From NCBI RefSeq assembly GCF_009811555.1, contig NZ_BLIN01000005.1, forward strand, positions 4,826,976 through 4,890,975: a stretch of 64,000 nucleotides of DNA, read 5' to 3'. This DNA is from Streptomyces caniferus (GTDB lineage Bacteria > Actinomycetota > Actinomycetes > Streptomycetales > Streptomycetaceae). Of this stretch, positions 1-64,000 are shown in pieces. Position 1 is the first letter of the stretch. Each line of letters starts with the position of its first letter. The position numbers and the translations under genes are program-made. The notes beneath the pieces were generated by a model, which was given only the letters and a program-made list of their open reading frames with translations, was not told the DNA's origin and ran no database searches.

Positions 1-1
1 A

Positions 2-1108
2 ACGGACCGCTCACAGCTGGTGCTCGGTGTCGGCGGCGCCTCCACGACCCTCGCGGGGATCACGGTGCGCAGGCCGGTCGCCAAGGCGCTCGATCTCGGT
101 ACGGGCTCCGGCATCCAGGCGCTGCACGCCGCTCAGCACGCCACCCGCGTCACGGGCACCGACCTCAACCCCCGGGCGCTGCGGATCGCCGCGCTGACCC
201 TGGCGCTCTCCGGGGCGGGGACGGCGGATCTGCGGGAGGGCTCGCTGTTCGAGCCCGTGGGGGACGAGACGTACGACCTGATCGTGTCCAACCCGCCGTT
301 CGTGATCTCGCCGGGCGCCCGGCTCACCTACCGCGACGGCGGCATGGGCGGCGACGACCTGTGCCGGACGCTCGTCCAGCAGTCCGCCGCGCATCTCAAC
401 GACGGCGGCTACTGCCAGCTGCTGGCCAATTGGCAGCACGTGGCGGGCGAGGAGTGGCAGGACCGGCTGCGCTCCTGGGTGCCGCGCGGGTGCGACGCCT
501 GGTTCGTGCAGCGCGAGGTGCAGGACGTCACCCAGTACGCCGAGCTGTGGCTGCGTGACGCGGGCGATCACCGCGCCGGTGACGAGGCGTACGCGGCGCG
601 GTACGGCGCCTGGCTCGACGAGTTCGAGGCGCGCAAGACCAAGGCCATCGGCTTCGGCTGGATCACGCTGCGCAAGTCCGGTTCGGATTCCCCGTCGATC
701 ACGGTCGAGGAATGGCCGCATCCGGTGGAACAGCCGCTGGGGGAGTCGGTCGTACGGCACTTCGACCGCCAGGACTACCTGCGTGCCACGGACGACGCGG
801 CGCTGCTCGCCGGACACTTCCGGCTCGCCGACGAGGTGGTGCAGGAGCAGGTCGGGCTGCCCGGGGCGGAGGACCCCGAGCACGTGGTGCTGCGTCAGAA
901 CCGCGGGATGCGGCGGGCGACGAAGGTGGACACGGTGGGCGCGGGCTTCGCCGGGGTGTGTGACGGATCGCTTCCGGCCGGGCGGATTCTGGACGCCATC
1001 GCCCAACTCGTCGGCGAGGATCCGGTTCTGCTGCGGGACCGTACACCGGCCTCGATCCGGATGCTGGTCGAGCAGGGCTTCCTGGAGCCGGTGGCCGCGG
1101 ACGGCTGA
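2..1108 (+). CDS. Class I SAM-dependent methyltransferase, 5' end outside window
   Basis: The reading frame is already open at base 2, so the N-terminus lies upstream; 368 residues are visible. A SAM-binding motif I (ALDLGTGSGIQ) is encoded near 85-117, and a DLIVSNPPF motif near 276-302 is the NPPF catalytic signature of HemK/RsmC-type N-methyltransferases acting on a planar amide or base. A further C-terminal domain of roughly 110 residues follows the Rossmann fold. The substrate cannot be told from sequence. The family usually carries an extra N-terminal domain, which would lie off the window. A small membrane protein follows on the same strand. Confidence 0.85.
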   Translation, partial: TDRSQLVLGVGGASTTLAGITVRRPVAKALDLGTGSGIQALHAAQHATRVTGTDLNPRALRIAALTLALSGAGTADLREGSLFEPVGDETYDLIVSNPPFVISPGARLTYRDGGMGGDDLCRTLVQQSAAHLNDGGYCQLLANWQHVAGEEWQDRLRSWVPRGCDAWFVQREVQDVTQYAELWLRDAGDHRAGDEAYAARYGAWLDEFEARKTKAIGFGWITLRKSGSDSPSITVEEWPHPVEQPLGESVVRHFDRQDYLRATDDAALLAGHFRLADEVVQEQVGLPGAEDPEHVVLRQNRGMRRATKVDTVGAGFAGVCDGSLPAGRILDAIAQLVGEDPVLLRDRTPASIRMLVEQGFLEPVAADG

Positions 1109-1262
1109 CAGGGGAGGGTAGCGAGAAAACGGGGTGGGGGAAGGGGACGCAGGAAGAGGCCGGGGCCGGGGGACCGGGGGAGTGGCAGGCGGCGGCCGTG
1201 TCGGCGGGTGTCGTTCATCCGGTGTTCGCCGGGACGCCGCCCCGGGGTGCCACGCTGCCCGC

Positions 1263-1460
1263 ATGGAGAGTGGACCCGAGGCTTTCGCCGGTGTGGCGTT
1301 CGCGCTGTTCGGCGCCGGACTGCTGGTGTGGACGGGCGTCTGCGCACGGAGCGGGGCACCGGTCGCCGACGGCGTCAGCCGTCCGGTCGCCACCGTGACG
1401 GCGCTGCTGTCCGGGGTGGTGTTCCTGGCCACGGGCGGCTGGTTGCTGGCGGCGCTGTAG
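1263..1460 (+). CDS. Small two-helix membrane protein
   Basis: A 65-residue protein starting at ATG 1263. Two hydrophobic stretches (about residues 8-24 and 45-64) separated by a short polar loop predict a hairpin integral membrane protein. An upstream in-frame start at 1134 would add an implausible Gly/Arg-rich leader, so the internal ATG is preferred. No catalytic motif is visible. The gene lies between the methyltransferase and a secreted protein in a conserved Streptomyces neighbourhood; its function is unknown. Confidence 0.55.
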   Translation: MESGPEAFAGVAFALFGAGLLVWTGVCARSGAPVADGVSRPVATVTALLSGVVFLATGGWLLAAL

Positions 1461-1629
1461 CCGGAGTGCGCCAACTGTCCTTGTGAGGCGATCCGTTCAC
1501 TTCCGGCCAGATCTGTGACAGATGGCCGATGTGTGGTGGTACACGGGAACTATCCGGGGCGATTCGTCATGTTCCTCAGTGAAGGTCACCTGACCGGCAG
1601 GCTCACCGACCCTTGAGTGAGGAACCCAC

Positions 1630-2034
1630 ATGAACCGTGCACTCCGCTACGTCGCCGTCGGCACCATCGCCGTCTCCCTGCTCGCCGGCGGTTCGGCCGC
1701 CGCCTTCGCCGCGCCGCAGCAACTCCACTCGCCCACGCCGGTCGTGGCCACCGCCCCGGTCGCCGCGGCACTGACGGCCAAGGCCAGCGTGACCACGGTC
1801 AACGCCTGGCAGCAGTTCCGGATCACCGGCACCGCCAAGGGCATCAAGGCCGGCACCAAGGTCACCGTCCAGCAGAAGCAGGGCACGAAGTGGGTCTCGC
1901 TGCCCGCACAGACCCCGGTCAACGCCAGCGGTACGTACGCGGTGCGGGTCAAGCTCGGCATCAAGGGCGTCAACCAGCTCCGGATGGCTGCCGGCAGCAC
2001 CGTCTCCCCGGTGGTCAAGGTCACCGTCCGCTGA
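1630..2034 (+). CDS. Small secreted protein with an Ig-like beta domain
   Basis: 134 residues preceded by a GAGGAA ribosome site. Residues 1 to about 28 form a classical signal peptide (basic MNRALR start, hydrophobic core, AFA cleavage region). The mature part, about 105 residues, has alternating hydrophobic and polar residues with Gly/Thr/Val-rich strands and the pattern 'GTYAVRVKLG', resembling single bacterial Ig-like or surface-repeat domains. There are no cysteines and no cell-wall sorting signal, so it is probably released or loosely wall-associated. Function unknown. Confidence 0.7.
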   Translation: MNRALRYVAVGTIAVSLLAGGSAAAFAAPQQLHSPTPVVATAPVAAALTAKASVTTVNAWQQFRITGTAKGIKAGTKVTVQQKQGTKWVSLPAQTPVNASGTYAVRVKLGIKGVNQLRMAAGSTVSPVVKVTVR

Positions 2035-2086
2035 CGCCGGACGGTCCGGACCGCGCCCGGACCGTCCGCCACGCCCGGGCCGCGTC

Positions 2087-2527
2087 CTAGCCGACGAGGT
2101 TGCGGGCGACCATCCACACCGCGGCAATGCCGAGCACCACGGCATTGCCGCGGGCCGAGAGCCGTGGCCGGTACACACGCCCGGCGAGCCCGGCGACCAG
2201 CCAGCGTCCGACGGCGTACGCCACGGCCGGTCCGGCCAGCGTGAGCAGCACGGCGTTGTCGTGGAAAGCCGTCACGACATCGCCGTGCATCAGGTCGTAC
2301 GCCATCCGCGTCCCGCCGCACAGCGGGCACAGCAGCCCGGTGGCCCATTTGAACGGGCAGGGGATCAGCAACTGCCCCGGTTGGTGCGGGTCGGTGTGCC
2401 AGAGATAGACGGCGGCCGCCGCTACGGTGCCGAGCGCGATCGACGCCTGGCGGAGGGTGCGCCTGCGGACCGACGCCCCGGTGGGCGCCGCGGGCTCGAC
2501 GGGCCCCCAGGACTCTTCGGTGCTCAC
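2087..2527 (-). CDS. DUF2752 family membrane protein
   Basis: 146 residues from GTG 2527. The DUF2752 signature is present: CPF...TG..CP.CGGTR near residues 56-75, followed by hydrophobic helices. The cysteine pairs may bind a metal or form disulfides; the family role is unknown. Its start overlaps the stop of the upstream gene by four bases (GTGA), so the two are probably translationally coupled. A longer in-frame extension upstream is rejected because it would read through the neighbour in another frame. Confidence 0.8.
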   Translation of the reverse strand: MSTEESWGPVEPAAPTGASVRRRTLRQASIALGTVAAAAVYLWHTDPHQPGQLLIPCPFKWATGLLCPLCGGTRMAYDLMHGDVVTAFHDNAVLLTLAGPAVAYAVGRWLVAGLAGRVYRPRLSARGNAVVLGIAAVWMVARNLVG

Positions 2528-3234
2528 ACGCTCAGCGACCTGGCGTAGTTGACCTGGTTGAGCACGAACATCACCTGCTCGCGGGACTGCACCGGGATCA
2601 TCGTCGCGTGGTGCCGGCCTCCGCTGTTCACCGTGACCTGCACGAACCCGGTGGTCACCCGCTCCTTCATCAGCAGGAAGAGCAGACCGAGCAGGCAGAA
2701 GAGGAAGAAGACGATGGCCAGCACGACCGCGTGCGCCGGTATCTTCTCCTCCGTCCGCGACATGTCGGTCGCCGTCCACACCGCGCCCTTGAGCGGCATC
2801 GGCCCGGCCGGCGTCATGATCGTGTCGCCGGTCACCGCGATATCGCCGAGCGACAGCATCATCCCGCCGGGCTGGGGCCCGGCCTGGAAGCCCCCCGATC
2901 CGGCCTGAAACCCCCCGGCCCCGGTCTGGAAGCCGCCGGGTCCGCCCTGGAACCCCCCGGGCGCCGGCTGCGCCGGCGCGCTCGGCGGGAAGCCGGGCGC
3001 GGGCGGCTGCGGGACGTCGCTCGGGTAGCCGTATGCGGGCTGCTGCGGAGGCGCGGGCTGCTGCGGCGGCGAGCCGGCCTGCGGATAGCCGTATCCGGGC
3101 TCCCCGGGGCGGCCGCCCTGCGGGTAGCCGTAACCGGCATCGGCGGGCCGCGGGCCGTCCGGCTCGGCGTAAGGGTTCTGGCCGGGCTGACCGGGCGGCT
3201 GATCCGGAGGCGGTCCGGGGTACTGGTTCGCCAT
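2524..3234 (-). CDS. Pro/Gly-rich protein with a C-terminal membrane segment
   Basis: 236 residues. Residues 1 to about 125 are low-complexity Pro/Gly/Gln/Tyr with repeated GYPQ/GGFQ units, typical of intrinsically disordered actinobacterial N-termini. A short folded stretch and one strong transmembrane helix near residues 165-188 follow, then about 45 residues ending in a mixed alpha/beta tail. It is predicted to be a membrane-anchored cytoplasmic protein. It overlaps the DUF2752 gene by four bases, and the two are likely co-transcribed and functionally linked. No catalytic motif is seen; exact role unknown. Confidence 0.75.
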   Translation of the reverse strand: MANQYPGPPPDQPPGQPGQNPYAEPDGPRPADAGYGYPQGGRPGEPGYGYPQAGSPPQQPAPPQQPAYGYPSDVPQPPAPGFPPSAPAQPAPGGFQGGPGGFQTGAGGFQAGSGGFQAGPQPGGMMLSLGDIAVTGDTIMTPAGPMPLKGAVWTATDMSRTEEKIPAHAVVLAIVFFLFCLLGLLFLLMKERVTTGFVQVTVNSGGRHHATMIPVQSREQVMFVLNQVNYARSLSV

Positions 3235-3740
3235 GGGTGATGTCCCCCCGAGAGTGCGTGATGACGGCAGTACTCGACTCGAACGGCGAGCCGTGCCGTA
3301 TCCATCCTGCCAGTCCGCTTACGTGCTGTATCAAGGCAATGACGGCATCCGGCGCCGCCGTGCGACAGTCGTCGGTCCGCGGACGGTGCGGTGTGCGGCC
3401 ACGGGCGGGCGGCGAATTGCCGGGGGTCCGTCACTGTGTGACATCACCGAGGGTGCCGCGACAGCGGCGCGCGGGGAACGTCCGAGGTCGGCGCCGGGGA
3501 ACGGTACGGCGCCGCCATGATCGACAAGGCGCGTCCCGGGCCCGTGGCGAGCGCCTGATGCGGTCCGGGCGGCATGAAGGCATGTAGTCGGGTTACCGTT
3601 CGAGTGGCGTTGCGGGGTTTTTCCGTTTGACACGGGGCCGGGAGGTACCGTCACACTCCGCAGCGTCAAGCGTCACCGCAGTGCACCCTCGGCGTCCGGC
3701 CGGGGAGCATTTCCAGCGTCGACCGGAGAGAAGAGCGAAG
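3235..3740. other. Divergent intergenic region upstream of topA
   Basis: About 500 bases between the leftward Pro/Gly-rich gene and topA. No convincing gene: the short frames here lack ribosome sites and family features. It should hold promoters for both directions; a TTGACA hexamer lies at 3627-3632 on the plus strand. Confidence 0.6.
3627..3656 (+). promoter_or_regulatory. Candidate topA promoter
   Basis: TTGACA at 3627-3632 is a perfect -35 hexamer. About 18 bases later lies TCACAC (3651-3656), a weak -10. The transcript would start roughly 80 bases before the topA start codon. Streptomyces topA is known to be supercoiling-responsive; that part is family knowledge, not visible here. Confidence 0.4.
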
Positions 3741-6650
3741 TTGTCCCCGACCAGCGAGACCACAGACGGCGGCGGCCGCCGACTCGTCATCGTCGAGTCG
3801 CCTGCCAAGGCGAAGACGATCAAGGGCTACCTCGGCCCTGGCTACGTGGTCGAGGCGAGCGTCGGACACATCCGCGACCTGCCCAACGGCGCCGCAGAGG
3901 TCCCGGCGAAGTACAAGGGCGAGCCCTGGGCCCGTCTCGGCGTGAACGTCGACGCCGACTTCCAGCCGATCTACGTCGTCAACAGTGACAAGAAGGACCA
4001 GGTCAAGAAGCTCAAGGAGCTGCTGGCCGAGTCCGACGAGCTCTACCTCGCGACAGATGAGGACCGCGAGGGCGAGGCCATCGCCTGGCACCTCCAGGAG
4101 ATCCTCAAGCCCAAGGTCCCCGTCCACCGGATGGTCTTCCACGAGATCACCAAGGACGCGATCCGCGAGGCCGTCGCCAATCCGCGCGACCTGAACCAGA
4201 AGCTGGTCGACGCCCAGGAGACCCGCCGCATCCTCGACCGCCTCTACGGCTACGAGGTCTCGCCGGTCCTGTGGAAGAAGGTCATGCCCCGGCTGTCGGC
4301 CGGCCGGGTGCAGTCCGTCGCGACCCGTCTCGTCGTCGAGCGGGAGCGCGAGCGCATCGCGTTCCGCTCCGCCGAGTACTGGGACCTGACCGGCACCTTC
4401 TCCCCCAACCTCGGCTCCGCTCGGCCGGGGGGACCCCCATCCGGCCGGGCCGGCGACGCCAGCGACCCGTCGGTGCTGACCGCCCGGCTGAACACCGTCG
4501 ACGGCCGCCGTATCGCCCAGGGCCGTGACTTCGGTCCCAACGGGCAGCTCAAGAACGACGTCCTCCATCTGGACGAGGCGAACGCCCGCGCGCTCGCCGC
4601 CGCCCTGGAGAACACCGACTTCGCGGTGCGCTCGGTCGAGTCCAAGCCCTACCGCCGCTCGCCGTACGCGCCGTTCCGGACGACCACCCTCCAGCAGGAG
4701 GCCAGCCGCAAGCTCGGCTTCGGTGCCAAGTCCACGATGCAGGTGGCGCAGAAGCTGTACGAGAACGGCTTCATCACCTATATGCGTACGGACTCCACCA
4801 CGCTCTCGGACACCGCGGTCACCGCGGCCCGGGCGCAGGTGACGCAGCTGTACGGCGCGAGCTACCTCCCGGACAAGCCGCGCACCTACGCCGGCAAGGT
4901 CAAGAACGCCCAGGAGGCGCACGAGGCGATCCGCCCCTCCGGCGACCGCTTCCGCACCCCGGCCGAGACCGGTCTGACCGGCGACCAGTTCAAGCTCTAC
5001 GAGCTGATCTGGAAGCGGACCGTGGCCTCGCAGATGAAGGACGCGACCGGTAACTCCGTCACCGTCAAGATCGGTGGCCGGGCCGCCGACGGCCGGGACG
5101 CCGAGTTCAGCGCGTCCGGCAAGACCATCACCTTCCACGGCTTCCTCAAGGCCTATGTGGAGGGCGCCGACGACCCCAACGCGGAGCTCGACGACCGTGA
5201 GCGCCGGCTGCCGCAGGTCGCCGAGGGCGACGCGCTGGCCGCGCAGGAGATCACCGCCGACGGGCACGCGACCAAGCCGCCCGCCCGTTACACCGAGGCC
5301 ACGCTGGTCAAGGAGCTGGAAGAGCGCGAGATCGGCCGTCCGTCGACCTACGCGTCGATCATCGGCACGATCCTCGACCGCGGCTATGTCTTCAAGAAGG
5401 GCACCGCGCTCGTCCCGTCGTTCCTCTCCTTCGCGGTGGTCAACCTCCTGGAGAAGCACTTCGGCCGGCTGGTCGACTACGACTTCACCGCCAGGATGGA
5501 GGACGACCTCGACCGCATCGCGCGCGGTGAGGCGCAGTCCGTGCCGTGGCTGCGGCGCTTCTACTACGGCGAGGGCCACGGAGAGGGCGGTGCCGCGGAC
5601 GCCGGCAACGGCGACGGCGACCACCTCGGCGGTCTGAAGGAACTGGTCGAGGACCTGGGCGCGATCGACGCCCGGGAGATCTCGTCCTTCCCGGTCAGCG
5701 ACGACATCAAGCTGCGGGTCGGCCGCTACGGCCCGTACGTCGAGCGCGGGGAGAAGGACGCCGAGGGCCACCAGCGCGCCGACGTCCCCGACGACCTGGC
5801 GCCCGACGAGCTGACCGTGGAGTACGCGGAGGAGCTGCTCGCCAAGCCGAGCGGCGACTTCGAACTGGGCATGGACCCGGAGAGCGGTCACCAGATCGTC
5901 GCCAAGGACGGCCGCTACGGCCCGTACGTCACCGAGATCCTGCCCGAGGGCACCCCGAAGACCGGCAAGAACGCGGTCAAGCCGCGCACCGCCTCGCTCT
6001 TCAAGTCGATGTCCCTGGACACCGTGACCCTGGCAGACGCGCTCAAGCTGATGTCGCTGCCGCGGGTCGTCGGCAAGGACTCCGAGGGCGTGGAGATCAC
6101 CGCGCAGAACGGCCGCTACGGCCCGTATCTGAAGAAGGGCACCGACTCGCGCTCCCTGGAGAACGAGGAGCAGCTCTTCACGATCACCGTCGACGAGGCG
6201 CTGGCCATCTACGCCCAGCCCAAGCAGCGCGGGCGGGCCGCCGCCAAGCCGCCGCTGAAGGAGCTGGGCACGGACCCGGTCAGCGGCAAGCCGGTGGTGG
6301 TCAAGGACGGCCGGTTCGGCGCGTACGTCACCGACGGCGAGACGAACGCGACGCTGCGGCGGGACGACGACGTCGAGACGATCACCGCCGAGCGGGGCTA
6401 CGAGCTGCTGGCGGAGAAGCGCGCCAAGGGGCCGGCGAAGAAGACCGCCAAGAAGGCGCCGGCCAAGAAGACGGCCGCGAAGAAGACGGCCGCCAAGAAG
6501 ACCGCGGCGAAGAAGACCACCACGGCGAAGAAGACCACCACGGCGAAGAAGACGACCGCCAAGAAGACGACCGCCAAGAAGACGACCGCCAAGAAGGCCA
6601 CCGCCAAGACGGCGGCGGCGAAGAAGACGGCGGCGTCGGCCGAGGACTGA
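3741..6650 (+). CDS. topA: DNA topoisomerase I (type IA)
   Basis: 969 residues from TTG 3741, chosen because a GAGAGAAGAG ribosome site precedes it and the conserved SPTSET start follows; the frame stays open back to 3627 but would overlap the promoter. The enzyme relaxes negative supercoils through a 5'-phosphotyrosine. Visible features: Toprim start VIVESPAKAKTIKGYL, acidic DEDREGEAIAWHL, and catalytic Tyr in FITYMRTDST near residue 346. Four C-terminal repeats follow (GRYGPYV, GRYGPYV, GRYGPYL, GRFGAYV) with no zinc fingers, then a Lys/Ala/Thr-rich tail (about residues 895-965), as is usual in actinobacteria. A short Pro/Gly-rich insertion (near residues 227-240) coincides with a GC-rich palindrome. 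Confidence 0.97.
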   Translation: MSPTSETTDGGGRRLVIVESPAKAKTIKGYLGPGYVVEASVGHIRDLPNGAAEVPAKYKGEPWARLGVNVDADFQPIYVVNSDKKDQVKKLKELLAESDELYLATDEDREGEAIAWHLQEILKPKVPVHRMVFHEITKDAIREAVANPRDLNQKLVDAQETRRILDRLYGYEVSPVLWKKVMPRLSAGRVQSVATRLVVERERERIAFRSAEYWDLTGTFSPNLGSARPGGPPSGRAGDASDPSVLTARLNTVDGRRIAQGRDFGPNGQLKNDVLHLDEANARALAAALENTDFAVRSVESKPYRRSPYAPFRTTTLQQEASRKLGFGAKSTMQVAQKLYENGFITYMRTDSTTLSDTAVTAARAQVTQLYGASYLPDKPRTYAGKVKNAQEAHEAIRPSGDRFRTPAETGLTGDQFKLYELIWKRTVASQMKDATGNSVTVKIGGRAADGRDAEFSASGKTITFHGFLKAYVEGADDPNAELDDRERRLPQVAEGDALAAQEITADGHATKPPARYTEATLVKELEEREIGRPSTYASIIGTILDRGYVFKKGTALVPSFLSFAVVNLLEKHFGRLVDYDFTARMEDDLDRIARGEAQSVPWLRRFYYGEGHGEGGAADAGNGDGDHLGGLKELVEDLGAIDAREISSFPVSDDIKLRVGRYGPYVERGEKDAEGHQRADVPDDLAPDELTVEYAEELLAKPSGDFELGMDPESGHQIVAKDGRYGPYVTEILPEGTPKTGKNAVKPRTASLFKSMSLDTVTLADALKLMSLPRVVGKDSEGVEITAQNGRYGPYLKKGTDSRSLENEEQLFTITVDEALAIYAQPKQRGRAAAKPPLKELGTDPVSGKPVVVKDGRFGAYVTDGETNATLRRDDDVETITAERGYELLAEKRAKGPAKKTAKKAPAKKTAAKKTAAKKTAAKKTTTAKKTTTAKKTTAKKTTAKKTTAKKATAKTAAAKKTAASAED
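4427..4438. repeat. GC-rich ggggggaccccc element inside topA
   Basis: The 12-mer ggggggaccccc, set in a C/G-rich 25-bp context, encodes an in-frame Pro/Gly insertion in TopA. The identical 12-mer occurs at 7138-7149 inside the tmk fusion, and related elements lie at 15379-15417 and 55611-55639. Confidence 0.5.
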
Positions 6651-6690
6651 GGCCTGCGCGCTGCCGGCGGCGCCGGTAAAAGCGCAGGAC

Positions 6691-6731
6691 ATGGGCGGGC
6701 ACACCGGATCTGATCCGGTGTGCCCGCCCAT
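6691..6731 (+). terminator. Strong hairpin terminator after topA
   Basis: A perfect 19-bp inverted repeat (arms 6691-6709 and 6713-6731, 3-nt loop) starts 40 bases after the topA stop and is followed by TTGTT. A typical strong GC-rich Streptomyces terminator. Confidence 0.85.
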
Positions 6732-6781
6732 TTGTTCGGGTGGGCGCTCGACGGCGTGCACCATCCCGCTAGGCTGGCGGG

Positions 6782-9700
6782 ATGACGCGTGCCGAGCAGC
6801 CAACGGTCGTGACCCCCACTTCAGGCGCCCTAGCAGCGGATTCCCGCGAGCGCGCCGTGCGAGCCCTGCTCCGCTTCCCCCCACTGAAGCGACTGTGGAG
6901 CGCCCAATGTGTCGGGGGCATCGGCGATGCCCTGTCCATGCTTGTCCTCGTACTGCTCGCCCTGCAGGCGGCGTTGTACGTACCGCTGGGCGGCGAACCC
7001 GTCTTCGGCGGCGGTTATCGGGGCGCAGCCCTGGCGGTCACCGCGGTCTTCGCGGCCCGGATGCTGGCGATGCTGCTCTTCGGAGCCGTCCTGCTGGGCC
7101 CGCTGTCCGCGCTGACCTCCCCCGTCGCCCGACGCGCGGGGGGACCCCCGTCCGCCGGGCCGCTGGACCGGCGCTGGACGATGATCGGCGCGGATATCGT
7201 GCGGCTCGCGCTGCTGGTCATCGCCCCCCTCTGGATCAACTGGACACCGGACGACGCACTGGCCTGGCTCCTGGTCACGGTCTTCGTCGCCGGTGTCGCC
7301 GAACGTTTCTGGACCGTCGCGCGCGAGAGCGCCGCACCCGGGCTGCTGCCCGCACCGCCCCCTGAGGGCGCCGCCGTACGCCCCCTCCCGGACAACATGG
7401 ACGCCCTGCGCCGCCTCTCGCTGCGCACCGGCTTCGTGTCGCTGCCGATCGCGGCCGCCACCCTGGTGGTCGTCACGCTCATCAGCAAGCTGCTGGGCAC
7501 CGGCATCGACTGGTTCCACGTCCACCAGGCCGCGCTCGGCTCGTATGTCGCCGCCGGTCTCTTCGCCGCCTCCGTATCGATCCTCTACTTCATCGAGTTC
7601 CCCGGAGTGCCGACCCCGCGGCCGCGCTCCCCTCTGGAGGGGCTGCGCCGCCCGAAGGCCGCGGGAGCCACGACCGGACAGCCGGGAGCGGACGAGAAGC
7701 CGGAGAACGGCACCACCCCCGCGGCCGTCGACAAGGGCCGCACGGGCGCGCTCCCGCTGCTGGTGGCGTCCTGCGCCGCGGTGGCCGGGGCGATCGCCGC
7801 GGCCGTCTCGCTCGCCGTCCTGCACGGCTACGACCTGGCCGGCGGTCCGGCCACCTTCGCGCTGCTGGTGCTCGCGCTGACCGGTGGCACGGCCGTCGGC
7901 ATCCGCGGCGCCCACCGGGTGCTGCCCGCCCTCTCCCGGCGCCGGCTGCTCGCCCTCGCGGTGGCCGCGACCGGCCTCGGGCTGCTGGCCATGGGGCTGG
8001 TCCCGGACACGACGACGGTGCTGGTGCTCGCGCTGCTGTCCGGCATCTGCGCCGGCATCGCCGCCAATACGGGGCATGTGCTGCTGGAGCAGGAGTCCGA
8101 GGAGCCCCGCAGCGCCCGTACGACCGAGCATCTGCACGCCGTCGTGCGCCTGACGGTCGCGCTGGCCGCCATCCTCGCGCCGCTGCTCGCCGCCCTCATC
8201 GGCCCGCACCACCTCGGCGGCGGCACCTTCAACTTCGCCTACGGCGGCGCCGCCTACACCCTGATGCTGGCCGGTGCCCTGCTGCTGCCGGTCGCCGCCC
8301 TGGTGCTCGGCAAGGTCGACGACCGGCAGGGCGTACCGCTGCGGCGTGATCTGCGCGAGGCGCTGCGCGGCGGCGACCCGGCCCAGGCGCCCGCCGCCAC
8401 CGGCTTCTTCCTCGCCCTGGAAGGCGGCGACGGCGCCGGCAAGTCCACCCAGGTCGAGGCGCTCGCGGAGTGGATCCGCAGCAAGGGCCACGAGGTCGTG
8501 GTGACCCGCGAGCCGGGCGCCACCGCCATCGGCAAGCGCCTGCGCTCGATCATCCTGGACGTCTCGACCTCCGGGCTCTCGGACCGTGCGGAGGCGCTGA
8601 TGTTCGCCGCGGACCGGGCCGAGCACGTCGACAGCGTCATCCGGCCCGCCCTGGAGCGCGGCGCGATCGTCATCACCGACCGGTACATCGACTCCTCGGT
8701 CGCCTACCAGGGCGCCGGGCGCAACCTCGCGCCCACGGAGATCGCCCGGATCTCGCGCTGGGCCACCGACGGCCTCGTGCCCCACCTGACGGTCCTGCTC
8801 GACATCTCCCCGGAGACCGCGCGGGAGCGCTTCACCGAGGCACCGGACCGGCTGGAGTCCGAGCCCGCCGAGTTCCACCAGCGGGTGCGGGCCGGCTTCC
8901 TGACACTGGCCGCCGCCGACCCCGCGCGCTATCTGGTCGTCGACGCCGGGCAGGAGCCCGCCGACGTCACCACCGTCGTACGGCACCGCCTCGACCAGGT
9001 CCTCCCGCTGTCCGAGGCGGAGATCCAGGCACAGGCCGAGGCCCGTAAGGCAGCCGAGGAGGAGGCCCGCCGCAAGGCCGAGGAGGAGGCCGCGCGCAAG
9101 GCGGAGGAGGAGCGTCTGGAGCGCGAGCGCCAGGAGCAGCTCGCCAAGCTGCGCGCCGAGGAAGAGGAGCGCAAGCGCCGCGAGGCCGAGGAGGCCAGGG
9201 CGCGCGAGGAGGCCCGCCAGGCCGAGGAGGCCCGCAAGCGCGCCGAGGAGGCGCGGCAGGCCGCGGAGGCGGAGCGGCAGCGCCGCGAGGCGGAGGAGCG
9301 CGCCCGCGAGGCCGAGCAGGAGCGGCTGCGCAAGCAGCACGAGGAGGAGGCGCGGCTGCGCAAGGAGGCCGAGGAGCGCCGCCTGGAGAAGCAGCGCAAG
9401 GCCGAAGCGGCCCTGGTCCGCGCCGAGGAGGCCCGGGTCGCGGCTGCCGCGGCGGCGGCCGCGGCGGAGGCCAAGGCGGCGGCCGAGGAGGCCGAGTCGG
9501 CCGAGGCGCCCACCGCCGAGACGTACGTCGCGGATCTGCGGAAGCGGCTGGGGCCGGAGACGCCCGACGACTCTGCGGCGTCCTCCTCCGGCTCGGACGG
9601 CGAGCAGACGCACGAGTCGCTGCCGCGGTCCGGGACCCCGGACCGTGCGGCGGACGAGACGGCGGTGCTGCCACCGGTGCGGGACGCGCACGACGCGTGG

Positions 9701-10123
9701 GGCGGCCGGGGCGCCGGCTCCGACGCCGAGGAGACCGCCGTGCTGCCGCCCGTACGGGACGGAGGCGCACGCGGCGAGGTCGGCCGGGGCGACGCCCCCG
9801 CCGACCGGGTGCCGCCGTGGATGTTCCGCAAGGAGACGCCGCCCGGCGCGAACGCCGGGCACGGCGCGGCCTCGGGGCGGTCCTCCGCTCCCGCCGAGTC
9901 GCGCGTCGAGCGCACGCGCGAACTCCCGCAGATCGACCCGGCGACGGGCCGCCCCGTGGAGAGCTCGCAGCGCAGCCGCCCCCGCCCCGAATGGGCGGAG
10001 GAGACCCCGTTGGACGATCTGCCGACGCTCGCCGACGAGCTGCTCGGCCCGCGCGGCGACGAGGAAGCGGACGACGGAGCGGGCGACGACGGCCGTCGCG
10101 GCGGCCGGGGACGGCGCGGCTAG
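6782..10123 (+). CDS. tmk: Thymidylate kinase fused to MFS-like membrane domain and coiled coil
   Basis: 1113 residues in three parts. Residues 1 to about 530 hold some 10-12 hydrophobic helices resembling a major-facilitator permease. Residues about 543-745 are a complete dTMP kinase: P-loop GGDGAGKST, then TREPG, and DRYIDSSVAYQG. Residues about 749-910 are an almost uninterrupted Glu/Arg/Ala/Lys heptad coiled coil, followed by an acidic, Pro-rich disordered tail with two copies of the ETAVLPPVRD motif. This kinase makes dTDP for DNA synthesis. The fusion, a Streptomyces trait, tethers it to the membrane; what the permease-like domain moves is unknown. It is followed by holB, another replication gene. 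Confidence 0.93.
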   Translation: MTRAEQPTVVTPTSGALAADSRERAVRALLRFPPLKRLWSAQCVGGIGDALSMLVLVLLALQAALYVPLGGEPVFGGGYRGAALAVTAVFAARMLAMLLFGAVLLGPLSALTSPVARRAGGPPSAGPLDRRWTMIGADIVRLALLVIAPLWINWTPDDALAWLLVTVFVAGVAERFWTVARESAAPGLLPAPPPEGAAVRPLPDNMDALRRLSLRTGFVSLPIAAATLVVVTLISKLLGTGIDWFHVHQAALGSYVAAGLFAASVSILYFIEFPGVPTPRPRSPLEGLRRPKAAGATTGQPGADEKPENGTTPAAVDKGRTGALPLLVASCAAVAGAIAAAVSLAVLHGYDLAGGPATFALLVLALTGGTAVGIRGAHRVLPALSRRRLLALAVAATGLGLLAMGLVPDTTTVLVLALLSGICAGIAANTGHVLLEQESEEPRSARTTEHLHAVVRLTVALAAILAPLLAALIGPHHLGGGTFNFAYGGAAYTLMLAGALLLPVAALVLGKVDDRQGVPLRRDLREALRGGDPAQAPAATGFFLALEGGDGAGKSTQVEALAEWIRSKGHEVVVTREPGATAIGKRLRSIILDVSTSGLSDRAEALMFAADRAEHVDSVIRPALERGAIVITDRYIDSSVAYQGAGRNLAPTEIARISRWATDGLVPHLTVLLDISPETARERFTEAPDRLESEPAEFHQRVRAGFLTLAAADPARYLVVDAGQEPADVTTVVRHRLDQVLPLSEAEIQAQAEARKAAEEEARRKAEEEAARKAEEERLERERQEQLAKLRAEEEERKRREAEEARAREEARQAEEARKRAEEARQAAEAERQRREAEERAREAEQERLRKQHEEEARLRKEAEERRLEKQRKAEAALVRAEEARVAAAAAAAAAEAKAAAEEAESAEAPTAETYVADLRKRLGPETPDDSAASSSGSDGEQTHESLPRSGTPDRAADETAVLPPVRDAHDAWGGRGAGSDAEETAVLPPVRDGGARGEVGRGDAPADRVPPWMFRKETPPGANAGHGAASGRSSAPAESRVERTRELPQIDPATGRPVESSQRSRPRPEWAEETPLDDLPTLADELLGPRGDEEADDGAGDDGRRGGRGRRG
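7138..7149. repeat. GC-rich ggggggaccccc element inside tmk fusion
   Basis: Identical to the 12-mer in topA (4427-4438). Here too it sits in frame and encodes a Gly/Pro-rich loop between predicted membrane helices. Confidence 0.5.
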
Positions 10124-10144
10124 CCCATCGGGGAGTCCCGGAAG

Positions 10145-10186
10145 AACGGCCGTGGCCGCAGCGCGATCGCTGCGGCCACGGCCGTT
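10145..10186 (+). terminator. Strong hairpin terminator after tmk
   Basis: A perfect 19-bp inverted repeat (10145-10163 and 10168-10186) with a CGAT loop, 21 bases after the tmk stop and followed by TTCC. It separates tmk from holB. Confidence 0.85.
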
Positions 10187-10357
10187 TCCGGGTTCCGGAG
10201 GACCCCTGTCCGGCCGCCCGGCGCCGGTTTCCGGATTCGTTTGTCAGTGGGTTGCACCACAATGGGTCGGGCGTGGAGCAATGCGTGGTGTGCGGCCGGT
10301 CGCACACGCACTCGCGCGGCACGAGCAGGACGGCACGGACAGGAACGGCGGACAGCG

Positions 10358-11611
10358 ATGGCGGTATGGGACGACGTGGTCGGCCAGGACCGGGTGACGG
10401 CGCAGCTGGCCGCGGCCGCGCGCGATGCGGACGCCTTCATCACCGCGCAGCACGCGGGAGCGGGGACCGGGCCCGGTGAGCAGCCGGCGCCGCAGCCGTC
10501 CGCCGACCGCAGCGGCGCCTCCCAGATGACGCACGCCTGGCTGTTCACGGGCCCGCCCGGGTCCGGCCGCTCCACCGCCGCCCGCGCCTTCGCCGCCGCC
10601 CTGCAGTGCGTCAGCCCGGACCGCGCCCTCGGGGGCGCCCCCGGCTGCGGCTTCTGCGACGGCTGCCATACGTCCCTGGTCGGCACGCACGCCGATGTGG
10701 AGATCGTCCGTACGGACCTGCTCTCCATCGGCGTCAAGGAAACCCGTGACCTGGTCCGCCGGTCCTCGCTCTCCCCGGCGGGCGGCCGCTGGCAGGTGAT
10801 CGTCCTGGAGGACGCCGACCGCCTCACCGAAGGCGCGGGCAACGTCCTCCTCAAGGCCGTCGAGGAGCCCGCGCCCCGGACGGTCTGGCTGCTGTGCGCC
10901 CCCTCCGTGGAGGACGTCCTCCCCACCATCCGCTCGCGCTGCCGCCACCTCTCCCTGCGCACCCCGCCGGTCGGCGCGGTCGCCGACGTCCTCGTCCGGC
11001 GGGACGGCATCGAGCCGGAGGCCGCCGACCGGGCCGCCCGCGCCACCCAGGGCCACATCGGCCGGGCCCGCCGGCTGGCCACGGACGAGCGGGCCCGCGC
11101 CCGGCGGGCGGCCGTCCTCAAACTCCCGCTCCGCGTCGACGACATCGGCGGCTGCCTCAAGGCCGCCCAGGAGCTGATCGACGCCGCGGGGGAGGACGCC
11201 AAGCAGGTCGCCGAGGACGTCGACACCAAGGAGACCGAGGAGCTGCGCGCCGCACTCGGCGCCGCCGCCGGCACCGGCGGACGCCTGCCGCGCGGCACGG
11301 CCGGCGCCATGAAGGAGCTCCAGGACAAGCAGAAGCGCCGCTCGACCCGTACCCAGCGCGACAGCCTCGACCTCGCCCTGGTCGACCTCACCGGCTTCTA
11401 CCGCGACGTCCTCGCCCTCCAGATGGGCGCCTCGGTCCCCCTCGCCAACGACGAGGTACGCGACAGCATCCACCGCATCGCCACCGCCTCGACCCCCGAA
11501 CGCACCCTCCGCCGGATAGAAGCCGTGATCGCCTGCCGCGAGGCCCTGGACCGCAATGTGGCCCCGCTCCTCGCGGTCGAGGCCATGACGGCGGCCCTCC
11601 GCGCCGGCTGA
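10358..11611 (+). CDS. holB: DNA polymerase III subunit delta'
   Basis: 417 residues from ATG 10358 (the usual MAVWDDVVGQ start; GGAAC-like ribosome site). This is a clamp-loader AAA+ subunit that helps load the beta sliding clamp at the fork. Motifs: P-loop-like GPPGSGRST near residues 68-76, cysteine cluster CGFCDGC for zinc, the Walker-B-like VIVLEDADRLTEGAGN, and SRC (sensor 1/arginine-finger region) in IRSRCRHL. An actinobacterial insertion with Ala/Gly-rich residues lies near residue 40. The C-terminal third is helical, as in family members. It is adjacent to tmk in a replication-gene neighbourhood. Confidence 0.93.
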   Translation: MAVWDDVVGQDRVTAQLAAAARDADAFITAQHAGAGTGPGEQPAPQPSADRSGASQMTHAWLFTGPPGSGRSTAARAFAAALQCVSPDRALGGAPGCGFCDGCHTSLVGTHADVEIVRTDLLSIGVKETRDLVRRSSLSPAGGRWQVIVLEDADRLTEGAGNVLLKAVEEPAPRTVWLLCAPSVEDVLPTIRSRCRHLSLRTPPVGAVADVLVRRDGIEPEAADRAARATQGHIGRARRLATDERARARRAAVLKLPLRVDDIGGCLKAAQELIDAAGEDAKQVAEDVDTKETEELRAALGAAAGTGGRLPRGTAGAMKELQDKQKRRSTRTQRDSLDLALVDLTGFYRDVLALQMGASVPLANDEVRDSIHRIATASTPERTLRRIEAVIACREALDRNVAPLLAVEAMTAALRAG

Positions 11612-11937
11612 CCCCCCACTACCGCAGCCCCCGACCCCGCCGTTCCCCCGGCCCGCCCTTCAAGGAGACGCACACACAACGTCCTCACCCGGATACTCTC
11701 CGTTCGAACGACGCCGCAACGGACGTCCGCCACGGACATCCACCACCGACATCCGCCACGGCCATCCACCACCGCAAGCAACCGGGCCACTACGAGCACC
11801 AGCGCCACCCCCAGTACGAACGCCACCCCGGCCCCCCTGCACCACCCCTAGCTCCCGCACCGCCAGCCGCACTCCACCCTCCAGGGACCACCAACACCGC
11901 ACTCCACCTCTCAGGGACCGAGACCAAGGGACCGTCC
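11612..11937. other. Intergenic region, C/A-skewed
   Basis: About 325 bases with a striking excess of C and A on the plus strand and repeated CCACCACC/CATCCACCAC runs, but no gene with a start, ribosome site or family resemblance. No hairpin terminator was found. It should hold the promoter of the secreted peptidase gene. Confidence 0.5.
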
Positions 11938-13521
11938 ATGGCCACCAGCCGCCTGCTCCGCACCTCCGCCGCCTTCCTCGCGGCCACCGCTCTGCTGATC
12001 TCCGGCTGTTCCTCGGGGAGTTCCTCCCCCGACGACGAGGCGTCTCCGGGTCTCACCACGGAGGCCGGTGCCCAGCGCCCCGCCGACGAGGCGACCCTGG
12101 CGCCACTCCCTGCCTCGACCCCGGCCGGCCTGCGCGCGTACTACGACCAGAAGCTGACCTGGCATGCCTGCGGAAAAGGGTTCCAGTGCGCGACGATGAA
12201 GGCGCCCCTGGACTACTCCCACCCCGAGGCGGGTGACACCAAGCTCGCGGTGGCCCGCAAGAAGGCCAGCGGCCCCGGCAGCCGGCTCGGCTCCCTCTTG
12301 GTCAATCCGGGCGGCCCCGGCGGTTCGGCGATCGACTACCTCGAGCAGTACGCACCCCAGCCCGCCGCGATTCGTGCGCGCTACGACATGGCGGCGATGG
12401 ACCCGCGCGGCGTGGACCACAGCCAGCCCGTCGAGTGCCTCAGCGACAAGCAGATGGACCGCTACACCGAGGTGGACCAGACCCCGGACTCACCGGCCGA
12501 GGTCGACAAGCTCGCCACCGCGTTCCGCACCTTCGCCCAGGGCTGCGCGTCCCGCTCCGGCAAGCTGCTCTCGCACGTCTCCACCGTCGAGGCCGCCCGC
12601 GACATGGACGTGCTGCGCGCCGTCCTGGGCGACGAGAAGCTCCACTTCGTCGGGGCTTCCTACGGCACCTTCCTCGGGGCGACCTACGCCGGTCTCTACC
12701 CCTCCCGCGTCGGCCGCATGGTCCTCGACGGCGCGATGAACCCGGAGCTCGACTCCCGTACCACCAACATCGAGCAGACCGCCGGCTTCAACACCGCCTT
12801 CACGGCGTTCGCCACCGACTGCATCAAGCACAAGAACTGCCCCCTCGGCACCAAGAGCACCGAGGACGCCGGCGAGCAGCTCACGGCCCTCTTCAAAAAG
12901 CTGGACGCACACCCGGCAGCCACGGGCGAGGACCGAAAGCTCACCGAGTCCCTCGCCACCACGGGCGTCATCGCCGCCCTGTACGACCAGCGCGCCTGGC
13001 CCCTGCTGCGCGACTACCTCGCCCAGGCCAAGGCCGGCAACGGACGAGGGCTGCTCACCTTCTCCGACAGCTACTACGAGCGCGAACCGAACGGCAGCTA
13101 CAGCAACCAGATGTACGCCAACCCCGCCGTCAACTGCCTCGACCTCGCGCCCGCCTTCACCGGCCCCGACCAGGTCCGCGCCGCCCTGCCCAGCTTCCGC
13201 AAGGCCTCCCCGGTCTTCGGCGAAACCTTCGCCTGGGCCGCCCTGAACTGCGCCTACTGGCCGGTCAAGCCCACCGGCATGCCCCAGCGCATCGAGGCCA
13301 AGGGCGCCGCCCCGATCCTCGTCGTCGGCACCACCCGCGACCCCGCCACCCCGTACATCTGGGCCAAGGCCCTCGCCTCCCAGCTCTCCAGCGCCACCCT
13401 CCTCACCTACGAGGGCGACGGCCACACCGCGTACGGCCGCGGCAGCAAGTGCATCGACTCCGCGATCGACGCCTACCTCCTCGACGGCACCGTCCCCCCG
13501 AAGCACAAAACCTGCAAGTGA
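11938..13521 (+). CDS. Tripeptidyl aminopeptidase-like alpha/beta hydrolase lipoprotein
   Basis: 527 residues from ATG 11938. The signal peptide ends in a lipobox (LISGC, Cys24), so it is exported and lipid-anchored. It belongs to the Streptomyces Tap/SlpD family, which removes N-terminal peptides from secreted proteins or growth substrates. Features: an oxyanion region with NPGGPGGS, nucleophile Ser in VGASYGTFLG near residue 240, Asp in TTRDPATP, and His in GDGHTAYG. The C-terminal Tap domain, with Cys residues, is intact. Its position between holB and tRNA-Thr matches the conserved Streptomyces order. Exact cleavage specificity is not visible. Confidence 0.92.
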   Translation: MATSRLLRTSAAFLAATALLISGCSSGSSSPDDEASPGLTTEAGAQRPADEATLAPLPASTPAGLRAYYDQKLTWHACGKGFQCATMKAPLDYSHPEAGDTKLAVARKKASGPGSRLGSLLVNPGGPGGSAIDYLEQYAPQPAAIRARYDMAAMDPRGVDHSQPVECLSDKQMDRYTEVDQTPDSPAEVDKLATAFRTFAQGCASRSGKLLSHVSTVEAARDMDVLRAVLGDEKLHFVGASYGTFLGATYAGLYPSRVGRMVLDGAMNPELDSRTTNIEQTAGFNTAFTAFATDCIKHKNCPLGTKSTEDAGEQLTALFKKLDAHPAATGEDRKLTESLATTGVIAALYDQRAWPLLRDYLAQAKAGNGRGLLTFSDSYYEREPNGSYSNQMYANPAVNCLDLAPAFTGPDQVRAALPSFRKASPVFGETFAWAALNCAYWPVKPTGMPQRIEAKGAAPILVVGTTRDPATPYIWAKALASQLSSATLLTYEGDGHTAYGRGSKCIDSAIDAYLLDGTVPPKHKTCK

Positions 13522-13624
13522 CCCGCCTCACACCCGCACACCCCCCTCCCCGTCCACCCCTGACCAGCTTCTAAACCGGTTACTGAGCACCCCTCCGCGA
13601 TGTGTAGACTGGGCCGCGCACCAC

Positions 13625-13698
13625 GCCGCCTTAGCTCAGTTGGCCAGAGCAACGCACTCGTAATGCGTAGGTCTCGGGTTCGAATCCCGAAGGCGGCT
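13625..13698 (+). tRNA. tRNA-Thr (anticodon CGU)
   Basis: A complete 74-nt cloverleaf: acceptor GCCGCCT/AGGCGGC with discriminator T, D arm GCTC...GAGC, anticodon loop CTCGTAA (anticodon CGU, reads ACG), variable AGGTC, T arm TCGGG-TTCGAAT-CCCGA. No CCA is encoded. A possible TAGACT -10 lies at 13605-13610. Its 3' half (from 13657) is the left copy of the island's 45-bp repeat. Confidence 0.97.
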
Positions 13699-13701
13699 CA
13701 G
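13657..13701 (+). repeat. Left attachment repeat (3' half of tRNA-Thr)
   Basis: A 45-bp sequence from the anticodon loop to just past the tRNA-Thr end, repeated perfectly at 23667-23711. This is the classic attachment-site footprint of a tRNA-targeting tyrosine recombinase. The left copy keeps the tRNA functional. Confidence 0.9.
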
Positions 13702-13702
13702 T

Positions 13703-13740
13703 AAAAAGGCCAGGTCACACAGCCCGTGACCTGGCCTTTT
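13703..13740 (+). terminator. Terminator after tRNA-Thr
   Basis: A 15-bp hairpin (13704-13718 and 13726-13740, 7-nt loop) of the AAAAGGCC...GGCCTTTT type directly after the tRNA; bidirectional in form. A similar but non-identical hairpin follows the right repeat at 23717. Confidence 0.85.
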
Positions 13741-13789
13741 GCGTTGCTCGGGGCATGACGTGTCGCGCCGCCGCAGTGTCGCGAGATGG

Positions 13790-13813
13790 CTTGCGTGAGC
13801 GATGCGTGAGCGG
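13790..13813 (+). repeat. Left inner repeat, candidate integrase arm site
   Basis: Contains two copies of GCGTGAGC in tandem (GCGTGAGCGATGCGTGAGCG). The 24-bp block matches 23528-23551 at 21 of 24 positions, same orientation, with an identical 15-bp core (GCGATGCGTGAGCGG). It lies about 90 bases inside the left attachment repeat. Confidence 0.5.
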
Positions 13814-13827
13814 GGGCGCTCAGAGAC

Positions 13828-14098
13828 CTACTTCTTGGGCTTCCGGAGCTCGGCCTTCTTGTCGGCCTTGGGCTGGGCCTTTGCCTTGTTCTTCGGCTTG
13901 CCGCCCTTGCCGGCGTTCTTCGCCGTGGCCTCCTTGGCCTTCTTCTTCGCGGCCTTGCGGGCCGCCTTCTCGGCCTCAGCCTTGCGCTGAAGCGGGACCA
14001 GCTTCGCCGTCGCCTCGGCGGCGCTCTTGCGCGCTTGGTGAATCGCCCCCTCCGCAATCTGGTTGGTAGGGGGCGCAGCCTTGCTGTGGGCCCACTAA
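13828..14098 (-). pseudogene. Lys/Ala-rich open frame without a start codon
   Basis: On the minus strand a frame of about 89 codons ends at 13828 with a very basic tail (repeats of AKK, KAK, ending LRKPKK). Codon use looks coding-like, but the frame is bounded upstream by a stop near 14096 and has no ATG, GTG or TTG start, so it resembles the C-terminal stub of a truncated gene. It sits just inside the attachment site and reads towards it, a position where integrase genes often lie, but there is no integrase catalytic motif. Identity unknown; the complementary plus-strand hydrophobic frame is a shadow. Confidence 0.4.
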
Positions 14099-14241
14099 CC
14101 GGGCGGTGCTGCACCGTGGCTGAAATGCACTCCCACCAGGGCGATTGTCAGTGCTGTATGCGAGGGTCGCCATCTGTGAGCCGAAGCATTGTCAGCGGCT
14201 CGCGACGGGTTACGAGTACACAGCCAAGGGGGAGGCACGGC

Positions 14242-14559
14242 ATGGCTGGCGACGGCTTTGACATAGACACCGACCAACTCAAGTCCGCCGCTCCAACATT
14301 CCACCGAGAGTCTGTCGCTCTAGAACGGGCGACGGCCAAGCTTCGTCACACGCTTGGCGGGCTGGGGGAGCCGTGGGGCAGTGACGAGCAGGGCAAGAAG
14401 TTCGAGCACGCCTATGCCCCGCACCAGGCGCAGATCGAAAAGGCCGCCGCGGCCCTGGTCAAGGGCCTGTCCAGCATCACCAAGGCCATGAATGACATGG
14501 CCGCCAACCACGAAGACGCTGACCACTCAGCCAAGTCCGGCTTTGAGGGCGGTAAGTGA
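14242..14559 (+). CDS. WXG100/ESAT-6-like secreted protein
   Basis: 105 residues from ATG 14242 with a GGGGGAGG ribosome site. It is predicted to be an all-helical hairpin with the central turn PWGSDEQGKKFE, the actinobacterial W-G-x-D-x-x-G-x-x-F variant of the WXG motif at about residues 43-54. Such proteins are exported by type VII (Esx) secretion as dimers or as partners of larger effectors. The stop overlaps the next gene's start by one base (TGATG), so it is co-translated with the large exported protein downstream and is probably its secretion partner. No Esx machinery gene lies in this window. Confidence 0.8.
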   Translation: MAGDGFDIDTDQLKSAAPTFHRESVALERATAKLRHTLGGLGEPWGSDEQGKKFEHAYAPHQAQIEKAAAALVKGLSSITKAMNDMAANHEDADHSAKSGFEGGK

Positions 14560-15866
14560 TGGGCGCTGGCGACAAGGCCAAGGAGATCGTCCAGGACCTG
14601 ACGGGTATGTGGTGGCCGGAGGGCGACGAGGACGAACTCAGGGAAGCCGCCCGCGCCTGGCGTACGTATGCGGACGATGTCGAGGACTGCACGGCCGCTT
14701 GCCATAAGAAGGCCCAGGACGTCATCGACAACAACAAGGGCAAGTCGATCGATGCGTTCGGCGGGTTCTGGCGCAAGTACCACGGTGGCGGCAAGGGCTA
14801 TCTCGACGACGTGGCCAGCGCTGCCCGCGACATGGCCAAGGCCCTGGACAAGTACGCCGACCAGGTCGCCGAGGCCAAGAAGAAGATCGAGCACGAGCTG
14901 GAGATCGCCGGCGCAGTCCTGGTCGCCGGAGCCGCGCTCGCCGTCTTCACCGGCGGCATCAGCGGGGCCGCGGCGGCCGGTGCCAGCGAGGCGATCGTCG
15001 CCGCAGCGAGTACAGCGGGCATCGCCGTATCCGCCACCGTCGCCGAGATCGCCGGAACTGTCCTGGCCACCGCCGCCATCGGCGGCATCGAAGCCATCAC
15101 CGTGGACGTGGTCGTCGCTCAGGGCGGACGCAACCTGCTAGGAGACCAACACGGCATCAACCTGGCTGAGATCAAGGAAGCCGGAGCCACTGGGGTCTTG
15201 CTGGGGGGCGCCCTGGGCGGTGCGGGCCGCGCAGCGAAGGCTGTACGCGACGCCGGCGGCTTCAAGAACGCCTTCGGCAAGATGAAGCTGGATGTGGGTG
15301 GCCCACACCTTGCGATGGCTGGCGAGGTGCCTTTCGGTCCTGTTGGCCCGACCGGGCGCCCCTTGATGCGCAACGCAGAGGGGAGCGGCGGGGGAGCCTC
15401 CGGGACCCCCAAGGCCAGTGGCTGGGAAGCCTCAAGCAATATAAAGGGACCTGGGGCCGGCAAAACACTCAAGCGGCCAAACGACCGACATACCATTGGT
15501 GGCGCAGGTCGAGCAGGAAAGAACATCAAGGAAGAGAACACAATCATCCTGCCGGGATATTCTCAGGAGGTCGAGAAGGATATCGCTGGCATCGCAGAAG
15601 GGAAGGCAACCTGGCTGCCGGACGGTGAGCGATACGAAATCAACGGTCGCACGTACGGCGTCCACGAGAACGGGACCGTATACCCTGCCAAGGGTCCAGG
15701 GTTTGTGGAAATGGACCGGAACGAGTATGCGGCGCTATCGCAGATCGTAAAGGCTAAGGGAGACCTCTCGGCGGCTCCGCAGCTGACGCGGAACCCTCGC
15801 TTCGTGAACAATCCAGAAGTCGTCGAAAAGGCTTTGGCCATTTACAACGGGACTTACACACCATGA
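14559..15866 (+). CDS. Large putative type VII-secreted polymorphic toxin-like protein
   Basis: 435 residues from ATG 14559. Residues 1 to about 110 are a helical WXG/LXG-like secretion domain (TGMWWPEGDEDELR...FGGFWRKY). Residues about 118-225 are Ala/Gly-rich and hydrophobic, like the pre-toxin membrane-active linker of actinobacterial effectors. A flexible Gly/Pro linker (about 240-320) contains a GC-rich repeat, and then a compact C-terminal domain of about 110 residues carries NGRTYGVHENGTVYP, GPGF and EMDRNEYAALS motifs. I recognise this end only as a recurrent actinobacterial domain without a named activity. It overlaps the next gene by four bases (ATGA), which fits a toxin-immunity pair. 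Confidence 0.65.
   Translation: MGAGDKAKEIVQDLTGMWWPEGDEDELREAARAWRTYADDVEDCTAACHKKAQDVIDNNKGKSIDAFGGFWRKYHGGGKGYLDDVASAARDMAKALDKYADQVAEAKKKIEHELEIAGAVLVAGAALAVFTGGISGAAAAGASEAIVAAASTAGIAVSATVAEIAGTVLATAAIGGIEAITVDVVVAQGGRNLLGDQHGINLAEIKEAGATGVLLGGALGGAGRAAKAVRDAGGFKNAFGKMKLDVGGPHLAMAGEVPFGPVGPTGRPLMRNAEGSGGGASGTPKASGWEASSNIKGPGAGKTLKRPNDRHTIGGAGRAGKNIKEENTIILPGYSQEVEKDIAGIAEGKATWLPDGERYEINGRTYGVHENGTVYPAKGPGFVEMDRNEYAALSQIVKAKGDLSAAPQLTRNPRFVNNPEVVEKALAIYNGTYTP
15379..15417. repeat. GC-rich gggggag...gggaccccc element in linker
   Basis: A GGGGGAG/GGGACCCCC type element within the Gly-rich linker of the toxin-like gene, similar in form to those at 4427 and 7138 and also in frame. Confidence 0.35.
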
Positions 15867-16774
15867 CGTACAATCTTTTCCTCGTCGATAGCTGTGACCC
15901 GGGTGTCATGGCTGAAGCTCTCGCGGCGGCCTTCCGGGTTCCGGTGAGAGAAGTGGATGTTGCCGACGCTGACGGCGACCAAGACGACCGCAACTGGGAG
16001 GCCCTGGTCTCCTGTGAATACTCGCACGTCCCGGGAAATGTGTCGCTGTCCCTGGACATTTACGCTCAGGACTCGGTGGGGCAGCAGCCTCCAGAATCCG
16101 AATTCTCCGCAGCATTTGCGCGCCGGCTTGGCACGCCCGTCTTGTACCCTCCTCAGGAGAGCGCCATGAGCGCCCACTGGTTGGTTACCCCAGAAGGGCT
16201 GACGACGCGGGCCCGGCTGAGCGAGTCGGACGATGACGAGCCAACCTTCACAGTCACAGCAGTTGAGGCACTCGTCGATCGGTTGCCAGACGTTCCTGTG
16301 ATGCACCTTCCGGAAGTGGTGCGCGAGCAGAAGATCGCCACGCCTCTGGCCGATTCATTTGCGGAATCCCTCCAGCCGTTGAAGGGAGACGGCAACGCCG
16401 CGGATGGTTCGACCGTCACAGCTGAGGTTGCCGAGGTGGCGCGGATCGCCAAGTCATACCTGGGGGCGTGGGAAAAGCTATCTCGACGCGCAGCGAGCAA
16501 CTGGGAGCCATCTGGTTGGTACCCCGTGGAGTTCTACCGGGAAGTGCTCGGATACCGCGATGACATCGAGGGGTATCTGCGCCAACTCCCGGAGAACGTG
16601 GCCGCGCTGTACAAGCGCTACCTCGACAAGGTTGACAGCCTCTATCAGGAGCTGACAGTCGACGACGAAGAGCACGTTGTCGTTGATGGCCGGAATGAGC
16701 CGACTGATGGTTCGGCGCAGAAGGCATGGTGGTGGTACCGCCGCCCCGAGCCCATGCCCTGGTCCAGTGGATGA
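15863..16774 (+). CDS. Putative immunity protein of the toxin-like gene
   Basis: 303 residues from ATG 15863, overlapping the toxin-like stop by four bases. No signal peptide or membrane segment, acidic, predicted cytoplasmic. It appears two-part: residues 1-155 a mixed alpha/beta region (starts MTYNLFLVDSCDPG, contains SAHWLVTPEGL), residues about 160-303 mostly helical (WEKLSRRAASNWEPSGWYPVEFY, then YLRQLPENVAALY). No enzymatic motif. Its coupling to an exported toxin-like protein is the main ground for calling it immunity; it might instead be a chaperone. GC content here is visibly lower than in the flanking chromosome. Confidence 0.5.
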   Translation: MTYNLFLVDSCDPGVMAEALAAAFRVPVREVDVADADGDQDDRNWEALVSCEYSHVPGNVSLSLDIYAQDSVGQQPPESEFSAAFARRLGTPVLYPPQESAMSAHWLVTPEGLTTRARLSESDDDEPTFTVTAVEALVDRLPDVPVMHLPEVVREQKIATPLADSFAESLQPLKGDGNAADGSTVTAEVAEVARIAKSYLGAWEKLSRRAASNWEPSGWYPVEFYREVLGYRDDIEGYLRQLPENVAALYKRYLDKVDSLYQELTVDDEEHVVVDGRNEPTDGSAQKAWWWYRRPEPMPWSSG

Positions 16775-16879
16775 GGCCGAGCGCTTCCGCGGATCCGACC
16801 AGGTAGGGGTAGGACCGAACGCAGTGCTGATGCATCGGCCATGACCGCATGCCTCGGTCATGGCTGGTGAGCGCTCTGT

Positions 16880-17000
16880 GCTTGATCACTGTGTGGCGGG
16901 TGGCCTCGGCGTCGCCGTAGATGGCGTGTACGGCGTCCACGTCGTCGCTGGTGAGTTCGCGCAACTGAAGCCGGGGGCCTGCGATGTCGACCGGATGCAT
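16880..17000 (-). pseudogene. N-terminal fragment of a GNAT acetyltransferase
   Basis: From ATG 17000 leftward, about 37 codons read as the start of a GNAT N-acetyltransferase (MHPVDIAGPRLQLRELTSDD, then VDAVHAIYGDAEATRH). The similarity stops near 16885; beyond it the open frame is only the antisense of the immunity-like gene. The acetyl-CoA-binding motif is missing, so this is a truncated relic. Confidence 0.6.
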
Positions 17001-17026
17001 GGTCGGGACCCTACTCGCAGGCGGTG

Positions 17027-18052
17027 TTACCTGGGCAGGGCGGCGACAGGGGCCGCGGTGAACGCCTCGATTTCCTCCCGTGTCGTGCGAGCCTCGGGTG
17101 CGGTGAGCCACCGGGGATCACGCAGCGCGGTGTGGACCTGCCGCACCGAGGCAACGATGCCGTTGATGCGCTGACCGGCGGACAGGTCGAGAACGGGCCG
17201 CATGGCCTCGTCGACACCGTCGAGGCTTCCGGCGTGGATGCGGGCGAGGGCAAGGTCGGTGTGGGCGCCGGCTTGGTCGCCGAAAGCCCACTCTTCAGGT
17301 TCCGCTTGGCGGTAGGCGGTGACTGCCGCTTCGGCCTGTTGTTGTGCCTCGGGGCCGTCTGGGAGCCAAGCGGTGGCGTCGGCGGCGTAGTAGAGCTGGC
17401 GTGGTACGGGGAAGGTCATGATGCCGCCGAACTCGTCCAGGTCGTCGGGGGACGCCGCATCGCGGGCCCGTTCAGCTTCTGCGAGGGATTCCCGTACGGC
17501 TGCCACATCGCCGAGTGCGGCTCCGGCACGGGCTTGCAAGCAAGACAGCCATACGGCGCTGGTGCCGGTGACGCCTGCCACCTGGGAGATGCCGAGGGCA
17601 GCGTATTTAGAGGCTTCCTGGTGTCGGCCGTCCCAGTAGGCGATCAGGGATTGCAGGCCGCGGACCCAGGCGCGCATGGCGTGGTGGTCGGCGTTGTCCG
17701 CGCATACGTAGGCGGTCCGGGCCTGTGTCATCGCCGATCGTGGGTCGCCGAGGTCGTGGCTGGCCTTGGCGAGCATGCCGGAGGTGATGGCGGAGAGCAG
17801 GTACAACTCGCGGGCCTGGCCGGGGCGGACATGGCCGTGTTCGAGGAAGCGGAAGGAGAGGTCTTGGATTTCGACGAGGTCGCCGAGGAGGGGGGCCAGC
17901 GGCAGCTGCGGGTAGGCGGCGGCTAGACGACGTACCTCCTGGTGGAGCTCGTCCAGGGTCTCGGGACCTACGTTGCTGCCTTCTGCCATCGCGCTGAAGC
18001 GGAATGCACGGCGAGCTGCCATGGCGACCTGCCTCTCTAACGTGTCCCGGCC
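17027..18052 (-). pseudogene. TPR regulator lacking its helix-turn-helix N-terminus
   Basis: About 341 codons match the C-terminal tetratricopeptide part of the large Streptomyces XRE/TPR regulator family: GRDTLERQVAMAARRA, SNVGPETLDELHQEVRRLA, MLAKASHDLGDPRSAMTQAR, RQLYYAADATAWLPDG, QRINGIVASVRQVH. The usual N-terminal DNA-binding helix-turn-helix of about 60-80 residues is absent; upstream of about 18052 the frame changes into unrelated sequence that is coding-like on the opposite strand. It therefore looks 5'-truncated by recombination. If still translated from ATG 18022, it would yield a TPR protein unable to bind DNA through its own domain. Confidence 0.7.
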
Positions 18053-18082
18053 GACGTTGTCGCCTGGAACGGGTCTGCTGGT

Positions 18083-18346
18083 GAACTCGATGCCGTCGAA
18101 GCCGCTGTCGCCTTCTCGATGGAGGATCTCGGCACCGGCCACCGCCTCTCCCTCCTCGGTGCCGACATCGCACCCGCCACCGTCGCCGTCCTGGACGAGC
18201 CCTATACCGAGCCACACGGCCTGACCAACCTCCACGCCCTCGCCTTCCACACGTCAGCCCGGCCAGACCGCCATGCGAAGGCCGTCGCTCACCTGCCGAG
18301 CGCCCTCTCCCGCATCGGCAAGACGCTTCTGGTACTCCAGGAATGA
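18083..18346 (+). pseudogene. C-terminal fragment of an unknown protein
   Basis: 88 codons with good coding character (ELDAVEAAVAFSMEDLGTG, LSLLGADIAPATVAVLDEP), ending at TGA 18344-18346. No start with a ribosome site, and the 5' boundary coincides with the truncation of the TPR regulator on the other strand, so this is probably a fragment left by a rearrangement. Family not recognised. Confidence 0.4.
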
Positions 18347-18688
18347 GCCGATGAGGTCGCCTGGGTCACCGGCGCCCCACTGATCGCCGCCGCGGTCATC
18401 TCCGCCTGCTGGTCCGGCCCCCTGTGCTCCGCGCTTGCCCTCGCGGGTGTCCTACTGCATGGTCCCGTCCTGACAGCCCGAATCATCAAGCTGACCCCTG
18501 CCCTCCATGCCGCAGTCGTTCCCCCGACCTGTCGCATCGCTGCCGCCCCATGCCCCACACACGGCCGCCGCGTAGGGCTGATCGCAAGCAGCCCCGCCCA
18601 ACCGTTCATCCGCCTCGCCGGCCCCTGGCGGATGATCTTCCGCCGCATCACCGGACACGCCACCACCTTCGGCAAGACTGAACGCTGA
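18347..18688 (+). other. Open frame with two hydrophobic stretches, no start codon
   Basis: In the same frame as the preceding fragment, straight after its stop, about 113 codons stay open to TGA 18686-18688. The N-terminal half is hydrophobic (APLIAAAVISACWSG, LCSALALAGVLL) and the C-terminal half basic. No ATG, GTG or TTG initiates the hydrophobic part. It could be a decayed small membrane protein. Confidence 0.3.
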
Positions 18689-18726
18689 AGCACTACCCAA
18701 TCCACACTAGGAAGTTGGACCAGCAC

Positions 18727-19209
18727 GTGACTGAATCCGCCACCCCTGAAATTCGCACTTCCGCCAAAGCCGTCGTCCTCCACGACGACCAGATCCTCCT
18801 CATGCGTGCCGTCTGGGAGGACCAGGAGTGCTACTTCCTCCCTGGAGGCGGCCAACACCCCGGAGAGAGTCTCGGCGACGCCGTCGCCCGCGAAGTCGAC
18901 GAGGAAACCGGCCTGACCGTCACCGTCGAGCGGCTGCTGTGGCTCCGTGAATACATCGGCGCCAACCACGACCACCCCGAAAGCGAAGCCAACACCCACC
19001 GCATCGAAGCGATCTTCCTGTGCACCCCCACCAGCGATCCCGGCCAGCTCGGCGGCCATGCCCAGGACGAGGTGCAGACCGGCCTGGAGTGGGTACCGCT
19101 GGGCAAAGTCCCTGCCCTCAACCTGCTGCCACAGGCCATCCGCCAGCCAATCGCCTCCCTCACCGAGACGCCCAAGCCCCTCGACAGCTACCTCGGCGAT
19201 GTCGCCTGA
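18727..19209 (+). CDS. NUDIX hydrolase
   Basis: 160 residues from GTG 18727 (a TTG at 18715 is closer to the AGGA but leaves almost no spacing). The full Nudix box is present at about residues 42-64: G-x5-E-x7-REVDEETGL, the Mg2+/pyrophosphate-binding helix. These enzymes hydrolyse nucleoside diphosphates linked to other moieties; the substrate is not visible. The next gene, a phosphotransferase, starts before this one ends, so they are translationally coupled and likely act on the same small molecule or nucleotide. Sits in the middle of the island. Confidence 0.88.
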   Translation: MTESATPEIRTSAKAVVLHDDQILLMRAVWEDQECYFLPGGGQHPGESLGDAVAREVDEETGLTVTVERLLWLREYIGANHDHPESEANTHRIEAIFLCTPTSDPGQLGGHAQDEVQTGLEWVPLGKVPALNLLPQAIRQPIASLTETPKPLDSYLGDVA

Positions 19210-20002
19210 CAGCGCCATGGACGGCATAGACGGCCGTGTCCCACCCAGCGCCCGCGAGATCACCACCGGCCAGACCAACCGCGTCTGGTCGGTGGAGGGA
19301 CCGACGCCGTACATCCTCAAGCACTACGGTGACCCGAGCCGCGCCGCCAACGAAGCCGCCGCGCTCCGCCTCCTGGCCGGACACCGTGCCCCGGCTCCAC
19401 AGCTGCTCGCCGCGTCCAGCGGTAGCAGCACCCCTCCTTGGACCGCACAGGCCGCACTACACGCGAAGCCTGTGCACCTCGACCGGTTGCTGGCAGACCT
19501 CGCCGAACCACTGGCCGCCATCCACCGCATCCCCGGCACGCACTTCGGCCGCCTCGCCGGCGCTCGACAAAACCACAGCTGGACCGACTACCTCCACGAC
19601 CGCCTGCGCGTGTACGCGGCAGCCGCCCCGGCCCTACCTGCCGTGGCTGGACGCCTCCACCACGAAGTCGACGCCAGCGACAACGCCATCCAGCCAGTGC
19701 TGCTCCATCACGACCTGCAGCCGGGGCACCTTCTTTGCGGACCTGCTGGTTCCCGACTACTCATCGACTGGGAGCTGGCCATCTTCGGCGACCATCGTTC
19801 CGACCTCGCTCGCCTCGCCGTACGCCTCGACCTCGACGACCCCACACCCGTGCTCCCACTTGTCAGTGGGGCCGATGCCACGGCCGAAGGCCGACTCCAT
19901 CTGTACTGGCGCATCCACCTGCTCGCCGACGCCGCACTGAGCACAGACCGCGCCGTACGGGAACGGGCAGCCGGGAGGCTACTTGGTCCGAGCGTCAGGT
20001 AA
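19199..20002 (+). CDS. Aminoglycoside phosphotransferase-fold kinase
   Basis: 267 residues from ATG 19199, overlapping the NUDIX gene by 11 bases (ATG 19217 is an alternative). It has the protein-kinase-like APH fold: early strand TNRVWSVEGPTPYILKHY with the ATP lysine, catalytic loop LLHHDLQPGHLL near residues 177-188, and the Mg-binding LIDWE. In classical APHs the loop is HxDxxxxN; here the Asn position is His, so metal coordination or activity may differ. The family includes antibiotic, choline, homoserine and fructosamine kinases, so a role in resistance is only one possibility. Confidence 0.78.
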   Translation: MSPDSAMDGIDGRVPPSAREITTGQTNRVWSVEGPTPYILKHYGDPSRAANEAAALRLLAGHRAPAPQLLAASSGSSTPPWTAQAALHAKPVHLDRLLADLAEPLAAIHRIPGTHFGRLAGARQNHSWTDYLHDRLRVYAAAAPALPAVAGRLHHEVDASDNAIQPVLLHHDLQPGHLLCGPAGSRLLIDWELAIFGDHRSDLARLAVRLDLDDPTPVLPLVSGADATAEGRLHLYWRIHLLADAALSTDRAVRERAAGRLLGPSVR

Positions 20003-20408
20003 CTGCTGGCGACTGCTGAGCCTCTAGTGCTGCTGGTGAACTCTGGGGCGATGAGCTGCAAGATCCGATCACTGGCGGGCGTCCGGCTACAGGTCGCGGG
20101 GAACGGCTTTGCATCGGGACCAACTCGGGGAGGCGGACACAGTCACAACCCCTGTGGACCTTCGCTAAGAAGTGGGTGGACTCGCGGAAGCGAGTGTGTG
20201 CCTCGCGGCTGTCGTTTGTGAAGGGGGCACTTCCCCCGATCCGTACTGCAGGCCGCATCTCCCATGGCCAAGACGCCGGACCTTAACCTCGTGGCACGCT
20301 CGCTCTGCAACCCCCAGGCTCGCGTCCCGTACAGCGTCTCCCCCTCGCGCTGTCAGTGGCGGGGAATACGGTTTCGGTACGAGCGTTCGATCTGCGGGGG
20401 AGGGCTAC
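20003..20408. other. Intergenic region within the island
   Basis: About 400 bases. No frame has both a ribosome site and recognisable composition. A GGGGGAGGG ribosome site at its right end precedes ATG 20409. Confidence 0.45.
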
Positions 20409-21223
20409 ATGGCGACAGAGCGAAAGTGCCCTGAGTGCAGGGTCAGGGACAGTGCCAATCGGATAGGGAAGCCTGGCATCGGTGTTCGCACTGCTTCGCG
20501 CTGCCCCTGGCCCCATGGCAAGACGCGTTCTTTGAGGCCTACAGGCTCGTGCGTGACCACGACGGGTATGCCCGTCTCGGTGAGCGAGTTGCAGCCCGTT
20601 GCATGGACTGCGGGACGGATCGCAGGATTTCGGTCTCCGAACTCAAAAGCGGCGTTGCTCCTTGCCTCAACTGTGCTGAAGCAACCGATCCGGATGCCGT
20701 ACACATCGTCTACGTGATGCGCTTTCCAGGGCTCAGTGCCCGCAAGGTTGGCATCACCAGCACCGAAGTGCGCCACGACAGGATTGCCTCTCACCTGGCA
20801 CAGGGCGGGATTCTGCTTGATCAGCATGAGGTGCCGAACAGGGAAGCCGCCCGGATGGTGGAAGACTTCGTACTGCGTGCCGTGCGGGACTTTCCGAGCG
20901 GCTGCACAGCCCGGGATTTCCCTCAGGGAGGCTTCACGGAGACGTGGAGTGATGACGGCCCCGACATAGATCTCGGCAACATCATCGGGAAGCTAGCCGC
21001 GAAAGCGGCACCTGGCTTCGATCGGCTGAGGAAGCTCATGGCCTACTTCGAGAGCGAGCCGGCGACCATCGAGGAAATGGTTGAATTCCGGCATATAGAG
21101 ACCATTGAGGTCGATGGGGTCGAGGTGCACCAGCTCGGTTTCAGCGAGCCCTTGGAACAGGTCCTGCGTAAGACCCGAGCCCGCAGGGCAGCGCGAGCTG
21201 CTGAAGCGACCGAAACTGAGTAA
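20409..21223 (+). pseudogene. Zinc-ribbon/GIY-YIG-like nuclease, apparently frameshifted
   Basis: ATG 20409 follows a GGGGAGGG ribosome site and begins MATERKCPECR, one half of a CxxC zinc finger. The matching half (WHRCSHC) and the rest of the protein lie in another frame, open from GTG 20435 to 21223, so a one-base shift near 20440-20460 seems to split the gene. The body has a second finger (CMDCGTD...CLNCAE) and then a GIY-YIG-like core: VHIVYVMRF, KVGIT, an Arg/His strand (RHDRIASH), and a terminal PQGGFTETW as in bacterial GIY-YIG/T5orf172 relatives. A possible DNA-cleaving or mobile-element protein. The C-terminal 80 residues are helical and acidic. It may be a real lesion or a sequencing error. 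Confidence 0.6.
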
Positions 21224-21355
21224 GGGTGCGGTGCCTGCAGGTGCGGCGCAGGCGAGTTCGTCATCGTCGGCGGCTGCGATGGTGTGCTCGATGCGCCACG
21301 GGCACGGAGCTTGGCCGAGATGGGGTGCGGTGGTCTGGACTGCGAGCGCCCAGCC

Positions 21356-23407
21356 TTAGACCGAAGAGTCGTCAAATCTTGTGATCCAAGGCAGGCGAGC
21401 TGGCGCATGCCTCCGCAGGGTCCGATCCGCTGGCACGAACCCGTGGACGAGTTCGAAGGGGGGAGCGGTCTTCAATCGGTGGCAGTCTCCGGCGAGAACT
21501 TGGGCGAAAGCCAGCAACTTGCGACGGGCTGGGCCCTCAAGCAGGTGAGCCGCAGCCTTGGCGCCGTCACTAATCAGCTTCGTGGTGCTGATCAACTCGT
21601 TCTTGGCGGCTGGATCACCGTGTGCGAGGGCAGGCGACAAGCGGTCCCGTTCTCCGACTACGTGGGCGGCGGCCAAGCAGAGAACGGTTGACGCTGCTGC
21701 CTCGGAGGGCTCTCCCGCGTTGGTCATGGCATTTGCCAGCAGAGGGAGAGCGGAGAAGGGGAGGGGATCGACTATCTCCCCGAGGGATTCCTCGACTTGG
21801 AGCCCTGCATCTGCTCCCATGCGGTCCACGCACAGCGGTGGCCGGCCAGAAGAGGTCTGACGTAGTTCCCAGCGCTCGACGCTGGGGTCCGCTACAGCGG
21901 CCCTGAGAATCGCGCGGCATGCCTCTCTCAGTGTCTCAATGGAGACGTCGGGCACGTCCACCTGCACGAGATCACCGTGGCGTCGGATGTCCAGCACCGG
22001 GAATCTGGCTTCTCCAGCTGCCTGGAGTATGGAGAGGTCTCGGCCGACGTAGTTCGAGTCTTCTGCGCCCCAGATGATTAGCGGTGCGTTCTGCGCGTAG
22101 GCCACGGCGACTCCGTGCTCGAACCCGTGGCAGATGGTGCGAGCGCGGACTGCTGCGTCCAGTACCTGCTCCAGATCGGCTGGGTGTCCGCCTAGGAGGA
22201 GCGTGCTGTTGACGGGGTCCCAGCGAAAGTCCTCGTGGGCGTTCGCGTTGCGCCATGCGGGGCGGATCGTCGAAGCCAGGAGCTGGCACAGCGGATGACC
22301 GTCTTCAGCTGCCAGCAGATCCCGTACGGTCGCCAGCGACGCCCCTTGCGGAACCGCCCTGCCCAGCAGTTCCAAGACCACACTGGCCGTGCGCTTGACA
22401 TCACCTTCCAGCACAGCCCGGTACAGGTCCATGGCCGCACGTGCCCTCTCTTCCTGGTGCTCCGCGCGGTTATAGGCATCGCGGTAGGCGATCTGTCCGC
22501 GATGGGAGGACAGCATCTCCGGCTCACGATCGACGTGCCGTGCAATCACCGAACACGTCAGCTCCGGTTCTGACTTCAGATGGAACGCCACCAGATCACG
22601 CGCCAGGAGGGCGGCGCGGTGGGCCACCAAGGGACGGTCGGACAGCGCGAGGACGGCGAGGTGATTGAGCAGTTTCACCGTCAGCGGTAGCGAGTCATCG
22701 ATCAGATGCCTCATGCTCCGGCGCAGCCGACGATCGAGCCTCTTTGGGGCCTTTGCCCAAGCGGCCAGCAAACGGGCCCGTGACGCCACACCCGAGCCGG
22801 AACTCAGGTGCTCGGCCGACACCCCCAGCGATCGCTGATAGACGTCCTCGTCGGGAAGGCTAGCGTGATCAGTACTGGCGGCAGCCTCCAGAGCCCGTCC
22901 AGTTGCTTGAGCCCCGAGAGAATGCCTCCGTACTGCAGACCAAGCGGACTCCGCCCATCCCTCCTCCAGACAGGCGAACAGTGCTTGGGCCTCGCTCCGA
23001 TTCGCTCGCGCTAGGTCAGCCGCCAATCGTCGCTCGGCCGCGTTGGTGCGGGACGGACTGAACCGGGACACTTCATCTGCCACAGTGCCCAAGGCGACAA
23101 CCGACGCGCGGAGACGCCGCAACAATTCTGGAAGCTGCTTCCCGACGGTCCGCCCAGAAGCGGTTCGCAGGCGCAGGATCTCCGCAACCATCTCGTCTGT
23201 CTCCCACTGAAGCCTCGGCAGGTCAGCGTCCCTCAACACTGACTTCCACTGCGCGCGGGTCACCGGTACAAAGGCAACATCCTGTTGTCCCGTGGTCTGC
23301 TCGGGAGGCGCGGAGAGATTCAGTTTTCGGATCACTGCTTGCGCAGCGGCACATGATTCTCGTTCGACCGTGCCCAGTTGGTCGGGAAGGGATACGTCCA
23401 CTAGCAC
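21356..23407 (-). CDS. 683-residue unknown protein with HEPN-like R-x4-H motif
   Basis: Starts at GTG 23407 (no clear ribosome site; GTG 23401 is an alternative). No signal peptide, no membrane segment and no nucleotide-binding loop. Residues 1 to about 370 are mostly helical and Ala/Leu/Arg-rich, repeat-like in character. RNANAH at residues 386-391 (bases 22235-22252) in the context TIRPAWRNANAHEDFRW matches the RN..AH signature of HEPN RNase domains, common in toxins and abortive-infection proteins. Residues about 430-560 look alpha/beta (PLIIWGAEDSNYVG, VQVDVPDVSIETL). Family not recognised. Placement in an integrative island makes a defence or toxin role possible but unproven. Confidence 0.6.
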   Translation of the reverse strand: MLVDVSLPDQLGTVERESCAAAQAVIRKLNLSAPPEQTTGQQDVAFVPVTRAQWKSVLRDADLPRLQWETDEMVAEILRLRTASGRTVGKQLPELLRRLRASVVALGTVADEVSRFSPSRTNAAERRLAADLARANRSEAQALFACLEEGWAESAWSAVRRHSLGAQATGRALEAAASTDHASLPDEDVYQRSLGVSAEHLSSGSGVASRARLLAAWAKAPKRLDRRLRRSMRHLIDDSLPLTVKLLNHLAVLALSDRPLVAHRAALLARDLVAFHLKSEPELTCSVIARHVDREPEMLSSHRGQIAYRDAYNRAEHQEERARAAMDLYRAVLEGDVKRTASVVLELLGRAVPQGASLATVRDLLAAEDGHPLCQLLASTIRPAWRNANAHEDFRWDPVNSTLLLGGHPADLEQVLDAAVRARTICHGFEHGVAVAYAQNAPLIIWGAEDSNYVGRDLSILQAAGEARFPVLDIRRHGDLVQVDVPDVSIETLREACRAILRAAVADPSVERWELRQTSSGRPPLCVDRMGADAGLQVEESLGEIVDPLPFSALPLLANAMTNAGEPSEAAASTVLCLAAAHVVGERDRLSPALAHGDPAAKNELISTTKLISDGAKAAAHLLEGPARRKLLAFAQVLAGDCHRLKTAPPFELVHGFVPADRTLRRHAPARLPWITRFDDSSV

Positions 23408-23527
23408 AGGATGACACCGGCGCGCTGCCTGGCACCGGTTGTTTTCCTCGCGCCCATTGATGCCCGCACAAGTCGACGATGCTGGTACCTGGTACAGGGC
23501 CGCCGGCCGTGCTGGTCAGGTCCACGG

Positions 23528-23551
23528 TCTGCGTGCGCGATGCGTGAGCGG
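23528..23551 (+). repeat. Right inner repeat, candidate integrase arm site
   Basis: Near-identical to 13790-13813 in the same orientation (shared core GCGATGCGTGAGCGG), about 115 bases inside the right attachment repeat. In a circularised element the two would flank attP on either side, the expected geometry for arm-type sites. Confidence 0.5.
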
Positions 23552-23666
23552 ATGGCATGGCACAGGCCACCACGGGATGGATTGCTCATCGAGCCGTACG
23601 TCGCTGATCAGGCGAAATCGAACCGCTGAGCATCGCCCGGCACCACCCGTCACGATCCCGCACCCC

Positions 23667-23711
23667 CTCGTAATGCGTAGGTCTCGGGTTCGAATCCCGA
23701 AGGCGGCTCAG
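23667..23711 (+). repeat. Right attachment repeat (tRNA-Thr 3' half)
   Basis: A perfect 45-bp copy of 13657-13701. It lacks the tRNA 5' half and is not a functional tRNA. Confidence 0.9.
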
Positions 23712-23716
23712 AGATG

Positions 23717-23755
23717 AACCCCAGGTCAGATAGCTGACCTGGGGTTTCTTTTTGG
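23717..23755 (+). terminator. Terminator-like hairpin right of island
   Basis: A 13-bp stem (23717-23729 and 23734-23746, ATAG loop) followed by a T-rich run. Probably the original tRNA-Thr terminator, displaced by island insertion. Confidence 0.75.
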
Positions 23756-23871
23756 TTGTGCTGGGCCTGTGAGGGGAGCTCTTCGGGGCGGTGGCGGATG
23801 TGGCCGCACGGCGGGGCCGGGGCGGGAGTCACGGCGGGGCGGGGCCTGGGTCATGAAGGTGCCCACGGTGA

Positions 23872-24160
23872 TCAGGACAGCGACCGGCGCGGGCCCGACG
23901 GGGTGTCCTCGATGGCGAGGCCGGACTGCTGGAGCTGGTCGCGAATGGTGTCGGCGGTGGCGTAGCCCTTGCGGGTGCGCGCGGTCCAGTGGTCGTCGAG
24001 CGGGTCCAGGTCCAGCACCCCGAGCATCGCGCGCAGCCCGGCGAGGCGGGCCACCGCTGCGTCCCTGTCGTCGGCGGTCGGGGCGGAGTTGCCCTGGCGG
24101 CGGTGGTGTGGGCGATCACCGGCGCCTGCGGGACGCCGAGGTCGTCGTCCAATCGTCACG
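23872..24160 (-). pseudogene. Frameshifted C-terminal remnant of cysteinyl-tRNA synthetase
   Basis: Minus-strand residues match the end of CysS. One frame carries MDDDLGVPQAPVIAHTT; a second continues ADDRDAAVARLAGLRAMLGVLDLDPL and ends ADTIRDQLQQSGLAIEDTPSGPR, the normal CysS terminus. The two pieces lie in different frames, a segment of the anticodon-binding region is shortened, and the catalytic domain (HIGH, KMSKS) is absent. A dead relic between the island's right end and trpF. Confidence 0.75.
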
Positions 24161-24187
24161 CAGGCCTCCTTCCGGGCGTGGGTGTGG

Positions 24188-24799
24188 TCAGTCCGTGGCG
24201 CGGGCCGCCGTGATGAACGAGGTGATCAGGTCGGGGTCCTTGACGCCTCGGCGGCTTTCGATGCCGCTGGAGACGTCGACGCCCCAGGGGCGGGTGGCGC
24301 GTACGGCGTCGCGGACGTTGTGCGGATTCAGGCCGCCGGCCAGCAGCCACTTGCCCTCCGGTGGCGTGAAGTGCTTTCCGGCCCAGTCCCAGGGGACGCC
24401 GGCGCCCGGTACCGCGGCGTCGAGGAGAAGGATCTCCTCTCCCAGTTCGCCGCAGCGCGGGGCCCGGTCGCGGACGGCGGTTCCGCGGATCAGCGTCCAT
24501 CCGTCCGTACCCAGGCTGTCGTAGTAGCTGCGGTCCTCGTTGCCGTGGAGCTGCACCGCACGGACCCCGGCACCGGCCGCCAGGGCGCGTACGTCGTCGA
24601 GCGGCTGGTTCCGGAAGACTCCGACCGTCAGCACTCCCGGCGGTACGCGCCGTGCCAGGTTCCGTGCGGTGGTGGCGTCCACCTGGCGGGGGCTGTCCGA
24701 GAAGACGAAGCCGATGGCGTCGGCGCCTTCCCGGACCGCGGTGTCGACGTCCTGCTCGGTCCGCAGGCCGCACACCTTGATGAACAGTGGGGTATCCAT
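24188..24799 (-). CDS. trpF: Phosphoribosylanthranilate isomerase
   Basis: 203 residues, close to family length. Converts N-(5-phosphoribosyl)-anthranilate to its 1-carboxyphenylamino-deoxyribulose phosphate. The (beta/alpha)8 signatures are present: FIKVCGLRTEQD with the catalytic Cys, GFVFSDSPRQV, VGVFRNQ, VQLHGNED, catalytic Asp in LLLDAAVPGAG, LAGGLNPHN, and GVDVSSGIESRRGVKD for phosphate binding. Most Streptomyces lack trpF because PriA does this step as well as the histidine one, so a dedicated copy points to specialised metabolism. It is the last gene of the minus-strand cluster, 79 bases after the exporter gene. Confidence 0.93.
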   Translation of the reverse strand: MDTPLFIKVCGLRTEQDVDTAVREGADAIGFVFSDSPRQVDATTARNLARRVPPGVLTVGVFRNQPLDDVRALAAGAGVRAVQLHGNEDRSYYDSLGTDGWTLIRGTAVRDRAPRCGELGEEILLLDAAVPGAGVPWDWAGKHFTPPEGKWLLAGGLNPHNVRDAVRATRPWGVDVSSGIESRRGVKDPDLITSFITAARATD

Positions 24800-24839
24800 G
24801 CGTGCTTCCTGTCGTGAGCGCTTCGGCTCCTGGGCTATT

Positions 24840-24877
24840 CGGTTCGCTGGTTCTTCGGTTCGCCGGTTGTTCGGTTC
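24840..24877. repeat. Short degenerate tandem repeat between trpF and lysE-type gene
   Basis: Two and a half 16-bp units of the type CGGTTCGCTGGTTCTT, with two mismatches between units, in the 79-bp gap. No function evident. Confidence 0.5.
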
Positions 24878-24878
24878 G

Positions 24879-25493
24879 TCAGCGGCTGGCGAAGGCCAGT
24901 TGGATGCCGATTCCGACGAAGGCCGCGGCGAAGGTGCGGCGCATCCAGGCCATCACCTTCGGGCGCGAGATGACGTGGTCGCGGACGGCGGCGGCGAAGC
25001 CTCCGTAGATCGCGAAGACGACGAACGTCATGAGCATGAACACGCCGCTGAGTTCCAGCATGTGGGGGACGGAGTTCGCCTCGTCGGCGGGGACGAACTG
25101 GGGGAGGAAGGCCAGGAAGAAGATCGAGAGCTTGGGGTTCAGGAAGTTGATGAGGATCGCCGTGCCGGTGACCCGGAGCGAGGACCGCTCCCCTTCCTCC
25201 TGGTCCTCCACCTTCAACGTGCCCTGCTCGCGCAGGGTGTTCCAGGCCATGTAGAGCAGGTAGGCCACGCCCAGGTACTTGAAGGTCTCGAAGACCACCG
25301 CGCTGGTGTGCAGGATCGCCGCGAGACCGGCGATGGCCGCCGCCAGGTGGGGAACGATCCCGAGGGTGCAGCCGAAGGCGGCCACGACACTCTTGCGGAA
25401 GCCCCGGGATAAGCCGGTGGCGATCGTGTACAGGGCTCCGGTCCCGGGCGAGACGACGATGACGAATGAGGTGATCAGGAATTCAATGCTCAT
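24879..25493 (-). CDS. LysE/RhtB-family amino-acid exporter
   Basis: 204 residues with five to six hydrophobic helices and the family N-terminus (FLITSFVIVVSPGTGALYTIATGLSRGFRKS) plus INFLNPKLSIFFLAFLPQF mid-protein. The family exports amino acids and their analogues. Within the trp-type cluster it most plausibly exports the cluster's product or a toxic intermediate. It lies 126 bases downstream of trpC and 79 upstream of trpF in the same direction. Confidence 0.9.
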   Translation of the reverse strand: MSIEFLITSFVIVVSPGTGALYTIATGLSRGFRKSVVAAFGCTLGIVPHLAAAIAGLAAILHTSAVVFETFKYLGVAYLLYMAWNTLREQGTLKVEDQEEGERSSLRVTGTAILINFLNPKLSIFFLAFLPQFVPADEANSVPHMLELSGVFMLMTFVVFAIYGGFAAAVRDHVISRPKVMAWMRRTFAAAFVGIGIQLAFASR

Positions 25494-25619
25494 GGAACTC
25501 GCTCCTTGCTCGGTACGACGCCGCCCGGCAACGTCCTGCGAGGGACGGATTCTCGACGGGCGGCGCAGGGGCGCTCTCGTGGCGGGCTCGGGCCCGCTGG
25601 GTGGGAGAAACGCTACTGG

Positions 25620-26411
25620 TTACCGGGCCAGTAAGTCGCGAGTTGCGGCTTCGAGGTCGGCGGAACGCATCAGGCTCTCGCCGATGAGGAACGTGTGCAC
25701 ACCGGCCTTGGCCAGGCGGCCGAGATCGGCCGGGGTGCTGAGGCCGCTCTCGCCGACGACGACCCGGTCGCCGGGGACCTTCGGCGCCAGGGCCTCCGCC
25801 GTGCTCAGAGTGGTCTCCAGGGTCTTGAGATTGCGGTTGTTGATCCCGATCAGGCGCGAGCGCAGGGAGGCCGCCCGCTTCAGCTCCTGCTCGTCGTGGA
25901 CCTCGACGAGCACGTCCATGCCCAGCTCGAAGGCCGTGTCCTCAAGGGCCCCGGCCGTCTCGTCATCGACCGCCGACAGCAGGAGCAGGATGCAGTCGGC
26001 GCCCCAGGCGCGGGCCTCGACGACCTGATAGGGGTCGTACATGAAGTCCTTGCGCAGCACCGGCAGGGCGGTCGCCTCGCGGGCGGCGGCGAGGTGACTT
26101 CTCGCCCCTCCGAAGGAGGGGGTGTCGGTGAGGACCGAGAGGCATGCCGCGCCGCCGGCCTGGTAGGCGCGGGCCAGGGCGGGCGGGTCGAAGTCGGGGC
26201 GGATGAGGCCCTTCGACGGACTCTTCTTCTTGATCTCGGCGATCAGCGCATAGGAGTTCTCGGCGTGGCGCCGCTCGAGGGCGGCCAGGAAACCGCGCGG
26301 CGGGGGAGCGGCGTCGGCCTCGCGCCGCAGCGTCGAGAGCGGTACCGCCTTCTTCGCGGCGGCGATCTCGTCGAATTTGTAGGCGGCGATCCTGGTCAGA
26401 AGGTCGGTCAT
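25620..26411 (-). CDS. trpC: Indole-3-glycerol phosphate synthase
   Basis: 263 residues from ATG 26411. Closes the indole ring by decarboxylative cyclisation. Motifs: [13 protein letters not shown] (catalytic Lys), [62 protein letters not shown] and GESLMRS for phosphate binding. All key residues appear intact, so it should be active. One base separates it from the trpD stop, so the two are strongly coupled. It is probably a second copy in addition to the housekeeping trpC elsewhere; that copy is not in this window. Confidence 0.95.
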
Positions 26412-26412
26412 G

Positions 26413-27435
26413 TCATTCTCCTGTCGCGCTCGATGCGGTGGCGAGCCGGTCGAGGCAGTCCCTGGCCCGGCCGGAATCGAGGGATTCCTCCGCCAGTTCC
26501 ACTCCGGCGGCGAGATCGGTGGCCCGGTTCGCGGCGACGAGGGCGGCCGCGGCATTGAAGACCGACACGTCCCGGTAGCGGCTCCTGTCCCCGTCGAGCA
26601 CCGCGATCAGCGCCTTGGCGTTGCTCGTCGCGTCGCTGCCGCGGAGATCCTCCGGGCGGCTCGGTGACAGACCGACATCATGGGGCGATATCTGGAAGGT
26701 CCGTACGGTGCCGTCGCGCAGTTCGGAGACGGTGGACGGCCCCGTGGTGGTGATCTCGTCGAGGCCGTCCGAGCCGTGGACCACCCAGGCGCGCGTCGAC
26801 CCCAGTTCGCCGAGGACCTCGGCCATCGGTTCGGTCCACCGGCGGGAGAACACTCCGACGAGGTGGTGCCGTACGCCGGCCGGGTTCAGCAGCGGGCCCA
26901 GCAGATTGAAGATGGTGCGGGTGGCCAGTTCGACGCGTGTGGCGGCCACATGCTGAAGGGCCGGGTGGTGTGCCGGGGCGAACATGAACCCGATCCCGGC
27001 GTGCCGGATACACCGCTCGACCCCTTCGGGCGTCAGCCCCGTACGGACGCCGAGGGCGTCCAGGACGTCCGACGAACCGGAGCGTGAGGACAGGGCCCGG
27101 TTGCCCTGCTTGGCCACGGGGACACCGGCGCCGGCCACGATGAACGCCGCGCAGGTGGAGATGTTGTAGGAGCCCGATCCGTCACCGCCCGTACCGAGCA
27201 CGTCGACCGTGCCCTCGGGCGCGGTCACCCGGCGCATCTGGGTCCGCAGCGTGCCGGCCGCGCCGGCCAGCTCGTCCACCGTCTCCCCGCGCACCCGGAG
27301 CGCCATGAGCAGGGCGCCCATCTGCGAGGGCGTCGCCTCGCCCGACATCATCTTGCCGAAGACATGGGCGGACTCCGCACGGGTCAGCGTGCTGCCCGCA
27401 GCGGCCTTGCCCAGCAGTGTTCTGAACCGTTCCAT
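26413..27435 (-). CDS. trpD: Anthranilate phosphoribosyltransferase
   Basis: 340 residues from ATG 27435 (GTG 27438, one codon upstream, is also possible; GGAGG precedes both). Transfers phosphoribosyl from PRPP to anthranilate. Motifs: [17 protein letters not shown] (PRPP loop), [57 protein letters not shown]. All are canonical, so anthranilate is the likely substrate. The start overlaps the stop of the upstream flavoprotein gene and the stop is one base from trpC. No anthranilate synthase gene lies nearby. Confidence 0.95.
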
Positions 27436-29543
27436 CACGCCTCCGACCGGATGACGGCATCGCTGCCGGGCGGCATGGCCTGGTCCCAGTCGAGTTCCAC
27501 GTTCTCCCGGCGGAAGGGCGTCCAGTCGGTGAGGCCGGTGTCCAGGGTGCGCGCGAACTCATGACCGCTGTGGACCGCGGCCGCGATGATGCCCGGGCCG
27601 AGGCAGTCGCCGACCCGGACGACCCGGCGGACACCTGCCGCGGCGAGGGCCTGCCGATCCCCGCTCTGCAGCTCCTGGTACAGCGTGTCGCGCGGCACCA
27701 TGCTGGTGGCCAGCACGACGGCGTCGGCCGGCACCGCGGTCTCGCGGCCGGTGTAGACACAGGCCAGATGGGCGGCCCCCGCCTCGGTACGGGCGAGGGA
27801 GGTCAACGGCCGTACGGACGCGCACAGTTCCAGCATGCGGCGCGCTATCCGGCGCTGCTCGGCCGTCTGCTGGGTGAAGGCGGCGACCATGCTCTCGGGC
27901 GTGACGAAGGTGACCTCACAGCCGTGCCGCACCAGGTGTTCGGCGATCACGTTGGCCATGTAGTAGTGGTCGTCGTCGAAGAGCACCACCCGGCCGGACG
28001 GAAGGCGGCCGTCCATGATGTCGTCCGGGGTGAAGACCGGGAGCCGGTCGAGCCCCGGGACGGCGCCGGTGTGGTGGCGTCCTACTCCGTCCCGCCGCCA
28101 CACCGCGCCGGTGGCGACGGCGACGAGCGAGCAGCCGGCCTCGTGCACGAGGCCGGGGGTGACCTCGTTGGCGGGCAGCAGCTGCACGGTGCGCATCGCG
28201 CGCAGTTGCTGCAGCCGCCAGTCCCTGACCCGGGCGTAGGTGGCCAGGCCCGGCAGGCGGCTCTCCCGGGTGACGCGGCCGCCCAGCTCGCGGTTGCTGT
28301 CGGCGAGGATCACGCTGTATCCGCGCTGGCCGAGTGCGCGGGCCGCCTCCAGGCCGGCCGGTCCGGCGCCCGCGATGAGGACGGTGTCGTCGGTGGTGCG
28401 CCGCTCGATGCGCTCGGGGTGCCAGCCGCGGCGCCATTCTTCGCCGGTGGTCGGGTTCTGGGTGCAGCGGAAGGGGGCCCCGGCTCTGTCCCAGGCCACA
28501 CAGACGTTGCAGCCGATGCATTCACGGATGTCGTCGAAGCGTCCTTCCTCGATCTTGCGGGGGAGGAAGGGGTCGGCGATGGAGGGACGTGCGGCGCCGA
28601 TGAGGTCGAGGGTGCCGCTGCGGATCATCGAGACCATGGTGTCCGGCGAGGTGAATCTCCCGACCCCGACGACCGGCTTGGTGGTCACGCTCTTCACGAA
28701 CTTGATGTACTGCTCTTGATAGCCCTCGTCACTGAAACGGGCCGTGGCGCCGTCGTTGTCGAAGTTGCTGACGTTGACGTCCCACAGGTCGGGCAGTTCC
28801 GCGAGCATCTCGACGACGTCGTGTCCCTCGCCGTCGGCGGTGATACCGCGCTCGCCCATCATCTCGTCCACGCTGAAGCGGACCGCGACCGCGCAGGTGT
28901 CGCCGACGGCTTCCTTGGCGTCCTCGATCAGCTCGCGCAGCAGCCTCGCGCGGTTCTCCAGGCTGCCGCCGTACTCGTCGGTCCGCTGGTTGCGGCGCCG
29001 GGAGAGGAAGTTGATGGGGAGCGTCATGTCGTGCCCGGCGTAGATGTAGACGATGTCGAAGCCGGCGCGCCGGGCGTTGACCGCGGCCGTACGGTGCCAG
29101 CGGCGGAAGGCCCGGATGTCGTTCTTGTCCATGGCGCGCGCCGTGCCGGGGAAGATGCCCCGGGTGGCCTCCACGCTCGCGGCTATCGGGACGGCGCGGG
29201 ATTCGAGGTTGCTGACGTGCGCGCCGTTGTGCGCCAGCTCGACGCCGGCCAGGGCACCGTGCTCGTGTATCAGGTCGGTCGCGCGGGCGAGGTAGGGGAT
29301 GTCCTTGGCGTCCCACAGGCGGAGTTCGCGCTGATGGTTGCCGGAGTAGTGGATGTCGCACTGTTCGGTGCAGACCACCCCCCAGCCGCCTTCGGCCTTG
29401 ACGCTGCGCATCGCGGCCATGGAGCTGGGGTACGCCCGCCCCATGCCATTGCAGTGGGGCACCTGGTAGAAGCGGTTCTTCGCGGTGACCGGGCCTATGC
29501 GGACGGGCTGGAAGAGGACGTCGAAGCGTGCAGGGCGTGGCAT
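27435..29543 (-). CDS. Trimethylamine dehydrogenase-like FMN/4Fe-4S oxidoreductase
   Basis: 702 residues. N-terminal old-yellow-enzyme barrel (about 1-370), a 4Fe-4S site CxxCxxCx11C ([11 protein letters not shown]...RC) near residue 345, then two nucleotide-binding domains ([18 protein letters not shown] near 390). It is closest to trimethylamine/dimethylamine dehydrogenase rather than dienoyl-CoA reductase: QVPHCNGMG keeps the cysteine (Cys31) that carries 6-S-cysteinyl-FMN, and [30 protein letters not shown] and [12 protein letters not shown] match. Likely oxidises a C-N bond (N-demethylation or amine oxidation) of a cluster intermediate. Overlaps trpD; 15 bases follow yggS. Confidence 0.88.
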
Positions 29544-29558
29544 GGGGATCCTTCGGCG

Positions 29559-30278
29559 TTATGGATGCGTCGGCTGGGCGGCCGGGTAGGCGCGTGCGCC
29601 GAAGATCGCGCTGCCCACCCGCACATGCGTGGCTCCGTGCTCGATGGCGGTCGCGTAGTCGCCGCTCATTCCCATGGACAAGAGGTCCAGGCCGTTGCGG
29701 GCGGCCATCTTCGCCAGCGTGGAGAAGTGCGGTTCCGGTGGCTCGCCCGCCGGCGGGATGCACATCAGCCCTCTGACGTCGAGGCCGTGCACGCCCCGGC
29801 AGGTGTCGACGAACGCGTCCGCCTCGTCGGGCAGGACGCCCGCCTTCTGCGGTTCGGCACCCGTGTTGACCTGGATGAACAGCCGGGGGTGACGGTCCTG
29901 TGCGGCGCACTGCCGGGCCAGGGCCCGGCACAGCGACGGACGGTCGACGGAGTGGATGACGTCGAACAACGCCACCGCGTCACGGGCCTTGTTGGACTGC
30001 AGCGGACCGATGAGGTGCAGTTCGAGGCCCGGGAACCGCTCCTGAAGACCGGGCCACTTCTCCTGGGCCTCCTGGACCCGGTTCTCGCCGTAGACCCGCA
30101 GGCCGGCATCGATGGCCGGCACCAGGGCTTCGGCGGGAACGGTCTTGGAGGCCGCGACGAGGGTCACGGACTCCGGCGGGCGCCCCGCTCGCGCGCAGGC
30201 GGCCGCGATCGTGCCGCGCACCTGCTCCAGGCCGCTGACCCGGCCGGGAGAGGGCGGTATCGGATGTGTGCTGCTCAC
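29559..30278 (-). CDS. YggS-type PLP homeostasis protein
   Basis: 239 residues. A single fold-type III barrel of the YggS/PROSC family, which binds pyridoxal phosphate and balances vitamin B6 and amino-acid pools without known catalysis. PLP lysine in LVAASKTVPAE, then YGENRVQEAQEKW, HLIGPLQSNKA, HSVDRPSL, IQVNTGAEPQKAG, GLMCIPP and SMGMSGDYATAIEHGATHVRVG, all typical. Normal Streptomyces have a yggS in the division cluster, so this is probably an extra copy dedicated to the pathway. 25 bases follow the B3/4 gene. Confidence 0.92.
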   Translation of the reverse strand: MSSTHPIPPSPGRVSGLEQVRGTIAAACARAGRPPESVTLVAASKTVPAEALVPAIDAGLRVYGENRVQEAQEKWPGLQERFPGLELHLIGPLQSNKARDAVALFDVIHSVDRPSLCRALARQCAAQDRHPRLFIQVNTGAEPQKAGVLPDEADAFVDTCRGVHGLDVRGLMCIPPAGEPPEPHFSTLAKMAARNGLDLLSMGMSGDYATAIEHGATHVRVGSAIFGARAYPAAQPTHP

Positions 30279-30303
30279 GTTGGCCCGTCCTCGGGGGAGT
30301 AGT

Positions 30304-30996
30304 TCAGAATTCCAGCCGTCGCTGCGAAGGGCTGATCACCGTCGAGCAGGTGACGCGGACGCCGAGGCCCGCCAGGCCCAGGTCCAGCTCCGACCGGAGG
30401 GCGGCGAGGTCCTGCTCGGCCGAGGCGTGGTGGGCCTCGATCACCATCAGCACCCGGTCGGTCCCGGCCGACACCACGGACCGGGCGCTCTGCCGGTACG
30501 TCCAGCGCCGGGCGTGGGCATTGCCCTCCGGGTCGGCGAAGACGACCTCGCCCGCGGACGGGTGCTCGGTCTCGCCCTGGAAGGTCTGGTAGGTCTCCGA
30601 ACCGTCGGCCGGCCGGACGGTGATGCCCTCGGTGATGTGCGCGCAGTCGAACGCGGCGATCGGAATGCCGAAGGACATCGAGACGAAGTTCAGGTAGTCG
30701 ACCAGGGGGTGGAACTTCGGCATGTCCTTGGTCTTGCGGTAGCGCCGCAGCAGGGCCTCGGACGCGCACCGGTACTGGGTGGGCTTGAGCCCCATCCTCG
30801 AAAAGGCCTCACGCCATGCGGCGATCTCCGGCATCTCGGCCTCGCCGGCCGCGGCCTGGCGCTCTTCGATCTTCTTGGCCAGTTCGTCGAGGCGATCGCT
30901 GTCGTTCTTGGCCGCCCGGACCTCGTCCGCGACGAGAACCAGGGCCCGCAGGTCCGGGTGGGTGGTCCAGATGGCGTCGGCGTGCGTGAAGTACAT
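30304..30996 (-). CDS. Free-standing B3/4 (tRNA-synthetase editing-type) domain protein
   Basis: 230 residues making up a complete B3/B4 domain as found in the beta subunit of phenylalanyl-tRNA synthetase, where it hydrolyses mischarged tRNA. Recognisable blocks: MGLKPTQYRCASEALLRR, LVDYLNFVSMSFGIPIAAFD, ITVRPADGSETYQTFQGE, GEVVFADPEGNAHARRWTYRQS. Stand-alone copies are widespread and mostly uncharacterised. Within a cluster with an amino-acid exporter, it could protect the producer by clearing tRNAs charged with the product. That role is inference. Confidence 0.85.
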   Translation of the reverse strand: MYFTHADAIWTTHPDLRALVLVADEVRAAKNDSDRLDELAKKIEERQAAAGEAEMPEIAAWREAFSRMGLKPTQYRCASEALLRRYRKTKDMPKFHPLVDYLNFVSMSFGIPIAAFDCAHITEGITVRPADGSETYQTFQGETEHPSAGEVVFADPEGNAHARRWTYRQSARSVVSAGTDRVLMVIEAHHASAEQDLAALRSELDLGLAGLGVRVTCSTVISPSQRRLEF

Positions 30997-31032
30997 GGTG
31001 CTGTCCCAGGGGGTGTGGTGAGCGGTGGGTGG

Positions 31033-31674
31033 TTACGGGTAGAGGTGGCCCTGATCCCAGGGGCCCTCGGGCTTCTCCCTGCTGAAAACGAGCCGTTCAT
31101 GCAGGCGAAACGGCCGGTCCGACCAGAACTCGAGGTAGACGGGGCGGATGCGGTAGCCGGTCCAGTGAGGGGGCCGGGGCACCTCTGCGCCCTCGAACCG
31201 GGCGGTCTCGCGCCGCACCGCTCCGTCGAGTTCGGCGCGGCCGGAGAGGTGCTGCGACTGCAGGCTCGCCCAGGCGCCGATGCGACTGTCCCGCGCCCGG
31301 GAGGCGAAGTACGCGTCGGCCTCCGCGTCCGTGACGCAGTCGACCGAGCCGCGGAATCTCACCTGCCGGCGCAGGCTCTTCCAGTGGAGCACCGCGGAGG
31401 CCTGCATATTGGCGGCGAGTTCGGCGCCCTTGGCGGAGCGGCTGTTGGTGAAGAAGACGAAGCCTTCCGGGGTGTGGTCCTTGAGCAGCACCATGCGGAC
31501 GTCGGGTAACCCGTTCGCGTCCGCGGTCGCCAGTGCCATGGCGTTGGGGTCGTTGACCTCACTGGCGCCGGCCTCTTCGAGCCACTTGTGGAACAGATCG
31601 AACGGGACGGTCTCGGGGGCCTGCGGTGGTGCGGCTTCCGCCGGATGACCGGTCTCGGGGAACTGCGCGGACAT
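31033..31674 (-). CDS. pdxH: Pyridoxamine 5'-phosphate oxidase
   Basis: 213 residues from ATG 31674 (AAGGAG ribosome site); an upstream in-frame extension to 31839 is rejected. An FMN enzyme making PLP from PNP or PMP. Motifs: [87 protein letters not shown]...HLYP at the end. The C-terminal signature matches true PdxH. Together with the YggS protein it forms a PLP-handling pair within the cluster. A related flavin oxidase activity on another amine cannot be excluded. Confidence 0.9.
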
Positions 31675-31796
31675 CGATTTCTCCTTGGGCGACAGCGCGC
31701 GGCGAAGCAGCGGTGGGGTGCGCGGCGGGGCGGAGTCGAGAGGACGCGACGTCACGCCGGGCGTTCTGCTCACGCCGCGTGCCGTCGCCGGGGGAC

Positions 31797-33035
31797 CTAC
31801 TGCTTGAGCGGCGTCTTCTCGGTGAGGAGGTGGCGCCACTTGTCGAGTTCGTTCCCGGGCGAGGTGACCAGGTTCATGGTCCCGTCGGCGGCGATCAGCA
31901 CCTCGGCGGCCGGCGGGACGTTCAGGAACTCCATGTGCTGGGTGGCGCAGTAGGCGCCGACGTCGAGGATCACCAGGTGGCAGCCCGCGGCGATGCCCTC
32001 GGGCACCTGGACGTCACCGGGAAGGATGTAGTCGTTGCGCAGGATGGTGCGCCCGCGCACGGCGGCGCTCGTGGTCACCGCGCTGGTGACTTCCTCCATC
32101 GCGGAGTCGAGGAAGGCCACATGGTGATTGCGGTCCCGGAGCTGGGCCGACGGCATGAGCATCCGGCAGCCGTTGGTGACCAGGATGCTGGAGACGGGCG
32201 TGGTGATGACGCTGCGCTCGATGTCCAGCAGCAGCGCTCCGGTGTCGGCCAGCACATCGCGGGCCGGCTCGAAGAGGAACGTCACGTCCTCGGGGATCTC
32301 CATGCGGGTGGCGGCCTGCTGGATCCGCTGGAAGTACTGATGCCAGTCGAAGTGCTTCTCCGCCTCGGACCATGCGTCGTAGTCGAAGCCGTGGCCGCCG
32401 GCGAAGTTGATCGACCGGGCGGTGGGGAAGTGCTCGAGGTAGATGCTGAAGACCTGCTCGACGATGCCGACCATGTCCTCGAGGGAGTTGCCGCTGCCGC
32501 AGTACACCTCCAGGCCTTCGAGGTCGCGGTCGTACTCCTTGAGGAGGGCCGCGAGCTGCCCCAGCTCCCCGTACTTGATGCCCGGCTTGCCGGAGTCGAG
32601 GCTGTCGATCCGGACGCTGATCGTCGGGGCGTTGGTGCGCAGCGAGTACGCGACCTCGTCGAGGCTCGCCAGGAACGTCGGGTGTCCCGTCTCGTCCCAG
32701 AAGGCGATCTCCTGGTCGGAGACGTGCCCCGGGGAGACGATGAACTTCTCGAACCCGAACTCGCGCAGGATCCGGTACTCGCTCGGCAGCTGCACGAGGA
32801 TGCCCACGCCGTCGACGTCCTTCAGCGGTTCCAGGACATGCGGATTCGAGTTGGGGAAAAACGGTATGTAGAGTTCCACTCTTTCACCGAGTCCGGCTGC
32901 CTCAGCGGCCTCCCTGACCCGGCCGAGGTTCTTCCGGAACTGCGCTTCGCTGTAGACGAAGACCGGAGTTCCCGCCTGTTCGGCGAGACGCTTCAGGTCG
33001 ACATTCTTGAACCATGAATGAGTTAACGCGGTCAT
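31797..33035 (-). CDS. LysA-like fold-III decarboxylase homologue lacking the PLP lysine
   Basis: 412 residues from ATG 33035. The whole fold of group IV decarboxylases is present: N-terminal [14 protein letters not shown], barrel strands, [15 protein letters not shown] where LysA has the HIGSQ loop, [12 protein letters not shown], and [14 protein letters not shown] near the end. But the lysine that bonds PLP (normally YAxKAN) is replaced: [12 protein letters not shown]. The LysA cysteine motif CESGD is also absent (TILRNDYIL). It may be a pseudo-enzyme, bind PLP non-covalently, or have a new chemistry. The fourth codon is TTA (33024-33026), which suggests bldA-dependent translation. First gene of the nine-gene cluster. 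Confidence 0.82.
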
Positions 33036-33550
33036 GACTAACCCCCACAGGTGACCGAAGAAGGAAGCGCACACACCTGGGAGTACGGGGGTCGCCTGTG
33101 GGGCGGCGTTCCACCGAGGACTCCCCCGTGCGCACAAAGAAGCCAGCCATGCGATGAATTGACGAGGGCCGGCGGTGCTGGCCAAAGGAATACCAGCGGC
33201 GCTCCGAGAATCGCAAGAGGAAGGCGATCGTTGTGGCCGGATGTCGGCTACCCGAACACATCACCGCAGGTGGCCAGGGGTGATGTGGCTGGACCTCCCC
33301 CTACCCGGATTCTTGGGAACGGCCGGCTTCGCCCACTCATCGCCCAGCATCCGGACGGGTATTGACGGAACGGATCGAGCGCTCGCTAGTATTGCGGCAG
33401 TATTTCAGCGGTGCAGCGGGGGAGCCCACAAGGCGGAGTCCGACGCTCCGGAACTGTGCAGCGTCTTCAACGATCTGCGCTTCTTCGCCCTGTGCTTCGT
33501 CGCCCTGTGCTTCGTCGTCCTGTGCTTCTCTGTTCTGCGTTGCCTGTTGT
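33036..33550. other. Promoter region of the trp-type cluster and spacer before tRNA-Cys
   Basis: About 515 bases. The left end must hold the minus-strand promoter of the nine-gene cluster. On the plus strand TTGACG (33362-33367) and TAGTAT (33387-33392), spaced 19, resemble a promoter towards tRNA-Cys. A 15-bp tandem repeat occupies 33481-33540. No gene seen. Confidence 0.5.
33481..33540 (+). repeat. 15-bp tandem repeat, four units
   Basis: Units at 33481, 33496, 33511 and 33526, of the form TTCGTCGCCCTGTGC; the first three differ by one or two bases and the fourth is degenerate. No spacer sequences, so not a CRISPR. Lies immediately upstream of tRNA-Cys. Confidence 0.8.
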
Positions 33551-33622
33551 GGCCGTGTGCCCGAGTGGTTGAGGGGATCGCCTGCAAAGCGGTTTACATC
33601 GGTTCGAATCCGGTCGCGGCCT
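33551..33622 (+). tRNA. tRNA-Cys (anticodon GCA)
   Basis: A 72-nt cloverleaf: acceptor GGCCGTG/CGCGGCC (one G-U), D stem CCC/GGG, anticodon stem ATCGC/GCGGT with loop CTGCAAA (GCA), variable TTAC, T arm ATCGG-TTCGAAT-CCGGT, discriminator T. CCA not encoded. All arms pair, so it should be functional. Confidence 0.93.
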
Positions 33623-33642
33623 CGAAGAGTTCATGAGGCGTT

Positions 33643-33683
33643 CTTGCGTATCCTCCGCAATGTCATCGCGGAGGATACGCAAG
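33643..33683 (+). terminator. Hairpin after tRNA-Cys
   Basis: A perfect 16-bp inverted repeat (33643-33658 and 33668-33683, CTTGCGTATCCTCCGC arms, 9-nt loop), 20 bases past the tRNA. No T run follows, so its terminator status is tentative. Confidence 0.6.
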
Positions 33684-33813
33684 GGCGTTGGATAAAGAGT
33701 GTGGCGTGTGGTGACGCAGGTAATTCCGCTGCTTTCGCCATGCGCAACACGTCGTCCCGGTCCGCATACGCACACGCCGTCTCGGCCCGCCTCGTCGCGT
33801 CACCGCCCCGGCC

Positions 33814-35043
33814 TCACAAGGGCCGGGGAGCGCTCGATCCGTTCCCGGGCGCCAGGTCCACGATCGCCAGGGCGCCTCCGTCGGGAGGGTTTTCGTAGGT
33901 CACCTTGGCGTGCAGTACCCGGGCCTGGCCGGTGACGATGGTGAGGCCCAGGCCGATGCCGGCGCCGCGTTCGCGGGCGCCGGTGCGGAAGCGCTGGGGG
34001 CCGTGGGTGAGGAGTTCGGCGGGGAAGCCGGGGCCGTGGTCGCGGACGTGGATGGCCGCTCCGTCGACTTCCAGGGTGACGGGTGGGGCGCCGTGCACCC
34101 GGGCGTTGGTGATCAGGTTGGCCAGGATGCGCTCGACGCGGCGGGGGTCGGTCGTCACGGACGCTTCGCGGTGCACCGTCACCTCGACGTCCCCGCCCGC
34201 CAGCGTGACCGCCCGGTGCGCCAGGGCGCCCGTACGGATCTCCTCGTGTTGTGCCTGCTCGACGCCCGGCACATCGAGCCGGGCCACCTCCAGGACGTTC
34301 TCCACCAGGCTGCGCAGGGTGTCCACGCCCCCGCTGACCAGTTCGGCCGGGCGGCCGGGCGGCAGCAGTCCCACAGCGGTCACCAGGCCGGCCACCGGAG
34401 TGCGGAGCTCATGGGCGATATCGGCGGTGACCTGCCGTTCGGCCTCCAGCCGGGCGCTCAGGGCGTCGGCCATGGTGTTGACGGCGGCGCCGAGCCGGGC
34501 GATCTCGTCCTTGCCCCGGGGGCGGACCCGGTCCGTCAGATCGCCGTCCGCGATCCGCTGCGCGGTGTCCGCGGACGCGGTGATCCGCCGCCCCGCGCCG
34601 GCCGCCGCCGCGACGCCCAGCACACAGCCGAGCGCGGTGACGGACGCGCCGGAGCCCAGCAGCACCCGGTCGAGATCGGCCAGGGCACGGACCTGCGGGG
34701 CATAGGAGCGCCGGACGGCGACGATGTCGCGGCCGCTGCGGGTGGCGGCCCACAGCACCGGGGCACCGGAACCGCCGGTGCTCTGGAGGCAGGTGGCGCG
34801 CACGGGACGGTCGGTGACGGTCCTGCGGAGCGCGGCGGGCAGGTCCGGCGGATTGACCAGGGCGCCGCTGTCGATTCCGGAGGCGTAGGCGCCGACCGCC
34901 TCGACGAGCCGGGCGTCGACGACATGCGCCGCGCTCCGCCGCTGGTCCGCACTCGTGAGCTGGTGCACCAGCAGTCCGATGAGGGTGGCCACGATCGCCG
35001 CCGTACCGGCGATGACCAGAGCGGTCTTGGTACGCAGTCCCAT
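33814..35043 (-). CDS. Two-component sensor histidine kinase
   Basis: 409 residues from ATG 35043. Two transmembrane helices (about 7-29 and 134-152) enclose a short extracytoplasmic sensor of about 105 residues, followed by HAMP, HisKA with ADIAHELRTPVAGL (His near 214), and a HATPase domain with NLITNARVHG, DHGPGFP and GIGLGLTIV. Phosphorylates the OmpR-type regulator whose gene ends five bases upstream. The preceding two genes encode exported proteins, so the signal may be envelope-related, as in CseBC-like systems. Confidence 0.9.
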   Translation of the reverse strand: MGLRTKTALVIAGTAAIVATLIGLLVHQLTSADQRRSAAHVVDARLVEAVGAYASGIDSGALVNPPDLPAALRRTVTDRPVRATCLQSTGGSGAPVLWAATRSGRDIVAVRRSYAPQVRALADLDRVLLGSGASVTALGCVLGVAAAAGAGRRITASADTAQRIADGDLTDRVRPRGKDEIARLGAAVNTMADALSARLEAERQVTADIAHELRTPVAGLVTAVGLLPPGRPAELVSGGVDTLRSLVENVLEVARLDVPGVEQAQHEEIRTGALAHRAVTLAGGDVEVTVHREASVTTDPRRVERILANLITNARVHGAPPVTLEVDGAAIHVRDHGPGFPAELLTHGPQRFRTGARERGAGIGLGLTIVTGQARVLHAKVTYENPPDGGALAIVDLAPGNGSSAPRPL

Positions 35044-35048
35044 GGAGG

Positions 35049-35726
35049 TCAGGGGGCGAGCTTGTAGCCGAAGCCGCGGACGGTGACGATGCGGCCGTGG
35101 CCGATCTTGGCGCGCAGCCGCTGCACATGCACGTCGACGACCCGGGGATCGCCGCCGCACGCGTAGTCCCAGACCCGCTCCAGCAGAGTGGTCCGGGAGA
35201 GCACGACCCCGGGCTCCGCCGCGAACTCCAGCACCAACTTGCGCTCGGTGGGGGTGAGATCCAGCAGCCGGCCGGCCCGGTGGATGTCCATGGAAGCGGT
35301 GTCCACCGTGAGGTCGCCGAACCGCAGCAGCGTCTCGTTCTCGTACGGGACGGGCTCGGTGAAGTCCGTGGTGCGGCGCAGCGCCGCGCGTATGCGGGCG
35401 ACGAGCACCGGTATGTCGTACGGCTTGGTGAGATAGTCGTCGGCGCCCGCTTCCAGACCGAGGACGACGTCCACCGGATCGGTGCGGGCGGAGAGCATCA
35501 GCACCGGCAGCCGGCTCACCTCGCGGATGCGCCGCACCACGCTGACTCCGTCGAGGCGGGGCAGCATCACGTCCAGCAGGGCGACATCGGGGGCGCGGTC
35601 CCGGAACTGCGCCAGCCCGGCATGGCCGTCGGCGGCCGTGCGCACCTCGTATCCGTAGCGTTCCAGGGACAGTTGGGTGGCCTCGCGCAGCAGGGGGTCG
35701 TCCTCCACGAGCAGCACATCGGTCAT
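35049..35726 (-). CDS. OmpR/PhoB-family response regulator
   Basis: 225 residues. Receiver domain 1-115 with the acidic pair EDD (8-10), phospho-Asp in ALLDVMLPRLDG (near residue 51), Ser in LMLSAR and Lys in YLTKPY; winged-helix DNA-binding domain about 130-225 (LTPTERKLVLEFAAEPG, VDVHVQRLRAKIG, VRGFGYKL). All phosphorelay residues are present. Coupled to the downstream kinase (5-bp gap) and close behind the lipoprotein gene (11-bp gap), forming a four-gene operon. Confidence 0.93.
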   Translation of the reverse strand: MTDVLLVEDDPLLREATQLSLERYGYEVRTAADGHAGLAQFRDRAPDVALLDVMLPRLDGVSVVRRIREVSRLPVLMLSARTDPVDVVLGLEAGADDYLTKPYDIPVLVARIRAALRRTTDFTEPVPYENETLLRFGDLTVDTASMDIHRAGRLLDLTPTERKLVLEFAAEPGVVLSRTTLLERVWDYACGGDPRVVDVHVQRLRAKIGHGRIVTVRGFGYKLAP

Positions 35727-35737
35727 CGCTGGTGTTC

Positions 35738-36184
35738 CTAGGGCTCGGGGACGGGCAGCCGGACGTTGCGCAGCTCGCTCGCCTGGTCGTGCGGGAGGCC
35801 GGGGGCCCGGACGACGGCGCGGGTGTAGTACGAGACGTTCTCACGGCGCTGCAGGCGGCTGAGTTCGACGGTGGCCGGATAGCCGTTCGCCGGGCAGTCC
35901 GGGATGCACCACACGCCCCCTGTCCGCCCGGTGGCAACGGCCTTCGGTCTTCCCCAGGAGCGCCAGCTCAACCGGGAGAGGGAGGAGAACTCGGTGAGGG
36001 CGAACCCGGTGGGGCGGGTCAGCGGGTGGCCCAGGGTGTCGGTGACGTAGACCGGGCCGGAGACCTGGCTGGGGCTGGGCGCGGGGCCTTCGACATGGGG
36101 CTCTTCGGGGTTGCCGCACCCGGCGAGGCCCACGGCCGTGAGCACCAGCGCGAACACGGTGGCCACGGCCGTGGGCTTGTTCAT
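35738..36184 (-). CDS. Exported lipoprotein, paralogue of its upstream neighbour
   Basis: 148 residues. Signal peptide with lipobox VGLAGC (Cys23) for lipid anchoring. The mature part shares a domain with the next gene upstream: RPTGFALTEFSSLSRLSWRSWG, KAVATGRTGGVWCIPDCP, then a beta-rich end, including two conserved cysteines that could form a disulfide. Not a family I can name. Being in one operon with a two-component system, it may sense or be controlled by an envelope signal; compare CseA, a lipoprotein that tunes the CseBC system. Confidence 0.75.
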   Translation of the reverse strand: MNKPTAVATVFALVLTAVGLAGCGNPEEPHVEGPAPSPSQVSGPVYVTDTLGHPLTRPTGFALTEFSSLSRLSWRSWGRPKAVATGRTGGVWCIPDCPANGYPATVELSRLQRRENVSYYTRAVVRAPGLPHDQASELRNVRLPVPEP

Positions 36185-36202
36185 CGGAAGTGGTCTTTTC
36201 CG

Positions 36203-36703
36203 TCAGATGGTGGCGAGCGGACGCTTGCCGTCGAGGTCCTCGGCATCGTACGCACCGTTGCCGCCGGCCAGCTTCAGGGTGAAGGAGGAGAAGACCTTCT
36301 TGCCGTGCACCGTCTTGGGGTCCGACAGCGTGAGGGTGCCCTTCAGCGGCTTGTCGAGGCAGGTCCGGACGCACCAGATGCCGGAGACCTCACCGGTGGC
36401 GACGGCCTTCTTGGCGCCCCACTGCTTCCAGTGCAGGTTCCCCATCGCGGTGTACTCGGAGAGCACCAGGCGCTCGGGCCTGCGCTCGGCCTTGCCCTTG
36501 TCCGCGTTCTCCTCGCCGGCGTGGTTCATGACGTAGGGGGTCTGCGCGGAGTGGGCGGCAGTCGCCGGGCGGGCGGTGTGCGCCGCGGCGGTCGCGGCGT
36601 TCGCCCCGGTGGCGGTGGCGACGCTGCCGAGGACGGCGACGCAGGCCAGCGCGGCGCCTATCGCCGACGTGTGGCGACGGGCCGTCTTCGTGATGCGGTT
36701 CAT
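36203..36703 (-). CDS. Secreted protein, paralogue of the lipoprotein gene
   Basis: 166 residues. Signal peptide of about 36 residues with no lipobox (ending near GANAATAA), then an Ala/Thr-rich stretch, then the shared domain: RPERLVLSEYTAMGNLHWKQWG, KKAVATGEVSGIWCVRTCLD, SFTLKLAGGNG. The W-x2-WG and GxWC...C pattern is the same as in the lipoprotein 18 bases downstream, so the pair arose by duplication, one kept soluble and one lipid-anchored. First gene of the operon with the response regulator and kinase. Confidence 0.75.
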   Translation of the reverse strand: MNRITKTARRHTSAIGAALACVAVLGSVATATGANAATAAAHTARPATAAHSAQTPYVMNHAGEENADKGKAERRPERLVLSEYTAMGNLHWKQWGAKKAVATGEVSGIWCVRTCLDKPLKGTLTLSDPKTVHGKKVFSSFTLKLAGGNGAYDAEDLDGKRPLATI

Positions 36704-36905
36704 GCTCGCTCCAGTTCGTATGGATCGGTCGGCGACTCAGAAGCTATGAGCGACGGTTCTCGATGGCCTGTCAGCCGTGTAACAGCCGTCCATCGGCGGC
36801 TGTTACCTGATCTACATACGGGAGGGAGCGGGCTCGCGGCCGGGCCCGGCGAGGCCTGGTGGTGGGGAAAGGCCAGGTCAGGCGGGGCTTCGGCGGCCGC
36901 GCTGG

Positions 36906-37298
36906 CTACTTCGCGGTCAGGCGAGTCGTCCTGCCGTCCTTCGTCACGGCGATGCCCCTCGGCACCTCGACCTTGAACCTGGCGTCACACACGGCGATGC
37001 CGCTGCAGCCCGCGTCGATGTCGAGGGTGTCGCCCTTGAGCCGCCAGACCAGACGCGCGGTGCCCGCTGCCGCGTCGAACCACCGGGTGACCTTGATGTC
37101 CTTGCGGTCGGTGGCCACCAGATCGGTGGCGACCTCATGTGTCGTCAGGTGCAGGGAAGTGCCGTCGAACGGGAAGGTCTTCGACTCCGGTGTCGCCTTC
37201 CTGGCATCCACCGAGCAGCCGGTGAGGCCCAGGGCGGCGAAGGCCGCCGCCGCGACGACGAGGGTGACGGGCCGCTTCGAGCCGGCGCCTGGAAACAT
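36906..37298 (-). CDS. DUF4097-like lipoprotein
   Basis: 130 residues from ATG 37298. Lipobox LGLTGC (Cys27 region) after a short signal peptide. The mature part is a small repetitive beta structure (SLHLTTHEVATDLVATDRKDIKVTRWF..., LKGDTLDIDAGCSG, RFKVEVPRGIAV) like DUF4097 beta-helical surface or adhesin domains; two cysteines lie in the CSGIAVCDARF turn. Sits 155 bases downstream of a histidine kinase on the same strand. Substrate unknown. Confidence 0.7.
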   Translation of the reverse strand: MFPGAGSKRPVTLVVAAAAFAALGLTGCSVDARKATPESKTFPFDGTSLHLTTHEVATDLVATDRKDIKVTRWFDAAAGTARLVWRLKGDTLDIDAGCSGIAVCDARFKVEVPRGIAVTKDGRTTRLTAK

Positions 37299-37453
37299 CG
37301 GTTCCTCCACAGGTACGGGGTGGTGCACTCCGGTGAGGATTCCGGGGCCGGGCGGGCGGCACATCTGCCGATCGGCAGATATCGGGTGGGCGGGTTTCGG
37401 GCCGGCTGGCCGGCGGAGGCCGGGGCAGCGGATCTCGGCACGGCCGTTACGGG

Positions 37454-38656
37454 CTAGTGGAGTTCGGCCCGACGGGCAACGGTTGCGCCGACGGCGGGCG
37501 CCGGGAGCAGGCAGCTGACCCGCCACCCCTGCGCGTACGGGCCCGCCTCCAGCGCGCCCCCGAGGGCGGCGACCCGCTCGGCGAGACCCGCGAGCCCGGT
37601 GCCACCGCCGCGGCGGGTGGCCGCGGACGCCTGGGGGCCTGCCGTGTCGGCGACCGAGATCTCCACGGACCGGTCGGCGGTCCGGCCGGCGGACACCTCG
37701 ACCCGGGCGGCCCGCGGCGCATGCCGCCGTACGTTGGTCAGCGCCTCCAGCACCACGCGGTACGCGGTGTCCTCGGCCTCCCGCGAGAGGGCGCCCGCCA
37801 TCGCGTCCTCCAGGGACAGGGCCACCTCGGCCGTGGTCATGGCGGAGAAACGGCCGACGAGTTCGGGCAGATCGGCCAGACCGTGGTGCCGGGTGGGCGG
37901 CGGCTCGTCCGCGGGGCGGCCGTCCACCTCGCGCAGCGTCGCCACCGTACGGTCCATGGAGTCCAGCGCCCGCAGCCCGGCCTGCTCGATACGGTGCAGC
38001 AGCGCGCGGTGCTCCTCGGAGCCGGTGTCCTCGCCCAGCTGGGCCGCCTGCGTCTCCAGGACGATGCCGGTCACCTCGTGCGCCACGAAGTCGTGCAGAT
38101 CGCGGGCGACTTCGAGCCGCTGCTCGCGCCGGGCCAGCGCCACGGCATGCGCCCGGCGATGGTCCAGCGACCGCAGGTAGAGCCCGACGCCGGTGGCCCC
38201 GGCGGTCGGGAAGACGGCCAACGCGGCCAGGAAGACCGACTCCTTGAGCCCGAGGTGGGGGTCGTGCAGGGTGAAGCGCAGCGGCAGGAGGATCGCGGCG
38301 GTGCCGGTCAGGGCACCGGCGATACCGACGCGGGGGCCGGGCACATGGCGTACCACCCGCTCCAGGAGGACGAGCAGCGCGACCGTCTCGAACGGGGTCC
38401 AGAGGAGGGCCAGGCCCGCCTTCCCGAAGGAGACGCAGTCCGCGGCGAGGGAGAGCAGCGTGAGGCCGCCGGCCGCCCGGTCGAGGGTGATCCGGCCCGT
38501 CGGCCAGGGCAGGATCGCCACGACGAGCGCGAGCGCGGCCATGGCCGCCGGAACACAGGCGCCGGGCGGCGAGACCACGGCGGGGAGGAGCATCGCCGCC
38601 GCGGCCGCCCCGCACCATCGGCGCCGTCTTCGCCGTGCAGGAACGGTGTCATCCAT
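37454..38656 (-). CDS. NarL-type sensor histidine kinase
   Basis: 400 residues from ATG 38656. Five or six hydrophobic helices (about 15-155) form a membrane sensor without a large outside domain. HisKA_3 dimerisation block VARDLHDFVAHEVTGIVLETQA (His near 207) and a HATPase_c end (LEALTNVRRHAPRAARVEV, GGGTGLAGLAERVAALGG) follow. Pairs with the LuxR-type regulator 178 bases upstream. The signal is unknown. Confidence 0.88.
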   Translation of the reverse strand: MDDTVPARRRRRRWCGAAAAAMLLPAVVSPPGACVPAAMAALALVVAILPWPTGRITLDRAAGGLTLLSLAADCVSFGKAGLALLWTPFETVALLVLLERVVRHVPGPRVGIAGALTGTAAILLPLRFTLHDPHLGLKESVFLAALAVFPTAGATGVGLYLRSLDHRRAHAVALARREQRLEVARDLHDFVAHEVTGIVLETQAAQLGEDTGSEEHRALLHRIEQAGLRALDSMDRTVATLREVDGRPADEPPPTRHHGLADLPELVGRFSAMTTAEVALSLEDAMAGALSREAEDTAYRVVLEALTNVRRHAPRAARVEVSAGRTADRSVEISVADTAGPQASAATRRGGGTGLAGLAERVAALGGALEAGPYAQGWRVSCLLPAPAVGATVARRAELH

Positions 38657-38834
38657 GACGGCGAGGCTACGCAGCCGCCCGCTGGAGGCCCCGCTCGTCG
38701 CCTGCCGGAGGGCGGAAACCGGCCGGAGGCCCGGCCTGCCGCGGGCCGAAGGCCGCCTGCGGAGCCCGTCGGTCCGGTGCCCGGATGACCTCAGGACCAT
38801 GGCCGGATGCCGTCGGTCCCGTACCCGGATGTCC

Positions 38835-39503
38835 TCACCCCGGTGTCCGCCCGGTCGCGTACCCCAACTCCCAGGCCCGTACGGCGATGCCGACCCGATT
38901 GCTCACCTGCAGCTTGCGCTGAATGCTGGCGACATGGGTTTTGACCGTGCCCGCGGAGATGAACAACTCGCGGGCGATATCGGCATTGGTGCGGCCCTCG
39001 GCGACCTTCCCGGCGATCTCCACCTCCCGGTCGGTCAGCACCGCGTCGCGGCGGCGGGAGCGGCGGCCGGGCGTGGGGCCGGTGACGTGCTCCAGCAGCC
39101 GGACGGTGATCGACGGGCTGATCAGGCTGTCGCCGGCCATGGCCGCCCGCACCGCCTCGATGAGCAGCGTCGGCCCCGAGCGTTTGAGCAGAAAGCCCGA
39201 GGCGCCGAAGCGCAGCGCGGGATAGACGTAGGAGTCGAGGTCGAAGGTCGTCACGATGACGATCCGGACCGGGGCGGGCGCCGCGGGGTCGGCCAGCCGG
39301 CGGGTCACCTCCAGCCCGTCCATCCGCGGCATCCGGATGTCCACCAGCGCCACATCGGGTTGGAGGGTGCGCCCCAACTCCACGGCCTCCACCCCGTCCG
39401 CCGCCTCGCCGACGACTTCCATATCGGGCTGGCTCTCCAGGATGCGGCGGAGGCCCCGGCGGACCATCTCCTGGTCGTCGGCGATCAGTAGGCGAATCGT
39501 CAC
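38835..39503 (-). CDS. NarL/LuxR-family response regulator
   Basis: 222 residues from GTG 39503, the position giving the normal TIRLLIADDQEMVRRGL start. Receiver with DD (8-9), phospho-Asp in VALVDIRMPRMDG (near 53), Thr in VTTF and Lys in FLLKRSGP; C-terminal LuxR helix-turn-helix (LTDREVEIAGKVAEGRTNADIA, then SAGTVKTHVASI). A basic linker GRRSRRRDA joins them. Transcribed ahead of its kinase. Confidence 0.92.
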   Translation of the reverse strand: MTIRLLIADDQEMVRRGLRRILESQPDMEVVGEAADGVEAVELGRTLQPDVALVDIRMPRMDGLEVTRRLADPAAPAPVRIVIVTTFDLDSYVYPALRFGASGFLLKRSGPTLLIEAVRAAMAGDSLISPSITVRLLEHVTGPTPGRRSRRRDAVLTDREVEIAGKVAEGRTNADIARELFISAGTVKTHVASIQRKLQVSNRVGIAVRAWELGYATGRTPG

Positions 39504-40118
39504 GGGCAGGAATTCTGCCGCAGGCGGGACGGACACGAGGCCCGAACCCCCGCCGCACGCACCTCATTTGAGCCGCTCGGCATCGCACCCCGGAGGTTGT
39601 GCTTTCTGCGGCACCGGGCCGCCGGGGGCGAGGACCCGCCGCCGGAACGGGGGAGCGCGGGCAGGGGCGGGGAGGGGAGGGCCGCGGGTCCCTCGGCGAT
39701 CCCGGCGGTCCGGCGGCATCGATTTCCGGCCAGATATCGGCCTCCTGCCGGACATCCGGCGCACCCGGCAGCCCTCCGGCAGGCATCGGAACCTGCTGAC
39801 CGCTTACTGCCTGCCGCCCCTCGCCTGCCGCCTACCGCACCCGCGGTGCTCCGGCGGCGCCGCACGCCCGGATGGAGTGCCCTCCAGAGAGCCGCCGCCC
39901 GCCCCCTCCGGCCGCCCACCCACCCCCACTGACCTGCGAAAAGACGACCGATGGGGCGGCGAGCCCACCGCCTCCGCGGACCTGCTCGCGTGGCGGGTAG
40001 CGGGGGATGCGGGCATGTTGAGGAGACAGCCGCATTCCTGGACGGAAGGAAGGGCCTCAGGGGGCATACCTGACGCGGACGGGGCCGTCCGCGGGTGAGC
40101 GGACCAGGAGGCTCCCGG
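39504..40118. other. Divergent intergenic region
   Basis: About 615 bases between the response regulator and the GDPD gene. GC-rich, C-skewed on the plus strand in the middle (39780-39940), with no frame having both ribosome site and family features. Presumably promoters for both directions; no clear hexamers seen. Confidence 0.5.
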
Positions 40119-41003
40119 ATGCTTCGGAGATCGCTGCGGATACCCGCTGCCGGGATCGCCTACCTGGTGACGGCCGCGGTGTCGTCGTCCGCGATGGCCT
40201 CCGGTCCGGAGGAGTACGCGGACGTCGCCGTGAGCAGCGGGACCCGGGCCGGTCCCGGCACCGCGGCCACGCTGGTGATCGCCCACCGCGGTGCCTCGCG
40301 GTACGCGCCCGAGAACACCCTCGCCGCCGTCGACGCCGCCCACCGCCGCGGGCTCATATGGGTCGAGAACGATGTGCAGCGCAGCAAGGACGGCCGGCTG
40401 GTGGTGCTGCACGACGCCACGCTGGCGCGGACGACCGACGCCGCGAAGGTGTTTCCCGGGCGGGCGCCCTGGCGGGTGGGGGACTTCACCGCCGCCGAGA
40501 TCGCGCGGCTGGATGCCGGGAGCTGGTTCAACAGGCGGTTCGCCGGGGAACGGGTGCCGACGCTCACCGACTATCTACGCCGTCTGGACCACAACGGCCA
40601 GCGCCTTCTGCTGGAGATCAAGGCCCCGGAGAAGTACCCGGGAATCGAGGCACAGGTCATCCGTGAACTGCGGGCACGGGGGTGGCTGGACCGGGCCCAT
40701 GTCCGCAGCCGGCTGGTGGTCCAGAGCTTCAGCGTGCCGTGTGTCAAGGCCGTGCACGAGGCGGTGCCGCAGATCCGTACGGGGATTCTCGGAGCGCCGG
40801 GGGTGGACAAGCTGGCGGGCTATGCGCGGTTCGCCGACCAGATCAACCCCCGCGCGTCCGCGATCAGTTCGCGCTGGCTGGCGGCCGTGCACCGGCTGCG
40901 CGGCCCGCACGGGCGCCCGTTGCAGGTCTATGCGTGGGACGTGGCGAAGAACACCAGCGCACGGTCGGTGAGAGCGCGAGGGGTCGAAGGTGTTATTCAA
41001 TAG
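40119..41003 (+). CDS. Glycerophosphodiester phosphodiesterase family protein
   Basis: 294 residues from ATG 40119. Signal peptide likely (MLRRSLRIPAAGIAYLVTAA...), so it acts outside the membrane. GDPD catalytic set: IAHRGASRYAPENT (general-acid His and Arg), WVENDVQRSKDGRLVVLHD (metal Glu/Asp and second His), LEIKAPEKYPG (metal Glu/Lys), VQSF, and a terminal VYAWDV. Hydrolyses glycerophosphodiesters to glycerol 3-phosphate and an alcohol; probably for phosphate or polar-lipid salvage. The C-terminal substrate loop is complete. Confidence 0.9.
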   Translation: MLRRSLRIPAAGIAYLVTAAVSSSAMASGPEEYADVAVSSGTRAGPGTAATLVIAHRGASRYAPENTLAAVDAAHRRGLIWVENDVQRSKDGRLVVLHDATLARTTDAAKVFPGRAPWRVGDFTAAEIARLDAGSWFNRRFAGERVPTLTDYLRRLDHNGQRLLLEIKAPEKYPGIEAQVIRELRARGWLDRAHVRSRLVVQSFSVPCVKAVHEAVPQIRTGILGAPGVDKLAGYARFADQINPRASAISSRWLAAVHRLRGPHGRPLQVYAWDVAKNTSARSVRARGVEGVIQ

Positions 41004-41307
41004 CGGGCAGGGGCCGGGGATTAGAGGGGCATTGTCCAGATCTCGTGGGACCGCCATGCCGTGATCCCGGCCGCGCGGCCGTCCGTGGCGCGTGAAGGAG
41101 CTGTGGAGGGCGGATGCATCGCGTGTGGCCGCCCACAGACGGGGATTTACGTGATTCCCGCCGCGGGGCTAAGGTGCCTGAGATGTTCGACGCCGCCACA
41201 CTCCCCGTAAAAGAACTAAGACGCAGGATTTGGCTTTTGGGTTCCGATTTGCGGCCCGGTGCGGGCCAGCGTCCAGCTCCTCCTCTGGGAACGTTCCGGG
41301 AGGCTCC
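41004..41307. other. Intergenic region, no gene seen
   Basis: About 300 bases between the GDPD and the acyltransferase. No supported frame. A GGGAGG ribosome site closes its right end and sets the TTG start at 41308. Confidence 0.5.
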
Positions 41308-42603
41308 TTGAAAAACGATTTTCCGGCATACGGCGAACGGCGGGTGCCCCTTCCCCCGCCGCGACGGATGCCGCACGACGTGTTGACCCCGGCGGGCGCG
41401 GCCCAGGCCGGCGGTGCGACGGCGACGATGGCACCGGCGGCGACGGCGACCGCCTCGAAGACGCCGACGGACCGTCAACCGGCTGCCCCGCACGGTACTT
41501 CGCCCGACCGGTCCCGCGGCCATGCGAAGGGCCGGGGCACGGACCGTGCCAAGAAGGCCGACGCGGCGGACGCCAAGGCGAAGCCGCGCGACGCCTTCTT
41601 CGACAATGCGAAGTATCTGGCCATCGTGCTCGTGGCGATGGGTCACTCCTGGGAACCGCTGCGCGACGGCAGCCGGACGGCGGCGGCGCTCTACATCACC
41701 GTCTACGCCTTCCATATGCCGGCGTTCATCATCATCTCCGGCTATTTCTCGCGCAGTTTCGATATGCGCAAGGACCGGCTGCAGCGGCTGATTACCGGGG
41801 TCGCCGTGCCCTACATCCTCTTCGAAGTCGCCTACACGCTCTTCAAGAGGTGGGCGGACGACGATCCGGGTTATCCGATCAGCCTGATGGACCCCTGGTA
41901 TCTGACGTGGTTCCTGGCCGCGCTGTTCATCTGGCGGCTCACGACTCCGCTGTGGAAGATCGTGCGCTGGCCGGTCCCGCTGGCCCTGGCCATCGCCGTG
42001 CTGGCGTCCGTCTCACCGGACATCGGCGACGACCTGGACCTCCAGCGGGTGCTGCAGTTCCTGCCGTTCTTCGTGATCGGGCTGTCGCTGCGGCCGGAGC
42101 ACTTCAAGCTCGTACGCCGCAAGAAGGCGCGGATCCTGGCCGTACCGGTCTTCGCGGCCGCGCTGGTCTTCGCGTACTGGGCGGCGCCGCGGATGAACGC
42201 CGCATGGTTCTACCACCGCGACGCCGCGCAGGAGCTGGCCGCTCCCTGGTGGAGCGGTGCGGTGATGACGCTGGCGATGTTCGGCTGCTCACTGGTGCTG
42301 GTGGCGTGCTTCTTCGCCTGGATTCCCGGGCGCACGATGTGGTGCACGGCGCTGGGCGCAGGCACTCTCTACGGCTACCTGCTGCACGGCTTCCTCGCCA
42401 AGGGCTCGCGCTTCTGGGACTGGTACGACGCGGCCTGGATGCAGACCCCGTGGGGCGCGGTACTGCTGACGCTCATCGCGGGCACCGTCATCACGCTGCT
42501 GTGCACGCCGCCCGTGCAGCGGATCTTCCGGTTCGCCATGGAGCCCAAGATGACCTGGGCCTTCAAGAAGGACCCGGTGGGGATGGCCCGCGGCCGGAAC
42601 TGA
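41308..42603 (+). CDS. Acyltransferase family 3 membrane protein
   Basis: 431 residues from TTG 41308, preferred because GGGAGG lies five bases upstream (ATG 41368 is an alternative). Residues 1 to about 90 are a disordered Ala/Thr/Lys-rich cytoplasmic tail; about ten membrane helices follow. Signatures FFDNAKYLAIVLVAMGHSW with the conserved His, the arginine-containing ISGYFSRSFDMRKDRLQRLI, and LHGFL match acyltransferase-3 proteins that O-acylate sugars or other surface molecules. The substrate is not visible. Confidence 0.85.
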   Translation: MKNDFPAYGERRVPLPPPRRMPHDVLTPAGAAQAGGATATMAPAATATASKTPTDRQPAAPHGTSPDRSRGHAKGRGTDRAKKADAADAKAKPRDAFFDNAKYLAIVLVAMGHSWEPLRDGSRTAAALYITVYAFHMPAFIIISGYFSRSFDMRKDRLQRLITGVAVPYILFEVAYTLFKRWADDDPGYPISLMDPWYLTWFLAALFIWRLTTPLWKIVRWPVPLALAIAVLASVSPDIGDDLDLQRVLQFLPFFVIGLSLRPEHFKLVRRKKARILAVPVFAAALVFAYWAAPRMNAAWFYHRDAAQELAAPWWSGAVMTLAMFGCSLVLVACFFAWIPGRTMWCTALGAGTLYGYLLHGFLAKGSRFWDWYDAAWMQTPWGAVLLTLIAGTVITLLCTPPVQRIFRFAMEPKMTWAFKKDPVGMARGRN

Positions 42604-42822
42604 GCGGTCGCGCGCCGTACGGGCGGTCGTTCCTCGTGCCGGGGGCGGCGGGCTGTGCCGAGGGTGGTGAACAGCGTCAGGGGCGCTCGTTCCGCCGGGA
42701 GACCGGCGGGGCGGGCGCCCCTGACGCGTATCCGGAGTGTGCGAACCCCTGGTGGCCTTCCAGGGCCGGCTTCAGGGTCCCGCCTGCCCTGCGGGCGGAC
42801 GACGAGACGTTGAAGACAGGCC

Positions 42823-43386
42823 CTACCGGACGACGGCGATGCCCTCGATCTCGACCAGGGCCGTCTCGTCCCACAGGCGGGTAGTGCCGATCACGGCCAT
42901 CGCCGGGTAGTCGCTGCCGACCAGGCGCTTCCACACCGCGCCGAGGTCGCGGGCACGGCGGCGGTAGTCGGCGACATCGACCGCGAAGACGGTGAGCTTG
43001 GCGAGGTCGGACGGGCGGGCTCCGGCGGCCGCCGCGACCTCCAGGAGGTTCGTCAGCGCCCGCTCGAACTGCTCGACGATGCCGTCACCGACGATCCGGC
43101 CCGATCCGTCGAGAGCGGTCTGTCCGGCCAGGAAGACCATGGTGCCCGCGGTGGCGCGCACGGCATGACTGAAGCCGGTCGGCGGCGCGAGATGCGGCGG
43201 ATTGATGCGCTCCAGGTGCGCCGTCGCGCCGCCGCGCGGGCCCGCGGCCGCCCCGTCTTCCCCACTCCCGGCATCCGTCCGGGCGTTCCGTCCGACGCCC
43301 GTCCCGGCACCGCTTCCGGCGCCTGCCGGAGCCTTTGCCCCGGAGCCGGTCCCCGCCCCCGCGCTCGTCCCGTTCTCGGTACTCAT
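42823..43386 (-). CDS. RidA-family protein with a Gly/Ala-rich N-terminus
   Basis: 187 residues from ATG 43386. Residues 1 to about 55 are a low-complexity Gly/Ala/Ser region; the rest is a standard RidA/YjgF trimer subunit (HAVRATAGTMVFLAGQTALD, FERALTNLLEVAAAAGA, KLTVFAVDVADY, ALVEIEGIAVV) with the conserved Arg in IGTTRLWDE for imine deamination. RidA proteins hydrolyse 2-aminoacrylate and related imines. The extra N-terminus is unusual in length. Confidence 0.88.
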   Translation of the reverse strand: MSTENGTSAGAGTGSGAKAPAGAGSGAGTGVGRNARTDAGSGEDGAAAGPRGGATAHLERINPPHLAPPTGFSHAVRATAGTMVFLAGQTALDGSGRIVGDGIVEQFERALTNLLEVAAAAGARPSDLAKLTVFAVDVADYRRRARDLGAVWKRLVGSDYPAMAVIGTTRLWDETALVEIEGIAVVR

Positions 43387-43658
43387 TCCCGCTCGCTCCT
43401 CTCCGCCGCCAACTCGTATCGCACACCAGGGATTGAAACGCGTCACGTTCCTCCCGGGGAAGCACTTCGCCGCAGACGACGTGTCCGATGCCGGCCGACG
43501 GCGCGAGCGCGTAGCGCGCCCGTCGGCCGAACCCCGAGTGGTCGGCCGGCAGCTACCCGGGAGCTCAGGAGCAGCCACCAGGGAGCTCAGGACGTGTCGG
43601 CTCGATCCACGCGGGCCGGTGGCACCCACCCGCGCCGACGATCTCGGACGCCCTCGGC

Positions 43659-44150
43659 CTACGGGTTCCCGGCGTCCCCGACGTTGGAGATCATCTTGCG
43701 CAGCACCTTGAGCGCGGCCACGTACTCCTCGTCGCTGATGCCCTCGTGGACCACGGCACGAAGCTCGGTCACCAGCCCGCGCAGCCGCATCCTGGCGGCC
43801 TCTCCGGCGTCGGTGAGGTACAGACGATCTCCGGCGTCGGCCCGCAGCCAGCCACGGTGGAGCAACTGGGCGACGACGCGGGGGATCTCGTGCGGCCCGT
43901 CCGCGAGGGGCAGCAGCCCGGCGGCCACCTCGTCGCAGCTCGGTGCCGGCGGCCCGTACTTGACGCTGTTGAGTACCCAGTACTGCGGCTGCGTGACATC
44001 GATCCCCGCCATGGCGTCACGCAGCTGCCGGGTGACGGCCTCGTGTACTTGACCGCTCCAGTACCCGATGGGCTGGCCGGCCAGCATGTCGTCGGTGGCC
44101 GCCGGATCGGCCGGTGCCTGGTCGGGGGTGGTGCCAGTCAGGGGATCCAT
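43659..44150 (-). CDS. MarR-family transcriptional regulator
   Basis: 163 residues from ATG 44150. Winged helix with IDVTQPQYWVLNSVKYGPPAPS, DEVAAGLLPLADGPHEIPRVVAQLLHRGWLRA and a wing DRLYLTDAGEAARMRLRGL; C-terminal dimerisation helix with HEGISDEEYVAALKVL. These regulators usually control efflux or stress genes in response to phenolic ligands. No operator identified; it sits alone between RidA and the CrtA-like monooxygenase. Confidence 0.88.
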   Translation of the reverse strand: MDPLTGTTPDQAPADPAATDDMLAGQPIGYWSGQVHEAVTRQLRDAMAGIDVTQPQYWVLNSVKYGPPAPSCDEVAAGLLPLADGPHEIPRVVAQLLHRGWLRADAGDRLYLTDAGEAARMRLRGLVTELRAVVHEGISDEEYVAALKVLRKMISNVGDAGNP

Positions 44151-44281
44151 GATCACGACGCTACCTCCGCACCTCCGCGAGCCCCATCGGAACCCTGTCG
44201 AAGGCCGTATCAACCCAACCGTCGTGACAGCGGCGCGGGGCATCCTCCCTCCACCCCCTCCCCATCCTGCTGGACGCCCCG

Positions 44282-45001
44282 TCACCGTTCGGAAGAACTC
44301 GTCCCGGGAGGGCTCGACGTCCTCGCCGCCGCGGCCACCGGCTCCCGGCCGTCCAGCAGGCCCCGGGCGCCGTAGGGCCGGCACCGCAGAAACGCGGCCT
44401 CATGGTGGAACGGCTTCTCCCGGTGGTCCCTCACCGCCTCCTGGTGCGCGGGCCGGTCGGCGCCGTAGGCGTAGTGGCACATCGCCGACACGCTCCGCCA
44501 GAGGGAGAACGTGCCGACGAAACGGGGTGGTCGGGCCAGGGCGACCGAGGCGACCAGCGCGGGGTCGGCCGCGGCCCGGCCGGCGGCCCGGGAATTGGCG
44601 CGCAGGAAGGGCAGGGCGCGGCGCAGCCGCAGCTGTCCGAGGGTGAGGACGACGACCGGCCCGTCCTCCTCCTCCCGCGCGCCGCCGGGGGCGATCTCCA
44701 GGGGCATCGCGGGCCACGCACCGGCGAGCCGCAGCGGCTGCAGCCGTACGTGCCAGCCGTCGGCCAGCCGCCGCGGCAGCGGGTCCTCGGCGAGGAATCG
44801 GTCGAGCGCGGCATCGTCCTCCCACGCGGCGAGGAGCGCGGCCCGGCCGGGGCGCAGCGCGGGCGGGCCGGCGGCGATGGCGCCGGTGAGCGTGGTCTCG
44901 GCGTACCGGAGACCCGGCGTGGTGTCGGGCCGCGGGCGCTCGCGGAGGACGGAGCGCGCGGCGCGGACGCCGATGTCGGCGAAGTGGACGGAAACGATCA
45001 C
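44282..45001 (-). CDS. CrtA-like (spheroidene monooxygenase-type) protein
   Basis: 239 residues. Two ferredoxin-like halves typical of the spheroidene monooxygenase family (GLRYAETTLTGAI, AALLAAWEDDAALDRFLAED, HVRLQPLRLAGAWP, then FVGTFSLWRSVSAMCHYAYGADRPAHQEAV) and ending near EKPFHHEAAFLRCRPYG. Members in actinobacteria are common but their substrates are unknown; CrtA itself oxygenates carotenoids. Divergent from the TetR regulator, whose operator candidate lies between them. The last 20 residues are low-complexity. Confidence 0.78.
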   Translation of the reverse strand: MIVSVHFADIGVRAARSVLRERPRPDTTPGLRYAETTLTGAIAAGPPALRPGRAALLAAWEDDAALDRFLAEDPLPRRLADGWHVRLQPLRLAGAWPAMPLEIAPGGAREEEDGPVVVLTLGQLRLRRALPFLRANSRAAGRAAADPALVASVALARPPRFVGTFSLWRSVSAMCHYAYGADRPAHQEAVRDHREKPFHHEAAFLRCRPYGARGLLDGREPVAAAARTSSPPGTSSSER

Positions 45002-45079
45002 GATGAGCCCCCGTACCTAGTTCCTGCCGAGTGAGGTCCACCAGTCGTCTGCGAGCGGACCACTCGTTGATTACTCATG

Positions 45080-45099
45080 CGTATACCAAGCGGTACACG
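45080..45099. promoter_or_regulatory. Candidate TetR operator
   Basis: An imperfect 8-bp inverted repeat, cgtataccaagcggtacacg (7 of 8 matching, 4-nt spacer), in the 177-bp divergent spacer between the CrtA-like gene and the TetR gene. Confidence 0.5.
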
Positions 45100-45178
45100 A
45101 CACAGTATCCTTCACATGGGCGGCCAAGGCGAGCCGAAATCACCAGCCGGAACACGCCAGATCGCAGGGTGGGAGCGC

Positions 45179-45850
45179 ATGAGGGAGATCGACCGGGGGC
45201 GCGCCGCGCGCGCCGAGGCCAGGACGCGTATCGAGGACGCCGCGGCCCGGCTGTTCGCGGAGCGCGGCTTCGCGGGCACCACCATCGGGGAGATCGCCGC
45301 CGAAGCGGGCCTGAGCAAGCCGATGCTCTACCGCCACTTCGACTCCAAGCAGGAGCTGCACCTCGCCCTGCTGGAGCGGCACCGCGACGAGCTGGCCGCC
45401 GCCCCGGTCCATGAACTCCTCTATGGCGAGGGCGATCTGGCCACGCGCATGACGGCGATGTACGACGCCTGGTTCGGGTACGTGCAGAGCCATCCGTACA
45501 CCTGGCGCATGATGTTCCGCGACACCACCGGCGACGAGCAGGTGGCGGCCTTCCACCGCGAGGTGCAGCGGCGGCAGCGGGAGACGGACATGGCGCTGCT
45601 GCGCGAGTTCGCGCCCGGCATCCCCGAAGCCGAACTGGAGCCGCTCGGCGAGGCGATCCGCAGCTCGCTGTACGGACTCGCCCTGTGGTGGCTGGAGCGG
45701 CCCGACCGCCCGCGCGAGCTGCTGGTCGCCACGATGGTGCGGATCACCCGTGGCCTGATCTCCACCGTCGAGCCGCCGAGCGGAGAGCGCAGAGGCGGCG
45801 GGGCAACGCCCAGGGAGGGGGCTCCCGCCGCGCCGGACGGCACGGACTGA
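45179..45850 (+). CDS. TetR-family transcriptional regulator
   Basis: 223 residues from ATG 45179 (GGGAG upstream); a 34-residue longer form is rejected. N-terminal helix-turn-helix: RIEDAAARLFAERGFAGTTIGEIAAEAGLSKPMLYRHFDSKQEL. The ligand domain is helical with the pattern typical of TetR C-terminal family 33-like proteins. Divergent from the CrtA-like monooxygenase, which it probably represses. Its extreme C-terminus contains a GC-rich element (45771-45831) giving a Gly/Pro-rich tail. Confidence 0.9.
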   Translation: MREIDRGRAARAEARTRIEDAAARLFAERGFAGTTIGEIAAEAGLSKPMLYRHFDSKQELHLALLERHRDELAAAPVHELLYGEGDLATRMTAMYDAWFGYVQSHPYTWRMMFRDTTGDEQVAAFHREVQRRQRETDMALLREFAPGIPEAELEPLGEAIRSSLYGLALWWLERPDRPRELLVATMVRITRGLISTVEPPSGERRGGGATPREGAPAAPDGTD

Positions 45851-45929
45851 GTGCCTTCACCTCACCACCGTCGGCGACCATGACCGGAGCGCTCTCACTC
45901 CACCCCCTGCGGCACCGGGTGGACCGCCC

Positions 45930-46985
45930 TCACACCACCGCCGGCGACACCGGATGGAGCGCTTCTCGCAACTGCCCCGTCCAGTGCGCCGTCATCTCCT
46001 TCGCCACCCGGGTGTCCGGCGCGAACAGCTCGAAGCCGTGCCAGGCACCGGGCACATTGCGGACCGTGACCGGCACCCCCGCGTCCATCAGGCGCCGGGC
46101 GTAGGCCAGCCCCGCATCGCGCATCGGATCGAGATCGCAGACCAGGACATGGGCCGGCGGCAGCCCCGACAGATCGGCGGCACGGGCCGGCGCGGCATAC
46201 GCCTCCGCCTCCGCCGTCCCCTCGGGAAGGTAGTGCTGCCACGACGACTGGACACCGCGCCCATTGAGCACCCGCGCACCCGGGGCCGCTTCCGCGTCGT
46301 CCGCCCCCTCCTCCTCGTCCGCCCCGACCCGGTCGTCCAGATCCGGGACGCACAGCGACTGATGGGCGAGCGCCGGCCCGCCGCGGTCGCGGGCCATCAG
46401 GGCGACCGCGGCGCCGAGTCCGCCGCCCGCTGACTTGCCCGCCACCGCGATCCGCGCGGGATCGATGCCCAGCGCGGCGGCCCGCTCCGCCACCCATTCC
46501 AGGGCGAGATAGCAGTCCTCCACCCCGGCCGGATAGCGGTGCTCCGGGGCGAGGCGGTATTCGACGGTGATGAGGACCGCGGGCAGCTCCCGGCAGAGCT
46601 CGATGGCCACGCGGTCCTGCCCGGGCAGCGACCGGCCGAGGGCGAACCCGCCGCCGTGGAAGTGCAGTACGGCGGGCAGCGCGCTCCCGGCGCCCTCGTC
46701 GGCGCCGTCGTGGGTGCCCTCCTCCGGGGCGGCGCCCACCGCCCCCTCCGGACGGTAGACCTCGACCGTCAGTGTGCTGCCGTCCGCCCGTGCAACACCG
46801 AACCGCTCACTGCACACACCCGTACGGTCGGCCGGAAAGGCGGCGAGCATCTCGTGGAACCCGTCGCGCGTGGCCTCGATGTCCTCGTACGGATCGGCGA
46901 ACTCCGGCAACGCCTCAAAAGCCGGTACGAGTTCGGGGTGCACCCGCATCGCGGTCCGGTCGTTCGTCTCGGGCTGGACGCTCAT
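45930..46985 (-). CDS. HSL-type alpha/beta hydrolase (esterase/lipase)
   Basis: 351 residues from ATG 46985. Oxyanion motif HFHGGGFALG, nucleophile region VAGKSAGGGLGAAVAL, with Lys where most family members have Asp (GDSAGG), then DLDPMRDAGLAYA and HGFE, giving the Ser-Asp-His triad. No signal peptide, so probably cytoplasmic, acting on short acyl esters. A Glu/Ala-rich acidic insertion (about 225-245) is unusual. Confidence 0.85.
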   Translation of the reverse strand: MSVQPETNDRTAMRVHPELVPAFEALPEFADPYEDIEATRDGFHEMLAAFPADRTGVCSERFGVARADGSTLTVEVYRPEGAVGAAPEEGTHDGADEGAGSALPAVLHFHGGGFALGRSLPGQDRVAIELCRELPAVLITVEYRLAPEHRYPAGVEDCYLALEWVAERAAALGIDPARIAVAGKSAGGGLGAAVALMARDRGGPALAHQSLCVPDLDDRVGADEEEGADDAEAAPGARVLNGRGVQSSWQHYLPEGTAEAEAYAAPARAADLSGLPPAHVLVCDLDPMRDAGLAYARRLMDAGVPVTVRNVPGAWHGFELFAPDTRVAKEMTAHWTGQLREALHPVSPAVV

Positions 46986-47095
46986 ACGGGGTGCTCCTCG
47001 TTCAGGACGGACGTACACAGCTTCTGCTCGCAAATCCCCACCCGCACGCACCGGGCCCGCCGCGCCGCACACCCACACCGGGCCCGGCGCCCCGC

Positions 47096-48778
47096 TCACT
47101 TCGCGTCCGCATAGCACTCCACCACCGCCGTGGTGAACGGGAAGCGGACCGGAGTCTCCCCGAACGCGATCCGCCCGGCCGTCGCTGCCGCCGCCGTGAT
47201 CGCCTCGGCGACCGTCGCCGCCTCCTCCGCGGGGCAGTGCACGATCACCTCGTCGTGCTGGAAGAAGACCAGTTCGGCGCGGAGCCCGCCCTCCGACAGC
47301 GAGCGGCGCAGCGCGGCCAGGAGCAGCAGCGCCCAGTCGGCGGCGCTGCCCTGGACGACGAAGTTACGGGTGAACCGGCCACGGGCGCGGGCGGCCGCCG
47401 AGCCGGCGCCGTAGGCCGGCGAGGTCTCCTCCTCCTGGGGCAGGCCCGCCTCGTCGGGGGGTGTCACGGACGCGGGCGGGCAGGTGCGGCCCATCCAGGT
47501 GCGCACCAGCCGGCCCTCCTCGCCCGCGCGCGCCGCCTCGTCCACATACGCCACCGCGGCCGGATAGCGGCGGCGCAGATCGGCCATGTGCTTGAGGGCG
47601 TCGCCGGACGTCTGGCCGTAAATCGCTCCCAGCAGGCCGAGCTTGGCCCGGGCGCGGTCGCCGCCGAACGCGCGGGCGGCCAGATCCGCGTACAGATCCT
47701 CACCGCTGCCGGCCACCTCCATCAGCCCACGGTCGCGGGAGATGGCCGCCAGTACCCGGGGCTCCATCTGGTCGGCGTCGGCGACCACCAGGCGCCACCC
47801 CGGGTCGGCGAGCACCGCCTGCCGGATCACCTTGGGGATCTGCAGCGCACCACCGCCGTTGGCGGTCCAGCGGCCGGAGACCGTGCCACCGGGCAGATAC
47901 TCGGGGTGGAAACGCCCGTCGTGCACCCACTGCTGGAGCCAGGACCACCCATGGGCGGTGTGGAGCCGGTAGAGCTTCTTGTACTCCAGCAGCGGCGCCA
48001 CCGCGGGGTGATCGATCTTCTGCAGCTCCCATTTACGGGTCGAGGTGAGCGCGATCCCGGCACGGGCAAAGGCCTTGATGATGTCGTTGGGCAGATCCGG
48101 GCGCACCCGCGCACCCGGCCCGAAGGCCCGGGACACCTCATCGGCCAGCTCCGCCATCCGACGCGGCTCCCCGCCGCCCGGATAGCGCTCTCCCAGCAGC
48201 CCGTCGAGCAGCCTGCGGTGCACATCGGCGCGCCAGGGCACCCCGGCCCGCCCCATCTCCACGGCGACCAGCATGCCCGCGGATTCGGCGGCGAGCAGCA
48301 GCCGCATCCGGTCCGGGTGCTCCGCCTTCCGCGTACGCGCCAGATGGCCGGCGTAGACCTCCAGCAGCGCCGTCAGCTCGTCCGTGCCGGGCGGCAGCGG
48401 CACCGGGCCCGGGTCGAACAGGGACGGCTGGGCCTGAGCCGTACGGACCGGCGGGTCCTGGGGTACGGGCAGGCCGTGCTGCCGCGCCCAGGCGGCGGCC
48501 AGCGAACGCGGCTGGCCCGACTGGCCCTCCGCATGGCCGATCAGCAGCGCCTCCGCGGCCTCCACGTCATAGCACCGCTCGACCCGCACCCCCGCCGCCA
48601 GCAGCCGCCGGTAGATCTCCGCGGTGGACCGCCACACCCACCGCTCGACCTCCGGCCGCGAGCGCACGGCCTCGGCGAGCGAGGCCTCCCGCACCACCGG
48701 CCCGGCGGGCCGGCCGTCCTGGGCGAGCGGGCAGAGACGAGCACCCCCGTCACCCGTCTCCACCACCGCCCATCTCAT
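47096..48778 (-). CDS. Family A DNA polymerase (bifunctional 3'-5' exonuclease/polymerase type)
   Basis: 560 residues from ATG 48778. An N-terminal half with weak exonuclease-like features (no obvious DEDD set), then a pol A core. Motif A VVADADQMEPRVLA, O-helix RARAKLGLLGAIYGQ, and motif C FFQHDEVIVHCP (QHDE where Pol I has VHDE). It is distinct from the housekeeping polA by length and N-terminus, and likely serves repair or gap filling. About 110 bases upstream of the esterase gene on the same strand. Confidence 0.88.
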   Translation of the reverse strand: MRWAVVETGDGGARLCPLAQDGRPAGPVVREASLAEAVRSRPEVERWVWRSTAEIYRRLLAAGVRVERCYDVEAAEALLIGHAEGQSGQPRSLAAAWARQHGLPVPQDPPVRTAQAQPSLFDPGPVPLPPGTDELTALLEVYAGHLARTRKAEHPDRMRLLLAAESAGMLVAVEMGRAGVPWRADVHRRLLDGLLGERYPGGGEPRRMAELADEVSRAFGPGARVRPDLPNDIIKAFARAGIALTSTRKWELQKIDHPAVAPLLEYKKLYRLHTAHGWSWLQQWVHDGRFHPEYLPGGTVSGRWTANGGGALQIPKVIRQAVLADPGWRLVVADADQMEPRVLAAISRDRGLMEVAGSGEDLYADLAARAFGGDRARAKLGLLGAIYGQTSGDALKHMADLRRRYPAAVAYVDEAARAGEEGRLVRTWMGRTCPPASVTPPDEAGLPQEEETSPAYGAGSAAARARGRFTRNFVVQGSAADWALLLLAALRRSLSEGGLRAELVFFQHDEVIVHCPAEEAATVAEAITAAAATAGRIAFGETPVRFPFTTAVVECYADAK

Positions 48779-49281
48779 GCTCCCGAGTCTTCCACCAGGG
48801 TCTGACATTCGCCCTGACCAGCACGGACGACACGATCGCCGCCCACCCGAAAGCCCACGGCCAGGAGCTCTCCCCGCCGCACGGCCGCCCCCGGCAACCC
48901 CGGTACGCCGGAGACGCCCCCTCGCCCCGCCACCCGCGGACGCAGCACGTCCCGCACCACCACCCGGACCCTGACTGACCGGAACGCGCCCGACGAGCGC
49001 TGATGCCCCACCCCTTCCGCCCTACAGAAAAGGAGAGTTCGCTACGGGAGCCTTCGGCCCGCCGCACAACTAAGCGTCAAATCAAACGAGTTGACGCCCA
49101 CGTCTCCTGAAAGAAGGACGGCATCGCAGCAGCACCGTTCTCTCGGACAAGTGCGCCAGGTATTCACCCGATTGAACCGCTACCTTTGCCCTGGTTGATG
49201 AGTTGAGCAGCTTGTCGCTCAAAGCGGCGCGTAGCGATACGCGTACAGATACCTGAATGCTGCTCAGTGAAGAGGTTCACC
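48779..49281. other. Intergenic region before the chaplin/rodlin cluster
   Basis: About 500 bases. A minus-strand frame of 105 codons is rejected (Cys/Trp/Arg-rich, no ribosome site). GCGTCAA (49074-49080) and TTGACGC (49091-49097) form a 7-bp inverted repeat that could be a regulatory site upstream of the first chaplin. Confidence 0.5.
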
Positions 49282-49527
49282 GTGAAGTTTGTCTCGAAGG
49301 CCGCCGTCCTGTCCGCCGCCGCGGGCATCGCCGTTATGGGCGGAGCCGGTGTGGCCAGTGCCCATGGTGGTGCCGGTGCGGCGGGTGTCGCCCAGAACTC
49401 CCCCGGTGTTATCTCCGGAAACCTCATCCAGGTTCCGGTCGACGTGCCGGTCAACCTGTGCGGCAACACCATCAACATCGTCGCCCTGCTGAACCCGGCG
49501 TTCGGCAACACCTGCGTCAACGCCTGA
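49282..49527 (+). CDS. Short chaplin
   Basis: 81 residues from GTG 49282 (GAAGAGG six bases upstream; the in-frame GTG at 49267 is too far 5'). Signal peptide of about 27 residues, then one chaplin domain with the two conserved cysteines (NLCGNTINIVALLNPAFGN, then C). Chaplins are secreted amphipathic proteins that form amyloid-like films on aerial hyphae, lowering surface tension. No sorting signal, so this is the short, diffusible type. First gene of the surface-protein cluster, ended by a strong terminator. Confidence 0.93.
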   Translation: MKFVSKAAVLSAAAGIAVMGGAGVASAHGGAGAAGVAQNSPGVISGNLIQVPVDVPVNLCGNTINIVALLNPAFGNTCVNA

Positions 49528-49578
49528 GTGCTGAACAGCACTTGAGCCCCGCCCGGGCTCCGGGCGGGATGCGGCGGC

Positions 49579-49611
49579 AAAGGCCGGTACGAATTCTTCG
49601 TACCGGCCTTT
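49579..49611 (+). terminator. Terminator after first chaplin
   Basis: A perfect 15-bp hairpin (49579-49593 and 49597-49611, TTC loop) of the AAAGGCCGG...CCGGCCTTT type, 51 bases past the stop. Confidence 0.88.
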
Positions 49612-49771
49612 GAAATGCCAAAACCCCCTCCGGAGACCGGAATCGGCCCGGACGCGGTGATATGTATCTATGGTTTCGTGGCATTCGGGTGAAACGGCGA
49701 AACCGCACTCCCAGAAGCGAGTTGACCAGTGCGCTCCGGATACGGGCACTCCGCTTCGAGAAGGGTAAATC

Positions 49772-50173
49772 GTGATCAAGAAGGTCCTGGCCACGACGGC
49801 TGTAGCCGCGTCCGTCGTCGGCATCTCGGCAACGGTCGCCCCCCAGGCGATGGCGATCGGCAACCACAACGGCACCTCCACGGTCAACGGCAACGGCGCC
49901 AAGAGCGCGTTCGGCAACTCCACCACGGTGGGCAAGATGAGCCCGCAGCTGGAGCTCATCCAGGGCTCGCTGAACAAGCCGTGCCTGGGCCTGGGCAAGG
50001 TGGGCGTCCAGCTCGCCGCGGTTCTGGCGAACGTGCAGGACGTCAACGTGCTGTCCTCGCCGCAGAACCAGCAGTGCACGGAGAACTCGACGCAGGCCAA
50101 GGGCGACGAGGCGCTGTCGCACATCCTCAGCGACATTCCGGTCCTGTCCGGGAACGGTGTCGGCAACCGCTGA
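49772..50173 (+). CDS. Rodlin 1
   Basis: 133 residues, typical rodlin length. Signal peptide MIKKVLATTAVAASVVGISA...AMA, then the rodlin domain: NGTSTVNGNGAKSAFGNSTT, SPQLELIQGSLNKPC, LSSPQNQQCTENSTQAKGDE, SGNGVGN. Rodlins organise chaplin fibrils into the rodlet layer of spores and aerial hyphae. A paralogue of the two rodlin genes downstream. Confidence 0.95.
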   Translation: MIKKVLATTAVAASVVGISATVAPQAMAIGNHNGTSTVNGNGAKSAFGNSTTVGKMSPQLELIQGSLNKPCLGLGKVGVQLAAVLANVQDVNVLSSPQNQQCTENSTQAKGDEALSHILSDIPVLSGNGVGNR

Positions 50174-50538
50174 GCCGGCCATCGGCCGCAGGCCTGGACC
50201 GCCGGCTCTCGCTTCCAGAGCGGTCCGGGGCCTGTGGCGCCCCGTTACGAACCGTAGGGACGAATCTTCTCGATCCCCTCTTCGGTAGGAATTCGTATTC
50301 GACGGGTGCCTCGACTGTTCGAACTCCGGTGTTTTTTCCGCGTCGTATGCGCGGTGGCAATCTCCCGAAACGGTCTTGCATCGTTCGGGCGATCCCTCCA
50401 AAAACCTCCCGGCAAGAGTTTCGTGCACGAGGAGGAATCGTTACCAATATCGGCAGCGGCGTTACGGGCGAGCAGAACAGCGCCCGTGCGACACGAGGGT
50501 CGTGTTCGCTACGGACCCGCTGCAAGGAAGGGCTGAAA
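50174..50538. other. Intergenic region between rodlin 1 and second chaplin
   Basis: About 365 bases holding the promoter of the second chaplin; AAGGAAGGG at 50524-50532 is its ribosome site. No further gene or clear terminator seen. Confidence 0.45.
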
Positions 50539-50772
50539 GTGAAGTACGCAAAGGTCGCAGCGATCACCGCCGGAACGATCATGGCGATGGGATCGGCTGC
50601 GCCGGCATTCGCCGACGCGGGTGCCGCGGGTGGCGCCAAGAACTCGCCCGGTGTGCTCTCCGGCAACGCCATCCAGGTCCCGGTGCACATCCCGATCAAC
50701 CTCTGCGGCAACACCGTCAACATCGTTGCTCTGCTGAACCCGGCGTTCGGCAACAACTGCCTGAACCACTGA
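50539..50772 (+). CDS. Second short chaplin
   Basis: 77 residues from GTG 50539. Signal peptide of about 26 residues ends at AFADAG; then one chaplin domain (GAKNSPGVLSGNAIQVPVHI, PINLCGNTVNIVALLNPAFG, NC). Very close to the first chaplin in the mature part, with fewer charged residues. Followed by a strong terminator. Confidence 0.93.
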   Translation: MKYAKVAAITAGTIMAMGSAAPAFADAGAAGGAKNSPGVLSGNAIQVPVHIPINLCGNTVNIVALLNPAFGNNCLNH

Positions 50773-50803
50773 CTCGAAGGAATTCGAGCCGTGTCCATGT
50801 GAC

Positions 50804-50841
50804 CCGGCCCCGATGCACGGTCCCCTGTGCATCGGGGCCGG
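50804..50841 (+). terminator. Terminator after second chaplin
   Basis: A perfect 15-bp stem (50804-50818 and 50827-50841, 8-nt loop) of CCGGCCCCGATGCAC and its complement, 31 bases past the stop. Confidence 0.85.
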
Positions 50842-51043
50842 TCGCTGTCCGGCTCCGGCCTGAAGAATGGAATGGCCGCACCTTTCGGGTGGCGTTGCCA
50901 AGAAGCGTGCACTTCAGAGTTTCTCCGTGTGGCAGCACTCGTTAATCAGCGTGAATGCGGTGACCCGAGCAGTCGAAGTGAATGCTCGCGCGGCGCTTGT
51001 GTCGCGGGACCGTCAAGCACCGCCCGAGAAGGGACAGTTGAAA

Positions 51044-51331
51044 GTGAAGTACGCCAAGTCTGCTGCGGTTGTTGCCGGTTCCGTCATGGCGCTGGGTATG
51101 GCCGCGCCCGCATTCGCCGCCCAGCCCGGAGCCCCGACCATGAGCCTCAACGGCGGGCTGACCGACGCGCTGAGCAGTAAGCAGCTGGACGGTCACCAGC
51201 TCACGCCGCTGGTCAGCACGGTCAAGACCGCGGAAGGCAAGATCAGGTCGACCAACGCGAAGAAGCTGCTCCGCGGTGTCACCGGGACGACCAAGAAGAC
51301 CCCGCTGCTCGGCGGCCTTCCGCTCAAGTAA
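51044..51331 (+). CDS. Cysteine-free small secreted protein of unknown family
   Basis: 95 residues from GTG 51044. The signal peptide (KYAKSAAVVAGSVMALGMAAPAFA) is nearly identical to that of the chaplin gene next door, but the 70-residue mature part has no cysteine and no chaplin or rodlin domain. It reads AQPGAPTMSLNGGLTDALSSKQLDGHQ, then basic and Thr-rich, ending TKKTPLLGGLPLK. Predicted beta-rich and amphipathic. Likely a further surface component; the shared leader suggests duplication of the 5' part of a chaplin gene. TTG 51038 is an alternative start. Confidence 0.7.
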   Translation: MKYAKSAAVVAGSVMALGMAAPAFAAQPGAPTMSLNGGLTDALSSKQLDGHQLTPLVSTVKTAEGKIRSTNAKKLLRGVTGTTKKTPLLGGLPLK

Positions 51332-51654
51332 GTGCGGGGCGCGCCGGCGGCGGACGGACGGCGAAACCGACCGCCCCGGGCGCGGCGACGCAGGTGTGGA
51401 CTTTCACCGTTCCTCGGCCGCGCTGGTGAGTTCGGCGCGGTATCGGTATTCCGCGGCACTCGGTGGCGGATTTGATGGGAGGCGGGTATCCACCGCACCC
51501 CGATTATTTCCGATCCGCCTTCCGGCCGTGATCTCGATCGGCAAAACGGATCAGACCGGCCAGCTCATTTGAGTGAATGAGAACAACCAAAATCATCCCT
51601 GTGAGTTGGGCAGATCGCCCGGCCCAAGGGCATCCCGAAACACGAAGGACCAAA
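51332..51654. other. Intergenic region before rodlin 2
   Basis: About 320 bases; no supported gene. The upstream in-frame stretch before ATG 51655 is not thought to be translated. Confidence 0.4.
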
Positions 51655-52053
51655 ATGATCAAGAAGGTTTTGGCGACCGCAGCCGCGGCTGCCTCCATTG
51701 TCGGTGTGGCCGCCGCTGCCGCCCCCGCGGCGATGGCGATCGGCAACCAGCACGGCACGTCTTCCGTCAACGGCAACGGCGCGCGGGAGTACTTCGGAAA
51801 CTCCACCACCTACGGCTACATGAGCCCGCAGATCGGCCTGATCCAGGGCTCGCTGAACAAGCCCTGCCTGGCTCTGGGCAAGCTGAACCTCCAGGGTGCC
51901 GGCGGGCTCGTGCTGCAGGACCTCAACATCCTGTCGTCGCCGCAGAACCAGCAGTGCACCGAGAACTCCACCCAGGCCAAGGGTGACGAGCCGCTGTCGC
52001 ACATCCTGGACAACATCCCGGTCCTTTCCGGCAACGGCGCCGGCAACCACTGA
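51655..52053 (+). CDS. Rodlin 2
   Basis: 132 residues from ATG 51655 (MIKKVLA, matching rodlin 1; an upstream in-frame extension from 51577 is rejected). Signal peptide, then NQHGTSSVNGNGAREYFGNSTT, GLIQGSLNKPC, LSSPQNQQCTENSTQ and SGNGAGNH. Closest to rodlin 1 (identical MIKKVLAT start and NQQCTENSTQAKGDE). The two cysteines are conserved. Confidence 0.95.
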   Translation: MIKKVLATAAAAASIVGVAAAAAPAAMAIGNQHGTSSVNGNGAREYFGNSTTYGYMSPQIGLIQGSLNKPCLALGKLNLQGAGGLVLQDLNILSSPQNQQCTENSTQAKGDEPLSHILDNIPVLSGNGAGNH

Positions 52054-52195
52054 CCGGCTGAGCAGCACCCGGGCCGTCCGGTCCTCCTTCTTCCGGGCGA
52101 CCCGGGTTTCTGCTGTCCGGCGTCGGCCCGGAAATGTTATTCGCTCGTGACTCGACGCCGGTGCGCCGATCGTTAGGAATGTTGTGTGGAGGGAA

Positions 52196-52246
52196 GCATG
52201 CCAATGCCCTGGCGAGATTGATGGGGCTGCCAGGGCATTGGCATGC
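52196..52246 (+). repeat. Long inverted repeat after rodlin 2
   Basis: An 18-bp perfect inverted repeat (52196-52213 and 52229-52246, arm gcatgccaatgccctggc) with a 15-nt loop, in the 450-bp gap before rodlin 3. A second hairpin follows at 52262. Confidence 0.75.
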
Positions 52247-52261
52247 CGTCCGTATCGGGAG

Positions 52262-52305
52262 CAGGGCCCGCGATTCCGTTCATCGGAGTCGCGGGCCCTG
52301 TTTCG
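52262..52305 (+). terminator. Hairpin terminator before rodlin 3
   Basis: A 17-bp stem with one mismatch (arms of CAGGGCCCGCGATTCCG type at 52262-52278 and 52284-52300), followed by TTT. Terminates transcription from the rodlin 2 side. Confidence 0.75.
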
Positions 52306-52503
52306 TGCGACGGGAATTGGCGCGCCGGAACGACAAGTCGCATTGTCGGTACGCGAATTGGCGCGAGGTTGAGCGGCGGTAAGGGCAGATATGCAGACCT
52401 GGTACCAGCTATTCGGGTGATGGTGCAGAACCCGAGCCGGTGTGGCGGGTTGTTCAAACAGGGCTCCCGTGTCGGGAGTTTCTTCTCCTGAAGGGTTTGC
52501 GTG

Positions 52504-52899
52504 ATGAAGAAGATGATGGCGGGCGCGGCTGTGGCGGCGTCGCTGATCGGTATTTCCGCTGCGGCCGCGCCTGAGGCCATGGCGATCGGTGACCAGAAGG
52601 GCACCGCCACGGTCAACGGAAACGGCGCGGCGTCGGTCTACGGCAACTCCACCACGCGCGGTGACCTGAGCACCCAGCTCGGCCTCGTCCAGGGCTCGCT
52701 GAACGACCTGTGCCTCGGCCTCGGCAAGGTGAACGTCCAGGCCCTCGCCGCGATCCAGGCGCAGGACCTCAACATCCTGTCCAGCCCGCAGAACCAGCAG
52801 TGCACCAAGAACTCGACGCAGGCCAAGGGTGACGAGGCGCTGTCGCACATCATCGACGACATCCCGATCCTCTCCGGGAACGGCGTCGGCAACCACTGA
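52504..52899 (+). CDS. Rodlin 3
   Basis: 131 residues from ATG 52504 (GAAGGG eight bases upstream; GTG 52501 is also possible). Signal peptide KKMMAGAAVAASLIGISAAA, then DQKGTATVNGNGAASVYGNSTT, VQGSLNDLCLGLG, LSSPQNQQCTKNSTQ and SGNGVGNH. Both cysteines conserved. The most divergent of the three (NDLC instead of NKPC, TKNST instead of TENST). Confidence 0.95.
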   Translation: MKKMMAGAAVAASLIGISAAAAPEAMAIGDQKGTATVNGNGAASVYGNSTTRGDLSTQLGLVQGSLNDLCLGLGKVNVQALAAIQAQDLNILSSPQNQQCTKNSTQAKGDEALSHIIDDIPILSGNGVGNH

Positions 52900-53042
52900 G
52901 GCCGACCGGCCTCGGCCGTTCCACCGCTTGTGTCTCCGGGCGGTCGGCGCCGCGTAAGCGCTGCCGGCCGCCCGGTCGTGCAAGCGGAACGGGGGGTGCG
53001 GGTGGTGACCCGTACGCAATGACTGCACAGAAGGGACGAGAG

Positions 53043-53651
53043 ATGCGACAGAGCCTGAAGACGTGCGTGTTCGTGGCGGCGGCGGCGTCGGGCGTGCTCG
53101 GCGCGGGCGGCGGCGTGGCGTATGCGGATGCCGGTGCCGCGGGCGGCGCGACGAACTCTCCCGGGGTGCTGTCCGGGAACAACATCCAGGTGACCGTGGA
53201 CACCCCGGTCAATGTGTGTGGCAACTCGGTCGACGGGGGCGCGGCGCTCAACCCGGCCATGGGCGCCTCGTGCGGAAACGGTGCGGCGCCCGTGGCGGCC
53301 GCCCAGCGGCCCCTGGCCGCCGCTCCGCCACCCCCGGCGGCACACCGGCGGGCCCCGGGGTCCGCCCCGAAGCACGCGGCCCCGGAGTCGGCGCCGCGGG
53401 TACGGCCGCAGGCGGAGCCGCCGGCCGGGACGGCGCCGAAGCATGCCAGGACGTCCATGGCCGATCCCGCGGCAGGGCCCGCGGCGCGGTCCGTGCGCGA
53501 GGGAGCGGGGGCGCGGACCGGGACGTCGGCGGGCTCCGCGCTGCTGGCGTCCACCGGGCCCGGCGAGCTGGGCATGGTGGCCGGTGTGGGCGGCGGGCTG
53601 CTGGTGGGCGGGGCGCTGCTGCTGCGCCGGGCCGGTACGCGCCGCAGATGA
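53043..53651 (+). CDS. Long chaplin with sortase-type C-terminus
   Basis: 202 residues from ATG 53043. Signal peptide, one chaplin domain at about residues 36-75 (GVLSGNNIQVTVDTPVNVCG, ALNPAMGASC), then a Pro/Ala/Arg-rich spacer of about 95 residues, and a C-terminal cell-wall sorting end: LASTG, a hydrophobic segment of about 19 residues and a basic RRAGTRRR tail. Streptomyces sortases recognise LAxTG, so it should be covalently fixed to peptidoglycan. Known long chaplins have two chaplin domains; this has one. Confidence 0.9.
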   Translation: MRQSLKTCVFVAAAASGVLGAGGGVAYADAGAAGGATNSPGVLSGNNIQVTVDTPVNVCGNSVDGGAALNPAMGASCGNGAAPVAAAQRPLAAAPPPPAAHRRAPGSAPKHAAPESAPRVRPQAEPPAGTAPKHARTSMADPAAGPAARSVREGAGARTGTSAGSALLASTGPGELGMVAGVGGGLLVGGALLLRRAGTRRR

Positions 53652-54041
53652 GCGCGGCCTTGTCCGCGGCGGCCGATGCCGGGGGCGCCGGGGGCTGGGC
53701 GGCCGGCCGAGCGGGTCCGGCGGGCCGCTCGGCCTGGGCCGCCCGGTCGAGTCGGCCGTCGGCATCGCCGGACGACTCGACCGTGGGCCGTCGTACCGCT
53801 GCCCCGGGCGCGCTGCGGCTGGAAGGCACCCTGGGGGGCGTACGACGGATCGTGCGGATCAACGCGTGAAGGCCTTGCCCGGCACGGGAAGGATCGTTCT
53901 TTCGCTCATTGGTGGGGACCCGCCTGCCGGGTGTTTGGAGCGGGGCGGAGCCCAAAGCGCCGCGGGGCCGTGCCGCTCGCTGCGGGCTCTGGCAAAATTG
54001 GGGTGAAAGCCGCAAAAGTGATGGGTCGATGAGGTGGGGCC
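53652..54041. other. Intergenic region, no gene seen
   Basis: About 390 bases between the chaplin and the nitrilase gene; frames open through it lack ribosome sites and recognisable composition. No clear terminator found. Confidence 0.45.
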
Positions 54042-54887
54042 ATGCTCGTTGCGCTGGCGCAGACGGACTGTGTACTGGGCGAGGTGGCAGCGAACCTCGA
54101 TATCGCCCGTGAGCAGATCGAGCAGGCGGCGGCGCAGGCTGCGGACCTTGTCGTCTTTCCCGAACTGAGCCTGCACGGCTACCACTTGGGCGCGCTCAAG
54201 CGCGATGAGTCCCTCGAGGCGAACGATGCGCGGCTGCTGGAGCTCAGCACCCTCGGCCCCGATGTGCTGGTCGGCTTCCATGAGCACACCAGTCTGCGGG
54301 CGTACAACACCGCGGCGCACTACTCGGCCGGCGCGCTGGTGCATGCCCACCGCAAGCTGTACCTCCCCAACTACCTGGCCTGGGAGGAGCGCAAGCACGT
54401 CAGCCCGGGGCAGTCGCTGCGCGCGTACGAGCTGAAGCGGGCCAGGAGCGGCGGCCGGGGCGCGACGCTGATCTGCAATGACGCCTGGCAGCCGACGCTG
54501 CCGTGGCTGGCGGTGCAGGACGGCGCCGAGGTGCTGTTCATCCCGACGAACAGCGCGGCGAGCCTGGATCCGGAGGCGATGGACACCGGGCTCTACTGGG
54601 ACACCCTGCTGTCCTATACGGCGAAGATGCTGCAGTGCTGGGTGGTCTTCGTCAATCGCGTGGGCAATGAGCACGGCGCGGCGTTCTGGGGCGGCTCGCG
54701 GGTGGTGGACCCGCGCGGCGCGGTGGTGGCGCAGGCACCGAAATGGGAGCCCTCGGTGATCACCGTCGAGATCGATCTCGCCGAGGCGCGGCGGCAGCGC
54801 CGTGCGGTGCCGCTGGTCGCCGAGGCCCGGCTGGGGCTGATCGACCGCGAGGTGCGGCGGCTGATCGACGAGGGCGGCGACCACTGA
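54042..54887 (+). CDS. Carbon-nitrogen hydrolase (nitrilase superfamily)
   Basis: 281 residues from ATG 54042 (GTGGGG upstream). The catalytic Glu-Lys-Cys triad is clear: Glu in VVFPELSLHGY, Lys in HRKLYLPNYLAWEE, Cys in TLICNDAWQP near residue 146. Hydrolyses non-peptide C-N bonds (amides, ureas or carbamoyl groups); the CNDAW motif points to amidase/carbamoylase-like members rather than true nitrilases. Substrate not visible. Transcribed towards tatA, which is on the other strand. Confidence 0.9.
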   Translation: MLVALAQTDCVLGEVAANLDIAREQIEQAAAQAADLVVFPELSLHGYHLGALKRDESLEANDARLLELSTLGPDVLVGFHEHTSLRAYNTAAHYSAGALVHAHRKLYLPNYLAWEERKHVSPGQSLRAYELKRARSGGRGATLICNDAWQPTLPWLAVQDGAEVLFIPTNSAASLDPEAMDTGLYWDTLLSYTAKMLQCWVVFVNRVGNEHGAAFWGGSRVVDPRGAVVAQAPKWEPSVITVEIDLAEARRQRRAVPLVAEARLGLIDREVRRLIDEGGDH

Positions 54888-54905
54888 GGGGCCGGCGGGC
54901 CGGCC

Positions 54906-55121
54906 TCAGTGGCGGGCGGCGGTCTCCGGACGGGGGGCGGACTCCGGGCGGGGCGCCTCGGCCGGCTCGTCGCCCTTGAGGGCCTTGGCCTCGGACTTGA
55001 GGATGCGCATCGAGCGGCCCAGGCCGCGCGCCATGTCGGGCAGCTTCTTCGAACCGAAGAGCAGCACGAGTACCGCGATGATCAGGATCAGATGCCAGGG
55101 CTCGAAGGCGTTGCGGAGCAT
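54906..55121 (-). CDS. tatA: TatA-type twin-arginine translocase protein
   Basis: 71 residues. A membrane helix ([31 protein letters not shown]) followed by an amphipathic helix with the FGxKKLP hinge characteristic of TatA/E, then a short acidic/Pro tail. Forms the pore of the Tat system for folded proteins. It stands alone, without tatB or tatC nearby, so it is probably a second TatA in addition to the main tat operon. Confidence 0.9.
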
Positions 55122-55235
55122 GGGCGCGCTCGCTTTCGTCGGGAGGGTCAGCGGACGTTCTGTCCAGTATTACCCGAACGTTCCGGCCGTCCGGTCCAGG
55201 GGTCGCCCCCCGGGGCCGGACGGCCGGCGGCACGG

Positions 55236-55463
55236 CTACCAGCTCGCCTTGCGGACCCCCGGCTGGTGGCCCGCGTGCGCCTGCTCGCGCAGCCGTCCCC
55301 GGGACAGTCCGAAGGCGCGGAGGTAGCCGCGCGGGTGCCCGTCGACGCTGTCGCGGTTGCGCACCCGGGTGGTACTGGCGTCCCGCGGCCCGCAGGAGAG
55401 CTCGCCGCGGGCGGCGGTCGCGCGGCGCCTCCCGTTCTTGGTGATCTTGCTCTGCTTGGCCAT
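55236..55463 (-). pseudogene. rpsN-type (S14) gene with internal deletion
   Basis: 75 codons from ATG 55463. The ends match S14: [20 protein letters not shown] at the start and [39 protein letters not shown], LPGVxKxSW-like KASW at the end. But about 25 residues between the two parts are missing compared with normal S14 (101 residues). The stop of the L28 remnant overlaps its start (TGATG). Whether the shortened protein can still assemble is doubtful; treated as decaying. Streptomyces usually have zinc-independent S14 copies of this kind next to L28 and L33. Confidence 0.7.
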
Positions 55464-55543
55464 CAGACCTTCTCCCCTCGTGCGCGGATCCGGGCGACGG
55501 CCGCCTCGATGCCGATCGTGTCCACGGTCTTGATCTTGGGGAA
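55463..55543 (-). pseudogene. rpmB-type (L28) C-terminal stub
   Basis: 26 codons, [20 protein letters not shown] then ARGEKV, end exactly as L28 does; the N-terminal two-thirds are gone and the opposite strand is occupied by L33-like sequence. A clear remnant. Confidence 0.7.
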
Positions 55544-55545
55544 CG

Positions 55546-55740
55546 GTGCCGGCGGTGGACCGGAGCAAGGGGGCCCCTGTCACGTACGTGACCCGCAAGA
55601 ACAGTCGTAACCCCCAGCCTTCGGCCGGGAGGTGCCCCCGTCGCCGGGTCACCCGAGTCCGTGCGCATCAGCAGCGGCAGCTGTCCCGGGCGATCAAGAA
55701 CGCACGGGAGATGGCGCTGCTCCCGTATGCGTCACGGTGA
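55546..55740 (+). pseudogene. L33-S18 chimeric remnant (rpmG'-rpsR')
   Basis: 65 codons in one frame. Bases 55546-55610 encode an L33-like start ([19 protein letters not shown]); then 55611-55639 is a GC-rich repeat; then 55640-55740 encode the end of S18 ([32 protein letters not shown]). L33 lacks its own end and S18 its N-terminus (including the RNA-binding half). The joint at a repeat suggests deletion of the material between. Part of a degraded alternative ribosomal-protein cluster. Confidence 0.7.
55611..55639. repeat. GC-rich cccccagccttcgg-type repeat
   Basis: A 29-bp CCCCCAGCC...GGTGCCCCC element located exactly where the L33 and S18 fragments join. I know very similar elements as dispersed repeats in many Streptomyces genomes; here it may have mediated the deletion. 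Confidence 0.5.
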
Positions 55741-56154
55741 CGGCCGCCTCCTGGTGACGGGTGCCGTCCGGTGACGCGTGCCCTCCGGTGGCGGCGGGAG
55801 GCCCCCTGCGCGTGAGGCGCGGGTGCCTCCCGGCTGTGACGGGCCGAACGCGGTCCGGTGCGCGCGCCCGTCCGGCCGGGTGTCCGCCCGTGCCCCTGGA
55901 ACCCGCAGCACGTGGCGCACGTCTCTCCCTCGGTGGTGAGGGCTTCGGGCCGGGTGGTCCGTACCAGCTACGGGGCGCGCCTCATCAGGGGCGATGGCCG
56001 GCGGCCGGTGTCGGGGGAGGATCTGGCCGGGGCGCTCGACGAGCTGTGACCGGCTCTGCACCGGCTGTCGTGCACGTGCATCTGCGCATGCATCCGCATG
56101 AGAACGCAGCTATGCTCCCGGGCAGTTGACACCATTTATCACCGGGAGACCCCT
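55741..56154. other. Intergenic region, no gene seen
   Basis: About 410 bases before the DUF397 gene. Frames here lack ribosome sites. TTGACA at 56126-56131 lies too close to the start to be an ordinary -35. GGGAG (56144-56148) is the ribosome site of the next gene. Confidence 0.45.
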
Positions 56155-56394
56155 GTGCTCCACGCATACAACGGCATGGCCGCCACGGATCTCCGCGATG
56201 TGGCATGGCAGAAGAGCAGGCACAGCAACTCCCAGGGCTCCTGCGTGGAGTTCGCCAAGCTGCCCGGGGGTGACATCGCGGTACGCAACTCCCGCTTCCC
56301 GGACGGTCCCGCGCTCGTCTACACCCCGGCCGAGGTCCGGGCGATGCTGCTCGGCATCAAGGACGGGGAGTTCGACCATCTCGTACGGGACTGA
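56155..56394 (+). CDS. DUF397 domain protein (BldB-like)
   Basis: 79 residues from GTG 56155. One DUF397 domain: DVAWQKSRHSNSQGSCVEFAK, IAVRNSRFPDGPALVYTPAE, AMLLGIKDGEFD. Streptomyces have dozens of these small proteins, usually next to an XRE/DUF5753 regulator and an anti-sigma-like ATPase, as here (56510 and 57306). BldB of S. coelicolor, needed for aerial growth, is a member. Exact biochemistry is unresolved. Confidence 0.9.
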   Translation: MLHAYNGMAATDLRDVAWQKSRHSNSQGSCVEFAKLPGGDIAVRNSRFPDGPALVYTPAEVRAMLLGIKDGEFDHLVRD

Positions 56395-56509
56395 GCGCCC
56401 GAGGGTGTCCGGGCGGCCGTAGCGGTACACGGGCCGCAGGGCCGGCGCGGTCCGCGCACACGGCAACCGGGCGCCCGTACATGACGGTGCGCCCGGTGTG
56501 AGGGAGCGG

Positions 56510-56992
56510 CTACGGCAGCCGGAAGAGCGCCCACACGATCTTGCCGTGGGCGGCACCGGCCAGCGGATGCCAGCCCCAGCTGTCGCTGAAGGAGTCCACG
56601 AGGTACAGCCCCCGCCCCGACTCCGCGGCCGAATCCGCCTCGCCGGCGACCGGTGAGTCGTCGCTCGGGTCCCGTACGGCGCAGATCAGCCGGGAGGACC
56701 AGCGCATCAGATGCAGCCGGGCGGGCGGGGTGGCGTCGTGGTGCTCCGGAGCGGCCAGGATCGCGTGCCGCAGGGCGTTGGTGACGAGCTCGGAGACCAC
56801 GAGGGCGACCGAGTCGAAGAGATCGTCAAGATCCCAGCCCTGCAGGGTCTCGCGTGTGAACGCACGTGCGCAGCGCACCGATTCGTAGCGTGCCGGGAGC
56901 GTGCGGGATGCGGAGCCGGAGGCGGCCAAGGGGTCGACGGGAGGGAAGCCCTGCCATAACGGCTCGAGCATGGTCAAAACCTTGGTCCCCAT
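56510..56992 (-). CDS. RsbW-like ATP-binding regulator
   Basis: 160 residues from ATG 56992 (AGGAG upstream). HATPase_c fold of anti-sigma-type kinases: LVVSELVTNALRHA (N box), LICAVRDPSDDSP, ESGRGLYLVDSFSDSWGW (G box), GKIVWALF. No histidine phosphorylation site, as in the abundant Streptomyces ATP-binding proteins. Lies between a DUF397 gene and an XRE gene; the three types recur together in actinobacteria. Confidence 0.88.
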   Translation of the reverse strand: MGTKVLTMLEPLWQGFPPVDPLAASGSASRTLPARYESVRCARAFTRETLQGWDLDDLFDSVALVVSELVTNALRHAILAAPEHHDATPPARLHLMRWSSRLICAVRDPSDDSPVAGEADSAAESGRGLYLVDSFSDSWGWHPLAGAAHGKIVWALFRLP

Positions 56993-57305
56993 GCGAGGCA
57001 CTCCTGGCGTTCGCGGACGTCATGACCCTGGCCGGTCAGCCGGATCTGGCGGATCTTTCACGAGCGTGCATGCGTGCGACGCCTATGGTTCCCAATGCGC
57101 GGGACAGATGCAAGGGCAGATGCACGTGCACGTGCCGTGATTGCGCCACCCCGGACCGATTCCTTCCGAATTCTTCCTGCCACTTCATGTGGAGGGCTTG
57201 CGGGAGCCTCACACATCAGTAACCGGATGAGCACTCAACGAAGCCCGAACGTGGCAGACTGCGGCCCACTGTTGGACGGGGTGGGGTCACAGGAGGGTCT
57301 GAGAG
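56993..57305. other. Divergent spacer between ATPase and XRE genes
   Basis: About 310 bases; no gene. Presumed to hold both promoters; no clear hexamers. Confidence 0.45.
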
Positions 57306-58169
57306 GTGTCCGCAAGTGAGTCGAGCGGGTCGGTGGTGCGGCGGATCCTGCTCGGGTCGCAGCTCCGTCGGCTGCGTGAATCGCGCGGGATAACCCGTGA
57401 GGCGGCCGGCTACTCGATCCGTGCGTCCGAATCCAAGATCAGCCGCATGGAGTTGGGCCGCGTGAGCTTCAAGGCACGGGATGTGGAGGACCTGCTCACG
57501 CTGTACGGCGTCGGTGACGCCCAGGAGCGTGAGGCACTGCTGTCCCTGGCGCGCGAGGCGAACGTCGCCGGCTGGTGGCACAGCTACACCGATGTGCTGC
57601 CCGGCTGGTTCCAGACGTATGTGGGCCTGGAAGGCGCCACATCCCTCCTCCGCGTCTACGAAGTCCAGTTCGTGCACGGGCTGTTGCAGACCGAGAGCTA
57701 TGCCCAGGCCGTCGTCAGGCGGGGCATGCCGGATGCCGGGCCCGCCGAGATCGAGCGTCGCGTGGCGCTGCGGATGGAGCGCCAGAAGCTGCTGGTGACC
57801 GAGCGGTCCGCGCAGTTCCACTGTGTGCTGGACGAGGCCGCGCTGCGTCGCCCCTACGGCGAACGGTCCGTCATGCGCGAGCAGTTGAAGCATCTGATCG
57901 ACGTGTCCGAGAGACCGAACGTACGGCTCCAGGTGATGCCCTTCAGTCTGGGAGGGCACGCGGGCGAGAGCGGAGCCTTCACGATGCTCGGCTTCCAGGA
58001 GTCGGGGCTGCCGGACGTCGTCTACCTGGAGCAGCTGACGAGCGCGCTCTATGTGGACAAGCCCGAAGAGGTGGCGCAGTACGCGCGGGTGATGGACCGC
58101 CTCCAGGAGGAGGGGCCGAATCCGGCCGAGACCAGGGACCTGTTGCGTGGTCTACTCCAACTGATGTGA
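57306..58169 (+). CDS. XRE-family regulator with DUF5753
   Basis: 287 residues from GTG 57306. N-terminal helix-turn-helix (LRRLRESRGITREAAGYSIRASESKISRMELGR), then a DUF5753 effector domain (about 100-280) with YEVQFVHGLLQTESYAQAVV, LDEAALRR, LQVMPFSLGGHAGESGAFTML, VYLEQLTSALYVDKPEEV. Likely works with the neighbouring DUF397 and ATP-binding proteins in development or stress control. Intact at both ends. Confidence 0.92.
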   Translation: MSASESSGSVVRRILLGSQLRRLRESRGITREAAGYSIRASESKISRMELGRVSFKARDVEDLLTLYGVGDAQEREALLSLAREANVAGWWHSYTDVLPGWFQTYVGLEGATSLLRVYEVQFVHGLLQTESYAQAVVRRGMPDAGPAEIERRVALRMERQKLLVTERSAQFHCVLDEAALRRPYGERSVMREQLKHLIDVSERPNVRLQVMPFSLGGHAGESGAFTMLGFQESGLPDVVYLEQLTSALYVDKPEEVAQYARVMDRLQEEGPNPAETRDLLRGLLQLM

Positions 58170-58253
58170 CGCATCGGTAGGATGGCGCACCATCAGGAGT
58201 CAGCACCCCCCAATGCGGCGCCCTGAGCGCCCTGTTCTCCAGATCGGGATGGC

Positions 58254-59711
58254 ATGTCCTACTTCGACGAGTTGGCGTATCAGTTCATCGACGGCGAGTG
58301 GCGGTCCGGCAGCGGCTCATGGGACATCGTCGACTTCAATCCTTATAACGGGGAGAAGCTGACCTCCATACCCGTCGCCACGGTCGAGGAGATCGACCAG
58401 GCCTACCGTGCCGCCGAGCGCGCACAACGGGAGTGGGGCGCCACCAATCCGTACACCCGGCGGCTCGTCTTCGAGCGCGCGCTGCGGATCATCGACGACC
58501 GTGAGGCGGAGCTGGCCGAGACGATCGCCGCGGAGGTCGGCGGCACGCTCGTCAAGGTGGGCTTCGAGCTGCATCTGGCCAGGGAGTTCCTGCGCGAGGC
58601 GATCCAGCTCGCGCTGCGCGCCGAGGGCCGCATTCTGCCCTCGCCCATCGACGGCAAGGAGAACCGTCTCTACCGGCTGCCGGTCGGTGTCGTCGGCGTC
58701 ATCAGCCCCTTCAACTTCCCCTTCCTGCTGTCGCTCAAGTCCGTCGCGCCGGCCCTCGCGCTCGGCAACGCCGTCGTCCTCAAGCCGCACCAGAACACCC
58801 CGGTGTGCGGCGGCGGCCTGGTCGCCAGGATCTTCGAGGAGGCGGGGCTGCCGGCGGGCGTGCTCAACGTCGTCGTCACCGACATCGCCGAGATCGGTGA
58901 TGCGCTCATCGAGCACCCGGTGCCCAAGACGATCTCCTTCACCGGCTCCGAGAAGGTCGGCCGGCATGTCGCGACGGTCGCCGCGTCCCACTTCAAGCAC
59001 TCGGTGCTGGAGCTGGGGGGCAACAGCGCACTGGTCGTCCTCGCCGACGCCGATATCGACTACGCGGTGGACGCCGCCGTCTTCAGCCGCTTCGTCCACC
59101 AGGGCCAGGTCTGCATGGCCGCCAACCGCGTGCTCGTGGACCGCGCCGTGGAGCGGGAGTTCACCGAGAAGTTCGTCGCCCGGGTCGCGGCCCTGAAGGT
59201 GGGCGACCCCACCGATCCGCAGACCCATATCGGCCCGCTGATCAACGAGGGGCAGGCCGAGGCGATCGCCTCGCTGGTGGACCGTGCGGTCGCCGACGGC
59301 GCCTCGGCGCTCCTGCACGGCGAGACCCGCGGCACCCTGGTGGCGCCGAGCGTGCTGAGCGGGCTGCCGGAGGACTCCCCGCTGCTGCAGCAGGAGATCT
59401 TCGGGCCCGTCGTGGTGCTGGTCCCGTTCGACGGGGACGACGAGGCGGTGCGGCTCACCAACGCGACGCCGTACGGGCTGAGCGGTGCCGTGCACACCGC
59501 CGACATCGAGCGCGGTGTGCGGTTCGCCAAGCGCATCGAGACGGGGATGTTCCACGTCAACGACGCCACGGTGCACGACGAGCCGATCGTGCCGTTCGGC
59601 GGCGCCAAGAGCTCCGGGGTGGGGCGGCTGAACGGCGACGCGATGGTGGAGGCCTTCACCACCACCAAGTGGATCTCCATTCAGCACGGGCGGTCGCAGT
59701 TCCCGTTCTGA
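58254..59711 (+). CDS. NAD(P)-dependent aldehyde dehydrogenase
   Basis: 485 residues, standard length. Oxidises aldehydes to acids. Motifs: GVVGVISPFNFPF (with Asn), KPHQNTPVCGG, FTGSEKVGRHVA (coenzyme loop), LELGGNSALVVL (general base Glu), FVHQGQVCMAANR (catalytic Cys near 284), QEIFGPVVVLVPF. Closest in style to benzaldehyde/vanillin-type dehydrogenases. Spaced 84 bases after the XRE gene. Confidence 0.95.
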   Translation: MSYFDELAYQFIDGEWRSGSGSWDIVDFNPYNGEKLTSIPVATVEEIDQAYRAAERAQREWGATNPYTRRLVFERALRIIDDREAELAETIAAEVGGTLVKVGFELHLAREFLREAIQLALRAEGRILPSPIDGKENRLYRLPVGVVGVISPFNFPFLLSLKSVAPALALGNAVVLKPHQNTPVCGGGLVARIFEEAGLPAGVLNVVVTDIAEIGDALIEHPVPKTISFTGSEKVGRHVATVAASHFKHSVLELGGNSALVVLADADIDYAVDAAVFSRFVHQGQVCMAANRVLVDRAVEREFTEKFVARVAALKVGDPTDPQTHIGPLINEGQAEAIASLVDRAVADGASALLHGETRGTLVAPSVLSGLPEDSPLLQQEIFGPVVVLVPFDGDDEAVRLTNATPYGLSGAVHTADIERGVRFAKRIETGMFHVNDATVHDEPIVPFGGAKSSGVGRLNGDAMVEAFTTTKWISIQHGRSQFPF

Positions 59712-59845
59712 GGTTCGCGCGGATCCGCGGCGCCCGATGGCGAGTTGCGGACAGAAGCTGACCGCAAGGGCTCCTACCTTGAGTGATGTCGAAAGGCGGA
59801 CGGCGAACTGCCGGCCGTCGAAGGATGTCAGGAAAGGCGGATCCC

Positions 59846-60391
59846 ATGCCCACTCACGTTCTGGCCGAGGACCACGGCGACGAGGCCGGCGCGCTGCTGG
59901 CCTTCCTGGAGGCCCAGCGGGGCGGGCTGCGGCGGGCGGTCCTGGGGCTGACCGAGGCCCAGGCGGCCCTGCGCCCGACCGCCAGTGAGCTGTCGCTGGC
60001 CGGGCTGGTCAAGCATGTCGCGGAGACCGAGCAGACCTGGCTCGAGACCGCGCAGGAGCGGCCGCACTCCATCGAGCGGAACGCCGAGAACTGGCACCTG
60101 AGCTTCCAGCTCGCGGACGGCGGGCGGGTGGCGGACGTGCTGGAGTTCTGGGACGGGGTCGCGCGGCGTACGGAGGAGTTCATCCGCTCCGTGAGCCTGA
60201 ACGACACCTTCCCGCTGCCCGCGGCGCCGTGGTTCCCGCCGGAGGCCCGGCAGTCGATGCGCTGGCTGGTGCTGCACCTGATCGAGGAGACGGCCCGGCA
60301 CGCCGGTCACGCCGACATCCTCCGTGAGTCCCTGGACGGCAAGACGGCTTTTGCGCTGGTGGACGAGGAGAGCAGGGTGCTGCAGGGGTGA
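59846..60391 (+). CDS. DinB-superfamily protein (DUF664 type)
   Basis: 181 residues from ATG 59846 (AGGAAAGG upstream). Four-helix bundle: LLAFLEAQRGGLRRAVLGL, GLVKHVAETEQTWLE with the metal-binding His, and HLIEETARHAGHADILRE with two more His. This pattern is the mycothiol- or bacillithiol-dependent S-transferase fold with a three-histidine metal site. Substrate unknown. Confidence 0.9.
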   Translation: MPTHVLAEDHGDEAGALLAFLEAQRGGLRRAVLGLTEAQAALRPTASELSLAGLVKHVAETEQTWLETAQERPHSIERNAENWHLSFQLADGGRVADVLEFWDGVARRTEEFIRSVSLNDTFPLPAAPWFPPEARQSMRWLVLHLIEETARHAGHADILRESLDGKTAFALVDEESRVLQG

Positions 60392-60473
60392 GCGCGGGCT
60401 CCTCCGGGGGCGCCCTGGCCCCTGTCGTCAGGGCCTAGGCTGACGACAGGGGCGCGTGAGCAGAGAGGTGACG

Positions 60474-61193
60474 ATGTCGGCGATCCGGCTGTTGGTACTG
60501 GGCGCCGTGCGGCAGCACGGCCGGGCGCACGGCTATCAGGTGCGCAACGACCTGGAGTACTGGGGCGCCCATGAGTGGTCCAACGCCAAGCCCGGCTCGA
60601 TCTACCACGCGCTCAAGCAGATGGCGAAGCAAGGGCTGCTGCTCGACCATGACATCGCGCCCAGCACCGCCGGCGGTCCGCCGCGTACCGAGTACGAGCT
60701 GACCGCGGCGGGCGAGGCCGAGTACTTCGCGCTGCTGCGCACGGCGCTCTCCCAGCACGACCAGAAGCTCGACATGCTCAGCGCGGGCATCGGCTTCGTC
60801 GTGGATCTGCCGCGGGCCGAGGCGGTGGCGCTGCTCAAGGAGCGGGTGCGGGCGCTCGAGGAGTGGCGGAGCACGGTCACCGACTACTACACGCCCGAGG
60901 AAGGGCCCGGCCGGCTCGGCCACATCGGCGAGATCATGAACATGTGGGTGCACGCGGCGGACAGCGGTGCCGCGTGGACGCACGGGCTGATCGAGCGGAT
61001 CGAGGGCGGGGCGTACGTCTTCGCCGGTGAAGGCGAGCCGTTCGTCGGGGTGCTGGCCGACGGGCAGGAGAACCCGTACGCGAGCAAGGACGCGCGCCCG
61101 GACCGCTCGCGTGCGGACCGTCCGGGGGCGGCCGGCGACGGTGCGGGCGACGGCGGTACGGACCACGGCGTCACCGCCGCGGAAACTCATTAA
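60474..61193 (+). CDS. PadR-family transcriptional regulator
   Basis: 239 residues from ATG 60474 (GAGAGGTGAC upstream). Winged helix: LVLGAVRQHGRAHGYQVRND, KPGSIYHALKQMAKQGLL, PPRTEYELTAAGEAEYFALL; a helical dimerisation domain (about 95-180) and a disordered Asp/Gly-rich tail. Followed by an ABC exporter operon with palindromes in between, so it very likely represses that operon. Confidence 0.92.
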   Translation: MSAIRLLVLGAVRQHGRAHGYQVRNDLEYWGAHEWSNAKPGSIYHALKQMAKQGLLLDHDIAPSTAGGPPRTEYELTAAGEAEYFALLRTALSQHDQKLDMLSAGIGFVVDLPRAEAVALLKERVRALEEWRSTVTDYYTPEEGPGRLGHIGEIMNMWVHAADSGAAWTHGLIERIEGGAYVFAGEGEPFVGVLADGQENPYASKDARPDRSRADRPGAAGDGAGDGGTDHGVTAAETH

Positions 61194-61254
61194 TCAAGTT
61201 TGACCAATGCGCACGGCGGAGTTATCTTCCTGAGTAAGTAGTCAAACTTGACTA
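61194..61254. promoter_or_regulatory. PadR operator pair before the ABC exporter
   Basis: tcaagtttgac (61194-61204) and its exact reverse complement gtcaaacttga (61241-61251) lie in the 76-bp spacer. The second sits inside a perfect 16-bp palindrome, tagtcaaacttgacta (61239-61254), just 15 bases before the ABC gene start. A strong candidate for PadR binding. Confidence 0.75.
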
Positions 61255-61269
61255 TGGGAGGGAGATGTC

Positions 61270-62301
61270 GTGGCTGACCGCGATCAGGCGATCGTCGTCG
61301 AAGGACTGCACAAGCACTACGGCACCACAGCGGCCCTGGACGGGCTGGATCTGACCGTCCCGCCCGGCACCGTGCACGGGGTCCTTGGCCCCAACGGCGC
61401 CGGCAAGACCACCCTCGTGCGCATCCTGTCCACCCTGCTGCGGCCCGACGCCGGCCGGGCCGAGGTGGCCGGCTTCGACGTGCTGCGGCAGCCGGACGAG
61501 GTGCGGCGGCGGATCGGGCTGCTCGGGCAGCACGCCGCGGTCGACGAAGAGCTCGGCGGGCGGCAGAACCTGGAGATGTTCGGGCGGCTGTTCCACCTCG
61601 GGGCGCGCCGGGCGGGCGAGCGTGCGGACGAACTGCTGGAGCGGTTCGGACTCGCCGATGCCGGCCGCAAGGCGGTACGCCACTACAGCGGCGGGATGCG
61701 GCGCCGGCTGGATCTGGCGGCCGGTCTGGTGCTGGCGCCGCGGATCCTCTTCCTGGACGAGCCGACGACCGGGCTCGACCCCCGCGGGCGTACCGAGGTG
61801 TGGCAGGCGGTGCGTTCGCTGGTCGACGGTGGGACGACGGTGCTGCTGACCACGCAGTACCTGGAGGAGGCCGACCAGCTCGCGGACCGGATCTCGGTGG
61901 TCGACGGCGGCAGGGTGGCCGCGGCCGGTACCCCCGACGAGCTGAAGTCCGCCACCGGGGGCGACCGGATCGATGTCGTCCTGCGCGAGGCCCGTCAACT
62001 GGACCGGGCGGCCGCGCTGTTGGCGGAGGCGCTGGCGCGGGTGGCGGGCGGCGGTGCGGTCGGGGTGGACGCGGACGCACGGCGGCTGAGCGTGCCGGTC
62101 GCCGACCGGATGGTGGCGCTGACGGAGACCGTACGGGTGCTGGGCGCGGCGGGCGTCGAGGCGGTGGACCTCGCGGTGCGGCGCCCGACGCTGGACGAGG
62201 TGTTCCTGCAGCTGACGGGGGACGGCGCGAAGGAGAGGGGCGGCCCCGGAGTGCCGGCGGCCGCGACGGTGCGCGGGGACGAGGAGGGCGCGGCGGTATG
62301 A
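61270..62301 (+). CDS. DrrA-type ABC transporter ATP-binding protein
   Basis: 343 residues from GTG 61270 (GGGAGGGAG upstream). Walker [10 protein letters not shown] near 40-48, Q loop, signature [14 protein letters not shown], Walker [16 protein letters not shown]-loop in [14 protein letters not shown]. The C-terminal extension (about 230-340) is typical of DrrA-like daunorubicin-type exporters. Drives the permease in the next gene, whose start overlaps this stop (ATGA). Probably exports a hydrophobic or antibiotic molecule. Confidence 0.94.
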
Positions 62302-63089
62302 GTGGCGCGATGTGGGCGGTCACCGATTCCTGGACGATGACCCGGCGCGGGTTCGCGCACTGGGCGCGGCAGCCGGTGCAGGTCGTCGTCGGCCTGGTCT
62401 TCCCGGTGATGATGCTGCTGATGTTCGGCTGCTTCCTGGGCGGCGGGATGGCCGTGCCGGGCGGTGGCGACTACACGGAGTACCTGGTCCCGGGGATGTT
62501 CGCGCTCACCATGGCGTTCGGCCTCGAAACGACGATGACCGCGGTGACACAGGACCTCGGCAGGGGGGTGCTCGACCGCTTCCGGTCGATGCCGATGACG
62601 CCGTCCGCGGTCCTGGTCGGCCGCAGCATCCTGGACATGGTGCAGTCCGCGCTGAGCCTGCTGGTGATGGTCGGAGCGGGCCTGGCGATGGGGTGGCGCT
62701 GGCACGGCGGGCCGGCCGGTGCGCTGTCCGCGGTGGGCCTGCTGCTCCTGCTGCGGTTCGCCATGCTGTGGATCGGTATCCATGTGGGGCTGGTGGCGGG
62801 CCGGCCGGAGCTGGTGCAGGCCGTGCAGATCCTGGTCTGGCCGGTCGGCTTCCTCTCCAACGCCTTCGTCTCCGCCGCGTCGATGCCCGGCTGGCTGGGC
62901 GCGGTCGCGGAGTGGAACCCGCTGTCGGCGACGGCGGGTGCGGTACGTGAGCTGTTCGCCAACCCCCGTTGGACCGGGGACAGCTGGGCGGCCGGGCACG
63001 GCCTGCTGCTGGCCGTGGTGTGGCCGCTGGTGCTGCTCGCGGTGTTCTTCCCGCTGGCGGTACGGCGGTACCGGCGGCTGGGGCACTAG
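62298..63089 (+). CDS. DrrB-type ABC transporter permease
   Basis: 263 residues from ATG 62298, four-base overlap with the ATPase gene. Six hydrophobic helices and the ABC-2 signature: [62 protein letters not shown]. Together with the ATPase it forms an exporter dimer of dimers under PadR control. Substrate unknown. Confidence 0.93.
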
Positions 63090-63219
63090 CTCCGGCGCGG
63101 CGGTGGGCGGGGCGTGCCCGGGCTGTCGGGTGGGCCCGCCCCCGGCGCGTCCGGCGGAGCTGGACGACGGCGGAGGAGGCTCGCGACGGAGGGGGTCGCG
63201 CAGGGGCTGAAGGGGGCCC

Positions 63220-64000
63220 CTAGTGGTGGAACGCCGTCGCGACCTCCGCCGGGCGCTGCAGCGGCTCGGACTGTTGCCGGAGTTCGGGCAGCAGCGCCTC
63301 CAGGTCCGCGATGAAGAGATCGGCGAGGTCCATCGAGAAGCCGTTGCGGCAGACCACCCGCAGGACGGAGAGGTCCTCGCGCTTCGGAGGGAAGGTGTAG
63401 GCGGGAATCAGCCAGCCGCGCTCCTTCATCCGCCGGGAGACGTCGAAGACGTCGAAGGCGGTGACGTCGTCCGTGGTGGTGAAGGCGAAGACCGGCAGCT
63501 GGTCGCCCTGGGTCAGCAGTCTGAAGTCGCCCAGCGCGCCGATCCGTTCGGCCAGCGAGCGGGCCACGTCGCGGGTCGCCTGCTGTACGGCGCGGAAGCC
63601 GGACCGGCCGAGCCGGAGGAAGGTGTAGTACTGCGCGGCGACCTGGGCGCCGGGCCGGGAGAAGTTGAGCGCGAAGGTCGGCATGTCGCCGCCCAGGTAG
63701 TTGACGCGGAAGACCAGCTCCTCGGGGAGCGCCTCCGCATCGCGCCACAGCGCCCAGCCGACGCCCGGGTAGACCAGGCCGTATTTGTGCCCCGAGGTGT
63801 TGATGGAGGCGACCCGCGGCAGCCGGAAGTCCCAGACCACGTCCGGGTCGAGGAACGGCGCGATCATGGCGCCGGACGCGCCGTCCACATGGACCGGGAT
63901 GTCCCAGCCCTTCTCCTTGTGGACCGTGTCGAGCGCCGCGCAGATCTCGGCCACCGGCTCGTACGACCCGTCGAAGGTCGAGCCGAGGATCGCCACCACA
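63220..64000 (-). CDS. gadB: Glutamate decarboxylase, N-terminus beyond window
   Basis: About 260 C-terminal residues are visible; the frame runs off the right edge. Contains the PLP lysine motif SINTSGHKYGLVYPG (K in GHKYG), VHVDGASGAMIAPF with the PLP aspartate, and FRVNYLGGDMPTFALNFSRPG. Converts glutamate to GABA while consuming a proton. The end, PAEVATAFHH, has the His-rich C-terminal tail seen in GadB, where it closes the active site at neutral pH. Confidence 0.92.
   Translation of the reverse strand, partial: VVAILGSTFDGSYEPVAEICAALDTVHKEKGWDIPVHVDGASGAMIAPFLDPDVVWDFRLPRVASINTSGHKYGLVYPGVGWALWRDAEALPEELVFRVNYLGGDMPTFALNFSRPGAQVAAQYYTFLRLGRSGFRAVQQATRDVARSLAERIGALGDFRLLTQGDQLPVFAFTTTDDVTAFDVFDVSRRMKERGWLIPAYTFPPKREDLSVLRVVCRNGFSMDLADLFIADLEALLPELRQQSEPLQRPAEVATAFHH

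Follow-up and report, generated by a model that had tools for sequence, protein, structure and literature searches.

The systems closest to the locus described here belong to rather different pathways. CtdA, a standalone canavanyl-tRNA(Arg) deacylase of the B3/4 family, is presented in PMC10018355 as a protection against a toxic amino acid; it precedes a canavanine-utilisation operon, and the characterised B3/4 relatives treated in that source hydrolyse. In the ascamycin cluster, as the pertinent part of PMC12945691 has it, an extra AlaRS (AcmD) supplies the AlaRS-like AcmF, and is both a supplier and more resistant than ordinary AlaRS. Then come the housekeeping tryptophan branch, with the consecutive enzymes TrpD, TrpF and TrpC, the diaminopimelate decarboxylase LysA, the formycin/pyrazofurin C-nucleoside clusters (with ForT and PurC/PurH homologues) and PEARL-type pathways (LanB-like, Cys-tRNA). 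Set beside them, a rare gene unit of Streptomyces caniferus seems to make and export an amino-acid-like compound by means of borrowed tryptophan-pathway enzymes. Our preferred reading, to which we give a probability of roughly 40%, is that of a Cys-tRNA-linked pathway whose product, an amino-acid-like metabolite derived in part from cysteine, would be exported, its ring being made by TrpD, TrpF and TrpC.

The window, that is, the whole 64,000-nucleotide stretch of S. caniferus DNA that was analysed, carries nine ORFs between 24188 and 33035, all on the minus strand and in the order given by the initial annotation (Table 1). The genes had been called partly overlapping, which is true of the TMADH-like gene and trpD (1 to 4 bases, 27435-27438 with the listed GTG start), but trpD and trpC lie one base apart and the remaining genes are separated by gaps. 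The family calls for TrpD, TrpC, PdxH, YggS, B3/4, LysE and TrpF stand, all being above NCBIfam cut-offs or Pfam gathering scores, whereas "LysA-like" is right for the diaminopimelate decarboxylase fold but not for the family score (67.6 bits versus a TIGR01048 cut-off of 297.9, and no Pfam match). Overlooked at the time were a tRNA-Cys, a CysRS remnant and the kinship of the B3/4 protein with an aminoacyl-tRNA deacylase, the strongest clues, which shift the reading from indole and PLP chemistry to a cysteinyl-tRNA link. A 10-kb element with flanking tRNA-Thr repeats ends at 23711, beside the cluster, and an Rfam search over 23000-35000 returned the tRNA plus one match far below family threshold, and no known RNA regulator.

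Table 1. Features of the cluster and its immediate surroundings (positions in the window).
Feature	Position	Strand	Basis
CysRS C-terminal-part remnant	23875..24152	-	tblastn E 6.5e-30 to host CysRS
TrpF, phosphoribosylanthranilate isomerase	24188..24799	-	PF00697 143 bits; sole PRAI-family match in genome
LysE-family exporter (predicted)	24879..25493	-	PF01810 129 bits
TrpC paralogue, indole-3-glycerol phosphate synthase	25620..26411	-	NF001370 426 bits, cut-off 348; alignment
TrpD paralogue, anthranilate phosphoribosyltransferase	26413..27438	-	TIGR01245 383 bits, cut-off 199; alignment
TMADH/histamine dehydrogenase-like flavoprotein	27435..29543	-	matches 3k30 (histamine dehydrogenase, E 9.7e-215) and 1djn (TMADH, E 1.3e-162); alignment
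YggS-family PLP-binding protein	29559..30278	-	TIGR00044 170 bits, cut-off 106
Standalone B3/4 protein (230 aa), CtdA relative	30304..30996	-	PF03483 85 bits, cut-off 29; matches CtdA structures 9f7e (E 1.9e-19) and 9mkl (E 1.2e-19)
PdxH, pyridoxamine 5'-phosphate oxidase family	31033..31677	-	TIGR00558 242 bits, cut-off 180
LysA-like protein, diaminopimelate-decarboxylase fold, Phe60 in place of PLP lysine	31797..33035	-	profile search, alignment
tRNA-Cys(GCA)	33551..33623	+	ARAGORN; Rfam tRNA 55.4 bits

Seven core genes (LysA-like, PdxH, B3/4, YggS, TMADH-like, TrpD and TrpC) recur together, with an exporter, in Streptomyces, another streptomycete genus, Kineosporia, Roseibium and two proteobacterial MAGs. 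The co-occurrence search that had been suggested at the outset finds a true unit: all seven are together in 19/19 of the loci of this type, hereafter class-1, that were compared (Actinomycetota and proteobacteria), a figure that describes the gene set and is not a rate, these loci having been picked as cluster carriers. Since 17 of the 23 named loci retrieved via the LysA-like gene carry the same cluster, or the part of it left on a cut contig, it is not a chance grouping. The exporter is LysE in 17 of the 19 loci and an EamA-like protein in two; AraC-like regulators adjoin lysE in L021 and L028 (read by eye). The cluster is rare (the LysA-like gene is present in 7/394 family genomes, the window's genome counted), is patchily distributed and probably moves horizontally. 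The correlation of identity between genes was computed without a control, and ordinary descent of the whole cluster would also yield such a correlation. Two Ralstonia proteins (P0101, P0191) suggest a cluster there. No described match was found in the full text of the open-licence PMC literature, which bears out the earlier impression that no cluster with this set had been described.

The tRNA-Cys, which is distinct from the housekeeping tRNA-Cys and has no encoded CCA, lies 0.5 kb upstream of the cluster and diverges from the operon. A linked tRNA-Cys is found in 11 of 21 class-1 loci (window counted), in Actinomycetota and Alphaproteobacteria and in different positions, and the 11 sequences align with 220/220 helix cells paired and 14/20 pairs changed on both sides. 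It is not a cluster-specific lineage, a notion ruled out by the 173 of 295 Streptomyces genomes that match its pattern. A second cysS sits directly after trpF (four cases) or lysE (one) in five relatives, each of which also has a linked tRNA-Cys; it is complete in L095 and L096 and cut by the contig end in L008, L009 and L013, while in the window it is broken, the C-terminal remnant occupying the same place. Both complete copies keep all four of the CysRS signature motifs looked for, the roles of which we presume; of the cut or remnant copies, the sequence available covers just the first motif in L009 and L013 and none of the four in L008 and the window. In one genome (G484), the linked and the other cysS share 99.4% DNA identity over 1406 bases, so that the linked gene there simply raises the dose of ordinary CysRS, in keeping with supply. 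The idea of a resistant CysRS is unsupported, given this identity and the four motifs kept in the complete copies. Within the locus DNA examined, a linked tRNA-Cys is missing from 10/21 class-1 loci and a linked cysS from 15/21, so the cluster does not depend on either.

The B3/4 protein, judged by its sequence, is a relative of CtdA. Like CtdA it is standalone, but it is linked to tRNA-Cys and CysRS rather than to arginine/guanidine genes; a canavanine link was rejected, as no arginine or guanidine gene is found among the nine cluster proteins. The ascamycin cluster offers another parallel, having likewise an extra canonical synthetase together with a relative of a synthetase domain, but here the amino acid is cysteine and not alanine, the relative is akin to an editing domain and not synthetase-like, a tRNA gene is linked, the chemistry is different and, in the window, the cluster's own cysS is only a remnant. 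No LanB-like ligase domain of the PEARL type is present in the nine cluster proteins.

With the housekeeping tryptophan branch, the cluster has in common the three consecutive enzyme families and their conserved signatures, but its TrpD and TrpC are paralogues, TrpE/TrpG/TrpA/TrpB are missing and the genes stand together with B3/4, tRNA-Cys and an exporter. The host genome has another TrpD (C5:2445410), another TrpC (C5:2321809) and a TrpA (C5:2319195), which TrpB adjoins (read by eye). Such separate copies and the recurrence of the unit rule out housekeeping trp genes with unrelated neighbours, an objection that the initial annotation had raised against itself. It was also right about the missing enzymes: TrpA and TrpB are absent from the window and from 17 class-1 relatives searched (E 1e-3), a domain search finds no anthranilate synthase (TrpE/TrpG) among the nine cluster proteins, and the cluster does not have the make-up of a tryptophan operon (TrpE/TrpG/TrpA/TrpB with TrpD/C/F). 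The window TrpC has the conserved Lys/Glu signatures, to which we assign the roles presumed for the family. In 9 of the 13 cluster copies from Streptomyces, among them that of the window, Gln or Met stands in place of the KHGN histidine of TrpD, which we take to be an anthranilate contact; the remaining four have His, as do L022, L024, L025 and L028 and the genome's other TrpD. TrpF scores 142.8 bits with Pfam PRAI (cut-off 22.7) and reaches no NCBIfam subfamily cut-off (best 157/215). Because the cluster trpF is the sole PRAI-family match in the three Streptomyces genomes tested (including G000), whereas all five other hosts tested have one outside the cluster DNA examined, the TrpF step seems to be needed.

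As for the LysA-like protein, its Phe60 aligns with the lysine of 2yxx, Phe stands at that position in 20/20 aligned homologues, which thus have no Schiff-base lysine, and the motif PFFPN(S/A)N occurs in 119 of 120 homologues among the matches listed (236 found). The absent lysine and the curated score, which is not reached, distinguish it from diaminopimelate decarboxylase and rule out an ordinary LysA; the PLP chemistry first ascribed to it is not to be assumed, since Phe replaces the PLP lysine. PdxH falls short of the PhzG model (167/270). TMADH-like enzymes oxidise amines, and the alignment of the cluster protein shows Cys31, presumably the cysteinyl-flavin (flavinylation) residue, in 8/8 sequences, and Cys342/345/348/360, which we take to be the four Fe-S cysteines, in 7/8 (L025 is without one).

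The LysA-like family has a second, class-2 context, in which beta-RFAP synthase-like, PurC and PurH genes occur and a nucleoside is the expected product. Its likeness to the formycin/pyrazofurin clusters does not extend to class-1, since beta-RFAP synthase-like, PurC and PurH are absent from the 17 class-1 relatives searched and from the nine cluster proteins. Conversely, the search of class-2 loci turned up no B3/4, tRNA-Cys or cysS, all three of which occur in TrpD/TrpC-class (class-1) loci. Given the genes of class-2, coupling of an aromatic amine with PRPP may be a feature of both contexts. A LysA/PdxH/YggS module common to both classes was considered and is weak, pdxH and yggS occurring together in one of seven class-2 loci (L030). 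One class-1 locus (L017) gives a single weak xanthine-dehydrogenase match.

How might such a pathway work? In an order and direction of steps that we infer, the LysA-like, PdxH, YggS and TMADH-like proteins would prepare or oxidise a precursor, and TrpD, TrpF and TrpC, if they keep to the chemistry of their families, would couple PRPP with a putative anthranilate-type aromatic amine and form the second ring. To name heterocyclic anthranilate analogues as this amine would be speculative. The extra CysRS and tRNA-Cys would supply Cys-tRNA(Cys) for use by the B3/4 protein, which may either hand the aminoacyl group over to the acceptor that bears the ring or cut the completed amino acid free of the tRNA, and LysE or the EamA-like protein would export the product. 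This role of B3/4 is drawn by analogy with AcmD/AcmF, as ascamycin biosynthesis is outlined in PMC12945691. In favour of the Cys-tRNA pathway are the seven core genes kept together, the linked tRNA-Cys and cysS, the cysS dose in G484, the relation to CtdA, the exporter that is kept or swapped and the apparent need for TrpF. Against it are the loci missing tRNA-Cys (10/21) or cysS (15/21), the broken cysS of the window and a tRNA lineage that is not cluster-specific. No cluster protein is a known aminoacyl-tRNA-using transferase, and the characterised B3/4 relatives treated in PMC10018355 hydrolyse, which also counts against it. A bolder version, which we find doubtful, has tRNA-Cys as a covalent carrier: cysteine loaded by CysRS (the linked extra copy in some carriers) would be altered or joined to a TrpD-TrpC heterobicycle, the lysine-less LysA-fold protein being among the altering or joining enzymes, and B3/4 would release or transfer the amino acid to be exported.

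The main rival to a Cys-tRNA pathway, somewhat unlikely in our opinion, is self-protection. Here the product would be an amino-acid antimetabolite that disturbs tRNA-Cys charging, B3/4 would strip mischarged tRNA, the extra CysRS and tRNA-Cys would keep Cys-tRNA abundant, and LysE/EamA would export the product. The exporter of all 19 class-1 loci fits, as does the presence of B3/4, tRNA-Cys and cysS in TrpD/TrpC-class loci but not in the class-2 loci searched. However, CysRS is very selective, the near-identical linked cysS of G484 is hardly a resistant form and could offer only dose, a product resembling indole or tryptophan would be expected to endanger TrpRS/tRNA-Trp and not CysRS, and an extra tRNA gene would be an odd resistance device. 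There are precedents nonetheless, CtdA guarding against a toxic amino acid in the account of PMC10018355, and AcmD illustrating in PMC12945691 that extra synthetases can serve resistance.

It is improbable that the cluster merely raises the supply of indole-3-glycerol phosphate for a metabolite derived from tryptophan, with tRNA-Cys and cysS accidental, e.g. left by tRNA-targeting mobile elements. TrpD, TrpC and TrpF do keep their family signatures, this tRNA-Cys lineage is common in Streptomyces and, immediately next to the cluster, a tRNA-Thr repeat marks one end of the 10-kb element, but that repeat-flanked insertion is at tRNA-Thr, not tRNA-Cys. The latter is a repeated neighbour of the cluster, at varying positions in two phyla, and cysS occurs along with it. 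Nor does such a boost agree with the lack of anthranilate synthase, TrpA and TrpB in the nine proteins, and of TrpA/TrpB in the window and 17 class-1 relatives. Very improbable, lastly, is that the genes serve to detoxify or break down an amino-acid analogue from the environment: TrpD and TrpC consume PRPP and form a ring, the transporter that is kept is an exporter and not an importer, and profile searches find no known amino-acid lyase among the nine cluster proteins. The amine oxidation typical of TMADH-like enzymes and the AraC-like regulators next to lysE in L021 and L028 would suit it, and so would the model of the canavanine-utilisation operon preceded by CtdA (PMC10018355).

If the Cys-tRNA reading is right, this would be the first pathway known to us with its own linked tRNA gene and editing-domain protein (and, in some carriers, the charging enzyme), combined with enzymes of the tryptophan branch and with a LysA-fold protein that lacks the catalytic lysine. 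Compact (about 10 kb) and found in several Streptomyces, the cluster is a natural candidate for heterologous expression. Synthesis, if true, would make cysteinyl-tRNA a precursor from which a secreted amino acid is built, and protection, if true, would mean a natural product aimed at tRNA cysteinylation with a standalone editing factor as antidote, either of which would be new to our knowledge.

The nine genes that the initial annotation placed at 24188-33035 are all found there on the minus strand, and its family assignments hold, except that the 'LysA-like' protein reaches only 67.6 bits, short of the 297.9-bit cut-off, and a Pfam search of the cluster proteins gave no match for it. The trp genes, which might have been housekeeping copies among unrelated neighbours, proved to be extra ones, since this 9.15-Mb genome of Streptomyces kind (G000) encodes another TrpD and TrpC, plus TrpA and TrpB, elsewhere (see table). 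A second TrpA-like gene (C1:6433-7131, L007) lies near the start of contig C1, apart from the trp genes. Streptomyces normally perform the TrpF step with PriA. The cluster TrpF is the sole PRAI-family match in G000; genomes G558 (L012) and G559 (L015) have one match each, inside the cluster, and G552-G556, whose clusters are without trpF in the DNA examined, have one each outside it. The TrpF step therefore seems needed, TrpF-less hosts usually getting one from the cluster. Judged from the cluster alone, L095 is an exception, being without trpF there.

Co-occurrence of these families across genomes, suggested earlier as a check, is borne out by the recurrence of the set in 21 loci (class 1): the window, 17 from a scan of named genomes and three (L095, L096 and L097) in further genomes. 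The scan detected the LysA-like gene in 23 loci, the others being five with a second gene context (class 2) and L020. Streptomycetaceae account for 16 of the 21 (the window, L008-L019 and L095-L097), the remainder being from Kineosporia (L025), Roseibium (L028), Aureimonas (L021, truncated by a contig end) and proteobacterial MAGs (L022 and L024). All 19 loci compared (class 1 minus L013 and L021) contain LysA-like, PdxH, B3/4, YggS, TMADH-like, TrpD and TrpC, a result partly owed to class selection; lysE is found in 17, an EamA-like exporter (read from translation) replacing it in the two MAGs, and trpF in 14. L013 has all nine genes. Between pairs of loci, identity values correlate among lysE and the seven core genes (r 0.77-0.94; trpF 0.46-0.91), as expected of genes inherited together. 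Few genomes have the LysA-like gene: 2/199 genomes of the genus and 7/394 of the family (the window's own included), 2/399 of the order around G554 and 1/385 of the class around G552 (centres included). One homologue, P0023 (671 aa), has PdxH domains in the same chain, which hints at joint action of the two proteins. Cluster-type proteins P0101 (LysA-like) and P0191 (B3/4), listed under Ralstonia solanacearum, suggest that this species may have the cluster. In L020 (Amycolatopsis anabasis), a LysA-like gene of class-1 lineage lies near a distant TrpC (38%), and no other core genes were found in the DNA examined around it.

The window also has a tRNA-Cys(GCA), divergent from the LysA-like gene and separated from its start codon by 515 bases. 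A tRNA-Cys placed likewise, about 330-540 bases away, is present in L008, L009, L010, L012, L013, L095, L096 and L097, and in alphaproteobacterial L021 and L028 it lies 3' of pdxH on the same strand (at 2623 and 12113, the pdxH matches ending at 2609 and 11975). This makes 11/21 class-1 loci; none was found in L011, L014-L019, L022, L024 or L025 within the DNA examined. The linked tRNAs are intact, with 220/220 helix cells paired and changes on both sides in 14/20 pairs. None of 500 shuffles matched this pairing, which is support and not a probability because the tRNA sequences are related. The linked tRNA-Cys differs from the housekeeping one, also present in each Streptomycetaceae genome tested. 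Its pattern is matched in 173/295 Streptomyces genomes irrespective of the cluster, and such a widespread lineage counts against cluster-specificity; in both G000 and G158, one member lies in the cluster and a second outside it. This second lineage (GGCCGTGTGCCCGAGTGG...), widespread beside ordinary tRNA-Cys, is mostly without encoded CCA.

Features in and around the cluster and elsewhere in G000 (window numbering unless a contig is named)
Feature	Position	Strand	Remark
Intact tRNA-Thr	13625-13699		beside 10-kb stretch
10-kb repeat-flanked stretch	13652-23711		ends just beside cluster
C-terminal CysRS remnant	23875-24152		tblastn; sole cysS trace at window's cluster
tRNA-Cys(GCA)	33551-33623	+	ARAGORN
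TrpA	C5:2319195		
TrpB	adjoins TrpA at C5:2319195		translation read by eye
Other TrpC	C5:2321809		
Other TrpD	C5:2445410		
tRNA-Cys of second lineage, outside cluster	C5:3330481		L099, L114

Searching class-1 loci by tblastn with the host's CysRS revealed a complete cysS in L096, where it immediately follows trpF, and in L095, where it follows lysE. L008, L009 and L013 have its first 27-63 codons after trpF, their contigs ending inside the gene, which is what near-identical cysS copies breaking assemblies would give; the same may have truncated clusters of this type in other draft assemblies. No linked cysS was found in the other 15 loci within the DNA examined, and all six with cysS or a remnant also carry the linked tRNA-Cys. 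The window's remnant adjoins the end of what is probably an integrated element, flanked by 50-base direct repeats of the tRNA-Thr 3' end (13652-13701 and 23662-23711, 96% identical). Besides the linked gene, G158 (L095) and G484 (L096) encode a second full-score CysRS and a lower-scoring member of the family, presumably MshC. At DNA level the linked cysS shares 84.4% identity with the other copy in G158 and, over 1406 bases, 99.4% in G484, which rules against a resistant variant and identifies it as an extra ordinary CysRS, at least there.

The nearest solved relatives of the B3/4 protein are B3/4 protein 9mkl and the standalone canavanyl-tRNA deacylase CtdA (9f7e; E about 1e-19), followed by PheRS beta subunits, and action on aminoacyl-tRNA is therefore its most likely property; linkage to tRNA-Cys and CysRS suggests tRNA-Cys as its tRNA. 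Among other B3/4 proteins the nearest, at 90% identity, is under the name S. angustmyceticus. Such proteins are common (6079 matches among 8000 candidates), so B3/4 alone is no marker of the pathway. Of the seven class-2 loci (L023, L026, L027, L029, L030, L031 and L032), 6/7 have PurH and PurC, 6/7 have beta-RFAP synthase-like genes, and some also contain an FGGY kinase and further genes. Two of the seven are plasmid-borne, in Lotus-associated Mesorhizobium and Aminobacter. The class-2 context looks like an undescribed C-nucleoside-type cluster.

Our preferred reading, at a probability of about 0.4, is that the cluster makes an amino-acid-like product for export, by a synthesis linked to Cys-tRNA. 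In it, TrpD, TrpF and TrpC would provide a ring whose side arm is glycerol phosphate or something analogous, CysRS and tRNA-Cys would provide activated cysteine, B3/4 would transfer or release the aminoacyl part, and LysE or EamA would export the product. The nearest precedent is ascamycin, in whose biosynthesis an extra AlaRS, AcmD, produces Ala-tRNA for the AlaRS-like AcmF and is more resistant than ordinary AlaRS (PMC12945691). Being both supplier and more resistant, AcmD fits synthesis and protection alike. That the tRNA part is protective is the main rival, possible but doubtful: CtdA removes canavanine from tRNA-Arg, protecting the cell (PMC10018355), the cluster has an exporter, and no B3/4, tRNA-Cys or cysS was found in the class-2 loci searched; however, the CysRS is ordinary and the amino acid involved is cysteine. 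Indole supply with chance neighbours is unlikely, catabolism slightly more so, and some explanation beyond these four takes what remains.

No cluster of this kind was found in open-licence full-text papers, which take in few subscription articles and no preprint servers. Since we know of no described pathway with this gene set, we count the cluster as new as a whole, though every part has relatives.
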